A stretch of 39,147 nucleotides of DNA, taken from positions 1 through 39,147 of the IMG/VR virus record IMGVR_UViG_3300005436_000007; one strand, written 5' to 3'. The translations under genes were made by a program, and so were the position numbers. Numbering within the stretch: position 1 is the first letter of the stretch; each line of letters opens with the position of its first letter. This document shows, piece after piece, positions 1 to 39,147 of this stretch. This stretch comes from a virus. The notes below the pieces were generated by a model. It saw nothing but the letters and a program-made list of their open reading frames with translations. It did not search any database and had not been told where the DNA came from.

Positions 1-98
1 CGAGCAAGGACAAGACGGAGGACGCGCTCGCCGCCTGGTACAAGATGATCGAGGCCGGAGTCGCGGTCGGTCAGGCGCTCGCTAAGGACAAGCCGTGA
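1..98 (+). CDS. 3' end of a small early protein (complete copy at the right edge)
   Basis: This is the last 31 codons of the 105-residue protein that is complete at 38808-39125; the frame runs from base 3 to the TGA at 96-98. It is not a separate gene. It continues across the circular junction and lies 34 bp upstream of the excisionase-like gene, so the early run of genes crosses the junction without a break. Function unknown. Confidence 0.85.
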   Translation, partial: SKDKTEDALAAWYKMIEAGVAVGQALAKDKP

Positions 99-120
99 CC
101 GGCCAGGCCCGCGATGCCGC
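1..120. repeat. Terminal direct repeat, left copy (circular junction)
   Basis: These 120 bases are identical to the last 120 of the window. The simplest reading is that a circular or circularly permuted genome was linearised by assembly with an overlap. A true fixed direct terminal repeat is less likely because the repeat cuts through the 3' end of a gene and ends at no obvious boundary. Confidence 0.95.
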
Positions 121-132
121 CAAGGGGCATTC

Positions 133-318
133 GTGACCCAGCATCTTCCGAAGCTGATCGACTGCGCCGGCTTGCAGCGCGAGCTCGGTGTCAAGCGCGC
201 GACCGCCGAAGCGATCATGCGGCAGCTTCCCAAGGTCCAGGTGCCCGGCGTGAAGAAGACCTACGTTCGACGAGCAGACGTCAACCAGCTGCTCGAGAAG
301 AGCACGGTGGCTGCATGA
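133..318 (+). CDS. Excisionase-like DNA-binding protein (AlpA/MerR type)
   Basis: This 61-residue protein starts at GTG behind AAGGGG. Residues about 8-35 form a predicted helix-turn-helix (GLQRELGVKRATAEAIMRQ), and the end, YVRRADVNQLLEKS, is the wing and last helix typical of AlpA or excisionase-type winged-helix proteins. Its stop overlaps the integrase start (ATGA), so the two are translationally coupled, which is the usual arrangement for a recombination directionality factor and its integrase. The job (bending DNA at the attachment site to favour excision) is inferred from fold and position. It could instead regulate integrase transcription. Confidence 0.65.
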   Translation: MTQHLPKLIDCAGLQRELGVKRATAEAIMRQLPKVQVPGVKKTYVRRADVNQLLEKSTVAA

Positions 319-1427
319 GCCCCGCGTACATCAAAACCAGGATCGGCAAGACAGGGAAGCGATACCTCGTCTACTGGAGGCGCGGCGGCCGCTCGTTCCG
401 TGAAGAGTACGGCGGCAGCTTCAAGACGCAGAAGGAAGCCCGTGCACGCCGCGACCTGATCGCTGGCGAACTCGCTAACGGCCGCAACCCGCAGCTGGCA
501 TTGGATGCGCTCAAGCGTCCGTCTGCCCCGGCTCCTTCGCTTGAGCAGCGCTGGAACGAGTTCATGGCGTCCAGGGTCGACGTGGGCGAGAAGGCCCGCC
601 GCCAGTACCGCAACGCCCGCGACCGATTCCTCCCGCTTCTGGGTGAGGACCGCGACCCGGCGACCGTCACCGCAACCGATGTGGTGGCCGCGATCGCGGA
701 CCTCTACGACGGTGGCGACGGGCTGTCGCCTGCCACGCTCGGCCAGTACGTGTCGAACCTCGCCATGGTGTTCGACTTCGCGGACATTGAGCCTAACCCG
801 GCCCGTTCGGCGAAGGTCAAGATCCCAGCCGGCAGCCAGACCGAGAAGGCGATCCCGGCAAACGAGACATGGGACGCGATCCGGCTGCAGGTGAAGAAGC
901 GGTCAGCGCTCGTCGTCAGGCTGATGGAGGCGTGCGCGTTCCGGGTGTCCGAGGTCACATCGCTCGAGTGGGGCGACATCGACTTTGTCGAGGGCGCCAT
1001 CAGGATCCGACGCGCCTCCACGAAGACCGCCGCAGGCCGACGGTGGGTCCCCGTACCGCCGGAGCTTCTCGACGACGTTGCTGACCTGCTGCCGCTCGAA
1101 GATAGGTTGGCACGCCGGCCGGTGTTCTCAGCGAAGAGTGGGAACGTGTACAGCGACCTCGTCGCGGCTTGCACCGCAGCCGGTGTGCCCGAGTACGGCA
1201 CACACGCGCTCCGCCACCGGCGGATCTCGCTCTGGCTCCGCCACGGAATCGACGCCGTCCAGGTGTCGCGCTGGTCGGGCCACTCGAAGCCGTCTGAGTC
1301 GACCGACGTCTACGGGCACGTCATCGTCGACCCGCGCGGCGACGAGTGGCGCGACTTCTGGCTTGCCATATACGCCGCCCGGCACGCTTCTGGTGCGGCA
1401 CGGGTGCGGCACGAGGAGACCGAATGA
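315..1427 (+). CDS. int: Tyrosine-type site-specific integrase
   Basis: This 370-residue phage integrase would recombine attP with a chromosomal attB. The N-terminus (about 1-60) is an arm-binding-type domain followed by the SAM-like core-binding domain (about 75-165). The catalytic domain shows Arg210 (ACAFRVSEV), His297-x-x-Arg300 (HALRHRR), His323 (SGHSK) and nucleophile Tyr333 (DVYGH). ATG 315 is chosen because it overlaps the excisionase-like stop; longer reading upstream has no matching domain. The 3' end of the gene carries the first of two tandem 11-mer arrays that may be arm-type sites, so attP is probably just downstream. Length and motif order fit the family. Confidence 0.93.
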   Translation: MSPAYIKTRIGKTGKRYLVYWRRGGRSFREEYGGSFKTQKEARARRDLIAGELANGRNPQLALDALKRPSAPAPSLEQRWNEFMASRVDVGEKARRQYRNARDRFLPLLGEDRDPATVTATDVVAAIADLYDGGDGLSPATLGQYVSNLAMVFDFADIEPNPARSAKVKIPAGSQTEKAIPANETWDAIRLQVKKRSALVVRLMEACAFRVSEVTSLEWGDIDFVEGAIRIRRASTKTAAGRRWVPVPPELLDDVADLLPLEDRLARRPVFSAKSGNVYSDLVAACTAAGVPEYGTHALRHRRISLWLRHGIDAVQVSRWSGHSKPSESTDVYGHVIVDPRGDEWRDFWLAIYAARHASGAARVRHEETE

Positions 1428-1585
1428 CCGCCCATTCCGCATGGATACACGGATCGCGGGTTGTGCGTACTTCAAGAGAGGTAGCGGCGCGGTCTCGCAG
1501 CCAGGCCGTTTCCACGTGTTCTAGCCGTTCGAGTGTGTCGCTGGTGCCGTCCGCTGCTGTTGCGGTGCGGCACGGGTGCGGCACG
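1392..1585. other. attP: Candidate attP region: paired tandem 11-mers flanking about 150 bp
   Basis: The 11-mer GGTGCGGCACG occurs twice in tandem at 1392-1413 (inside the integrase 3' end) and twice in tandem at 1564-1585. The paired arrays flank 150 bp with no convincing gene. Paired repeated arm sites flanking a core beside int is the lambda-type attP architecture. I could not identify the core crossover sequence. A stretch near 1524-1550 is faintly reminiscent of a tRNA T-arm but does not pair, so no core is called. The repeats are seen directly; the attP role is inferred. Confidence 0.55.
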
Positions 1586-1638
1586 GATAGCCGCCTGTTG
1601 CCGGGCGAGGACGCGCAAGCGCACAAGGAGCTGGGATC

Positions 1639-2013
1639 CTGACTTGGCGGACGCTCGCCTCCGTCATCGCAGCGTCGCTCCTCCTCGCCAGCCAGGCGCA
1701 CGCGTCACGGATGCCGCGCCACTGGCACGCGCCTGCGTGGTTCCTACGGGACGCGACCTGCATCCATCGCTTCGAGGGCGCGTGGGGCGACAACACAGGG
1801 AACCGCTATTGGGGCGGTCTGCAGTGGCTCGAGTCGACGTGGCTGCGTGCCGGCGGCGCCGACTATGTGGCGTTCCGGCATCCGGGAGATCGCCGCTACC
1901 CGTTCCCGGCGTCGCCGCGCGAGGAGCTCTACCGCATGTGGATCGTCGTCACCCGGCAGGACGGCGGAACGTTTCATGAGTGGGGAACCGCCGGCATATG
2001 CGGACTCCGGTGA
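1639..2013 (+). CDS. Secreted Rpf-like transglycosylase, apparent CTG start
   Basis: Residues 32-124 match the resuscitation-promoting-factor or transglycosylase-like domain of actinobacteria: CIHRFEGAW with presumed catalytic Glu46, then GNRYWGGLQW, and a C-terminal WGTAGICGL. Cys41 and the Cys near the end probably form the family disulfide. It would cleave peptidoglycan glycan strands outside the cell. Reading upstream of the first ATG (1711) gives a complete Sec signal peptide (TWRTLASVIAASLLLASQAHA), but there is no in-frame ATG, GTG or TTG after the TAG at 1588. A CTG at 1639 lies 8 nt after AAGGAG, so CTG is taken as the start (124 residues). It sits beside attP, a usual place for cargo genes. 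A lysis role is possible but less likely given its distance from the lysis genes. Confidence 0.75.
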   Translation: MTWRTLASVIAASLLLASQAHASRMPRHWHAPAWFLRDATCIHRFEGAWGDNTGNRYWGGLQWLESTWLRAGGADYVAFRHPGDRRYPFPASPREELYRMWIVVTRQDGGTFHEWGTAGICGLR

Positions 2014-2017
2014 CCGC

Positions 2018-2188
2018 GTGAGCGCCATGGAGCAGCTGCAGCTGACCGGGCTATGGCCGTGCACCACTTGTGACGCGTCTGGCCGTGTCACGGACCCGGA
2101 GACGGGCCTCGAGCGTGTATGCCCGACCTGTCAGGGCGCGGCGACGTTGGAGTACGACCCGTTGGATCTGTCGGAGATTCCGTACTAG
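2018..2188 (+). CDS. Small zinc-ribbon protein (DnaJ-type CxxC pairs)
   Basis: This 56-residue protein starts at GTG 2018; ATG 2027 would give 53. It has two Cys pairs, CTTC and CPTC, about 18 residues apart with Gly-rich linkers, like one repeat of the DnaJ cysteine-rich domain, so it probably binds one zinc. The acidic C-terminus (EYDPLDLSEIPY) ends 1 bp before the RusA gene. Such small ribbons are common in phage early regions. No specific role is supported. Confidence 0.6.
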   Translation: MSAMEQLQLTGLWPCTTCDASGRVTDPETGLERVCPTCQGAATLEYDPLDLSEIPY

Positions 2189-2671
2189 ATGGTCGCGTTC
2201 ACGGTCATCGGGACGCCGGCCCCGCAAGGCTCGAAGATCCGCACCCGCTGGGGTGTCCGCGACGACAACCCGGCGACGAAACCGTGGCGGGCGAACGTCG
2301 CTGGCGAAGCCGCAGCCGCATGGCATGGCAACCCGCTTATCAGCGGACCCGTAGAAGTAGACGCGACGTTCGTGTTCCCGCGCCCGAAGAGCCATTTCGG
2401 CACCGGACGGAGCGCCGACACGCTAAAGCCGTCCGCCCCGCTCTGGCACGCGACTAAGCCGGACGGAGACAAGCTCGCCCGCGCGATCGGTGACGCCCTA
2501 ACCGGTGTCGTGCTCCGCGACGACTCGCTGATCGTCGCCTGGAAGATCAGGAAGGTGTATGGGGCACCCGCGCGCGCATATATCACGATTCGCCCCGCTG
2601 ACGCTGGCGATGCGGCTGGCGCGGCGTTCGAGGCCCAGTACCTCTCCAGGCAGGCGCTCGTGAGCCCGTAA
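2189..2671 (+). CDS. rusA: RusA-family Holliday-junction resolvase
   Basis: This 160-residue protein has the RusA endodeoxyribonuclease signature: KPDGDKLARAIGDALTG followed by LRDDSLIVAWKIRKVYG. Here the conserved aspartates bind the metal used to cut four-way junctions. The N-terminus (VIGTPAPQGSKIR) matches the family's first strand and basic loop. The classical KPDxDN is KPDGDK here, a small deviation. It probably resolves branched DNA during replication and recombination and works alongside the RecT-like protein encoded in the same early region. It directly follows the zinc-ribbon gene. Confidence 0.85.
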   Translation: MVAFTVIGTPAPQGSKIRTRWGVRDDNPATKPWRANVAGEAAAAWHGNPLISGPVEVDATFVFPRPKSHFGTGRSADTLKPSAPLWHATKPDGDKLARAIGDALTGVVLRDDSLIVAWKIRKVYGAPARAYITIRPADAGDAAGAAFEAQYLSRQALVSP

Positions 2672-2864
2672 GCCCTCACCGAGCCGCTGCCGCCCGTGCA
2701 GCCGGACGCCTCCTGGGGTGCCCGGAAACACCACGGCAGCCCACGCAACACAGAGCCGCAAGCCGTCCGGCTCGACAAGTGACGGGCTAGACGGAAAGCA
2801 CAGGCTCAGGTCCGGTTCAAGGCCAGCCTGAGCGCTGGGGAAACCGAAAGAAAGAGGACAACAA
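2672..2864. other. Intergenic region without a convincing gene
   Basis: These 193 bp separate RusA from the next small gene. I see no good promoter and no strong terminator. A weak 5-bp hairpin (CCAGC/GCTGG) lies near 2822-2837. A 28-codon GTG frame (2696-2782) exists but has no Shine-Dalgarno and no recognisable product, so it is not called. A Shine-Dalgarno for the next gene (AAGAGGA) lies at the right end. Confidence 0.4.
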
Positions 2865-3122
2865 ATGAGCTCCACCGAGAAGACGCGTGTCCTGACCGCC
2901 TACCGCGTCCTGAAGTCTCCTGAGCCGCCGTCCACCACGACAGCGGCGAGCAGCGACGAAGGCTTCAAGTTCGTCGCCAGCGTAAGGGCCGCCTCCGCCG
3001 CAGCAGCCGTCAAGGTCGCCGCAGAGAAGGCCGGCGAAGGCACCTACGTCGCCATCCCCGAATCGTCGTGGAAGCCGACCAGGGTCACCATCAGCCAGCA
3101 GACCATCGTGAAGCTCGGCTGA
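2865..3122 (+). CDS. Conserved small phage protein of unknown function
   Basis: This 85-residue protein has ATG behind AGAGGACAACA. It has a short N-terminal strand (VLTAYRVLKS), a low-complexity Ser/Thr linker, then an alternating helix (VRAASAAAAVKVAAEKA) and the end GTYVAIPESSWKPTRVTISQQT. Proteins with the pattern FVxxVxAxxAxxAIxxxA...YVAVPxxSWxP are recurrent in actinobacterial phages and prophages, but none has a known role that I can name. It sits directly before the replication initiator-like gene, so an early accessory role is likely. Confidence 0.7.
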   Translation: MSSTEKTRVLTAYRVLKSPEPPSTTTAASSDEGFKFVASVRAASAAAAVKVAAEKAGEGTYVAIPESSWKPTRVTISQQTIVKLG

Positions 3123-3125
3123 CGT

Positions 3126-3710
3126 ATGGCCTGGGTCGACGACCGCATCTGGTGCCACCCGAAGATGACCGGCCTGAGCGCCGAGGCGTTCCGCGTGTAC
3201 GTGCACGGTCTCGCCTTCTCCGCTGGGTTGTCCACAGGTGGCTTGCTCACAGCCGACCAGCAGAAGTTGATCGGAAGTGACCTCAAAACACGCCGAGAAC
3301 TGATCCGAAAACGCCTCTGGGACCAGGCAGAAACCGGCTCCGAAATCACCATCCACGACTGGAAAGAACACAACGGCAAACGCGACGCAAGACGCGCGGC
3401 AGACCGTGAGCGGAAACGGCTTGCTAGAGCCAAAGAACGAGACGCGTCCGCAGGACAGGACGCGGACAAACCAGCGGACATTCCAGCGGACAAACCAGAG
3501 GACGTCCGCAGGACAGACAGCGGACAAAACGTCGGACCGGCGCGCGTTGAAGGAAGTGACGGTAGTGAAGGAAGTGACAACGAAGAACATCCGTTACCAC
3601 AACCGTTGCTACAGGACCCCGGCGACGGCAACGGGGCCGAATACGACCAAGCCCTTGAACACCTCGACCAGCTCCTCGCCAACGCCGCACCCCAGGACAT
3701 CCAATGGTGA
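3126..3710 (+). CDS. Replication initiator-like protein with N-terminal winged helix
   Basis: This is a 194-residue protein. Residues 1-90 (MAWVDDRIWCHPKMTGLSAE..., ITIHDWKEHNGKR) match the N-terminal domain found in many phage replication or DnaD/O-like proteins, in which a helix-turn-helix binds the origin. Residues about 85-105 are strongly basic. Residues 110-160 are a repetitive, charged linker (DKPADIPADKPED), encoded by 12-bp tandem repeats that may be the origin itself. The C-terminus is acidic. It lies in an early run with RusA and overlaps the next gene. Initiator identity is inferred from the N-terminal pattern and the internal repeats; no helicase motif is present. Confidence 0.65.
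   Translation: MAWVDDRIWCHPKMTGLSAEAFRVYVHGLAFSAGLSTGGLLTADQQKLIGSDLKTRRELIRKRLWDQAETGSEITIHDWKEHNGKRDARRAADRERKRLARAKERDASAGQDADKPADIPADKPEDVRRTDSGQNVGPARVEGSDGSEGSDNEEHPLPQPLLQDPGDGNGAEYDQALEHLDQLLANAAPQDIQW
3462..3531 (+). other. ori: Candidate replication origin: iteron-like 12-bp tandem repeats inside the initiator gene
   Basis: Three consecutive 12-mers, GCGGACAAACCA, GCGGACATTCCA and GCGGACAAACCA (3462-3497), are followed by a degenerate copy, GAGGACGTCCGC (3498-3509), and a further GCGGACAAAACG at 3520. Downstream, 3550-3620 is the least GC-rich part of the gene and holds the repeat GAAGGAAGTGAC twice. Lambda and related phages carry iterons inside the O gene followed by an AT-richer unwinding region, and this has that arrangement. 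The repeats could also simply encode the DKPA linker. Confidence 0.5.
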
Positions 3711-4333
3711 ACAACACCGTCACCTGGGCCGACACCAAGCACTCCGCCATCAACCTCCTCGACGGCGAGCTCCCCAACGCCGCCACTGAGCAAGCCCTCA
3801 TCGACGCGTTTGAGCTCGAGCCGGCCGCCGTCCTGAAAGAGCTCCGCGCCGTCGCCGCCGACAAACGCGCCGGCAAAGTCAGGTCCGGATGGGCCGTCTG
3901 GAAAACACGCTGCCAGACCGTCCTCACCCAGAAAGACACCCAGGTCATCATCGGCAACAACCGGTCCAAGGAGCTGCACAAGGCCGAGCAGTGGGTCCGG
4001 AACGCCGGCGGCTACATCGACCGCGAAGACGAGCTCATCGCCGAGCTGTACGACGAGCACCTCGGATCGCTACGTCACTGGCCCGACACCCGGCCGCAGA
4101 TCGTCGCGCTCTGGCTCGAGCACCGACACCGCTTCGCCAAGGCCGAGCGTGAGGCTGAAGAGCGTGGCCGCCGCCACATCGAGCTCATGGGCCGCCTCCG
4201 CCCGAACAGCACAGCCGATTCGCCGATCGATACCGACCTGCACACCGAGCGCATCGCCGCCGAAGTCGAACGCGCCCAAACCGCAGCCACCAACCTCACC
4301 CCCACCGGCGACATCAACTGGGAAGCCGCATGA
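3704..4333 (+). CDS. Putative replication-associated protein, unknown function
   Basis: This 209-residue protein starts at ATG 3704, overlapping the initiator-like gene by 7 bp. It is mostly helical. Residues 20-75 (AATEQALIDAFELEPAAVLKELRAVAADKRAGKVRSGWAVWK) look like a small helical domain that recurs in phage replication proteins. The rest is charged, with a coiled-coil-like stretch at 135-160. No nuclease, helicase or zinc motif is visible. Tight coupling to the initiator and to a small helix-turn-helix gene suggests a replication accessory, for example a helicase loader, but nothing in the sequence proves it. Confidence 0.6.
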   Translation: MVNNTVTWADTKHSAINLLDGELPNAATEQALIDAFELEPAAVLKELRAVAADKRAGKVRSGWAVWKTRCQTVLTQKDTQVIIGNNRSKELHKAEQWVRNAGGYIDREDELIAELYDEHLGSLRHWPDTRPQIVALWLEHRHRFAKAEREAEERGRRHIELMGRLRPNSTADSPIDTDLHTERIAAEVERAQTAATNLTPTGDINWEAA

Positions 4334-4536
4334 GCCACCGCCAGCTCTACTGGCGCACCGCCGCAAGGGTCTGCACCAACGCAGAACTCCAAGCCCTCAC
4401 CCTCAAGCACCAGCGCGGTCTTGGCTACTACCGCATCGGGCTCACCCTCGATATCAGCCGGTCAGCCGCCCGCGACCGCATCCGCACAGCCGAGCAGAAG
4501 ATCGCCGCCGCCCTCACCAAGGAGACAGCAGCATGA
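4330..4536 (+). CDS. Small helix-turn-helix protein (sigma region-4-like)
   Basis: This 68-residue protein overlaps the preceding stop (ATGA). Residues 20-62 (LQALTLKHQRGLGYYRIGLTLDISRSAARDRIRTAEQKI) have the pattern of a sigma-70 region 4 or LuxR-type helix-turn-helix: a hydrophobic helix, Y-x-I, a turn with S-R-S-A, then a recognition helix. The rest is too short for a sigma factor, so it is a small DNA-binding regulator or replication accessory. Target unknown. Confidence 0.65.
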   Translation: MSHRQLYWRTAARVCTNAELQALTLKHQRGLGYYRIGLTLDISRSAARDRIRTAEQKIAAALTKETAA

Positions 4537-4706
4537 TCGACCCGCTTACCACGATTGAAGATCACAAAGGACAGACCGACCTCGGCGTTACCGCCTACCG
4601 CATCTTCAACGGCGCACAAGCAGAAGGCGCGTCCTTCTGGGAAGCCACCGCGATCGTGTTCGCATGGTTCAGAGGCGCCATGCACCCGCCGAAGGACGAC
4701 GCCTGA
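4533..4706 (+). CDS. Small protein of unknown function
   Basis: This 57-residue protein has its ATG overlapping the previous stop (ATGA) and its own TGA overlapping the next ATG. Residues 18-52 (LGVTAYRIFNGAQAEGASFWEATAIVFAWFRGAMHP) form two amphipathic helices with several aromatic residues. No domain is recognised. Its place in a chain of overlapping genes argues that it is translated. Confidence 0.55.
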   Translation: MIDPLTTIEDHKGQTDLGVTAYRIFNGAQAEGASFWEATAIVFAWFRGAMHPPKDDA

Positions 4707-4918
4707 TGGCCACCTTCACCATCCACGAAATCCCCTACCTCCGACACCACCACCAACGCGCCCAAGCCGCCCACGACGCAGCCACCACCCCAGACGCACC
4801 CCTCATCATGCGCCACACCGCCGCCGACACCCTCACCCTCCGAGGCATCCCCGCAGTCGGCCGCTCAGTCGCAGGCCACATCGCCGGCACACAACCCGAA
4901 CACCACACATGCCGCTGA
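4706..4918 (+). CDS. Small His-rich protein of unknown function
   Basis: This 70-residue protein starts at an ATG that shares a base with the previous stop. It has many histidines (RHHHQRAQAAHD near the start, EHHTC at the end) and a helical middle (APLIMRHTAADTLTLRGIPAVGRSVAGHI). No known family was recognised. Base composition becomes very C-rich and T- and G-poor from here to about 5.4 kb. An ATG at 4909 opens a 26-codon frame to 4989 that I do not call. Confidence 0.45.
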   Translation: MATFTIHEIPYLRHHHQRAQAAHDAATTPDAPLIMRHTAADTLTLRGIPAVGRSVAGHIAGTQPEHHTCR

Positions 4919-5038
4919 CCTTGCCACCATCCGACACGGCTGCTACAACCACAAACGAGCACGCGACCGGCCACCAGGCACACCACTGAAGCCTGCAGCC
5001 CACCCGCACTCCCCTACGCGCTAACTATCGAACAAACC

Positions 5039-5056
5039 AGCCGCCGAAAGGCGGCT
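5039..5056 (+). promoter_or_regulatory. GAAA-tetraloop hairpin over the HNH gene's ribosome binding site
   Basis: AGCCGCC and GGCGGCT form a perfect 7-bp stem closed by a GAAA (GNRA) tetraloop, a very stable RNA hairpin. The 3' arm contains GGCGG, the only Shine-Dalgarno-like sequence for the ATG at 5062, so the hairpin could hide it. There is no U tract, so an intrinsic terminator is unlikely. The structure is seen directly; the regulatory role is inferred. Confidence 0.5.
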
Positions 5057-5061
5057 TAACC

Positions 5062-5385
5062 ATGCCCACAATCACACGATCCTGCCCACAATGCGGAGCA
5101 CGCCAAGGCCACTGCGCATGCCCAACCCGCGACCAACGCCGCGGCACACCCCACGAACGCGGCTACGACACGCACCACCGCCTCACACGACGCACAGTCG
5201 CACGCCACGTCGCCACAGGCCAAGCCACCTGCGCCCACCCCCGCTGCGGACAGCCGATCAACCCGCACGAACCATGGGATCTCGCACACACACCCGACCG
5301 CACCAGCTACCTCGGCCCCATGCACGCCGCATGCAACCGAGCAACAGCCGGAGACGCACAGCGCTGGAGTGCGCATGAGCGGTAG
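5062..5385 (+). CDS. HNH endonuclease
   Basis: This is a 107-residue protein. An N-terminal zinc ribbon-like segment (CPQCGARQGHCAC, 8-20) precedes a compact HNH nuclease: CAHPRCGQPI (zinc knuckle), WDLAHTPDRTSY (first His region) and MHAACNRATAG (H-x-x-C-N-R), about residues 57-98. HNH enzymes nick DNA using one metal ion and in many phages lie just upstream of the terminase, where they assist packaging. Here a second HNH gene and then the large terminase follow. A homing-type nuclease is a less likely alternative because it is in line with the operon and lacks a DNA-recognition tail. Confidence 0.8.
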   Translation: MPTITRSCPQCGARQGHCACPTRDQRRGTPHERGYDTHHRLTRRTVARHVATGQATCAHPRCGQPINPHEPWDLAHTPDRTSYLGPMHAACNRATAGDAQRWSAHER

Positions 5386-5644
5386 CGAAGGCGTCTTCCT
5401 GAGCACCTACCACATCGCCATGTTCTGCAAAGACTGCGGCATCGCATTCGGCCCCGTCTTCGACTCCGAAGAAGAAGCCGACTCCTTCCTCCTCTGGTTC
5501 GAATCACCCGATCGCGTCGCGCTCATGGAAGAGCTCGAGCTACCAGACGTCGAGAACATGCGGCACTGGGACCCCGCCGATCTCGCGCAGCTCTACCACG
5601 AATGGAAAGAGCGCGCCAACAGCCGGAGGCTAGCCTCGACCTAG
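5375..5644 (+). CDS. Small Cys-pair protein of unknown function
   Basis: This 89-residue protein starts at ATG 5375, inside the end of the HNH gene (GTG 5369 would add two residues). It opens with a possible half zinc ribbon (MFCKDCGIAFGPVF), followed by an acidic helix-rich body (DSEEEADSFLLWFE..., DLAQLYHEWKERANS). With only one Cys pair it may bind metal as a dimer. No family recognised. Confidence 0.6.
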   Translation: MSGSEGVFLSTYHIAMFCKDCGIAFGPVFDSEEEADSFLLWFESPDRVALMEELELPDVENMRHWDPADLAQLYHEWKERANSRRLAST

Positions 5645-5672
5645 CCTCCGGCCGCTCGTCGAGGGAGCGGCC

Positions 5673-6386
5673 ATGCAGCAGCAACTCTTCGCCGACACCG
5701 GCGACGTCAGTCTGCGCCGTGACCGATACCGCCAGCGATATCGCGACCGCATCTGCGAAGTCTGCGGATCCCTCTACACGCCGACGTACAACGCCCAGCG
5801 CACTTGCTCGCGCAGCCACGGACAACGCCTCCGATGTGGCCCAGCGAAGTCTCCTCGCCCACACCGCACGCTCGACTGCAAACGATGCGGACGGCCCTTC
5901 TCCACCTCCCGAGCCAACCGCGTCCACTGTGAAGCCTGCATACATGCACGCGACACGCGACCGCCGTTCGACTGCGAGGTCTGCGGAACCCATGTCATCC
6001 CCGGAACCAAGGGCCACCACGCGCAGAAGCATCGCTACTGCTCGGCCAAGTGTCGCCGCCGTGCTTGCTATGAACGCCAGCGTGATCGTGGGCATACGCG
6101 AGATGCCAAGGTGCGAAGACAGACGCGGAAGCGCAGCGCATACGTCGCCGACGTCCATAGGAAGGCAGTGTTCGAGCGCGACAGATACCGCTGCCAGCTG
6201 TGCGGCAAGAAGACGAGGCCAGATCTGCCGTGGCAGCATCCTCTCGCTCCTACGATCGACCACATCCTGCCCATCAACGCGGGCGGTACCCACGAGCCGG
6301 CGAACGTGCAGACCGCTCACCGCCAGTGCAACAGCATCAAGAGCGACCGAGTCTGGGCTGGCGGCGAGCAACTCACGATCGCCTGA
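5673..6386 (+). CDS. HNH endonuclease with repeated N-terminal zinc ribbons
   Basis: This 237-residue protein has at least three Cys-rich ribbons before the nuclease: CEVCGSLYTP (28-37), CKRCGRPFST with CEAC, and CEVCGTHV with YCSAKCRRRACYERQ, the last a fingerprint common in phage HNH proteins. The C-terminal HNH domain (about 155-230) shows DRYRCQLCGKK, then TIDHILPINAGGTHEPANVQTAHRQCN, with the metal-binding DH and the final H-x-x-C-N. It lies directly upstream of the large terminase, as packaging-linked HNH proteins do in HK97-like phages. No small terminase is recognised nearby, so this protein may support terminase cutting. Confidence 0.85.
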   Translation: MQQQLFADTGDVSLRRDRYRQRYRDRICEVCGSLYTPTYNAQRTCSRSHGQRLRCGPAKSPRPHRTLDCKRCGRPFSTSRANRVHCEACIHARDTRPPFDCEVCGTHVIPGTKGHHAQKHRYCSAKCRRRACYERQRDRGHTRDAKVRRQTRKRSAYVADVHRKAVFERDRYRCQLCGKKTRPDLPWQHPLAPTIDHILPINAGGTHEPANVQTAHRQCNSIKSDRVWAGGEQLTIA

Positions 6387-6482
6387 GACGCACAGCAAGC
6401 CAGTACCCACCCGGTACACCACTAGCCCACAGCCAACGCTCACCCAGCAGCGGGCACCCGCGAGCGATTCGAGGTCTCTGTC
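6387..6482. other. Spacer before the terminase gene, no gene seen
   Basis: This is a 96-bp C-rich spacer between the early/HNH genes and the late structural genes. I looked for a late promoter and found no convincing -35/-10 pair and no clear hairpin. If the phage-encoded ECF sigma factor drives late genes, its target could be here, but no motif can be named. Confidence 0.3.
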
Positions 6483-8123
6483 GTGAGCGCTGTTCTTGAG
6501 CGCCAGCAGATTCGTGAGTGCGCGAGTTGCGGTGGGGAGTTTGAGGATCGGTCGCGGACGTCGCCGCGGTCGTATTGCTACGAGTGTCGGCCGCTGCCGG
6601 GTGGTCGTCAGATGCCGCCGACGGCGAAGCCGCTGCCGGGCGTGCCGTTCACGATCGAGCATTTCAAGGCGTGGGCGGCGCGGCTGGAGTTGAAGGCTGG
6701 GCTGCGGTTCGTGCTTGAGCCGTGGCAGGAGCGGTTCGTCGCGGATGTGTTCGCGGGCTTCAAGGAGTGCTGGCTGATCGTGCCGGAGGGGAACGGGAAG
6801 TCGACGCTGATCGCGGTGCTGGTGGTCTACTGCTGCGAGTTCGCGGAGGACGCGAACATTCCGGTGGCCGCGTCGGCGCGTGATCAGGCTGAGATCATCT
6901 TCGCGCAGGGGTCGGGGTTCGTTCGGCGGTCGGCGGCGCTGCAGGGCCGGTTCGAGTGCAAGCCGGGGCTGCGGGAGATCGTGTTCGGCGGGTCGTCGCG
7001 GGCGAAGATCTACGCGTCGGATGCGGGCGTCGGAGATGGTGTGATCCCGTACCCGCTCGAGGTGCTCGACGAGCTCCATCGGCATCTGACGCTCGATCTG
7101 TATCGGACGTGGGCGGGGAAGCTCGACAAGGAGGACGCGCAGCTTGTCGTGATTTCGACCGCTGGGGCGCCTGGTAGCGAGTTCGAGCAGGTGCGCGAGC
7201 AGATGCGCCAGTCGGCGGTCGAGGTGGAGCGCGACGGCTGCTTCGGCCGCTACGTCGGGCCGGCTTCGGTGCTGCACGAGTACGCGGTGCCGGAAGGCGG
7301 AGATGTCGATGATCTGGCGCTGGTGAAGGCGGCGAATCCGTCGTCGCGGATCACGGTGGAGACGCTGGCGGCGAAGAGGTCGCGGCCGTCGTGGCATCTG
7401 GGTCATTGGCGCCGGTTGACGTGCAATCTGCCGACGCGCGCCGACTTCGCCGCGATCCAGGAGCTTGAGTGGTTCCGGCAGTCGCTCGCTGAGCTCGACC
7501 CGGCCGGGCTGGCCGACCTGGCGGTCGAGATGCCGGAGATCCCTGCCGGTGAGCGGATCTGGGCGGGACTCGACCTGGGCTGGAAGTGGGACACGACCGC
7601 GCTGGTGCCGTTGTGGTGGCGAGACAGAGATTTCAGGCTGCTTGGTCCGGCGGAGATCATCGTGCCGCCGCGTGACGGGTCGTCGACGGATCCGGCGCTC
7701 GTCGAGGCCGCGCTCATCAGTCTGCATGCCCGAAACCCGATCGAGACGGTCGTGATGGACACGCACGCGGGCGAGCAGCTCGCATCGTGGATCCGGGCGG
7801 AGATCGGCGCCGAGGTCGTTGACCGTTCGCAGTCGTTGCCGCAGGCGGCGATGGACTACAGCCGGTTCATGGAGGCTTTGCGTGAGCGCTGGCTGTGGCA
7901 TTGCGGCGACGCCGGCCTGACGCGGCATGCGCTGAACGCGGTCGCGCGTGTGCTTCCGCGCGGCGACGCGGTGTTCGAGCGTCCGGTTCGTTCCCGTAAC
8001 AGCAGGGACATGCACGATCTCCGCGTGATCGACGCGCTCGACGCGGCGGCGATGGTGCACTCCGTGCTCGTCGCCGAGCTCGCAGCCGAGAAGCCTGTCT
8101 ACCGGGTGGCTGGATTCGGTTGA
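6483..8123 (+). CDS. terL: Terminase large subunit (packaging ATPase and nuclease)
   Basis: This is a 546-residue motor that packages DNA into proheads. The Walker A-like P-loop is PEGNGKST (101-108), Walker B is LEVLDE (192-197) with catalytic Glu, and the C-terminal RNase H-like nuclease begins with GLDLGWKWD (Asp364) and has VVMDTHAG further on. Unusually, residues 13-35 form a possible zinc ribbon (CASCGGEF...CYEC) not normally part of TerL; it may replace a separate DNA-recognition subunit. Codon style changes here to G-ending codons. No terS gene was recognised. A much longer open frame on the opposite strand is a shadow of this gene. Confidence 0.93.
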   Translation: MSAVLERQQIRECASCGGEFEDRSRTSPRSYCYECRPLPGGRQMPPTAKPLPGVPFTIEHFKAWAARLELKAGLRFVLEPWQERFVADVFAGFKECWLIVPEGNGKSTLIAVLVVYCCEFAEDANIPVAASARDQAEIIFAQGSGFVRRSAALQGRFECKPGLREIVFGGSSRAKIYASDAGVGDGVIPYPLEVLDELHRHLTLDLYRTWAGKLDKEDAQLVVISTAGAPGSEFEQVREQMRQSAVEVERDGCFGRYVGPASVLHEYAVPEGGDVDDLALVKAANPSSRITVETLAAKRSRPSWHLGHWRRLTCNLPTRADFAAIQELEWFRQSLAELDPAGLADLAVEMPEIPAGERIWAGLDLGWKWDTTALVPLWWRDRDFRLLGPAEIIVPPRDGSSTDPALVEAALISLHARNPIETVVMDTHAGEQLASWIRAEIGAEVVDRSQSLPQAAMDYSRFMEALRERWLWHCGDAGLTRHALNAVARVLPRGDAVFERPVRSRNSRDMHDLRVIDALDAAAMVHSVLVAELAAEKPVYRVAGFG

Positions 8124-9598
8124 GCGCCGCTGCCGCATACTCGCCGACCTCGACAATGGCAACCCCCGTGTCGGGGTCGCCGCTCTGGTGGCTCGTCACG
8201 CTCGAGCAGCGCCTCCTTCGCCGCCAGGCGGACATGCTGATGTTCGACCGCTACTACCGGGGCGAGCATCCGCTGCCGTTCCTGACCCGTGCGCACGACT
8301 CGAAGATGCGCGACGAGTTCCGCCGGCTGCTCGAGGAGTCGAGGTCGAACTTCATGCGGCTCGTCGTCGACGCGACCGAGGAGAGGCTCGGCGTCGAAGG
8401 GTTCCGGCTCTCCGGCGAGCGCGACCCCGTCTCGGATGAGTCGTCGTGGGAGATCTGGCAGGCGAACGACATGGATTCGCAGGTCCAGACGGCGTTCCTC
8501 GAGTGCCTGATCAAGGGCGTCAGCTACCTGAGCGTGTGGGCCGACGACGACGGAGACGGGTACGCCGACATCTACGTCGAGGATCCGTTGCAGACGATCG
8601 TCGGCTACGAGGCAGGGTCGAACTATCGCCGCCGCGCGTGCGCGCTCCGGATCTGGCTGGACGATCTGACAGGGATGCGGCGCGCGAACGTGTACCTGCC
8701 CGATGGGATCTACAAGTACGAGGCGCCGGCGAACTTCCCGCAGAACCTCACCCCCACAGTGGAGCAGCAGATCCTGATCCCGTGGGTCGAGAGGGAAGAT
8801 CAGTTCGTCTCGAATCCGCTCGGGATCGTTCCGATCATCCCGTTGCGCAACCGGCCGCGGCTGCTGATCGAGGGCGAGTCGGAGATCGCCGACGTCTACC
8901 GCGTCCAGAACCAGATCAACGCGTTCATCTTCCTGCTCGCGCTGGCCGGCTACTTCGGTGCGCACCGGCAGCGGTGGGCGACGGGGATGACGCTCATGGA
9001 GGACTCGAACGGGAAGCCGAAGGAGCCGTTCAACGTCGCGATCGACCGGCTGTGGCAGGCGGAGGATCCCAACGTGAAGTTCGGCGAGTTCTCCGAGACG
9101 ACCCTGGCCGGTTACATCGCCGCGATCGAGCAGAAGGTGCTGCATATCGCGGTGACGACGAGGACGCCGCGCCACTACCTGATCCAGCAGGGCCAGTCGC
9201 CGTCTGGGGACGCGATCCAGTCGGCTGAGTCCGGGCTGGTGAAAAAGGTCGAGCGGAAGCAGCGGAGCATGTCGGACGGGCTCGAGGAGGCGATCCGGCT
9301 CGCCCGGCTTTTCCAGGGTGAGACCGACGTTCCGGTCGACAGCGAGATCGTGTGGTCGGACCCGCAGTCGCACACGCCGGGGACGATCACGGACGCGGTC
9401 GTGAAGCAGTGGGCCTCGCGGATGATCCCTCATGCGACCGCGCTCGAGAAGCTCGGCTACACGCAGACGCAGATCCGGCGGATCCTCGAGACGCTCAAGT
9501 CGAACCCGGAAGAGTTCGCGCCGGAGGCTGTCCTGCAGGCTGCCGAGCTCTCCGCGCAGAAGCGCGACATCACCAGCACCGTCCCATCAGGAGCGTGA
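8120..9598 (+). CDS. Portal protein, SPP1 gp6-like family
   Basis: This 492-residue protein would form the dodecameric ring at one capsid vertex, through which DNA is packaged and leaves. Family features include the N-terminal YYRGEHPLPF (45-54), FMRLVVDATEERLGVEGFR, a central EIADVYRVQNQINAFIF crown/stem segment and TTRTPRHYLIQQGQSPSGDAIQSAESGLVKK. The start is either TTG 8120, overlapping the terminase stop (TTGA), or ATG 8156, which would remove 12 residues; both are in frame. Order terminase-portal-scaffold-coat is the standard head module. Confidence 0.92.
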   Translation: MSAAAAYSPTSTMATPVSGSPLWWLVTLEQRLLRRQADMLMFDRYYRGEHPLPFLTRAHDSKMRDEFRRLLEESRSNFMRLVVDATEERLGVEGFRLSGERDPVSDESSWEIWQANDMDSQVQTAFLECLIKGVSYLSVWADDDGDGYADIYVEDPLQTIVGYEAGSNYRRRACALRIWLDDLTGMRRANVYLPDGIYKYEAPANFPQNLTPTVEQQILIPWVEREDQFVSNPLGIVPIIPLRNRPRLLIEGESEIADVYRVQNQINAFIFLLALAGYFGAHRQRWATGMTLMEDSNGKPKEPFNVAIDRLWQAEDPNVKFGEFSETTLAGYIAAIEQKVLHIAVTTRTPRHYLIQQGQSPSGDAIQSAESGLVKKVERKQRSMSDGLEEAIRLARLFQGETDVPVDSEIVWSDPQSHTPGTITDAVVKQWASRMIPHATALEKLGYTQTQIRRILETLKSNPEEFAPEAVLQAAELSAQKRDITSTVPSGA

Positions 9599-9602
9599 CG
9601 TA

Positions 9603-9929
9603 ATGGCGATCTCGAAGAAGCCGTGGGGCCAGTTCAGCGACAGCGACTATCCAGACGCGCAGACCTTCTGCGACGCGTCGCTGATCAACCTCAACAGTGG
9701 CCCGCGCAGCGATTGGACGAAGTCGAACTGCAAGCTGCGCGTCTACGAGCCGGGCGGCGACCTGAACGCCAACGGTGTGCACGCCGCGGCGGCTGTTCTC
9801 GCAGGGGCGCGTGGAGGCGTTGATGCTCCGGCGCAGGCGAAGCGGGCCGCAGCGAAGAAGCTTGTGAGCCTCTACCGGGAGCTGAAGGAGCAGGCTCCCG
9901 ATGCTGTGCGGAGGCTCGCCGGGATGTAG
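9603..9929 (+). CDS. Head-region protein resembling a domain attached to XkdF-type proteases
   Basis: This 108-residue protein sits between portal and scaffold. The pattern PWGQFSDSDYPDAQTFCDASLI, then CKLRVYEPGGDLNANGVHAAAAVLAGARGG and a Lys/Ala-rich helix (AKRAAAKKLVSLYREL) recurs in phages at this place, sometimes fused to a prohead protease. No protease residues are visible here, so it stands alone, perhaps as a minor capsid or assembly factor. No other head protease was found in the window. Family resemblance is from memory and moderately certain. Confidence 0.65.
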   Translation: MAISKKPWGQFSDSDYPDAQTFCDASLINLNSGPRSDWTKSNCKLRVYEPGGDLNANGVHAAAAVLAGARGGVDAPAQAKRAAAKKLVSLYRELKEQAPDAVRRLAGM

Positions 9930-9984
9930 CGCGCACGGCGGCGCGCACAAGCCGCCGGCACTCAAACACTGAGGAGACGAACAC

Positions 9985-10617
9985 ATGGCCGACGACGGCA
10001 GCGACAGCGTGGACCAGAACGACAACCAGAACCAAGACGGGCAGAACGGGGACCAGGGCGGCCAGCAGGACGACCGCACCTTCACCCAGGCCGACGTCGA
10101 CCGCATCGTCAAGGACAGGCTCGCACGCGCGAAGGCCGCGCCGCCCGCCGACTACGAAGACCTCAAGGCCGCGAAAGCGCGCCTCGACGAGCTCGAAACC
10201 GCGAACGCGACCGAGCTCGAAAAAGCCCAGAAGCGGGCCGCCGATCTCGAGCGGCAAGCCTCTGACGCGACCGCCCGAGCACAGGAAGCACTTCTGCGCT
10301 CCTCGGTGGTCGCAGAAGCAGCCCGCAAGAACGTCATCGACCCCGACGCGGCGGTCGCGCTGCTCGACAGGTCGGCGATCGAGTTCGACGCGGACGGCAA
10401 CCCCACCAACATCGCCGACGCGATGGACTCACTCCTGAAGGCAAAGCCCTACCTCACAGGAGGCTCACGCGCGGGAAGCGCGGATCTCGGAGCACGCGGC
10501 GGAGACGGCAAAGGCCAGCTCAGCCGCGACGCGCTCAAGAACATGACCCCGGAGCAGATCGTCAAGGCCCGCAAGGACGGGTCACTCGACGCGCTGATGC
10601 GGGGCGAGACCTCCTAA
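9985..10617 (+). CDS. Capsid scaffolding protein
   Basis: This 210-residue protein starts at ATG behind GAGGAGACGAACAC. It has an acidic, Gln/Asn/Gly-rich disordered N-terminus (1-32), FTQADVDRIVKDRLARAK, a coiled coil with heptad spacing over about 55-110 (DELETANATELEKAQKRAADLE), and a C-terminal GxxDALMRGE. This is the layout of phage GP20-like scaffolds that organise coat protein into a prohead and then leave. It directly precedes the major capsid gene, as expected. Confidence 0.88.
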   Translation: MADDGSDSVDQNDNQNQDGQNGDQGGQQDDRTFTQADVDRIVKDRLARAKAAPPADYEDLKAAKARLDELETANATELEKAQKRAADLERQASDATARAQEALLRSSVVAEAARKNVIDPDAAVALLDRSAIEFDADGNPTNIADAMDSLLKAKPYLTGGSRAGSADLGARGGDGKGQLSRDALKNMTPEQIVKARKDGSLDALMRGETS

Positions 10618-10632
10618 GAGGAGACCGCACAC

Positions 10633-11484
10633 ATGAGCATCGTGAACTTCATCCCCGAGATCTGGTCATCCCAGATCCTCGTCAACCTGCGCGAAGCTCT
10701 CGTCTACGCCGGTCGCTGCAACCGCGACTACGAAGGCGAGATCCAGCAGGCCGGCGACACCGTCCACATCACGTCGTTCGGAAAGCCGACGATCAGCTCG
10801 TACAGCAAGTACGGGACGCTGACGTACGAGCAGCTCTCCGACGACACCAGGGCGCTGCTCGTCGACCAGCAGAAGTCATTCAGCTTCGCAGTCGACGACA
10901 TCGACCGGCGCCAGGCGCTCGGCGGGTTCGTCGACAACGCGATGTCCGACGCAGCGTTCGGGCTCGCGGAGGTCGCCGACATGTACGTCGCCGCGCAGAT
11001 GGACGCCGCGGTCGACAGCACCGCGAACGACCTCGGCGCGATCACCGCCGACACGTCGAACGCGAACGCGTACGGCGACATCTTCGTCGCCATGCGCACC
11101 GCTCTGAACCGGGCGAAGTGCCCGCTGCAGGGCCGCTGGGCGGTCATCCCGCCCGAGCTGTACGGCTCGCTGCTGCAGGACGCACGGTTCATCAACGCGC
11201 AGGCGTCCGCCGACGCCGGCGTCGCCCTCCACCAGGGCGCCCTCGGCCGCATCGTCGGCTTCGACGTCTACGAGTCGAACAACGTGCCGACCGACACCGC
11301 CGGCGTGTACGAGGTCCTCGCAGGCCACCCGATCGCAGTCACCTACGCCGACCAGATCCTCGAGACCGAGGCTCTCCGGCTGATCGACTTCATCGGCGAC
11401 GGCCTCCGCGGCCTCCACGTGTACGGCGCCAAGGTCGTCCGGCCGGAGTGCCTCGCGACCGCGTCGGTGACGGTCCAGGCGTAG
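10633..11484 (+). CDS. Major capsid protein, P22 coat-like (HK97 fold)
   Basis: This 283-residue coat subunit has ATG behind AAGAGGAGACCGCACAC, the strongest ribosome binding site of the head module. The N-terminus NFIPEIWSSQILVNLREALVYA and GDTVHITSFGKP are typical of P22 coat-family shells. The middle has ADMYVAAQMDAA and RTALNRAKCPLQGRWAVIPPELYG, and the end returns to the P domain (GAKVVRPECLATASV). No N-terminal maturation segment and no protease, in keeping with a scaffold-dependent shell. Its stop overlaps the first glycosyltransferase start by one base (TAGTG). Confidence 0.92.
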   Translation: MSIVNFIPEIWSSQILVNLREALVYAGRCNRDYEGEIQQAGDTVHITSFGKPTISSYSKYGTLTYEQLSDDTRALLVDQQKSFSFAVDDIDRRQALGGFVDNAMSDAAFGLAEVADMYVAAQMDAAVDSTANDLGAITADTSNANAYGDIFVAMRTALNRAKCPLQGRWAVIPPELYGSLLQDARFINAQASADAGVALHQGALGRIVGFDVYESNNVPTDTAGVYEVLAGHPIAVTYADQILETEALRLIDFIGDGLRGLHVYGAKVVRPECLATASVTVQA

Positions 11485-12227
11485 TGCACATCGCGTTCGT
11501 GATCCCCGCGTGGCGGCGCTATGCCGTCACCAACCTCGCGCTTGCCCAGCAAGCACATCTAAGAGGCGCGCTCGCCGCCCGCGGGGTCACGAGCACGACC
11601 ATCGTCGTCGCCGACGACGACAACATCGACATCGCACGTGAGCACGGCTGCGAAACCGTGACGCAGAACAACGCATACCTCGGACGCAAGGTCAACGACG
11701 GCATCGAGCACGCCTGCCGTGACGGCGCCGACTGGGTGGCGTTCGTCGGCTCTGACGACTGGCTGCACGAAGACGCACTCGACCCGCTCTTCGCGGTCGG
11801 CGACGATCAGCGGCCGCCGCTCATTGCCGGCCATCTCGTCACCATCGTCGATCTGGAGCGTGGCCGGCTTCGGCGGCTCGGCGTGCGCGGCCCGGACGGA
11901 GTGTCGCCGTGGCTGATCCCACGGTGGATGCTCGAGCAGTCCTGCTTCCGGCCAGTCGGCGACAGCCTCGTCCGGGGCATGGAGGGTGCGCTTCGGCGTG
12001 CGCTTCCGCAGGGATTCGACAGGGTCTTCCATGACCCGCATGAGCACTGCCGGGTCGACTTCAAGACGAGCGTGAACATGACGCCGTATCGGCGGGTAGC
12101 TCCGCTGCTCGGCTACGGGCCCGAAGAGACGCCATGGCTGGCTCTCGCCACGCAGTACCCCGTCCAGCTGATGGAGCTCGCCTGGAAGACGCACCGGCTG
12201 ATCGCGGACGAGGCTGTGGCCGCATGA
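11484..12227 (+). CDS. GT-A-type glycosyltransferase, first of a paralogous pair
   Basis: This 247-residue protein has a Rossmann-like start HIAFVIPAWRRYAVTNL, nucleotide-binding VVADDDNIDIAREHG, then NAYLGRKVNDGIEHACRDG and the DxD-type metal and nucleotide-sugar motif FVGSDDW (about 85-91). It is paralogous to the 12433-13191 product (shared GRK-x-NDG, GSDDW, VDFKTS and a final acidic helix). GTG 11484 shares its G with the capsid stop, so translation is probably coupled to the capsid gene. Donor sugar and acceptor cannot be read from sequence. Position between capsid and collagen-like fibre suggests a virion protein as acceptor (inference). Confidence 0.8.
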   Translation: MHIAFVIPAWRRYAVTNLALAQQAHLRGALAARGVTSTTIVVADDDNIDIAREHGCETVTQNNAYLGRKVNDGIEHACRDGADWVAFVGSDDWLHEDALDPLFAVGDDQRPPLIAGHLVTIVDLERGRLRRLGVRGPDGVSPWLIPRWMLEQSCFRPVGDSLVRGMEGALRRALPQGFDRVFHDPHEHCRVDFKTSVNMTPYRRVAPLLGYGPEETPWLALATQYPVQLMELAWKTHRLIADEAVAA

Positions 12228-12436
12228 GCGATCTCGGCTGGAAGGCAGACGGCATCGCGCGCGCGCGCGCCGCGGGCGGCATCGAATTGGAGCGCTACCG
12301 TCGGCCCGGATTCAGGTCGGAGATCGCCGTCCGGCGGAGCGCGGAGAGCGGTGGCGCATGGGGCATCCAGATCGATGCTCCCGGCGATGCCGACCCTTCG
12401 CCTGTTGAGTTCCTTCGGCGTAAGGGACGGAGATGA
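12224..12436 (+). CDS. Small basic protein between the paired glycosyltransferases
   Basis: This 70-residue protein overlaps both neighbours (ATGA at each end). It has many Arg residues (ADGIARARAAGGIELERYRR, then EFLRRKGRR at the end), no Cys and no membrane segment. A GC-only run (GCGCGCGCGC) near 12256 lies in its 5' part. No family recognised. Its fixed place between the two transferases suggests a partner or adaptor, but there is no direct evidence. Confidence 0.5.
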   Translation: MSDLGWKADGIARARAAGGIELERYRRPGFRSEIAVRRSAESGGAWGIQIDAPGDADPSPVEFLRRKGRR

Positions 12437-13191
12437 GCAGTGTCTGGTTCATCGTCCCAGCGCACGGCCGCTTCGCCGTGACCCGCGCCTGCCTCCGCCA
12501 GCTCGAGCGGACCTGCTTCGAACTCGTACGCGAGCGCGGCCTCGCAGCCCACGCCGTCGTGATCGCAGAGGACGCGAACCTCGACATCGCCGCCGGACTC
12601 GGCTTCGGCATCATCGAGCAGGCGAACAAGCCGCTCGGCCGGAAATGGAACGACGGGTACGAGCTCGCCGCCCGCCAGGGCGTCGACTACGTCGTCCCGC
12701 TCGGCTCCGACGACTGGGTCGATCCGCTCTGGGTACTCGCACAGATCGCCGCCGACGGCGAGCTCCGCTGCTCCCGCCGCTCAGCAGTCGTCAGCGAGGA
12801 CGGACAGCGGATCGCCAGGCTCGACATCCGCTACTCCGGCGCGTTCGACTTCGGTGACGGCGTCCGCATGATCCCCGTCTCGCTGTTGAAGCCGCTGCGG
12901 TACAGGCCGGCCGATGAGGACGCGAACCGGGCGATCGACACCAGGATCTTCCAGAACGTCCGGCGGGCGCTGAACAGGGCGCCGCGCGTCTCGTTCACCG
13001 AGGTGCATCCGCTCCAGATCGTCGACTTCAAAACGAGTGGCAGCGAGCAGCTAAACCCGTACGCCGGTTGCATGCGGTTCGCCCAGGGCGCGGAGACGGA
13101 CCCGTGGGTCGACCTCGCGGGCTGCTACCCGCTCGAGGCTGTGGAGGAGATGCGTGCTGTCTATGGCGCAAGCGTGAAGGCGGCCGCGTGA
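12433..13191 (+). CDS. GT-A-type glycosyltransferase, second of a paralogous pair
   Basis: This 252-residue protein has SVWFIVPAHGRFAVTRACL at the start, VVIAEDANLDIAAGLG, NKPLGRKWNDGYELAARQG, and LGSDDWVDPLW as the DxD-like motif (about 94-97). VDFKTSGSEQLNPY near the end aligns with VDFKTSVNMTPY in the first paralogue. Two related but diverged transferases in one operon usually add successive sugars or act on different acceptors. The start overlaps the small basic gene (ATGA) and the end overlaps methyltransferase 1 (GTGA), so all five cassette enzymes are likely made from one message. Confidence 0.8.
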   Translation: MSSVWFIVPAHGRFAVTRACLRQLERTCFELVRERGLAAHAVVIAEDANLDIAAGLGFGIIEQANKPLGRKWNDGYELAARQGVDYVVPLGSDDWVDPLWVLAQIAADGELRCSRRSAVVSEDGQRIARLDIRYSGAFDFGDGVRMIPVSLLKPLRYRPADEDANRAIDTRIFQNVRRALNRAPRVSFTEVHPLQIVDFKTSGSEQLNPYAGCMRFAQGAETDPWVDLAGCYPLEAVEEMRAVYGASVKAAA

Positions 13192-13796
13192 GCGTGACGA
13201 CGGAGCCCGAGTTCTACGACCGCGCCATGTGCGACGCGCACGAGCCCGCGATGCTGCCGCTCGAACAGTCCCCTTGGCTCGAGCTGTACCGGCAGGCGTC
13301 CTGGATGATCGCGGCGTCGCACCCGGTCGTGGATCTAGGCTGCGGCACCGGCCGGTTCGCCGAGCAGCTCCGCCGGCGCGAGCACGCCCGGTACACCGGC
13401 CTCGATTTCTCGCCGGCAGCGATCGCCGAATGCCGCGCATACGTGCCCGCAGCCGACGCGGACACAGCCTGGGAAGCCGACTTCCACGTTCGCGACCTCC
13501 GTGACTGGCTTCCCGACGACCAGCGGGCCGGATCCACCGTCTACACGTGCCTGGAGACGCTCGAGCATCTCGAAGACGACGTCGATCTGATCAGACGCAT
13601 CCCGCCAGGCCACGAGATAGTCTTCTCAGTCCCGAACTACGGCGGCGAAGCGCACCTGCGCACATTCCAGAACGCCGGCGATGCGTGGCAGCGGTACGGC
13701 CACCTCCTGACCTTCCAAAGCTGGCTGCTGATCGGCGACGGGCCCCGCTACTTCATCCACCTCTACCGGGCAGTCAGGCGGCCGGACTCATGGTGA
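13188..13796 (+). CDS. Class I SAM-dependent methyltransferase 1
   Basis: This is a 202-residue protein. Motif I is PVVDLGCGTGRFAEQL (about 46-61); motif II includes YTGLDFSPAAIAECR; motif IV is STVYTCLETLEHLEDD with a methyltransferase-11/UbiE-like LETLEHL; later FSVPNYGG and a C-terminal strand. The family transfers a methyl group from SAM to small molecules or sugars. Given the neighbouring glycosyltransferases and WbqC-like gene, O- or N-methylation of a sugar is the most likely use. DNA methylation is unlikely because DPPY or PPC motifs are absent. Confidence 0.82.
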   Translation: MSVTTEPEFYDRAMCDAHEPAMLPLEQSPWLELYRQASWMIAASHPVVDLGCGTGRFAEQLRRREHARYTGLDFSPAAIAECRAYVPAADADTAWEADFHVRDLRDWLPDDQRAGSTVYTCLETLEHLEDDVDLIRRIPPGHEIVFSVPNYGGEAHLRTFQNAGDAWQRYGHLLTFQSWLLIGDGPRYFIHLYRAVRRPDSW

Positions 13797-14359
13797 TCGA
13801 GCAGCCCGTCAACACGCCGGAAGCGTGGAGCGAACGCGCACGATCGATCACGCTGCCGTGGCTCGCGTGCGGATGGTCCGAGGAGGGACAGTGGGACCGG
13901 CACACCGGCATCGTCGACGAGCTCGACCCGCAGCCGGGCGAGCGTCTTCTCGACTTCGGCTGCGGCACCGGCGAGCTATGCGAGATCGTCCTCGACGACG
14001 TCGACTATGTCGGATTCGACCCGTCCGTTGGCATGGTCACCCGCGCCCGCCGCGACCACCAGGGAACCAGCCGGGCATTCACCGCTGTGCATCCCACCGG
14101 CCGCTTCGACCTCGTCGCGTGCGTTGGCTGCTTCAACCTCGCCGACGGCTGGTCGAAGGAACGAACCTGGCACACGATCAGGCATCTCTGGGACACGACC
14201 GGCTGCCGCGCACTCGCAGCATCCCTCTACGCCGGCACCGACGAGCGCTGCCTCCGCTACACCGAGGACGAACTCGCGCAGGTCGGCAGGCAGCTCTCTC
14301 ATGACGTGCGGGTCGAACAGCTCCGCGTGAATGACCTGATGCTGGTGGCGCGGCGATGA
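13790..14359 (+). CDS. Class I SAM-dependent methyltransferase 2
   Basis: This is a 189-residue protein. Motif I is RLLDFGCGTGELCEIV (about 52-67), followed by YVGFDPSVGMVTRARR and, at motif IV, FDLVACVGCFNLADGW. It is only distantly like methyltransferase 1, so this is not a recent duplication. Overlap with the upstream gene (7 bp) and the downstream WbqC-like gene (ATGA) places it in the same message. Probable substrate: a sugar or sugar nucleotide of the cassette (inference). Confidence 0.82.
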   Translation: MVIEQPVNTPEAWSERARSITLPWLACGWSEEGQWDRHTGIVDELDPQPGERLLDFGCGTGELCEIVLDDVDYVGFDPSVGMVTRARRDHQGTSRAFTAVHPTGRFDLVACVGCFNLADGWSKERTWHTIRHLWDTTGCRALAASLYAGTDERCLRYTEDELAQVGRQLSHDVRVEQLRVNDLMLVARR

Positions 14360-15000
14360 CCGACCGGGTCTGCACCGCTCACCAGCTGAACTTCCTGCCG
14401 GGGCTTTCCGTGCTCGAGCGGATCCGTCGCGCCGACGTCGTGATCTGGCTCGACGCCGCCCAGTACGTTCGGCACAGCTTCGTCAATCGCAACCGCCTCG
14501 CCGACGGCGCCTGGATGACGATTCCCGTCGACGAGCACGACACCTTCGCGCCGATCAACCGCGTCAAGATCGCCGACCCGACCGGCCGTATGCGCGAGAA
14601 GATCGCCCGCCGCCTCGAGCACGAGTTCGGCACGGCTGCGGCCCCGTTCGCAACGGAGCTTCGGAAGCCGTACGAGATGCTTGCCGGCCTCAACTACGCC
14701 CTCATCCAGCGCCTCTTCGACGCGCTCGACATCAACGTCGACCAGACGTTCCAATCTCTGCTCGACCCGATGCACGCTGTTCCGGTCTGGTCGGAAGACG
14801 ACGTCGAGATGCCTCCAGTGAAGGAACGCTTCGCGGACATGGCGGCCCAGGTCGGCGCGACGGTGTGGCTGTCCGGGCCGTCGCGGCACTTTGGTGAGGA
14901 ATGGCGGTTCACCGCGCGCGGCATCCGCATCGACACGTACGAGCATGAGGGGCCGAATCCGTCAGCGCTTGAGCTTCTCCGTCAGCGGGTGGCCGCATGA
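14356..15000 (+). CDS. WbqC-like family protein
   Basis: This 214-residue protein matches the WbqC-like family (PF08889) along its length: [20 protein letters not shown] at the start, [21 protein letters not shown], then WMTIPVDEH, and late [10 protein letters not shown]. The N-terminal His-Gln-x-Asn-Phe-x-Pro is typical. Family members lie in O-antigen, lipopolysaccharide and spore-coat sugar clusters, probably in nucleotide-sugar amino-group chemistry, but the reaction is not settled. It strengthens the reading that a dedicated, modified sugar is made here. It overlaps the fibre gene by ATGA. Confidence 0.85.
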
Positions 15001-17762
15001 CCGCGCTGAGGATCTACAAGCGGCTCGCCGAGCTACTCGACGTCGACATCGCGACCATCGCTGACGGCGAAGGCATCCGGTTCGACCTTGGCACCGGCAA
15101 GTTCGTGCCGACGCCTTCGTCGCTCAACACGATCCACACAGTCTTCGCGCCACCGAGCTCGGCTCTCGGCCTCGACGGCGACTACGCGCTCGACGTCGAC
15201 AACGACGACCTGTACGGGCCGAAGAGCGGAACGTCGTGGGGGACGCCGCTCCATCTCGTCGGGCCGCCAGGCGATCCAGGCGCCGCCGGCGCCACGGGGC
15301 CGGCAGGGCCGCAGGGGCCCATCGGGCCGTCCGTCCTGACGTTCCGCGGCGTCTGGGATTCGGCGACTGCGTACGCGGTCAACGACTGGGTCGTCTTCAG
15401 CGACGTCAGCTACGTGGCTATCCAGGCCAACACGAACGTCCAGCCGGACACCGATCCGTCGACGTGGGTGGTGCTGACGATCTCGGCACCGGCCGGGCCG
15501 ACTGGGGCGGCTGGCCCGACTGGGCCGACAGGATTCGACGGCATCCAAGGCGATCCGGGCGTTGACGGAGTCGACGGCGCGACCGGACCCACCGGCGCCA
15601 CCGGCGTTGCCGGCCCGACCGGCGCCGCGGGAAGTGCCGGAGCGACAGGCCCCACAGGGGCTGCTGGAGCCACAGGCTCGGCAGGAGCCACCGGCGCCAC
15701 CGGGCCAACGGGCCTACAGGGCGCCACCGGAGCGCAAGGGCCGGTGGGTCCGGCCGTCCTGACGTTTACCGGCCCGTGGAATTCGAGCACCACATACGCG
15801 GTCAACGACTGGGTGTCGTTCGGCGGCGGCGGCTACTTCGCGCTCGTGTCGAACACGAACGTTCAGCCGGATACGGACCCGACCACGTGGGCGCCGCTGA
15901 ACCTGAACGGCCCCGTCGGCGCGACCGGCCCGGCAGGGCCAACCGGCGCCGCAGGGCAGACCGGAATCCAGGGCCCGACGGGCGCCGCTGGCAGCACAGG
16001 CGGCACGGGCCCGAGCGGACCCGCAGGCCCGACAGGAGCAGACGGGGTCGCGGGGCCGACAGGCCCGGCTGGCGCGGCAGGCCCATCCGGTGCAGGCGCG
16101 CTCACAGGCCGTCTCGCAGCCGGAATGACGAACTCAGACACATCGATGATCGTCACCGGCAACGACGAATGGCCGCAGATTCCCGGCGACGTGGCGTCGT
16201 TCCATGTTCTGATCGACAACGAGCTGATCGGCGTCGGCTCGACGTCCGTCTCGGGACCGACGCATACGTTCGGGTCGCTGACGCGCGGCATGTTCGGCAC
16301 GACCGCGACAGCTCATGCGAAGAAGGCTGTCGTGGCGCTCAGGGCCTTGCTCGGTCCGACAGGGCCGCATGGGGCAACGGGCGCGAGTGGCAGCGCCGGC
16401 GCGACCGGGCCGACCGGAGCGCAAGGAGCGACCGGGCCGGCTGGAAGCACCGGAACTGCGGGCGCCACGGGTGCTGCAGGTCCAACCGGTGCACCTGGCG
16501 CGACGGGTGCCCAAGGTGCGACTGGCCCAGCGGGCGCTACCGGCGCGCAGGGAGTAGCAGGCCCGACGGGCGCCGCTGGTGCGACGGGTGCTGTCGGCGC
16601 CACGGGCACGGCTGGCGCGACCGGAGCACAGGGGCCGACCGGGGCGGCTGGAGCTACAGGCGCAGCCGGGGCCACTGGACCGGCTGGAGCAACTGGGGCG
16701 ACCGGTGTAGCAGGATCGACCGGTCCTACGGGCCCATCCGGAGCAAGTGTCACCGGCCCCACCGGGCCAGCAGGCGCCACCGGTGCCACGGGGCCGACTG
16801 GCACAGCCGGATCCACCGGGGCGCAAGGCCCGACAGGCTCGACCGGGACAGCCGGATCGGCGGGCACGACCGGCCCGACCGGTCCTACTGGAACCTCGGG
16901 AGTCACTGGCCCGACGGGCCCAGCTGGCGTCGAAGTTGTCGACACCATCGCAACCGGCGGCAGTTCCCAGACACTAGACCTCGCGAACGGCAACGTCTTC
17001 GATCTCACCCTCACTGCCGCGACTTGCACGCTCACGTTCGCTGGAGCAACGAATGGTCAAGCGTGCAGCCTTACCATCCTCGCCCGGCAGGACTCGACCG
17101 GCGGCCGACTGATTACCTGGCCCGGATCCGTTGTCTGGCTTTCCGGCGCCGCCCCGTCGCTGCAGATCGCCGCGAACGCACTCGACGTGATCGCTCTATT
17201 CACTCTCGATGGCGGGACGACCTGGTACGGCGCACAGGTCAACCCGACATCAGGGGCATGGGTCAAGCTCTTCGACTCAACGCTCGGCGCTGACGGCGCG
17301 TTCGACACCGGAGCCAACTTCATCCCAGCCGGGTACGCCGCTCTGAAGATCCTCCTGTCGGTGCGATCGACTAGGGCGGCGACAGGGGACTCGCTCTCAC
17401 TGCAGTTCAACAACGACACCGGTGCGAACTACTACACCCAGATCGCGATCTTCAACGGCACGTCCTCGACCATCGCGCAGAACACCGGAGAAACGAGCGG
17501 CTATGCAGAGCTCCCGGCCGCATCGGCGACCGCGAACCTCTTCGCGGACATGGAGATCGACATCCTCGAATACGCGTCGGCGAAGACGAAGCAGGCGACC
17601 GTCAAGGAGACGTTCGCGAAAGCGATCTCAGCCGGCAACCTCTTCACCGAACAGCACGGCATCTTCTGGAACAGCACCGCTGCCATCAACCGGATCGGCG
17701 TCGGGGCCCGCAACGGGAGCATCAAGGCGGGCTCGCGGATGGTCATCTTCGGGATCAAGTGA
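14997..17762 (+). CDS. Collagen-like virion fibre with two carbohydrate-binding-like modules
   Basis: This 921-residue protein has an N-terminal region (1-88) that probably attaches it to the virion. Gly-x-y collagen-type segments lie at about 89-111, 165-252, 305-367 and 453-645, dominated by GPT, GAT, GAA and GAQ. Between them two near-repeat modules (112-160, 253-301) share TAYAVNDWV, [16 protein letters not shown] and TW, resembling CBM5/12-type chitin or cellulose binders. Residues 370-450 and 646-921 are globular; the latter could be a trimerising or receptor-binding head. It follows the WbqC-like gene by ATGA overlap. Thr in the third triplet position is the site glycosylated in some bacterial collagens. 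Confidence 0.85.
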
Positions 17763-17773
17763 TGAGGACGATC

Positions 17774-18733
17774 ATGGCTGCTACCCAAGCGGTGCGCCCG
17801 ACCGGATGGCAGCGGAGTGCGAACAACCCGGTCCTGTCGCCGGCCGTCACCTGGGAAGGCCTCGCCGTCGAGGAGCCGACCGTGCTGATCGACGCCGTCG
17901 GCGGACAGTTCCGCATGTACTACGACGGCACGACCCATCTCGACAGCACAGGGGCGTGGGGAATGGGCGTCGCGACCTGCCCGCTCACCTCCGACCCGAC
18001 CGCCCCTGGCAACTGGACGAAGTACGCCTCGAACCCTGTCCTCGGTCAGGGGGGCTCGAGCTATGCCGGAAAGGTATCGGGCACGAACGTCGTGCTCGTC
18101 GGCTCGACCTACTACTGCTACTTCTTCGATGGATCAGGCGCGTCCCCGCTGTATGTGTCGACATCGAGCGACGGCTACGTCTGGGGCACGCCGGCGGTCG
18201 CGATCGCTGCGGCCGCGGTTGCGTGGATGAGGGGATGGGCGAATAGCTTCGTCTGGAACGAGGGGGGCTCGACGTGGAAGATGCTCGTTGAGGGCCGAAA
18301 CGTGGCCAACACCGCCTGGGTCACTAATTACGCGACCTCGACAGATGGCCTCTCATGGACTGTCCAGGGCTCCGGCCCGCTGACGAGCCTTGCCGTCGGC
18401 ACGAACTACGGCGGTCCATGGCTCGCGAACGGCGGAGCAAAGACGAACGGCCGCTACCACCTCTGGTTCCATTCCGGCACAGGCGCGCTCTTCAGCGACA
18501 TCTTCCATGCCTACTCGACTGACGCGCAGAACTGGACCGTAACCGCGACCGTCGAGCTGCAACACAACTGGTCAGCGAACGAGAAGGAACAGGTCGCAGA
18601 CCCGTGCATCGTCGAACACGGCGGCGTCAGCTACCTCTTCTACTCCGGCGTCGACAACACCGGCGCGCACGCATACACGCTCGTCGCCACATATCCCGGC
18701 GCGATCGCAAACAAGGTGCTATGGGAGACCTAG
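17774..18733 (+). CDS. Five-bladed beta-propeller glycosidase-like protein (GH43/32/130 clan type)
   Basis: This 319-residue protein starts at ATG 17774, 5 nt after GAGGA; GTG 17759 overlapping the fibre stop is an alternative. Blade-like repeats occur: NNPVLSP..W......EPTVLID, FRMYYDGTTH, then NPVLGQ, YYCYFFDGSGASPLYVSTSSDGY, YHLWFHSGTG, QVADPCIVEHGGVSYLFYSGVD. The spacing of NPVL, DP and YxxYYxG motifs is characteristic of five-bladed propeller hydrolases acting on beta-fructosides, arabinans or mannosides. Catalytic acids cannot be assigned securely. Next to the fibre it is likely a virion depolymerase for host surface sugar. No signal peptide. Confidence 0.75.
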   Translation: MAATQAVRPTGWQRSANNPVLSPAVTWEGLAVEEPTVLIDAVGGQFRMYYDGTTHLDSTGAWGMGVATCPLTSDPTAPGNWTKYASNPVLGQGGSSYAGKVSGTNVVLVGSTYYCYFFDGSGASPLYVSTSSDGYVWGTPAVAIAAAAVAWMRGWANSFVWNEGGSTWKMLVEGRNVANTAWVTNYATSTDGLSWTVQGSGPLTSLAVGTNYGGPWLANGGAKTNGRYHLWFHSGTGALFSDIFHAYSTDAQNWTVTATVELQHNWSANEKEQVADPCIVEHGGVSYLFYSGVDNTGAHAYTLVATYPGAIANKVLWET

Positions 18734-19647
18734 GTCGTCAGTATGGCGACGCGAACCGCAGCCAGATCGCGGCCGCGACGGTCGGACTGGCCATGCTGGT
18801 TAAGGACGGAGAGGAAACCCTCCCCGCGGCGGTCGAAAGCCTCCTTCCGCTCATCGACGCCTGGACAGTCATCGACACCGGGTCGACCGACAACACGCGC
18901 ACCATCGTCCGCCGCGCCCTCAAAGGCAAGCCCGGCCGACTGCTCAAGCGCACATTCAAAGGCTTCGGCCGATCCCGCAGCGAGCTCCTCCGCGAAGCCC
19001 GGAACGCCGCCGACTACACCCTCATGATCGACGCCGACCACACCATCACCATCACAGGCGACCGGCCAGACCTCACCGCCGACGCGTACATGCTCCGAAT
19101 CCGCAGCCGCGCCGACACCTGGCGGCTCCCGCTCCTCACCCGGTCGAGTCACCCGTTTGAATACCGCGGCGCCGCGCATGCCTACCTGGCGACCGACCAG
19201 CCCAACACGCGCGAAGACACAGACTGGCTCACGATCCACGGCGGAGCAGGCGCAACCGTCGAGAAGCTCGAGCGCGACCTCGCGCTCCTCGAGGCTGACT
19301 TCCTCGCCCACCCCGACGACGCCCGCACCGTCTTCTACCTCGCCCAAACACACCGCGACCTCGACCACCACGAGCAAGCGATGTTCTTCTACCGGCTCCG
19401 CGTCAACATGGGCGGCTGGCAGGAAGAGGCCTACTGGGCGCGCTACCAGCTCGGCTGCCTCCTCAGCGAACACGTCTCGTTCGCGCAAGGAGCCCTCGAG
19501 CTCTTCCAGGCATGGCAGGAACGGCCAACCAGGATCGAAGCCTTGCGCGCGCTCGCGAACGCCGCCAACGCCGTCGCCGACAAAGCCGCCCTCCCCGACG
19601 ACGCGCTCTTCGTCCGAACCAGCGCCTACCGAAAGGCGGCCGCCTGA
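18721..19647 (+). CDS. Glycosyltransferase 3: SunS-like GT2 domain with TPR-like tail
   Basis: This 308-residue protein has GLAMLVKDGEETLPAAVESLLPLIDAWTVIDTGSTDNT at residues 20-57, the signature of the SunS / family 2 branch (LIVKDEE...IVDTGSTDxT). The metal site is LMIDADH (about 98-104). The C-terminal half (about 175-290) is helical with TPR-like pairs (FYLAQTHRDLDHHEQAMFFYRLRV, WARYQLGCLLSE). SunS itself glycosylates a peptide, so a protein acceptor such as the fibre is plausible. It overlaps the propeller gene by 13 bp and the connector gene by one base, so it belongs to the same message. Confidence 0.85.
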   Translation: MGDLGRQYGDANRSQIAAATVGLAMLVKDGEETLPAAVESLLPLIDAWTVIDTGSTDNTRTIVRRALKGKPGRLLKRTFKGFGRSRSELLREARNAADYTLMIDADHTITITGDRPDLTADAYMLRIRSRADTWRLPLLTRSSHPFEYRGAAHAYLATDQPNTREDTDWLTIHGGAGATVEKLERDLALLEADFLAHPDDARTVFYLAQTHRDLDHHEQAMFFYRLRVNMGGWQEEAYWARYQLGCLLSEHVSFAQGALELFQAWQERPTRIEALRALANAANAVADKAALPDDALFVRTSAYRKAAA

Positions 19648-20570
19648 TGTACGTCCAGCCCTCCACCGAATTCGAAGCGGTCGCACAGTTCCAGACCGGC
19701 CTCACCGGAACGATCGGCGTCCGCGTCATCGACAACGAAGACGCCACAACGATCCCGCGAACGACCGCCGGCGTTACCGAATACCCGGCAGGCTCAGGCG
19801 TCTACCAGGTCAGCCTCACGAGCCCCGGCAGCCCAGGCCAATACTCGATCGTCTGGGACGACGGAGCGACAGAGCCGAACTACGCGATCGACGAGCTCGT
19901 CGTCACGACCAGCACCGTCACCGAGATCGTCATCGGCACCGGAAACCTCTACGTCACCGCCGACGACCTCAAAGACATCCTCTCCCTCAAGGCCGGCACG
20001 TACGCGGACACCGCGATCGGGATCGCCTGCCAGGCCGCCTCGCGAAGCATCGACGGGTACAAGGGCGCCCGCTATTACCCGACGACCGAGATCCGCCGGT
20101 ACACGAACCGGGAGACGTTCGCGGACTCGATCGCGGTCGACGATCTCGTCGGCCTCACGAGCCTGCAGATCGACACAGACGGAGACCTCGTCTACGACGA
20201 AACCTGGGCCGCCGACGTCGACTTCGTGCTCGAGCCGACCAACAACGCGCTCGAAGGAAAGCCGTACACGACTATCCAGCTGCTCCCGAAGGCGAACCGG
20301 CGCATCCCCACCACGCCGCAGGCGATCAAACTGGCCGGGAGCTTCGGCTGGGCAGCCGCTCCTCAGCAGGTCACCGCCGCCGCCGTCCTCCTCGCGCACC
20401 GGTTCCTCAACAGGTTCCGGTCCGCGCCGCTCGGCGTCCTCGTCGTCACCGCGAACGAGATGGTCGCCACCGCCCGGGTCGGACGCATCGACCAGGACGC
20501 CGCCTTCCTGCTCGACCAGCTCCCGGCCGGCAAGAGCCGCCCCGGATACGCATCACCGCAGCTCGCATAG
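19647..20570 (+). CDS. Head-tail connector (gp6-like) with N-terminal Ig-like domain
   Basis: This 307-residue protein has residues 1-95 resembling an Ig-like beta sandwich (FEAVAQFQTGLTGTIGVRVID, SGVYQVSLTSPGSPGQYSIVW). From about 100 the pattern YVTADDLKDILSL, IACQAASRSIDGYKGARYYP and the C-terminal APQQVTAAAVLLAHRFL matches the HK97 gp6-like connector that docks under the portal. The added N-terminal domain is unusual in length and could project from the neck. The start shares a base with the transferase stop (TGATG). Confidence 0.78.
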   Translation: MYVQPSTEFEAVAQFQTGLTGTIGVRVIDNEDATTIPRTTAGVTEYPAGSGVYQVSLTSPGSPGQYSIVWDDGATEPNYAIDELVVTTSTVTEIVIGTGNLYVTADDLKDILSLKAGTYADTAIGIACQAASRSIDGYKGARYYPTTEIRRYTNRETFADSIAVDDLVGLTSLQIDTDGDLVYDETWAADVDFVLEPTNNALEGKPYTTIQLLPKANRRIPTTPQAIKLAGSFGWAAAPQQVTAAAVLLAHRFLNRFRSAPLGVLVVTANEMVATARVGRIDQDAAFLLDQLPAGKSRPGYASPQLA

Positions 20571-20573
20571 CCC

Positions 20574-21038
20574 ATGGCCGGCTTCGAAGACATCCGCCGC
20601 GGCCTCGCCGCGAACCTCGCCGTGCTCGCGGACGACTTCCAGGTGTTCCCGTACCTTCTCGACAGCCCGACGCCGCCTGCGCTGCAGATCGCCGGGATCA
20701 AGGAAATCGAATACGACATCGAATTCCAGGGCGCGAACGGCTACCAGGCCACAGGCGACCAGATCACCGTCGTCATCGAAGCCTGCCTCCACCGCGAACC
20801 CGATGTCAGCACCCAGAAGACACTCGACGCCCTCCACGCAGCGGACGGGCTAAAGCACGCCGTCGAGGCGGACGACCGGCTCACAAGCCGGATGAACGAC
20901 GACCAGACCGTCGACATCAGCCAGCCGCCAGCGTGCGACGCGCTGCGCGTCACGAAATACAACGGATCCGCGCCGCTGACCTTGCGCGACGGGACCGAAG
21001 TCTTGCTCGCCACATGGGACGTCGAGGTTCTGACGTGA
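20574..21038 (+). CDS. Putative tail completion/terminator protein
   Basis: This 154-residue protein starts at ATG 3 bp after the connector stop. FEDIRRGLAANLAVLADDFQVFPYLLDSPTPPALQI at the N-terminus and QITVVIEACLHREPDVSTQKTLDALH in the middle are typical of the small protein between connector and tail tube that caps the tail. Assignment rests on pattern and position. Confidence 0.65.
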   Translation: MAGFEDIRRGLAANLAVLADDFQVFPYLLDSPTPPALQIAGIKEIEYDIEFQGANGYQATGDQITVVIEACLHREPDVSTQKTLDALHAADGLKHAVEADDRLTSRMNDDQTVDISQPPACDALRVTKYNGSAPLTLRDGTEVLLATWDVEVLT

Positions 21039-21241
21039 CCGTCTACCTCGTCCGTGGCGCACGTGCTTACAGGGAGCATCTCCCTGGGGCGACCTTCGAG
21101 GCGACCCTCGAACCGGCCGCAGAACAACGCGCCATCGCGCGCGGAGACATCGAGATCATCGAGCGGGGCACCACCCGACTCCAGCCAGGCAGCTACCTGC
21201 TGCCGCAGGGCTGGCCGACGCAACGATCAGAGGAGGACTAA
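21035..21241 (+). CDS. Small neck/tail-region protein, unknown function
   Basis: This 68-residue protein starts at GTG overlapping the previous stop (GTGA). It is short and soluble (VYLVRGARAYREHLPGATFEATLEPAAEQRAIARGDIEIIERG..., QPGSYLLPQGW), with a pattern seen in small phage head or neck proteins. It ends just before AGGAGGACTAACCG, the ribosome binding site of the tail tube gene. Function not known. Confidence 0.6.
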   Translation: MTVYLVRGARAYREHLPGATFEATLEPAAEQRAIARGDIEIIERGTTRLQPGSYLLPQGWPTQRSEED

Positions 21242-21244
21242 CCG

Positions 21245-21667
21245 ATGTCCAAGCGCATCGCGCTCAAGGACTATGTCGAAGTGGACGGCGTGGACCTGTC
21301 CGACTTTTTCAGTCAGATCGGGTTCTCAAGCCAGCAGTCGCAGGAGGACGTCTCCGGCTTCAACGCGAGCGGCAACGACGAGTTCCTCGCCGGCAAGACG
21401 ACGCAGAGCGTCACCGGCCAGGTCTTCGGCGCATACGGCTCCGGTGAGACGTGGGACATCCTCTGGCCGCTCCACAAGAACAGGACAATCTTCACGTTCA
21501 AGTGGCGGCCGGATTCGTCGCAGCCCGTCTCATCGACCAACCCGCAGCTCGAAGGAAACGCGCAGCTGCTGTCGTGGGCCCCGGGTGCGACGAGGGGAAG
21601 CGTCGACTCGTTCCCGGTCACGTTCTCCCCGGCCGACGCTGCCGGCTTCGACTACGTCGAGACCTAA
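21245..21667 (+). CDS. Major tail tube protein
   Basis: This 140-residue protein has an excellent Shine-Dalgarno (AGGAGG) 8 nt upstream. ALKDYVEVDGVDLSDFFSQIGF opens it, followed by a beta-rich body (SVTGQVFGAYGSGETWDILWPLHKNRTIFTFKWRP, then PQLEGNAQLLSWAP) typical of small actinobacteriophage tail tube subunits. It lies before the chaperone pair and the tape measure, the canonical place. The strong ribosome binding site fits a protein needed in many copies. Confidence 0.82.
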   Translation: MSKRIALKDYVEVDGVDLSDFFSQIGFSSQQSQEDVSGFNASGNDEFLAGKTTQSVTGQVFGAYGSGETWDILWPLHKNRTIFTFKWRPDSSQPVSSTNPQLEGNAQLLSWAPGATRGSVDSFPVTFSPADAAGFDYVET

Positions 21668-21669
21668 AA

Positions 21670-22035
21670 ATGCCGGCTGAGACGATCCGAGTCAAAGGGC
21701 TGACCGAGTTCGTCCGCGCCTGCGACCACGCCGGCCGCGACACGAAACGCGAAGTGCGTTCCGCGTTCCGCGACGTCGGCGAGACCGTCCGTGCAGAAGC
21801 AGCACGACGGTTCGCAACAGTCGACGCGCGCTCCGCTGCCGGCTACCGCGTATCGGTGCGGCAGCGGGGCGTCAGCGTCGTCCAGTCCATCCGCAAAACG
21901 ACCGGGCTCAGGCCCGACTTCGGCGCCCTGCAGATGCGGCTCGCACTGCTACCGGCGCTCAGACACGAGGAACGCATCGTGGAAGACAGACTCGAGCACG
22001 CCATCGACCGGGTGGCGGACAACTTCGAACGCTGA
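21670..22035 (+). CDS. HK97 gp10-like tail component
   Basis: This 121-residue protein has TIRVKGLTEFVRACDHAGRDTKREVRSAFRDVGETVRAEAARRF as the typical helix pair of the HK97 gp10 / tail-component family, followed by GYRVSVRQRGVSVVQSIRKT and a final HAIDRVADNFER. It normally precedes the tail tube gene; here it follows it, a small change of order. It is thought to help close the head-tail joint. Confidence 0.75.
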   Translation: MPAETIRVKGLTEFVRACDHAGRDTKREVRSAFRDVGETVRAEAARRFATVDARSAAGYRVSVRQRGVSVVQSIRKTTGLRPDFGALQMRLALLPALRHEERIVEDRLEHAIDRVADNFER

Positions 22036-22050
22036 AGGAGACACGAACCA

Positions 22051-22575
22051 GTGGACAAGCTCATCATCAAAGGCGTCGGCGGAATCGACGGCGACTACGA
22101 CTTCGACCTCGCAGAACTGCTGAGCATCGGCAACGCGGGAGCGCTCACGACACTCGAGCTCCACCGCGTCAAGATGATGACGAGGCTCCGTGCCGGCGAG
22201 CTCCTCGAAGCATTCGGCGCGATGGACACCGATCTCCTCGTCGCAGTCGCAGCAGTCATCCTCGCCCGCCGGGGGAAGCGGTTCAGCGAAGACAGCCTGT
22301 GGGCCGCACCGATGAGCCTGTCCACGAACAAGGCGGCCGAGACAGCCGAGATACCCGAGGGGATCACGTTCGTCATCGACGAGCGGGAGGACGAAGCGGT
22401 CCCCCCGACAGCGGGGCAGCCGAAGACGCCGATCGGCGAGCCCGCGAGAAATGGTGGCGAATCTTCGAATCCGAACTCGGGCCACCAGGAGAGCGACCCG
22501 AGTCGTACTGGCATCCCGGACTTGGTAACGCATTCGCCGGTCCCGGGCTCCGACCATCAGACATCGGAGACCTGA
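22051..22575 (+). CDS. Tail assembly chaperone G (zero-frame product)
   Basis: This 174-residue protein has ATG behind AAGGAGACACGAACCA. The N-terminal helical domain (YDFDLAELLSIGNAGALTTLELHRVKMMTRLRAGELLEAF...LLVAVAAVILARRG) is typical of gpG-like chaperones that bind the tape measure during tail building. After residue 119 the zero frame becomes low-complexity (GGESSNPNSGHQESD), while the -1 frame becomes protein-like, the hallmark of programmed frameshifting. Confidence 0.85.
   Translation: MDKLIIKGVGGIDGDYDFDLAELLSIGNAGALTTLELHRVKMMTRLRAGELLEAFGAMDTDLLVAVAAVILARRGKRFSEDSLWAAPMSLSTNKAAETAEIPEGITFVIDEREDEAVPPTAGQPKTPIGEPARNGGESSNPNSGHQESDPSRTGIPDLVTHSPVPGSDHQTSET
22401..22407 (+). promoter_or_regulatory. 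Slippery site for programmed -1 frameshift (C CCC CCG)
   Basis: In the zero frame the codons read gtC CCC CCG, an ideal X-XXY-YYZ heptamer: a -1 slip re-pairs P-site CCC with CCC and A-site CCG with CCC. It lies in the overlap of the two frames and joins gpG to gpT as in lambda and many long-tailed phages. The downstream stimulator was not modelled. Confidence 0.75.
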
Positions 22576-22625
22576 CCCCCGTGCAACTCCTCAACGCGCA
22601 CCTATCCGTCCCGGACGAGGACTGA
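22407..22625 (+). CDS. Tail assembly chaperone T part, made by -1 frameshift (gpGT)
   Basis: In the -1 frame the sequence after the slippery site reads DSGAAEDADRRAREKWWRIF, then ELGPPGERPESYWHPGLGN, and ends LTPVQLLNAHLSVPDED, matching the C-terminal extensions of gpGT fusions (REKWWxxF and TPxQLLNAHL). The predicted fusion is 119 residues of G plus 72 of T (191 in all), made at low frequency. It has no start codon or ribosome binding site of its own. The stop TGA is 3 nt before the tape measure start and in the same frame. Confidence 0.8.
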   Translation, partial: DSGAAEDADRRAREKWWRIFESELGPPGERPESYWHPGLGNAFAGPGLRPSDIGDLTPVQLLNAHLSVPDED

Positions 22626-22628
22626 CCC

Positions 22629-25367
22629 CTGACTAGACGCATCGAAGTCCAGATCCTCGGTGATAGCTCGTCGCTCGAGCGGACCTTCTCGCGCACGCAG
22701 GGCGCGGCGCAGCGGTTCAGCCTCGGGCTCGGCGCGATCTTCAAGGGCGTCCTCGTATTCGACACGATCAACGCCGCACTCGGCGGCATCAGCTCGGCGC
22801 TCAGCGAGGGCACGAGCCGGTTTGCTGAGAACGCGCGCGTCACCGCGCAGACCGCAGCCGTCATCAAGTCAACCGGCGACATCTCCGGTGTAACGGCCAG
22901 CCAGGTGCACTCGCTCGGGCTCGAGCTGAGCAACCTGTCCGGAATCGACGACGAGGTGATCCGGCAGGGCGAGAACGTGCTGCTGTCGTTCACGAACATC
23001 CGGGACAGCGTCGGGAAGGGGAACGACATCTTCACGCAGGCGACGAAGGTCGTCGTCGACTACGCGGCCCGCACCGGCAAGGACGTGCCGACAGCTGCGA
23101 TCCTCCTCGGCCGCGCGCTGGAGGATCCCGCGACGAAGCTGACGGCTCTGTCGCGCGCCGGCATCGTCTTCTCGAAGAGCCAGATCGAGATGGTGAAGCA
23201 GGTCGAGGCGACGCAGGGCGTCCTCGCCGCCCAGAAGATCGTCCTCGCCGAGCTCGAGAAGCGGTTCGGAGGCGCCGCCGCCGCCGCGGGGAAGACGCTG
23301 CCTGGGCAGCTGCAGATCCTCCACGACCGGTTCCGTGACCTCGCGGGCCAGCTCGTCGGATCGGTCGTGCCGGCTTTCACAAAGGTTGTATCCGGTCTGA
23401 CTGACTTCGTCACGAAGGCATCTGAGGCGCACGGTTTCCACGCGAAACTCTCGATCGTCTGGGAAGGCGTCGAAGGGGTCGCACGAAACATCTTCGATCT
23501 GATCGGCCGCGAGATCCGTTCTCTCGCGCTGAACCTGCAAGCCAACCTGACCGTCGCATGGCAGGGCATATCCGCTGCGGCCGCGGGAGCAGAGGACGCG
23601 CTCGGTCAGGCGGTCGCGTCGGTGGACTGGAACCGGGTGTGGGCGCAGGCGCGCGGCATCGCCGACGGACTGCAGAAGCGTCTCGAGGAGATCAACTTCG
23701 GGAAGATCGGCGGCGCGATCGGAACGGGGATCGCCGCAGCAGTCAAGGAAGCCATCCCGGTCGCGCAAGACCTCGCGCAGCGGATCAGCGAGGTCATCGG
23801 CAAGATCGACTTCAACTCGTTCGGGAAGAAGCTCGGACCCGGGCTAGCAGCCGCGGTCGTCACGGCGTTCGTGACACTCACCGACCCGTCCTTCTGGCTG
23901 AAGAACTGGCAGCTCACCCTTTCAGTGGCGCTCGTCGCGTTCGGAGGCTCAGTCGGGAAGATCGCCGGGAAGCTGGGCGAAGTGCTGGCCCGACCGTTCG
24001 TCCGTATCGGTGAAACGGCGGCACTGGCGATGGCTGGATCCATCGAGAAGTTCTCTCCGAAGATCGCGGACGCCGTGCTATCGGGTCTGGTCAAGCTTCC
24101 GAGCCTCATCGGTCGCGCCCTCGCCCCGCTGGACAGGGTGGTCGCGCGCGCGTTCGACCGGCTTGGAACCGTCGCGAAATTCACCGTGAAGGTCCTCGGC
24201 ATCGAGGCTGCCATCGCCGCAGTTACGAGCCTCTTCCGAAGGCTTGCCCACGTGATCGGTAGCGCACTCGATTCGGCATGGGAGGCGATGAAGGAAAAGG
24301 CGCTCCACGCGGTGCTCGACATCATCGAGCCGTTCACGCATCTACCCGGCTTCCTCGGCGGCGGCCCATTCAGAGCGATGAAGGACGCGCTGCAGAAGCA
24401 GCTCGACGGAATGGTCGCCTCGTCGGCTGCCGCGGCGAAACAGATCGGCCAGAGCTTCGCCGGGACAGGTGCGTTCTTCCAGTCGATCCTGAACGCGATC
24501 ACATCCATAGCCGCATTCCAGAACCCGGCCGGATCGGAGAACCCGTCGCCCGCTCTTCTCGCCGGGTCGACGCGCGGTATCCCGGCACCGGTCAAGCTTC
24601 CTCGAGCGCCAGGGCCGGAAGGAGGACTGGCAGCTGCGAAGGGCTTCACGCTGCCGTTCAACCTGCAGCTCGAGCAGGCGAAAGCGGACGCATCCGGTTC
24701 GCAGGCGGCGATCCTCAAGGCCGCACGCGACATCGCCGCGTTCATACGCGGGATCATCCCGAAGCTGTCCGGCGAGAAGCTCCTCGGCGCATACCAGGAG
24801 CTCGCGACCGTCAACAACACCATCACCGCAGCAGTCAAAGCGGCAGCCGACAAGATCAAGAACTTCTCGGTGCCCTTGAAGCTGCAAGTCGACCAGGCGA
24901 AGTTTGACGCGCTCGGCGACACCGCCGGACTCCGCGTCGCGCTCGAGAAGATCCGGTCGACTGCGGAGAAGGCGCTCAAGTCGATGAAGCTCGGCCTGCA
25001 AGGCCAGATCGACGCGTGGGACACCATCAAGTCCGTGAACGACCAGTTGAAGAACCTTGCGAGCGGCGCGCAGCTGGGATTCAAGGAGGCGAACACGGCT
25101 GCGTTCGTGAAGGGGCTCGGGCTGACGGCCGATCAGGCGAAAGCACTGCGAGCGCGGCTCTCTCAATTCGGTCCCGGCGGGACCATCCCGGGCTCAGGCG
25201 TCGGGGCTTTCGGCGGCGTGATCGGCCCAGGCGGAGAACTCGTCGTGCATACTCACGTGAACCTGGACGGGAAAGAGGTCGCGAGGAACACGACCAGGCA
25301 TCAGCAGCGCGGCGCGAGGCGCAACCCGCCGCAGCGGCGCGGCCCATTCGCGGGCGGCGGACTCTAA
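22629..25367 (+). CDS. Tail tape measure protein, apparent CTG start
   Basis: This 912-residue protein sets tail length. Family hallmarks include ENARVTAQTAAVIKSTGDIS, SLGLELSNLSGIDDEVIRQGENVLLSFTNI and GRALEDPATKLTALSRAG. A hydrophobic region near residues 400-450 (AAVVTAFVTL, LTLSVALVAFGG) may enter the host membrane. The first in-frame ATG, GTG or TTG is GTG 22905, but conserved sequence continues 92 codons upstream to CTG ACT AGA CGC ATC GAA GTC, 7 nt after GAGGA. CTG 22629 is therefore the likely start. The only alternative is readthrough of the TGA ending the chaperone frame. Confidence 0.88.
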   Translation: MTRRIEVQILGDSSSLERTFSRTQGAAQRFSLGLGAIFKGVLVFDTINAALGGISSALSEGTSRFAENARVTAQTAAVIKSTGDISGVTASQVHSLGLELSNLSGIDDEVIRQGENVLLSFTNIRDSVGKGNDIFTQATKVVVDYAARTGKDVPTAAILLGRALEDPATKLTALSRAGIVFSKSQIEMVKQVEATQGVLAAQKIVLAELEKRFGGAAAAAGKTLPGQLQILHDRFRDLAGQLVGSVVPAFTKVVSGLTDFVTKASEAHGFHAKLSIVWEGVEGVARNIFDLIGREIRSLALNLQANLTVAWQGISAAAAGAEDALGQAVASVDWNRVWAQARGIADGLQKRLEEINFGKIGGAIGTGIAAAVKEAIPVAQDLAQRISEVIGKIDFNSFGKKLGPGLAAAVVTAFVTLTDPSFWLKNWQLTLSVALVAFGGSVGKIAGKLGEVLARPFVRIGETAALAMAGSIEKFSPKIADAVLSGLVKLPSLIGRALAPLDRVVARAFDRLGTVAKFTVKVLGIEAAIAAVTSLFRRLAHVIGSALDSAWEAMKEKALHAVLDIIEPFTHLPGFLGGGPFRAMKDALQKQLDGMVASSAAAAKQIGQSFAGTGAFFQSILNAITSIAAFQNPAGSENPSPALLAGSTRGIPAPVKLPRAPGPEGGLAAAKGFTLPFNLQLEQAKADASGSQAAILKAARDIAAFIRGIIPKLSGEKLLGAYQELATVNNTITAAVKAAADKIKNFSVPLKLQVDQAKFDALGDTAGLRVALEKIRSTAEKALKSMKLGLQGQIDAWDTIKSVNDQLKNLASGAQLGFKEANTAAFVKGLGLTADQAKALRARLSQFGPGGTIPGSGVGAFGGVIGPGGELVVHTHVNLDGKEVARNTTRHQQRGARRNPPQRRGPFAGGGL

Positions 25368-25374
25368 CCATCCA

Positions 25375-27333
25375 ATGACCAAAGTCCTCAAAGCCGACTG
25401 CTCGGCAGGCGACGCCTACGCGAAAAAGAGCATCGCCTTCCCGGACACCGGCTGGTACGTCCAAGCCGACATCGCTCTCCCCTCCGCGACGCTTGCCGCC
25501 ATCATCGCCCACGTCGCATCAGGCAGCAGATACACCGCCAACCCGCTCTACATCGTCGATGCCGGAGCAGCTGTCTGGGTCGAACTCGGAGACGCCGCCG
25601 GCGACACGGCAGGGCTCACCAGCCCATGCTCCTTCTTCGGCGCGAACTCGAGCTACTTCGCCGCGGCGTTCGCGGCCGACACATGGGTCACCGTCGTCAT
25701 CCACTACGACGGAACCACCGCCCACTATCTCCTCAACGGTGTCGAGGTCGCATCAGGGATCATTGACGCGTCCTCGTCAACCTTCCTCGACGCCGGCGGC
25801 AAGTTCGCAAACGGAGTATCGGGCGAGATCTATTACATCCGAGACGTCAAGGTCGGCACCACCCTCGGCGGCGTCGACCTCTTCAGCGACGACTTCTCAA
25901 GCGGCGACCTCTCAAACTGGACCACGTTCTTCGGCGCCGCCACGGTCGTTGACGAGCCCACACTTACACCGCCAGGGCCGCCCGTCGGCCGTGTGCTCAT
26001 CGCACCGGATGATGGGCCGCTCGAGCCCTCACCGACATGGGTGCGCCTCGACGGCGTTGACAACTTCGTCGCGGCGATCGACATCACCCGCGGCCGGCAG
26101 ACGCTCACCTCACACACCGACACCGGAACCGCGACCGTGCTCTTCAACGACACACACGGCGTCCTCGACCCCAACAACGTCTCGAGCCCGTACTTCGGGA
26201 AGATCACGGGGAAGCAGATCATGCTGCAGGTCTGGAATCCGGTGACCGCGGAATGGGTGCCGCAGTTCCGGGGACGGATAAAGCGGCGCGGATTCGATGT
26301 CAACCCGGCCACGAACCCAGACGGGTCCCTCGTCGTCGCGAACATCCAGATGGACTGCGTCGACATCTTCGACTACCTCGGCGGATACGGCCTCACGCCA
26401 GGACTGGACGGCGTCACCCCGCCTGCCGGCTCCGAAGGGACGGTCTGGTATGCGGAGACCGCCGGCACGGTCGACGACCGCTTCATCGAAGTCCTCACCG
26501 ACGTCGGGATCGACTCGACGATGTGGGTGGTCTTCACCGGGAACATCCGCGCGGCAGAGGTCAACTACGACGCCGACGAAGCCGCGATCACAGTGCTGCG
26601 CGATGCGGCCGACGCCGAGCTGCCGTTCATTGCGAACTGCTACGTCGACAAGATCGGACGGTTCGTCTTCCACGGCCGCGACTCCCGCTTCGACCCTGAC
26701 ACCGTCGCGGCCGGCGCGACGCCGGGAGCGTGGAACTTCACACGGTGGAAGGCAGGCGACGGCGCAGCGATCGCGCTCGACTCCGACCGCGCCCAGATCC
26801 GTGTGCTCACCTTCAACGAGGACGAGGACGAACTGATCAACGCCGCTATCTGCTATCCGAAAGGCATCGCTGAGACGGACATACCAGGGCAGGTATTCGC
26901 GGATGCGACCTCGATCGCCGCCCATGGCAAGCATGCCGCCCCGCCGATCTCCGATCTGGTAATCAAAGACGGCGTGACGACCGGTAACAGCGGAAAGGTC
27001 GAATGCCAGAAATACGCGGAGCTGTTGGTGAAAAACAAGAAGGATCCGCGGGTCGCGATCGAGACGCTCGGTCTGAAAGCGATGCACCCTTTCGACGCGC
27101 GTGCCGCGCAGACGTGGGCGCTCCTGACCGGCTCAGACATCAGCGACATCGTCAACCTGAAAGTCGGGTATCCGGGCGGCACCGGTATCGGCGACCCGAC
27201 CGGCGAGGACTATTACGTCGAGGGGGTCACGATGCGGATCCGCCCTCTCGTCCCGGAATACGACTACGTCGAAATCGAGCTCGACGTGTCTCCGGCCGAG
27301 TGGTCGATGGACACGCATGCGGTGTTCGCGTGA
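25375..27333 (+). CDS. Minor tail protein with N-terminal lectin-like domain
   Basis: This is a 652-residue protein. Residues 1-200 form a beta-rich jelly-roll pattern resembling LamG / concanavalin-A-like lectins (WYVQADIALP, WVTVVIHYDGTTAHYLLNGVEVASG, EIYYIRDVKVG). The rest (about 205-652) resembles baseplate/tail-tip proteins: LDGVDNFVAAIDITRGRQTLTSHTDTGTATVLFNDTHGVLDPNN, QFRGRIKRRGFD, VVANIQMDCVDIFDYLGG, LPFIANCYVDKIGRFVFHGR. This likely combines a sugar-binding module with the tail hub. No separate distal tail protein gene is visible, so it may do both jobs. Confidence 0.75.
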   Translation: MTKVLKADCSAGDAYAKKSIAFPDTGWYVQADIALPSATLAAIIAHVASGSRYTANPLYIVDAGAAVWVELGDAAGDTAGLTSPCSFFGANSSYFAAAFAADTWVTVVIHYDGTTAHYLLNGVEVASGIIDASSSTFLDAGGKFANGVSGEIYYIRDVKVGTTLGGVDLFSDDFSSGDLSNWTTFFGAATVVDEPTLTPPGPPVGRVLIAPDDGPLEPSPTWVRLDGVDNFVAAIDITRGRQTLTSHTDTGTATVLFNDTHGVLDPNNVSSPYFGKITGKQIMLQVWNPVTAEWVPQFRGRIKRRGFDVNPATNPDGSLVVANIQMDCVDIFDYLGGYGLTPGLDGVTPPAGSEGTVWYAETAGTVDDRFIEVLTDVGIDSTMWVVFTGNIRAAEVNYDADEAAITVLRDAADAELPFIANCYVDKIGRFVFHGRDSRFDPDTVAAGATPGAWNFTRWKAGDGAAIALDSDRAQIRVLTFNEDEDELINAAICYPKGIAETDIPGQVFADATSIAAHGKHAAPPISDLVIKDGVTTGNSGKVECQKYAELLVKNKKDPRVAIETLGLKAMHPFDARAAQTWALLTGSDISDIVNLKVGYPGGTGIGDPTGEDYYVEGVTMRIRPLVPEYDYVEIELDVSPAEWSMDTHAVFA

Positions 27334-28037
27334 GCCCGTATCTGCAGCATGGCCGCCGCCACGCGCCAGGCGGCACCGATCCGATCCTCGACATCGACAA
27401 TCTCTCCTGGGAGACGCCAGGCTGGAACGTCAATCTGCCGCTGTGGGGCGACGCCGCGGCGTCCAACTTCGCCGGGACTGTCGACTCCACACGGATCCAC
27501 AACTGGAAGCTGTCGCACTCGGGCGGAACCTCGGACAGCATGATCCTTGGCCCGTTCAACTGCTTCCCCGGCTTCTACGTCGTCGCCATCTCCTCAGCTG
27601 TTGGGCCGGCGTACGGCACGATGGCGTTGGATGTCGCTGGCGCATACCCGCTGAACGCTGACTGGTTCGCGGCGGGCCCGGCGCCGGGCGACTGGGTGAA
27701 CATCGGCACCTGGGATTTTTCCGCCGCGGTCGACGCGGTCTACAACAACTACATCCAGCCCGGACCGTCCTCGCCATACACGCCGGTCAGCGGCTACGAC
27801 GGCGTCTCAACCTTCGCGGCATTCGGGATGGACGGCGGCGTCCAAAACGACGGGGCCGACAACATCTACACGAAGGCGGCAAGCATCGTATTTCCAGGCT
27901 CCTTCGGTGAGCCCGCACTCCGGCAGGCGGACGGCGTTACTCCTGCAGGCGGCGGCTACTACTTCCTCCGCGCCACGTGCACTGGCCTGATCGAGCTCAG
28001 CGACATGGTTCTCCTCAACGGCGGATTCCCGATCTGA
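27330..28037 (+). CDS. Putative tail-tip / receptor-binding protein
   Basis: This 235-residue protein starts at GTG overlapping the previous stop (GTGA). It begins PYLQHGRRHAPGGTDPILD; HxPGGxDPI is a hinge motif common at the start of phage tail-fibre and baseplate proteins. The rest is beta-rich and aromatic (WNVNLPLWGDAAASNFAGT, FYVVAISSAVGPAYG, YYFLRATCTGLIELSDMVLLN). Position after the minor tail protein and before lysis fits a receptor-binding subunit. No enzyme motif seen. Confidence 0.65.
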   Translation: MSPYLQHGRRHAPGGTDPILDIDNLSWETPGWNVNLPLWGDAAASNFAGTVDSTRIHNWKLSHSGGTSDSMILGPFNCFPGFYVVAISSAVGPAYGTMALDVAGAYPLNADWFAAGPAPGDWVNIGTWDFSAAVDAVYNNYIQPGPSSPYTPVSGYDGVSTFAAFGMDGGVQNDGADNIYTKAASIVFPGSFGEPALRQADGVTPAGGGYYFLRATCTGLIELSDMVLLNGGFPI

Positions 28038-28062
28038 CGCCGTGACTCGGAACAGCCGATAG

Positions 28063-28608
28063 ATGCTCTCTCCTGCAGATCTCGCGCTCATCAGAAGGAT
28101 GGGCGGCCTCGGCATGCTCATGCCCGTCCGCACGTTGCTCGCTGCACGAAAGACGGGGCTACCTGTCGCGCTGGCCTGCTCGATCCTGACCCAGGAGACC
28201 GGGGGCGGCCGCAACGAGTGGGGGCACGACCCGACGATCTTCATCGGCGGCCACGACGCGCTCCACGGCAAGCAATGGGGCGAAATCGTCACCCCAGCCG
28301 CATACAAGGCGTACCTCGCCCAGCGCGGACCGACCGGGAGGGGCGGCATGCAAGGCGTCGGCCCGTGCCAGCTCACCTGGTACGCCTATCAGGACGAAGC
28401 TGACAGGCTCGGCGGCTGCTGGCGGCCGCTGATCAACATGCGCGTCGGGTTCGCCGACCTCGCCCACCTCATCCGCCGCTCCGGCCTCCGCCGCGGCGTC
28501 GCCGCATACAACGGCACCGGCCCGGCCGCAACCGCATACGCGAACGCTGTCATCAACCGCGCGGCGGAATACGCGAAATCCCTTCACCTGGCGTGGCCGC
28601 CCGCGTGA
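28063..28608 (+). CDS. Lysozyme-like endolysin
   Basis: This 181-residue protein has a lysozyme/transglycosylase-type fold signature: CSILTQETGGGRN with catalytic Glu45, GHDPTIFIGG, then GGMQGVGPCQLTWYAYQDEADRLGGCWRP and a late AAYNGTG. The pattern, including MQGVGPCQLTW, is recurrent in actinobacterial phages. It has no signal peptide, so it needs the downstream holin candidates to reach the wall. It would cleave glycan strands of peptidoglycan. Confidence 0.82.
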   Translation: MLSPADLALIRRMGGLGMLMPVRTLLAARKTGLPVALACSILTQETGGGRNEWGHDPTIFIGGHDALHGKQWGEIVTPAAYKAYLAQRGPTGRGGMQGVGPCQLTWYAYQDEADRLGGCWRPLINMRVGFADLAHLIRRSGLRRGVAAYNGTGPAATAYANAVINRAAEYAKSLHLAWPPA

Positions 28609-28979
28609 TCGCAGCATCCGTCATCGGGACACTTCCCGCCTGGATCACCGTGGCAATTCTCATCAGCGCGGTCCTGATCTTCATACGCGGCGGCGGCGGC
28701 ACAGCCATCCAGTCACTCCAGATCGCCAACGAGGTGCTGGAAAAGCGCGTGCAGCAGCTGATGGACCAAAGCCGCCAACTCGAAGATCAGAACAAGCGGC
28801 AAGCCGCGGAGATCGCCGAGCTCCGCGCGCGCACCGATGTAACCGCCGCGCTCTCCCCCGTCATCAGCGCCGTCCAGCTGCACGAGCAGCAAGCAGCGAA
28901 ACGTGCGGAAAGGACTCTCACGGTGCTTGACCTCATCGCCAAAAGACTCGGCCCAGACCTAGAAGGGAGCGAACCATGA
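28605..28979 (+). CDS. Membrane-anchored coiled-coil protein, lysis cassette
   Basis: This 124-residue protein starts at GTG overlapping the endolysin stop (GTGA). One membrane segment (IGTLPAWITVAILISAVLIFI, about 8-27) is followed by a long coiled coil (about 40-75, NEVLEKRVQQLMDQSRQLED) and an acidic tail. It could be a one-segment holin, a spanin-like protein or an antiholin. Position between endolysin and a two-segment holin candidate supports a lysis role. Confidence 0.68.
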   Translation: MIAASVIGTLPAWITVAILISAVLIFIRGGGGTAIQSLQIANEVLEKRVQQLMDQSRQLEDQNKRQAAEIAELRARTDVTAALSPVISAVQLHEQQAAKRAERTLTVLDLIAKRLGPDLEGSEP

Positions 28980-29170
28980 GCAAGGTACTTGCAGCACTCG
29001 GCATCGTCGTAGGTTCCATCGGCGTCATCTTCTCGCTGCTCGAGGCGTTCGGCGTCGACATCACCAAGGCGCAGCAGACCGCAGTCGCAGGCGTCGCAGG
29101 ACTCGTCCTGACGGTTCTGTCGGTCTGGTTCCACCCGTCGATCCCGGGCGGAGCGGAGACGAAGCCATGA
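28976..29170 (+). CDS. Holin candidate with two membrane segments
   Basis: This 64-residue protein has two hydrophobic helices (VLAALGIVVGSIGVIFSLLEAF and TAVAGVAGLVLTVLSVWF) joined by a short polar turn (GVDITKAQQ). Size and layout fit a class II-type phage holin. ATG follows AAGGGAGCGAACC. It overlaps the gene before and the one after by ATGA. Confidence 0.75.
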   Translation: MSKVLAALGIVVGSIGVIFSLLEAFGVDITKAQQTAVAGVAGLVLTVLSVWFHPSIPGGAETKP

Positions 29171-29244
29171 GTCAGTTCGAATGGATCCTCATCATCGAGG
29201 TCGGCCTGATCGCGCTCGTCACGGTCGTCAAGGCCCTCCGATGA
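29167..29244 (+). CDS. Micro-membrane protein of 25 residues
   Basis: ATG overlaps the holin stop (ATGA), and its own stop overlaps the next ATG (ATGA). The product MSQFEWILIIEVGLIALVTV plus VKALR is a single membrane helix with a short charged end. Coupling on both sides argues for real translation. It may modulate the holin. Too short for confident family assignment. Confidence 0.6.
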   Translation: MSQFEWILIIEVGLIALVTVVKALR

Positions 29245-29426
29245 ACGACCACGACCACGCGGAAGTCTTCAAAGGCACAGACGGTCTCTGGTACTGGCAC
29301 ATCAAGGCCGGCAACGGAGAAGTCATCGCCCAGTCCGAGGGATACGCAGGCAAGGAGCACGTCCTCGACGTCCTCGCAAGCCACTACCCGGACACCCCAG
29401 TAGTCGAGCTCGAGGAGCAGCCATGA
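29241..29426 (+). CDS. YegP/DUF1508-like protein
   Basis: This 61-residue protein has EVFKGTDGLWYWHIKAGNGEVIAQSEGYAGKEHVLDVL, matching the DUF1508 (YegP-like) repeat (F..x.DGxWYWxLKAxNGExIaxSExY). The family is widespread in bacteria without a known biochemical role. It sits in the lysis cluster with ATGA overlaps on both sides. Some phages carry such domains near lysis genes, but the reason is unknown. Confidence 0.78.
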   Translation: MNDHDHAEVFKGTDGLWYWHIKAGNGEVIAQSEGYAGKEHVLDVLASHYPDTPVVELEEQP

Positions 29427-30178
29427 CTCTGCGTCTAGGCAAGCAGCCGGCCACCGTCGACCATCGCGACCTCCTGCTCGACGAGGTCGTCGGGCCGGAC
29501 GGGCTGAAGGAGGCGCCGTCGGGGTTCGGGCACTGGCCCAAGATCGGTGATGCCTGGGGCATGCTCGGCAACGACCAGGTCGGTGACTGCGTGTTCGCCG
29601 GCGGCGACCACGAAACGATGCTGTGGAACGCCCTCCATGACGTCGCGGTCGGGTTCACGCCCACAACCGCACTCGCCGACTACTCCGCCGTCACCGGCTA
29701 CAACCCGGCAGATCCGTCAACCGATCAGGGCACGAACGTCCGGGACGCGCTCGGCTACAGGCGAAGCACCGGCCTCGTCGACGCGTCAGGGAAGCGGCAC
29801 AAGATCGGCGCGTACGTGGCGCTCGAGGCGGCGAACTGGCACGAGCTCCTTGAGGCCCTGTACGCGTTCGACGCGGTCGGGATCGGGTTCGAGTTTCCCG
29901 ACTACGCGATGGCCCAATTTAACGCCGGGAAGCCGTGGGCATACCGGTCCGGCGGCTCCATCGAGGGCGGCCATTACGTGCCGATCGTCGGACGCCCCGG
30001 CCTGTCGCGGATCAAGTGCGTCACGTGGGGAGCGCTGCAGGACATGACCCGCTCGTTCTTCGAGCACTACTGCGACGAGGCCTGGGGGCTTCTGTCAGTC
30101 GAATCGCTGAACACCGTGGGGGTTACGCCTGAGGGGTTGAACCTGGACGCGCTGAAGGCGGCACTGGCCGCGCTCTAG
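29423..30178 (+). CDS. Papain-like cysteine peptidase, possible second lysis enzyme
   Basis: This 251-residue protein has a catalytic Cys56 candidate in LGNDQVGDCVFAGGDHETMLW and a His183 candidate in GGSIEGGHYVPIVGR, followed by CVTWGALQDMT, which could give the polar third residue. This arrangement (Cys on the first helix, His on a later strand, then a Trp-containing strand) is that of papain-like or C39-like peptidases. No signal peptide. Following the holin and endolysin genes it may cut peptide cross-links, but it could instead be a virion or host-targeted protease. Confidence 0.65.
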   Translation: MTLRLGKQPATVDHRDLLLDEVVGPDGLKEAPSGFGHWPKIGDAWGMLGNDQVGDCVFAGGDHETMLWNALHDVAVGFTPTTALADYSAVTGYNPADPSTDQGTNVRDALGYRRSTGLVDASGKRHKIGAYVALEAANWHELLEALYAFDAVGIGFEFPDYAMAQFNAGKPWAYRSGGSIEGGHYVPIVGRPGLSRIKCVTWGALQDMTRSFFEHYCDEAWGLLSVESLNTVGVTPEGLNLDALKAALAAL

Positions 30179-30189
30179 CCGGTTCCCAT

Positions 30190-30687
30190 GTGACGTCCGA
30201 GGCTCTCTTCCGCCGGTATGGCGAGCAGATCTACTGGTTCTGCCTCCAGCGACTGCGGTGTCGTGAGGATGCGGAGGACGCGGTGCAGGCTACGTTCCTC
30301 AAAGTCGAGCGCGCGCTGCGGCGCGGCGAGACAGTAGTTCGGTCCGAACAGGCCTGGCTCTACACGATTGCGCTTCGCGTCTGCATCCGCAGCACCGATG
30401 CGAGGAGCCGGGTGCGGATGCACGAGGTGCCCAGCGATCTGGATCTGATCGGGGAAACTGTCCCGGCGAATATTCCACCTGAGGACGCGATCATCGACGT
30501 CATGTGGCTGGAGGTTGCACTTGACGAGTTACCCGAGCGCCAGCGGCGGGCACTCGTTCTGCGTGACTTCCTCGGAGCCTCGTACCGCCAGATCGAGCGC
30601 GAGCTCGAGATGTCCAAGGGGGCGGTCGAGATGATGATCTTTAGGGGCCGCCGAAGCCTGGCGCAAGCAGAGAGAAAGGCTGCATAA
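30190..30687 (+). CDS. ECF-type RNA polymerase sigma factor
   Basis: This 165-residue protein shows region 2 as RYGEQIYWFCLQRLRCREDAEDAVQATFLKVERAL (about 8-42) and region 4 as ALDELPERQRRALVLRDFLGASYRQIERELEMSKGAVEMMIFRGRRSL (about 112-158), the two domains of ECF sigma factors, joined by a short linker. It would direct host RNA polymerase to a special promoter set. It starts at GTG with no clear Shine-Dalgarno, 12 bp after the peptidase gene. No anti-sigma gene is adjacent. It ends 4 bp from the end of the oppositely directed fucosidase gene. ECF sigma factors are unusual in phages of this size. Confidence 0.88.
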   Translation: MTSEALFRRYGEQIYWFCLQRLRCREDAEDAVQATFLKVERALRRGETVVRSEQAWLYTIALRVCIRSTDARSRVRMHEVPSDLDLIGETVPANIPPEDAIIDVMWLEVALDELPERQRRALVLRDFLGASYRQIERELEMSKGAVEMMIFRGRRSLAQAERKAA

Positions 30688-30691
30688 GCCG

Positions 30692-31735
30692 CTAGCGCGT
30701 GAGTGCTGCGGCGACCTTGGCCGGGATTCGCCCGGCCGGGTCCGGTGCGACATCGGCGAGGAGGCTGACGTGCGCGGTCGCTGCGGCGCGCCGGAGTTCC
30801 CGGAACCGGCTACCCGAGTTCGGGTCAGCGCGGCCGTCCCAGAACCAGGTCGCGCCCAGCTTCACGGCCTCCTGCGAGGGTAGGAGCGTCAACGGGGCAT
30901 GACCTACCGTGCCTTTCGCGCCAGGCAGGCCGCCTTCGAAGATCTGGAAGTCGGCGCCCGGGAGCGGCCGGCCGTGGCTGTTGTCGCCGACGAGCGCCCA
31001 CGGCTGCAGCCGGTGCACGTACGTGAAGATCTGCTCGAGCTGCGCATCGTTGAGGCCGTGATCCCAGGAGCCGTCGAACCACACTCCGGCGATCGGGCCG
31101 TATGAGGTGAGGAGCTCGCGCAGCTGCGCGTCGACGAATGCGAGATAGGCGGCCGGGTCGTGCTTGTAGGTCGGCTCGTGCCAGTCGAGCAGCGAGTAGT
31201 AGACGAACACTCGGAGGCCCGCGCGGCGGCCGTCGCGAATCAGCCGCCCGACGACGTCCTCGTTCGGAGTCACAGACCAGAGGCTCATCCTCGTCGGCCA
31301 CAGCGCGAAGCCGTCGTGATGCTTGGCAACCACGGTGATATACGAGGCGCCCATCCGCTTCGCAAGCGCCACCCAGCCGTCGGCGACACGCGGATCCGGG
31401 TTGAACCGCTCGGCTGCTGCAAGCTCCGCCGGCGAGCGCGCCGCGCGCCACCAGGAAGAGTCGGACGGCGCCGCAAGCCCTGAGGAGGGCCCGAAGTGGA
31501 TGAACAGCCCGACCGGGGACGACCGCATCCACGACGTCTCAGCCGTCCGTGTCAATGACGAGCGTACCGACGAGCCTGTTTCGAGTTGGGCGAGCCGCGT
31601 AACCTCCGCGGCACGCCCAGCGTCGAGCGAGCTCCCCCCGCGAGTTGTCGCCCACGCAGCAGCGATCACGACGACCGAGGCTGCCGCGATCGCCACGACG
31701 AGCGGACTTCTTACGGTGTCACGCTGACCACACAC
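30692..31735 (-). CDS. Alpha-L-fucosidase, GH29, membrane-anchored or secreted
   Basis: This 347-residue protein from GTG 31735 lies 4 bp after the upstream stop. A hydrophobic N-terminus (SPLVVAIAAASVVVIAAAW) is a signal peptide or anchor. The GH29 signature is complete: VGLFIHFGPSS, WW, RFNPDP, AKRMGASYITVVAKHHDGFALWPT, RVFVYYSLLDWH, and GVWFDGSWD with the presumed nucleophile Asp221. The usual C-terminal beta domain is missing. It would remove terminal alpha-L-fucose outside the cell. It is third in a leftward run with a membrane and a secreted protein, downstream of the repressor, so it may be made in the lysogen. Confidence 0.9.
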   Translation of the reverse strand: MCGQRDTVRSPLVVAIAAASVVVIAAAWATTRGGSSLDAGRAAEVTRLAQLETGSSVRSSLTRTAETSWMRSSPVGLFIHFGPSSGLAAPSDSSWWRAARSPAELAAAERFNPDPRVADGWVALAKRMGASYITVVAKHHDGFALWPTRMSLWSVTPNEDVVGRLIRDGRRAGLRVFVYYSLLDWHEPTYKHDPAAYLAFVDAQLRELLTSYGPIAGVWFDGSWDHGLNDAQLEQIFTYVHRLQPWALVGDNSHGRPLPGADFQIFEGGLPGAKGTVGHAPLTLLPSQEAVKLGATWFWDGRADPNSGSRFRELRRAAATAHVSLLADVAPDPAGRIPAKVAAALTR

Positions 31736-31739
31736 CGAG

Positions 31740-31916
31740 CTAGCGCTTCGCTGGCCGCATCTTCGCCCATGCCGTCGCTGCCACAAGTACAACGAGGATC
31801 GATCCGAGCGGTCTCCACACAGCCGGGTCGCCGAGTGTCGGTGCGAGGAACCACACGAGGTTCACAGCGGCGACGAAGAGCACGAGCCCGGCCGCGATCC
31901 TGATGGGCCACTTCAC
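31740..31916 (-). CDS. Small two-segment membrane protein
   Basis: This 58-residue protein starts at GTG overlapping the previous gene's stop (GTGA). Two hydrophobic helices (IRIAAGLVLFVAAVNLVWFLA and PLGSILVVLVAATAWA) end in a basic tail (KMRPAKR). It lies between the secreted protein and the fucosidase genes and is probably co-translated with them. Possible roles are anchor or partner for these proteins, or superinfection exclusion. None is proven. Confidence 0.65.
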   Translation of the reverse strand: MKWPIRIAAGLVLFVAAVNLVWFLAPTLGDPAVWRPLGSILVVLVAATAWAKMRPAKR

Positions 31917-32227
31917 GGCGTCACCTTGACCCACCAGCGGCCAGCCGACTTCGAGAAGACGACGGCGTAGAAGCCGCGATTGGTCGGGCAGGCCGCGTGA
32001 AGTGGCTTGGCCGTAGCTCGACACTCGAAGCTGAGGAATGACCCGTGGGCGCGAATCACAGCGATCTTGGCGTTCCCGATGAGGCACTGCACTCTGCTGG
32101 CTTGCGTGGCAGCCGGGCAGACCCGCGGGTCGGACGGCCATGGGGACGCGGAGGCCGAACCAGCCAGGAGCATCCCCATTAGCAGGGCTGTGAAAAAGGC
32201 GCACATTAGACGTGCAGGTGTTGTCAT
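31913..32227 (-). CDS. Secreted Cys-rich protein
   Basis: This 104-residue protein has a clear Sec signal peptide (MTTPARLMCAFFTALLMGML then LAGSASA) with likely cleavage after residue 27. The mature part has four Cys (37, 48, 69, 80), consistent with two disulfides, and a C-terminal strand pattern (FYAVVFSKSAGRWWVKVTP). Function unknown. First gene of the leftward cargo operon, separated from the repressor gene by 108 bp. Confidence 0.72.
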   Translation of the reverse strand: MTTPARLMCAFFTALLMGMLLAGSASASPWPSDPRVCPAATQASRVQCLIGNAKIAVIRAHGSFLSFECRATAKPLHAACPTNRGFYAVVFSKSAGRWWVKVTP

Positions 32228-32335
32228 AGGGTCCCGATTCTGTTTAGGTTTGCGATGGAGTGCAGGAGACGGGGGTCGGGGCCGGAGTCGTCCGTCCTGG
32301 CGGGCAGGTAAAGACGCCGCCTGATCCGCTGCGCA
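32228..32335 (-). other. Spacer between repressor and cargo operon
   Basis: These 108 bp lie downstream of the repressor and upstream of the secreted-protein gene, all leftward. On the minus strand a weak promoter-like pair (CTGCAC and TAAACA, spaced too closely) is the best I see. There is no strong terminator hairpin with a T run, so read-through from the repressor is plausible. Confidence 0.3.
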
Positions 32336-32749
32336 TCAGCCGGCCTTCCCCGCTGACGAATCTCCGCCTATACCTCGAATGGCTCGAGCTATGGAGCGTC
32401 GGAGCGATTCCAGGCCACTCTGTAGGTCCTCGGCCGTGGGAAGCTGACCGACCTGAGCTTCGAGTGCTTCAAGGCGGAGGCGAAGCGCCGCCAGTTCCTC
32501 ATTCAGAGCGAGCGGCCTCTGCGCCTTTGGTTGAGGCTCAATCCTGATTTCAAGCCCTAGTGCCCCAATGAACTTCAGCAGGCTGTCTCCCTGCGGCGTG
32601 CTCTTGCCGTTGAGCCAGTCCTTGAGATTGCCTCGCTCAATTCCCATGTCTTTCGTGAGTCCGCGCATGCTCTTGCCGGACATCTCATAGAGCTCCTTCA
32701 TCCACGCTGATAGCTGCGTGGGGTCACTTGGGCCTCCGCTAATTGCCAC
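32336..32749 (-). CDS. Repressor-like helix-turn-helix protein (immunity candidate)
   Basis: This 137-residue protein starts at GTG, facing away from the early genes. Residues 10-55 form an XRE-like helix-turn-helix (LSAWMKELYEMSGKSMRGLTKDMGIERGNLKDWLNGKS, split here by helix turns). The C-terminal half has a coiled coil (LNEELAALRLRLEALEAQVGQL) for dimerisation. Divergent position against a Cro-like gene with shared GGGGTAAG repeats suggests it is the lysogeny repressor. No protease (LexA-type) domain, so induction would differ from lambda. Confidence 0.75.
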   Translation of the reverse strand: MAISGGPSDPTQLSAWMKELYEMSGKSMRGLTKDMGIERGNLKDWLNGKSTPQGDSLLKFIGALGLEIRIEPQPKAQRPLALNEELAALRLRLEALEAQVGQLPTAEDLQSGLESLRRSIARAIRGIGGDSSAGKAG

Positions 32750-32750
32750 C

Positions 32751-32848
32751 GGGGGTAAGTCTCCGCTTCGCGTGGCCTCACCGGAAGTGGGGTAATTCCC
32801 CTACCACCTATTGACCCCGGGGGTAGATGGTGCTATGACTCTTACCCC
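32751..32848. promoter_or_regulatory. Divergent operator region with GGGGTAA repeats
   Basis: GGGGTAAG at 32752-32759 and its exact inverse CTTACCCC at 32841-32848 lie immediately outside the two divergent start codons. Related half-sites occur at 32789 (GGGGTAATTCCCC, an imperfect palindrome) and 32820 (GGGGTAG, inside the early promoter spacer). These are good candidates for repressor operators. The repeats are seen; binding is inferred. Confidence 0.6.
32811..32839 (+). promoter_or_regulatory. Early rightward promoter (PR-like), nearly leaderless
   Basis: TTGACC (32811-32816), a 17-bp spacer and TATGAC (32834-32839) form a strong sigma-70 type promoter. The start codon ATG begins 10 nt after the -10 box, so the message would start within about 3 nt of the ATG and lack a ribosome binding site. 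A GGGGTA half-site lies in the spacer. Confidence 0.75.
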
Positions 32849-33196
32849 ATGGAGGCCAGCACCCGGAAACGGCTAGACCCTCGCGCAGTCGCCTTCGGCC
32901 ACAAGCTCCAAGGGATCCTCGACAGCCGCGGCATCTCACGGCGTGGATTCGCAAAGCTCGTCGACCCGGAGAATCCCGAGGGAGTGCGCCGCGCGGTGCA
33001 CAGGCATCTCGGTGGCATCCACATGCCTTCACGGCTGACGCGCCGTCACTACGAGCAGGTCCTCGGCCTCGAGTCGGGCGCGCTCGAAACGGATGACGAC
33101 GAGGAGGCTGACCCAGCCTTGCGTGAGGCGTTCGCTCTCTTCGTCGACCTCATGGACCGCATCAACACGCGCAAGCGCGACCAGGTCGAAGCGTGA
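32849..33196 (+). CDS. Cro-like helix-turn-helix protein, first early gene
   Basis: This 115-residue protein has a predicted XRE-type helix-turn-helix over about 15-65 (FGHKLQGILDSRGISRRGFAKLVDPEN, then VRRAVHRHLGGIHMPSRLTRRHYEQVLGL). The acidic linker ETDDDEEADP and a final helix follow. Located directly behind the early promoter and opposite the repressor, it is the expected place of a Cro or early regulator. Probably translated from a leaderless message. Confidence 0.72.
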   Translation: MEASTRKRLDPRAVAFGHKLQGILDSRGISRRGFAKLVDPENPEGVRRAVHRHLGGIHMPSRLTRRHYEQVLGLESGALETDDDEEADPALREAFALFVDLMDRINTRKRDQVEA

Positions 33197-33324
33197 AGAG
33201 CGAAGGAACCCTCCTCCTGATCTGTGTCGGCGCTTTCAGTTGCGCCGCCCTCGGCCTCGCAGCCCTGTTCCTCGTCAAGGTGTTCGCGCCCGAGCTCCAC
33301 CACCTGTTCGGCGGGGCACTGTGA
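33193..33324 (+). CDS. Small single-pass membrane protein, 43 residues
   Basis: GTG overlaps the previous stop (GTGA), and the stop overlaps the next GTG. One membrane helix (TLLLICVGAFSCAALGLAAL and FLVKVF) precedes a short polar end (APELHHLFGGAL). It is one of three tiny membrane proteins in the early region. Function unknown; early membrane peptides often block superinfection. Confidence 0.6.
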   Translation: MKSEGTLLLICVGAFSCAALGLAALFLVKVFAPELHHLFGGAL

Positions 33325-33509
33325 CGGCTCGTGAAGCCACCCGTACGCGACCCCGGGTGGTTTCACCAGCCGCCGCTCTCGTCGAAGGCTGGCAGGCGAC
33401 CCTCGACGCGCACGACCGGACGCCGCAACGCGACCGGATGTGGCGAGAGACACGCCGTCTGATCGAACGGCATCTCGCCCACGCGAAAGCGAAGGAGGCA
33501 AAGCTGTGA
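33321..33509 (+). CDS. Small basic helical protein, unknown function
   Basis: This 62-residue protein starts at GTG overlapping the upstream stop and ends overlapping the RecT-like gene (GTGA). It is rich in Arg and Lys with a helix AALVEGWQATLDAHD and RMWRETRRLIERHLAHAKAKEA. It may bind nucleic acid or assist the RecT-like protein; no family recognised. The Shine-Dalgarno for the next gene (GAAGGAGG) lies in its 3' end. Confidence 0.55.
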   Translation: MTAREATRTRPRVVSPAAALVEGWQATLDAHDRTPQRDRMWRETRRLIERHLAHAKAKEAKL

Positions 33510-34522
33510 CCACCGCCGAGTTGGCCGTCCGGGACGAGCCGCGGCAGATGACCGTGCTCACCAACGAGCAGCTCCGGTTCATCGCCGCCACCGAGTTCGT
33601 TCCCCCCGGCCTCCGCGGCAACCTGCCTGCCATCCTCGCCTGCGTCGCCACCGGACGCGCCCTCGGAATCGCAGACATGAGCGCGCTCCGCTCCATCCAC
33701 ATTATCGACGGCAAAGCCACCTTCTCCGCTGAACTGATGGTGCAGCTCGTCCGCCGCGCCGGCCACTCCATCACCGGCGATGTCAGCGACGGCAGCGCAA
33801 CCGTCACCGGGAAGCGCGCCGACAACGGCGACACCATGACATCGACGTGGACGCTTGCGATGGCGGAACGCGCCGGTCTCGTCAACAAGACGAACTGGAA
33901 GCGTTACCCCGAGGCGATGCTGTGGGCGCGTGCGGTGTCGCAGCTGTGCCGCATGTTGTTCGCCGACTGCTTCGCCGGGACCACCTACACGCCGGAGGAG
34001 CTCGACGACGGCGACGTGAAGCCTTTGGAACGGGAACCACAGCCGGAAGAGCGCCCTGCTGGTGCGACCGGCTCGGAGCCGAGCACTGGCATGCCGGAGC
34101 CGTCCCGTTCCGAACCGTCCATCACCGAGCCCCAAAAGAAGAAGGCGAACGTCCTCGTCGGGCAGCTCCGCGACGACCTCCGCCTCCAAACCGCCGAGGT
34201 GTACCTCGCCGCCGGCCACCCCATCCCCCGCCTCGACGACGGCGAGACCCTCCACTGGTCGCCGCTCCGCGACCGCCTCACGAAAAAGGAAGCGAACCGT
34301 CTGATCGACCGGCTTGAGACATACGCGTCTTCGGATGCGTTGGCGCCGCCGGTTGTCGACTGGCTAATCGCCGACATCCTCGCAGCGGCGGAGGTGTTGG
34401 GGAAGACGGCTGAGGCGAAGGACGCGATCACGGAGAAGCGCGCGACGGCGCCGGCGGATGAGGACATGCAGGCGTGGCTTGTGCAGCAGCTGGAGCGTGC
34501 ACGGAAGGCGGCTGGGTCGTGA
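33506..34522 (+). CDS. recT: RecT-like single-strand annealing protein
   Basis: This is a 338-residue protein. The segment about 15-165 (LTNEQLRFIAATEFVPPGLRGNLPAILACVATGRALGIADM, IHIIDGKATFSAELMVQLVRRAGHSI, KTNWKRYPEAMLWARAVSQLCRMLFADCFAGTTYTPEEL) matches the RecT / Red-beta-like family that anneals complementary single strands during phage recombination and replication. A disordered Pro/Glu/Ser linker (170-210) joins a C-terminal helical domain that may bind host partners. No exonuclease partner gene was recognised nearby. Confidence 0.85.
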   Translation: MTTAELAVRDEPRQMTVLTNEQLRFIAATEFVPPGLRGNLPAILACVATGRALGIADMSALRSIHIIDGKATFSAELMVQLVRRAGHSITGDVSDGSATVTGKRADNGDTMTSTWTLAMAERAGLVNKTNWKRYPEAMLWARAVSQLCRMLFADCFAGTTYTPEELDDGDVKPLEREPQPEERPAGATGSEPSTGMPEPSRSEPSITEPQKKKANVLVGQLRDDLRLQTAEVYLAAGHPIPRLDDGETLHWSPLRDRLTKKEANRLIDRLETYASSDALAPPVVDWLIADILAAAEVLGKTAEAKDAITEKRATAPADEDMQAWLVQQLERARKAAGS

Positions 34523-34758
34523 CTACGCAAACGTGGATGGGCGAAACGTTCGTCACCGCCAGCGAACGCCTCCAAGCGCTCGCCGTCACCGCCGCCAGCT
34601 GCACCCGCACCATCGCCGACATCCTCGACGCAGCCCCTGAGCTCGCCCCGGAAATGCGGCACGTCGAAGAACGAATCTGTGAGGCGGTCGGCCACGTCCA
34701 GGCCGCGCAGGCTGTCCTGCGCGCCAAACTCGACCTCATCAAAGCCGACCAGACGTGA
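34519..34758 (+). CDS. Small helical protein, unknown function
   Basis: This 79-residue protein starts at GTG overlapping the RecT-like stop. It is a long amphipathic helical protein (FVTASERLQALAVTAASCTRTIADILDAA, HVEERICEAVGHVQAAQAVLRAKLDLIKA) without known domain. It may form a helical bundle. Position suggests a recombination accessory. Confidence 0.55.
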   Translation: MTTQTWMGETFVTASERLQALAVTAASCTRTIADILDAAPELAPEMRHVEERICEAVGHVQAAQAVLRAKLDLIKADQT

Positions 34759-34868
34759 CCGCCGCCGTCCTCCTCGCGTTCGCGCTCCTCTGCGTCGTCT
34801 TCGCCGCCGGGTTCACCGGGCTGCTGTTCCTGATGCGTGACGAGACCGAAGAGAAGAAGCCCCGGTGA
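34755..34868 (+). CDS. Small single-pass membrane protein, 37 residues
   Basis: GTG overlaps the previous stop (GTGA), and the TGA overlaps the next GTG. One membrane helix (AAVLLAFALLCVVFAAGF and TGLLFL) is followed by a charged cytoplasmic end (MRDETEEKKPR). Second of three tiny early membrane proteins. Function unknown. Confidence 0.58.
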   Translation: MTAAVLLAFALLCVVFAAGFTGLLFLMRDETEEKKPR

Positions 34869-35110
34869 TCGTCGCGTTCCTGATCCTGGCGGGGTTCGCG
34901 GCCGCGTTCGTGCTGATGCTCGTCGACGTGGACAGGCTCCGCGACGAGGTCGAGTTCCTAGACGCGATTTGGGCGGACGATGCTCCTAATGGCGTCGAGT
35001 TCGTCTACAAAGACGGTGGCGGCTGGCCTTCCTCTGACAGGGGCGAGCATGACGCGGCAACGACGCGCACACCAGCCGCCGCCGCACCCTACAACTGGGA
35101 CGCGGGATAA
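34865..35110 (+). CDS. Small membrane protein with acidic tail
   Basis: This 81-residue protein starts at GTG overlapping the preceding stop. One N-terminal membrane helix (IVAFLILAGFAAAFVLMLV) is followed by an acidic, polar tail (DVDRLRDEVEFLDAIWADD, VYKDGGGWPSSDRGEHD). Third early membrane protein in this stretch. Function unknown. Confidence 0.6.
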   Translation: MIVAFLILAGFAAAFVLMLVDVDRLRDEVEFLDAIWADDAPNGVEFVYKDGGGWPSSDRGEHDAATTRTPAAAAPYNWDAG

Positions 35111-35226
35111 ATGGTTGGCGGCACTTGGCTTAACCAGGCCCGTGGACTCTTACCTCCGTTTCCGGGAAACGGCTCAACCATGCGGCATACAGCCAACAAT
35201 GGTTGGCAAGCCTCCGGTGAGGCCGC
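35111..35226. promoter_or_regulatory. Structured intergenic element with ATGGTTGGC repeats and hairpins
   Basis: These 116 bp hold a direct repeat ATGGTTGGC at 35111-35119 and 35199-35207, with an inverted AACCAT near 35176. A 7-bp hairpin CCGTTTCCGGGAAACGG lies at 35156-35172, and a second stem GCCAAC/GTTGGC at 35192-35207. There is no T run, so an intrinsic terminator is doubtful; it may be an operator or RNA switch for the methyltransferase/recombinase genes. Confidence 0.45.
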
Positions 35227-35757
35227 ATGATCCCGACCGAAACATGGGTTCTCCCGCGCCCGCGGAAGGACTGTTACGTCGGCTCGTTCCCGCTCCACTT
35301 CGAGCAGAAGCTTGTCCGCCGGGTCGCCGAGCTACAGGGCAAGGGCGACTGGCAGTACGGGGCCGGGAACGTTCTGCACCCGTTCGGCGGGCTCGCGGAG
35401 ATCGGCGACAGCATCGACCTGAACGCGACCACGACACCGACGTGGGTCGGGGACGCGCACGACCTCCACTGGATCGAGGACGAGACGTACGACCTCGTGA
35501 TACTGGACCCGCCGTACTCGGACGATGAGGCGGCGTGGCTGTACTCGACGCCGCCGCTGAGGCCGGGCCGCTTCACCGCCGAGGCCGTCAGGGTGTGCCG
35601 CACCGGCGGCCATGTCGCCGTGTATCACCGGCAGCAGCCGCGCCGGCCTGACGGCTGCAAGCTCGTACACCGGATCGTTGTCCTCACGCGGACGGGTCAT
35701 GCGCCGAGGGTGTGCTTCATCTTCGAAAAGCTCCCCGCGCTGGAGATGGCGGCATGA
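35227..35757 (+). CDS. DNA methyltransferase-like protein with DPPY motif
   Basis: This 176-residue protein contains VILDPPYSDDEAAWLYSTPPL (about 90-110); DPPY is the catalytic motif IV of N6-adenine and N4-cytosine methyltransferases. VCRTGGHVAVYH follows as motif V/VI. The N-terminal SAM motif is not obvious, which is common in this small phage group. It probably modifies phage DNA to evade host restriction. ATG 35227 is the likely start. Its stop overlaps the second recombinase (ATGA). Confidence 0.75.
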   Translation: MIPTETWVLPRPRKDCYVGSFPLHFEQKLVRRVAELQGKGDWQYGAGNVLHPFGGLAEIGDSIDLNATTTPTWVGDAHDLHWIEDETYDLVILDPPYSDDEAAWLYSTPPLRPGRFTAEAVRVCRTGGHVAVYHRQQPRRPDGCKLVHRIVVLTRTGHAPRVCFIFEKLPALEMAA

Positions 35758-36656
35758 ATCTCCGGTTCTGGCGGCAGTCGAAGCCGGTCCCGTCCGCGCT
35801 CGAACAGCGCGACCAGTGGCTCGAATGGATGCTCCTCGGAGGCTCCAAGAAATCCACCGTCGACGGCTACCGGCAGATCACGAACCGGCTGCTCGAGCGC
35901 TTCCCCGAGCTTCTTCTGGCCGAGTTCAACGACGACCACGTACTCGGGATCATCGAGGACGCGAACCCGGCGTCCCGGCAGTCGCTCCGCGGCGCCTACG
36001 CGAACCTTTTCGGGTGGGCGTACCGGACGAAGCGTGTCCCCCGGAACTTGATGGATCACGTCCCGACGTTCAAGCAGCCGCCCCCGCCGCCGATCGAGTG
36101 CTTCAACGAGGTAGAGCGGAAAGCGCTGTGCTCGCTACCCGATCCGGACGGGGCACTCATGGCGGTTTTGTTCGGCACGGGGATTCGTAAGAGCGAAGCC
36201 CGCAACCTGCGCGTCAGGAGAGTCGACCTCGACAACGCCGAGCTGCACGTCATCGACGGAGCCAAGGGCGACTCCGTGGGCGTGGTCGCTCTCTCTGCGC
36301 GGCTGGTGTCGCGGCTGGCCGGCTACTTCCTGACCGAGGGGCTCAACGAGGACGACTTCCTCTGGTACTGCCACCCGGGCGGTACGCCTGTCCGCCGGCA
36401 CGACCGGGCGATAGCGGACGGCGCGATTCACAACTGGTGGGCGCGCTGCATCGACCAGGCCGGTGTCCGCTATCGGAAGCTGCACACGACGAGGCACACG
36501 TTCGCGACCGAGCTCCGTCGCAATGGCGTAGCGCTCGACGATCTCTCGTTCCTGCTGCGTCACGCTGATCCGCGTACGACGCGGAAGGTGTACGACCACA
36601 CCCGCCTGATCGACATCCGTGTTCGGGCTGAGGCTGCATTGGAGGCGCTCGTATGA
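35754..36656 (+). CDS. Second tyrosine recombinase
   Basis: This 300-residue protein has an N-terminal SAM-like core-binding domain (about 15-105: LEQRDQWLEWMLLGGSKKST..., GWAYRTKRVPRN) and a catalytic domain with Arg145 (GTGIRKSEAR), His244-x-x-Arg247 (HTTRHTF), His270 (LLRHADP) and Tyr280 (KVYDHT). It has no arm-binding domain and is closer to XerC/D-like recombinases than the integrase at 0.3 kb. It may resolve dimers, flip or mobilise a segment, or be a remnant of another element. It is coupled to the DPPY methyltransferase. Confidence 0.88.
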   Translation: MNLRFWRQSKPVPSALEQRDQWLEWMLLGGSKKSTVDGYRQITNRLLERFPELLLAEFNDDHVLGIIEDANPASRQSLRGAYANLFGWAYRTKRVPRNLMDHVPTFKQPPPPPIECFNEVERKALCSLPDPDGALMAVLFGTGIRKSEARNLRVRRVDLDNAELHVIDGAKGDSVGVVALSARLVSRLAGYFLTEGLNEDDFLWYCHPGGTPVRRHDRAIADGAIHNWWARCIDQAGVRYRKLHTTRHTFATELRRNGVALDDLSFLLRHADPRTTRKVYDHTRLIDIRVRAEAALEALV

Positions 36657-36712
36657 CCGAAGGACGAAAGAGTCAGGACCGGACCGCCGGAACTGCCGCT
36701 ATGGCGCTTGGC

Positions 36713-36883
36713 TCAGGCTTCGCGCGTGACCTGCAGGACCCGGACGTGCGACACGCCCGCAGCGGCAGCGACCGCGCGGAGGCTCTCACCCGCCCGGACA
36801 GCCTCCCGGACAGCCTCCCGCCATTCGGTCTCGGCAGCGGAACGGCGCGCCGTAGCGCGCCGCACGCGGGTCAGGGGGGCCAT
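36713..36883 (-). CDS. Small helix-turn-helix protein on the minus strand
   Basis: This 56-residue protein opposes the surrounding early genes. After a basic start (MAPLTRVRRATARRS), residues 18-55 read WREAVREAVRAGESLRAVAA and AAGVSHVRVLQVTRE, a compact helix-turn-helix of the type common in actinobacteriophages. Its ATG directly follows the stop of the 49-residue gene (TAGATG), so the two form an operon. Likely regulator of the adjacent recombinase or early genes (inference). Confidence 0.72.
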   Translation of the reverse strand: MAPLTRVRRATARRSAAETEWREAVREAVRAGESLRAVAAAAGVSHVRVLQVTREA

Positions 36884-37033
36884 CTACCGGGCCGCTTCGA
36901 CAGCCGCGCGGAGGGCGTCGACGGTCTTGGGGCTGCGTGGGTCGTCGAGGCTGACGGGGATGCCGAGGGCTTCGGCTTCGCGGCAGAGGCGGTAGTAGGT
37001 CTGTGCTTCACGGATGAGCTGTGTGTAGGTCAT
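36884..37033 (-). CDS. Small protein, first gene of the minus-strand pair
   Basis: This 49-residue protein reads MTYTQLIREAQTYYRLCREA, then EALGIPVSLDDPRSPKTVDA and LRAAVEAAR. It has a helical start and an SLDDPRSPKTV segment. No family recognised. It begins 6 nt after a near-consensus -10 box, so its message is probably leaderless. The opposite-strand open frame over this region is a shadow. Confidence 0.68.
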   Translation of the reverse strand: MTYTQLIREAQTYYRLCREAEALGIPVSLDDPRSPKTVDALRAAVEAAR

Positions 37034-37039
37034 AGCGGT

Positions 37040-37068
37040 AACTTAGCTTACCGGGCGGACGGTGTCAA
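37040..37068 (-). promoter_or_regulatory. Consensus promoter for the minus-strand gene pair
   Basis: On the minus strand TTGACA (37068-37063), a 17-bp spacer and TAAGTT (37045-37040) lie with the ATG 6 nt beyond, so transcription should begin at or next to the start codon. This is the best -35/-10 match noticed in the window. The -35 box touches the GTG of the divergent gene at 37069. Confidence 0.78.
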
Positions 37069-37659
37069 GTGGTAGCCGCCCTGTTCGTTGCCAAGGACGG
37101 CGCGTACTTCGACCTTCCCGGAGTTGAACCATGGGATGCGGAACGTGACGCCCGTCTCTACACCGGCCCTCATCCGGTCGTGGCGCATCCGCCGTGTAAC
37201 CGCTGGTGCCAGCTCGCCCCGGTAAACGAGGCCCGCTACGGAACACCTGTCGGACACGATGGCGGCTGCTTCGCCGCCGCGCTTGAGGCCGTCGAGACGT
37301 TCGGCGGGGTGCTTGAGCATCCGGCGTACACGCTCGCCTGGCATGCCTTCGACCTTCCTCGCCCTCGGCGCGGCTCGTGGCAGCGTGGAGCGCACGGTTG
37401 GGTGACCGAGGTTTCGCAGTCGGCCTACGGTTGCTCGGCTCGTAAGCGGACGTGGCTGTACTACGTGGGTCCTGAGCCGCCCGCACTGGATTGGAGCGAC
37501 CCGCCCGGCGAGGCTGTGATCGGCGGCGGAGTCAACTCGGGTGAGTGTGTCGGCCGGCGCAAGATCGAGAAGCGCGAAGCATCCGCGACACCGCCAGCGT
37601 TCCGCGATCTGCTTATCAGCCTCGCTCGAGGCGCGGAGGTGCGCGATGTTGCAGCGTGA
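37069..37659 (+). CDS. PPC-motif protein, possibly cytosine-methyltransferase-derived
   Basis: This 196-residue protein starts at GTG. VVAHPPCNRWCQLA (about 37-50) contains the Pro-Pro-Cys of C5-cytosine methyltransferase motif IV, followed by HDGGCFAAALEAVETFGGVLEHP (resembling the motif VI region) and SQSAYGCSARKRTWLYYVG (arginine-rich, like motif VIII). A clear SAM-binding Gly-rich motif I is absent, so activity is uncertain. The family recurs in actinobacterial phages without proven function. It overlaps the next gene by 14 bp. Confidence 0.6.
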   Translation: MVAALFVAKDGAYFDLPGVEPWDAERDARLYTGPHPVVAHPPCNRWCQLAPVNEARYGTPVGHDGGCFAAALEAVETFGGVLEHPAYTLAWHAFDLPRPRRGSWQRGAHGWVTEVSQSAYGCSARKRTWLYYVGPEPPALDWSDPPGEAVIGGGVNSGECVGRRKIEKREASATPPAFRDLLISLARGAEVRDVAA

Positions 37660-37888
37660 CGGTGTGGTCTGTGCAGCTTGCCCGACGCAGCGGGGCGAGT
37701 GTCCGCTTTGCGGCTCGTTCTGGATGCCCGTGTGGGGTGGCACGGTCTACCGGATAGCCCGCATCAGCGCCGAGGAGTACCGGCGGTGGATGGCTGAGAA
37801 CGGCTACGGCGTCCAGCCTGACGGGCGGACGGTGCCGGTGCCTGCGTTGCAGGTGCTTCCGAACGTGACGGCGCGCTATGGAGTCTGA
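37646..37888 (+). CDS. Small zinc-ribbon protein
   Basis: This 80-residue protein starts at ATG 37646 behind GGAGGT. Cys pairs CAAC and CPLC (VCAACPTQRGECPLCGSFW) form a tight zinc knuckle at residues 9-23. The rest is a beta/helix body (TVYRIARISAEEYRRWMAENGYG) without recognised domain. It overlaps genes on both sides. Confidence 0.6.
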   Translation: MLQRDGVVCAACPTQRGECPLCGSFWMPVWGGTVYRIARISAEEYRRWMAENGYGVQPDGRTVPVPALQVLPNVTARYGV

Positions 37889-38312
37889 TATGGCGAAATC
37901 GCCATACGACCCCACATTTATGGGTTCTGCGCCCGAAACTATGGGTTCTGGCGACAGTGCCGCCAAGCCCCTCGAGCGGACGCTGATCTTGGAGATCGCC
38001 GTTCCCGACTTCAACTGCGAGGACTACCGGCTCGACGGCCCCGACCGTTTCATGAACGAGGCGCTCGCAGAAGCGGCCGAGCTTGATCCCGATGGGGCGA
38101 CGCCGGAGTGGTTCGGCTGGCAGGCACTCGATGACTCCGGGCTGACGACGCATCGGATCAACCTGTCGATCCTCTTGGGCGGCAAGGACGGCAACTTCCT
38201 CGAACGGGTGAAGGGCCAGCTTGTCGGCCAGCGGATTGTGGAGCGCAAGCCCGAGCATGAGTTATCCGACGACACGCGCCTCGACGATCACGAGGAGCGC
38301 GACCGTGGATAG
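37878..38312 (+). CDS. Early protein of unknown function
   Basis: This 144-residue protein starts at ATG 37878; ATG 37890 inside an 18-bp palindrome is an alternative. After a repeated MGSxxxxMGSG segment, LERTLILEIAVPDFNCEDYRLDGPDRFMNEALAEAAELDPDGATPEW is an alpha/beta pattern with many acidic residues, and the end is charged and disordered. No motif recognised. It lies between the zinc-ribbon gene and the small Cys gene in a chain of overlaps. Confidence 0.6.
   Translation: MESDMAKSPYDPTFMGSAPETMGSGDSAAKPLERTLILEIAVPDFNCEDYRLDGPDRFMNEALAEAAELDPDGATPEWFGWQALDDSGLTTHRINLSILLGGKDGNFLERVKGQLVGQRIVERKPEHELSDDTRLDDHEERDRG
37889..37950. repeat. 18-bp palindrome and two 11-bp direct repeats at a gene start
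   Basis: TATGGCGAAATCGCCATA (37889-37906) is a perfect inverted repeat with an AA spacer and contains an in-frame ATG. TATGGGTTCTG occurs at 37919-37929 and 37940-37950, exactly 21 bp apart (two helical turns). It could be an operator or an RNA hairpin over a start codon. Confidence 0.5.
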
Positions 38313-38811
38313 GCCCGATGCCGCAATCCGGTTCGGCTTACTGGCGGTCGGCCTGCTGGCGCTCTCGCGGTTCGACATCATGCCCGACCCGCTTGACCCG
38401 GAAGGTCGCTCGAAGCCGGTGTCTGACACCGAAACCCCGCGTGCCGCAATCCCACTTTCCTGGTGCGGCTGGACGATCCCGCACGACGCGCACGACTTCG
38501 CTTACGACGGCGAAACGTTCCGCTGCTCTGGCGACGACTTCCCACCCGACAACGAGGAGGATCTCATGGCTTCGACCCGCTGCAAGTTCCGCTGCAACTC
38601 CATCCTGCCGATCAACCCCACGCAGGCCGACACGAGCGGTGTCATCGTGAATGCCTCGGCGGTCATGTCCGACGACCCCGAGTCGGAGAACGGGAAGTTC
38701 TGGACAGCCACTCCGTCCGGCCAGATCACGCTCTGGATCAACAACCCGGCCGGGGCGGCGGTGTTCGAGCAGGGCAAGGACTACTACGTGGACTTCACGC
38801 CTGCCGCATGA
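38305..38811 (+). CDS. Early protein ending in a conserved small Cys protein, internal start likely
   Basis: GTG 38305 overlaps the previous stop region and opens a 168-residue frame. The first 87 residues hold a hydrophobic patch (RFGLLAVGLLALSRFDIMP) and WCGWTIPHDAHDFAYDGETF with a final CSG, a possible zinc site. The frame then runs without a stop into a second unit that has its own start (see 38566). So either a fusion or two nested proteins is made. Function unknown. Confidence 0.55.
   Translation: MDRPDAAIRFGLLAVGLLALSRFDIMPDPLDPEGRSKPVSDTETPRAAIPLSWCGWTIPHDAHDFAYDGETFRCSGDDFPPDNEEDLMASTRCKFRCNSILPINPTQADTSGVIVNASAVMSDDPESENGKFWTATPSGQITLWINNPAGAAVFEQGKDYYVDFTPAA
38566..38811 (+). CDS. 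Conserved small phage protein (nested in-frame start)
   Basis: This 81-residue protein starts at ATG 38566, 5 nt after a perfect GAGGAGG. STRCKFRCNSILPINPTQ opens it; ESENGKFWTATPSGQITLWI and NNPAGAAVFEQGKDYYVDFT match a recurrent stand-alone phage family of about 70-80 residues. This makes independent translation likely. Function unknown. Confidence 0.72.
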   Translation: MASTRCKFRCNSILPINPTQADTSGVIVNASAVMSDDPESENGKFWTATPSGQITLWINNPAGAAVFEQGKDYYVDFTPAA

Positions 38812-39125
38812 GCGTCCCGGACGGAATGATCGAAGTGGAAGGCGACAAGCCGAAGGTCGCGCGGACGAAGAAGGTGCTGGCGCAGGAGGCCCGTGCAGCC
38901 GAGCGTGAGCAGGAGGCCGACGACCGCGCCAGCCGGATCTTGTTCAGCGTCAAGTGCCTGCGCCCGACTGAGAAGTACCCGTACGAGACGGCCGTGTTCG
39001 AGACGGAGCTATCCGTTCCGGTCGGGGCGAGCAAGGACAAGACGGAGGACGCGCTCGCCGCCTGGTACAAGATGATCGAGGCCGGAGTCGCGGTCGGTCA
39101 GGCGCTCGCTAAGGACAAGCCGTGA
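38808..39125 (+). CDS. Small early protein of unknown function (spans the junction)
   Basis: This 105-residue protein has its ATG overlapping the preceding stop (ATGA). A charged helical N-terminus (KVARTKKVLAQEARAAEREQ, EADDRASRILF) is followed by a beta part (VKCLRPTEKYPYETAVFETELSVPVG) and a last helix (EDALAAWYKMIEAGVAVGQALA). Its last 98 bases are the same as the first 98 of the window. No family recognised. Confidence 0.65.
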   Translation: MSVPDGMIEVEGDKPKVARTKKVLAQEARAAEREQEADDRASRILFSVKCLRPTEKYPYETAVFETELSVPVGASKDKTEDALAAWYKMIEAGVAVGQALAKDKP

Positions 39126-39147
39126 CCGGCCAGGCCCGCGATGCCGC
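39028..39147. repeat. Terminal direct repeat, right copy (circular junction)
   Basis: Identical to positions 1-120. Marks the overlap of a circular assembly. It contains the 3' end of the last gene and the start of the spacer before the excisionase-like gene. Confidence 0.95.

Follow-up and report, generated by a model that had tools for sequence, protein, structure and literature searches.

What is an alpha-L-fucosidase doing in the run of genes behind the repressor of a soil phage? The gene lies in IMG/VR record IMGVR_UViG_3300005436_000007, which was analysed in full (39,147 bases, hereafter the window); IMG/VR records are frequently fragments. The record encodes an integrase, RusA, replication initiation, terminase, portal, scaffold, major head, tape-measure and tail genes, followed beyond the tail genes by RecT, a DNA methyltransferase and a second tyrosine recombinase. 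The nearest portals belong to Arthrobacter phages (37%), with those of Mycobacterium, Streptomyces, Gordonia and other actinophages next, and the host is therefore probably an actinobacterium. A portal search of 396 genomes from one actinobacterial group returned relatives at up to 44% identity and no close relative. With two tyrosine recombinases and a cluster of operator-like sites, the record is that of a temperate, actinophage-like virus from soil. A bacterial flank mistaken for phage DNA was ruled out, as RecT, methyltransferase and integrase genes lie past the cassette and G+C content is even. The window also holds a block of glycan-type genes (11484-19647), placed after the major head gene and before the tail genes, which is possibly a virion glycosylation kit (Table 1).

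The genes around the fucosidase form a compact leftward run. The sequence-only reading had described a repressor followed in the same direction by a four-Cys protein, a two-helix membrane protein and a GH29 enzyme, with no strong terminator in between, and both parts of that description hold: all four genes run leftward as stated, and the only terminator-like site in our scan, which sits within the Cys gene, is at chance level (1 found against 1.2 expected). The end of the Cys gene and the start of the membrane gene share four bases within CCGTGA, and a GTG at 31735 lies 4 nt past the membrane-gene stop; we prefer this GTG as the fucosidase start over the TTG at 31792 that opens the raw reading frame (30692-31792), both because of this spacing and because it places a basic N-terminus ahead of a hydrophobic stretch. 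Given the overlapping stop and start and the 4-nt spacing, the three cargo genes are almost surely one operon, and such junctions suggest that they are probably translationally coupled. A 108-nt gap separates the repressor stop from the Cys-gene start. Scanning the cassette for sigma70-type promoters found none, many actinobacterial promoters being outside the reach of that scan. The Cys protein has a signal-like hydrophobic segment at residues 5-27, with ASAS at its end and four cysteines after it, according to hydropathy. A codon-usage caller treated the fucosidase and membrane genes as coding on the minus strand, shortened the Cys gene and missed the repressor.

The genes flanking this run to the left belong elsewhere. 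The ECF-type sigma factor gene lies outside the cargo operon; it closes the late operon and has a low codon-usage fit, and no full-length relative of it was seen in related phages. Its neighbour, the phrog_19005 protein, recurs on 23 IMG/VR contigs in varied gene order, and the annotation at this place in one GenBank record reads 'cysteine protease and beta'. A short-pattern scan of IMG/VR, which reaches close relatives only, found none for the repressor, the sigma factor or the Cys protein.

Table 1 Features of the window, and of other phages compared with it (positions in other records are those of the record named).
Feature	Position	Strand	Basis or remark
Tyrosine recombinases	315-1427 and 35754-36656		two in a single record
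GT2-like glycosyltransferases	11484 and 18721		weak match at 11484
Methyltransferases of glycan-type block	13194, 13790		
WbqC-like protein	14356		1.2e-20
Collagen-like tail fibre, 921 aa	within 11484-19647		weak CBM5/12 match
phrog_19005 protein	29423..30178	+	conserved in soil phages; last shared gene left of slot
ECF-type sigma factor	30190..30687	+	sigma70-ECF 4e-22; convergent, ends 4 nt from fucosidase end
GH29 alpha-L-fucosidase, 347 aa	30692..31735	-	Pfam, PDB sequence search, AlphaFold model, structure matches
Two-helix membrane protein, 58 aa, GTG start	31740..31916	-	two hydrophobic segments
Predicted exported four-Cys protein, 104 aa, without family	31913..32227	-	hydropathy, sequence
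HTH (Cro/CI type) repressor, 137 aa, C-terminal coiled-coil-like tail	32336..32749	-	HTH_3, E 0.0012 (under Pfam cut-off); PHROG phrog_4268 transcriptional repressor, 3.2e-05
Divergent control region, 99 bp	32750..32848	.	GGGGTAR sites and promoter-like element
GGGGTAR operator-like sites	32752, 32789, 32820	+	
GGGGTAR operator-like site	32842-32848	-	
First gene of rightward early operon, 115 aa, Cro-like position	32849..33196	+	no family match
Slot of G003			281-aa multi-helix protein
Slot of G016			64-aa Imm_superinfect protein (Pfam 1.5e-15) and 72-aa protein
Slot of G416			membrane protein with zinc ribbon
Slot of G420			lipoprotein
Slot of G433			two membrane proteins
Slot of G438			66-aa membrane protein
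Slot of G444			133-aa anchored protein and 61-aa two-helix protein; arrangement closely resembles the window's
Slot of G445			two soluble proteins followed by a related pair that ends in a lipoprotein
GGYSDI/GGFSDI family	L109 12270-12731; G420 19490-19891; G445 25687-26586		cargo positions
GH29 of L002	7881-8768		catalytic domain alone; packaging genes on one side, a recombinase gene on the other

To the right of the repressor lies a 99-bp gap shared with the first early gene. The window has five GGGGTAR sites, against 2.7 expected over its full length, and four of them fall inside this gap; a TTGACC-17-TATGAC promoter-like element points rightward into the gene at 32849, whose ATG follows about nine bases later (by eye). 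Read from these motifs, the layout is the anatomy expected for a repressor/early-gene switch.

The enzyme itself was readily placed. Its match to PF01120 (Alpha_L_fucos, 3e-41) scores 142.4 bits against a curated cut-off of 25.2, and the VWFDG site and hydrophobic N-terminal segment that the earlier reading had reported are both present, the latter as a single signal-like segment (signal peptide or anchor) at about residues 10-31 by hydropathy. In a PDB sequence search, 9eu fucosidases, which the PDB titles call GH29A, came out on top (1.8e-39); identity to 9eu1, 9eu2 and 9eu4 is 31-34% across the catalytic domain. An AlphaFold model built with 20 related sequences (mean pLDDT 78.8) had only GH29 fucosidases as its top PDB matches by Foldseek and VIA-align, and 9eu4 superposed with Z 34.7 and an rmsd of 2.2 Å over 288 residues. 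In GH29 enzymes the nucleophile ends strand 4, the acid/base ends strand 6 and no helix lies between strands 5 and 6 (PMC10154630). The model has eight barrel strands (DSSP), without a helix between strands 5 (248-251) and 6 (263-267); D221, within VWFDG, ends strand 4 (217-221) and E267 ends strand 6. HHDGF and D221 are invariant across the 20 aligned sequences. On this model D221 is the predicted nucleophile, and we propose E267 as the acid/base, a residue that aligns poorly across subfamily A (PMC10154630).

The phage enzyme thus has the fold and, as modelled, the catalytic positions of the subfamily A 9eu enzymes but lacks their C-terminal beta-sandwich, its chain stopping at the barrel. 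It resembles AlfC of Lactobacillus casei in this, an exception among GH29 enzymes that has no C-terminal domain (PMC10154630). As modelled, the protein is a complete GH29A-type catalytic domain with a predicted export signal, and it is likely to be catalytically active. GH29 enzymes take many fucosylated glycans as substrates, and certain members cleave sugars other than fucose (PMC10154630). The nearest sequences come from free-living Bacteroidota, Verrucomicrobiota, Planctomycetota and Acidobacteriota, and a signal-like N-terminus is common among them. The branch that leads to the phage enzyme in a GH29 tree is long and of uncertain placement, and no donor can therefore be named.

We then asked what related phages carry at the same place. 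A terminase profile recovered 80 related records, and 42 records drawn from terminase, portal and phrog_19005 searches were compared; genes of the slot were defined as leftward genes behind the repressor, called with a home-made codon-usage script. The closest relative with neighbouring genes, G014 (IMGVR_UViG_3300010371_000076), shares 55% identity in the terminase, 55% in the phrog_19005 protein and 43% in the second integrase. Between its phrog_19005 protein and its leftward repressor, this record encodes a leftward membrane protein of 97 aa, together with a short gene that runs rightward; neither sigma factor nor fucosidase occurs in this region. The second tyrosine recombinase and the gene at 37069 are both common to G014 and the window. 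Several other relatives have envelope proteins in the slot (Table 1), and such cargo is absent behind the repressor in G418 and G442. A hydrophobic segment was found in 15 of 18 slot genes and in 90 of 506 other genes (18%; Fisher p 7e-9), a value that serves as support and gives no precise probability, given the simple caller, the hydropathy threshold, the non-independence of genes from one record and the definition of the slot by position. Small proteins of one family, secreted or lipoprotein-like and marked by a GGYSDI/GGFSDI motif, turn up repeatedly as leftward cargo in different phages; they are candidate exclusion lipoproteins.

Accessory genes placed directly behind an immunity repressor, and co-directional with it, are known from lambda (cI-rexA-rexB) and from Gordonia phage CarolAnn, whose genes 43 and 44 run leftward, are co-transcribed with its repressor in the lysogen and have a defensive role (PMC6426606). 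Central genes of other actinophages are likewise expressed in lysogens and defensive, some from their own promoters (PMC6426596). The window has the same arrangement, with co-directional accessory genes behind the repressor, between the late genes and the switch. The content differs: CarolAnn 43/44 and lambda rex are proposed RexAB-like exclusion pairs, intracellular and membrane, whereas here the main cargo is a glycosidase predicted to be exported, which neither PADLOC nor Pfam matches tie to those pairs. The fucosidase, membrane and Cys proteins had no match among PADLOC defence models up to E 0.1, and a known anti-phage defence system was set aside for that reason. A member of Imm_superinfect (PF14373) occupies the equivalent slot of G016, whereas a Pfam search with the two-helix protein of the window gave no match.

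The position of the cargo is typical; a fucosidase as passenger is unusual. GH29 occurred in none of the 42 related records. Two IMG/VR scans (one with a single protein, one with a profile that used the single pattern [KR]HHDGFA, so that enzymes with a changed motif escape it) yielded one other contig, L002/L117, with an enzyme at 28-29% identity amid packaging and structural genes. These counts agree with the sequence-only reading, which had called a phage-borne fucosidase beside a repressor unusual. BFVD holds one named giant-virus alpha-L-fucosidase and one unnamed strong match. GH29 matches in seven GenBank 'Bacteriophage sp.' faecal contigs were not counted as phage fucosidases, the contigs being unannotated and the one inspected being labelled UNVERIFIED. 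In the literature, a discussion of viral auxiliary genes mentions alpha-L-fucosidase (PMC13332234), and Curtobacterium prophage regions, also actinobacterial, include a GH29 domain among depolymerase candidates, with no mention of repressor linkage in the portion of that paper available to us (PMC9862828). Phage GH29 enzymes are thus rare, yet have precedents; we found no description, in the literature searched, of a repressor-adjacent phage GH29 with an export signal.

What such a passenger might do can be weighed against its surroundings. The Curtobacterium candidate (PMC9862828) and the other IMG/VR enzyme, set amid packaging and structural genes, would suit a depolymerase of the lytic phase or the virion that clears a fucosylated capsule before adsorption or at release. 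The fucosidase of the window, however, lies behind the repressor on the strand opposite all late genes and has its own predicted export signal and no tail or trimerisation domain; strand, location and export signal together disfavour the virion form of this role, and we regard a depolymerase of either kind as very improbable. It is also improbable, if a shade less so, that the gene is a recent bacterial capture with no selected role for the phage. Its absence from related phages and its long, uncertainly placed branch fit such an origin, but the frame is open, the predicted catalytic residues and export signal are present, the gene is tightly coupled to two envelope genes and its codon-usage score is positive on the phage's own model.

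A nutritional role deserves more weight, though it too seems unlikely: a lysogen could secrete the enzyme to free L-fucose from soil polysaccharides of plant, fungal or bacterial origin, with no part in exclusion. The closest sequences, from free-living bacteria of four phyla and often with signal-like N-termini, would fit this, as would the many fucosylated glycans open to GH29 enzymes (PMC10154630). Yet a lone exo-fucosidase without binding domain or transporter makes a poor foraging tool, and the slot in relatives holds envelope proteins and no recognisable catabolic enzymes. Considering the company that the slot keeps, we lean towards the host envelope, rather than environmental polysaccharide, as the target.

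We return to a reading of the cassette as lysogenic cargo, which the sequence-only reading had advanced. It is well supported by anatomy, comparison and the CarolAnn precedent: position, the tight coupling of three genes, the operator-like cluster and the envelope genes in the slot of relatives all favour it. The cassette would be an accessory (lysogenic-conversion, or 'moron') slot, flanked by the late genes on one side and the repressor/early switch on the other. Its genes are expected to be on in the lysogen, when the rightward lytic operons would be silent; transcription would start at the repressor promoter and read through, or at a promoter of their own within the 108-nt gap. The enzyme would be exported, and either cleaved after AWA or retained by its N-terminal anchor, so that the infected bacterium probably gains an enzyme that trims sugars at or beyond its surface. 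There it would strip terminal alpha-L-fucose residues from glycans of the lysogen's surface or surroundings. The main benefit would be an altered host surface, possibly including loss of a fucosylated phage receptor and thus superinfection exclusion; this is the most likely benefit because superinfection immunity is the sole named function in the slot of relatives and most of the other proteins there are envelope proteins. That remodelling of host glycans might block superinfection, as had been suggested, is plausible and consistent with a predicted exported GH29 enzyme. Overall, we consider it somewhat probable that this is an accessory slot of a temperate actinophage with a lysogen-expressed, exported fucosidase that alters the host surface. 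The narrower proposal, in which the exo-fucosidase defends the lysogen by removing a fucosylated receptor and the Cys and membrane proteins act as secretion, anchoring or inhibitor partners, is one that we put forward tentatively and hold to be doubtful.

If true, the receptor-sugar reading would be a case, in an actinobacterium, of superinfection exclusion by an enzyme that removes the receptor sugar. In the literature found, the repressor-linked cargo of actinophage prophages is made up of exclusion systems that are intracellular or in the membrane; a dedicated exported fucosidase in this slot would show prophages changing the glycan surface or surroundings of their hosts by hydrolysis. With one enzyme and two envelope partners, the cassette is a small, assayable test case, and the soil-phage slot with its changing envelope cargo is a place to seek more superinfection-exclusion proteins.
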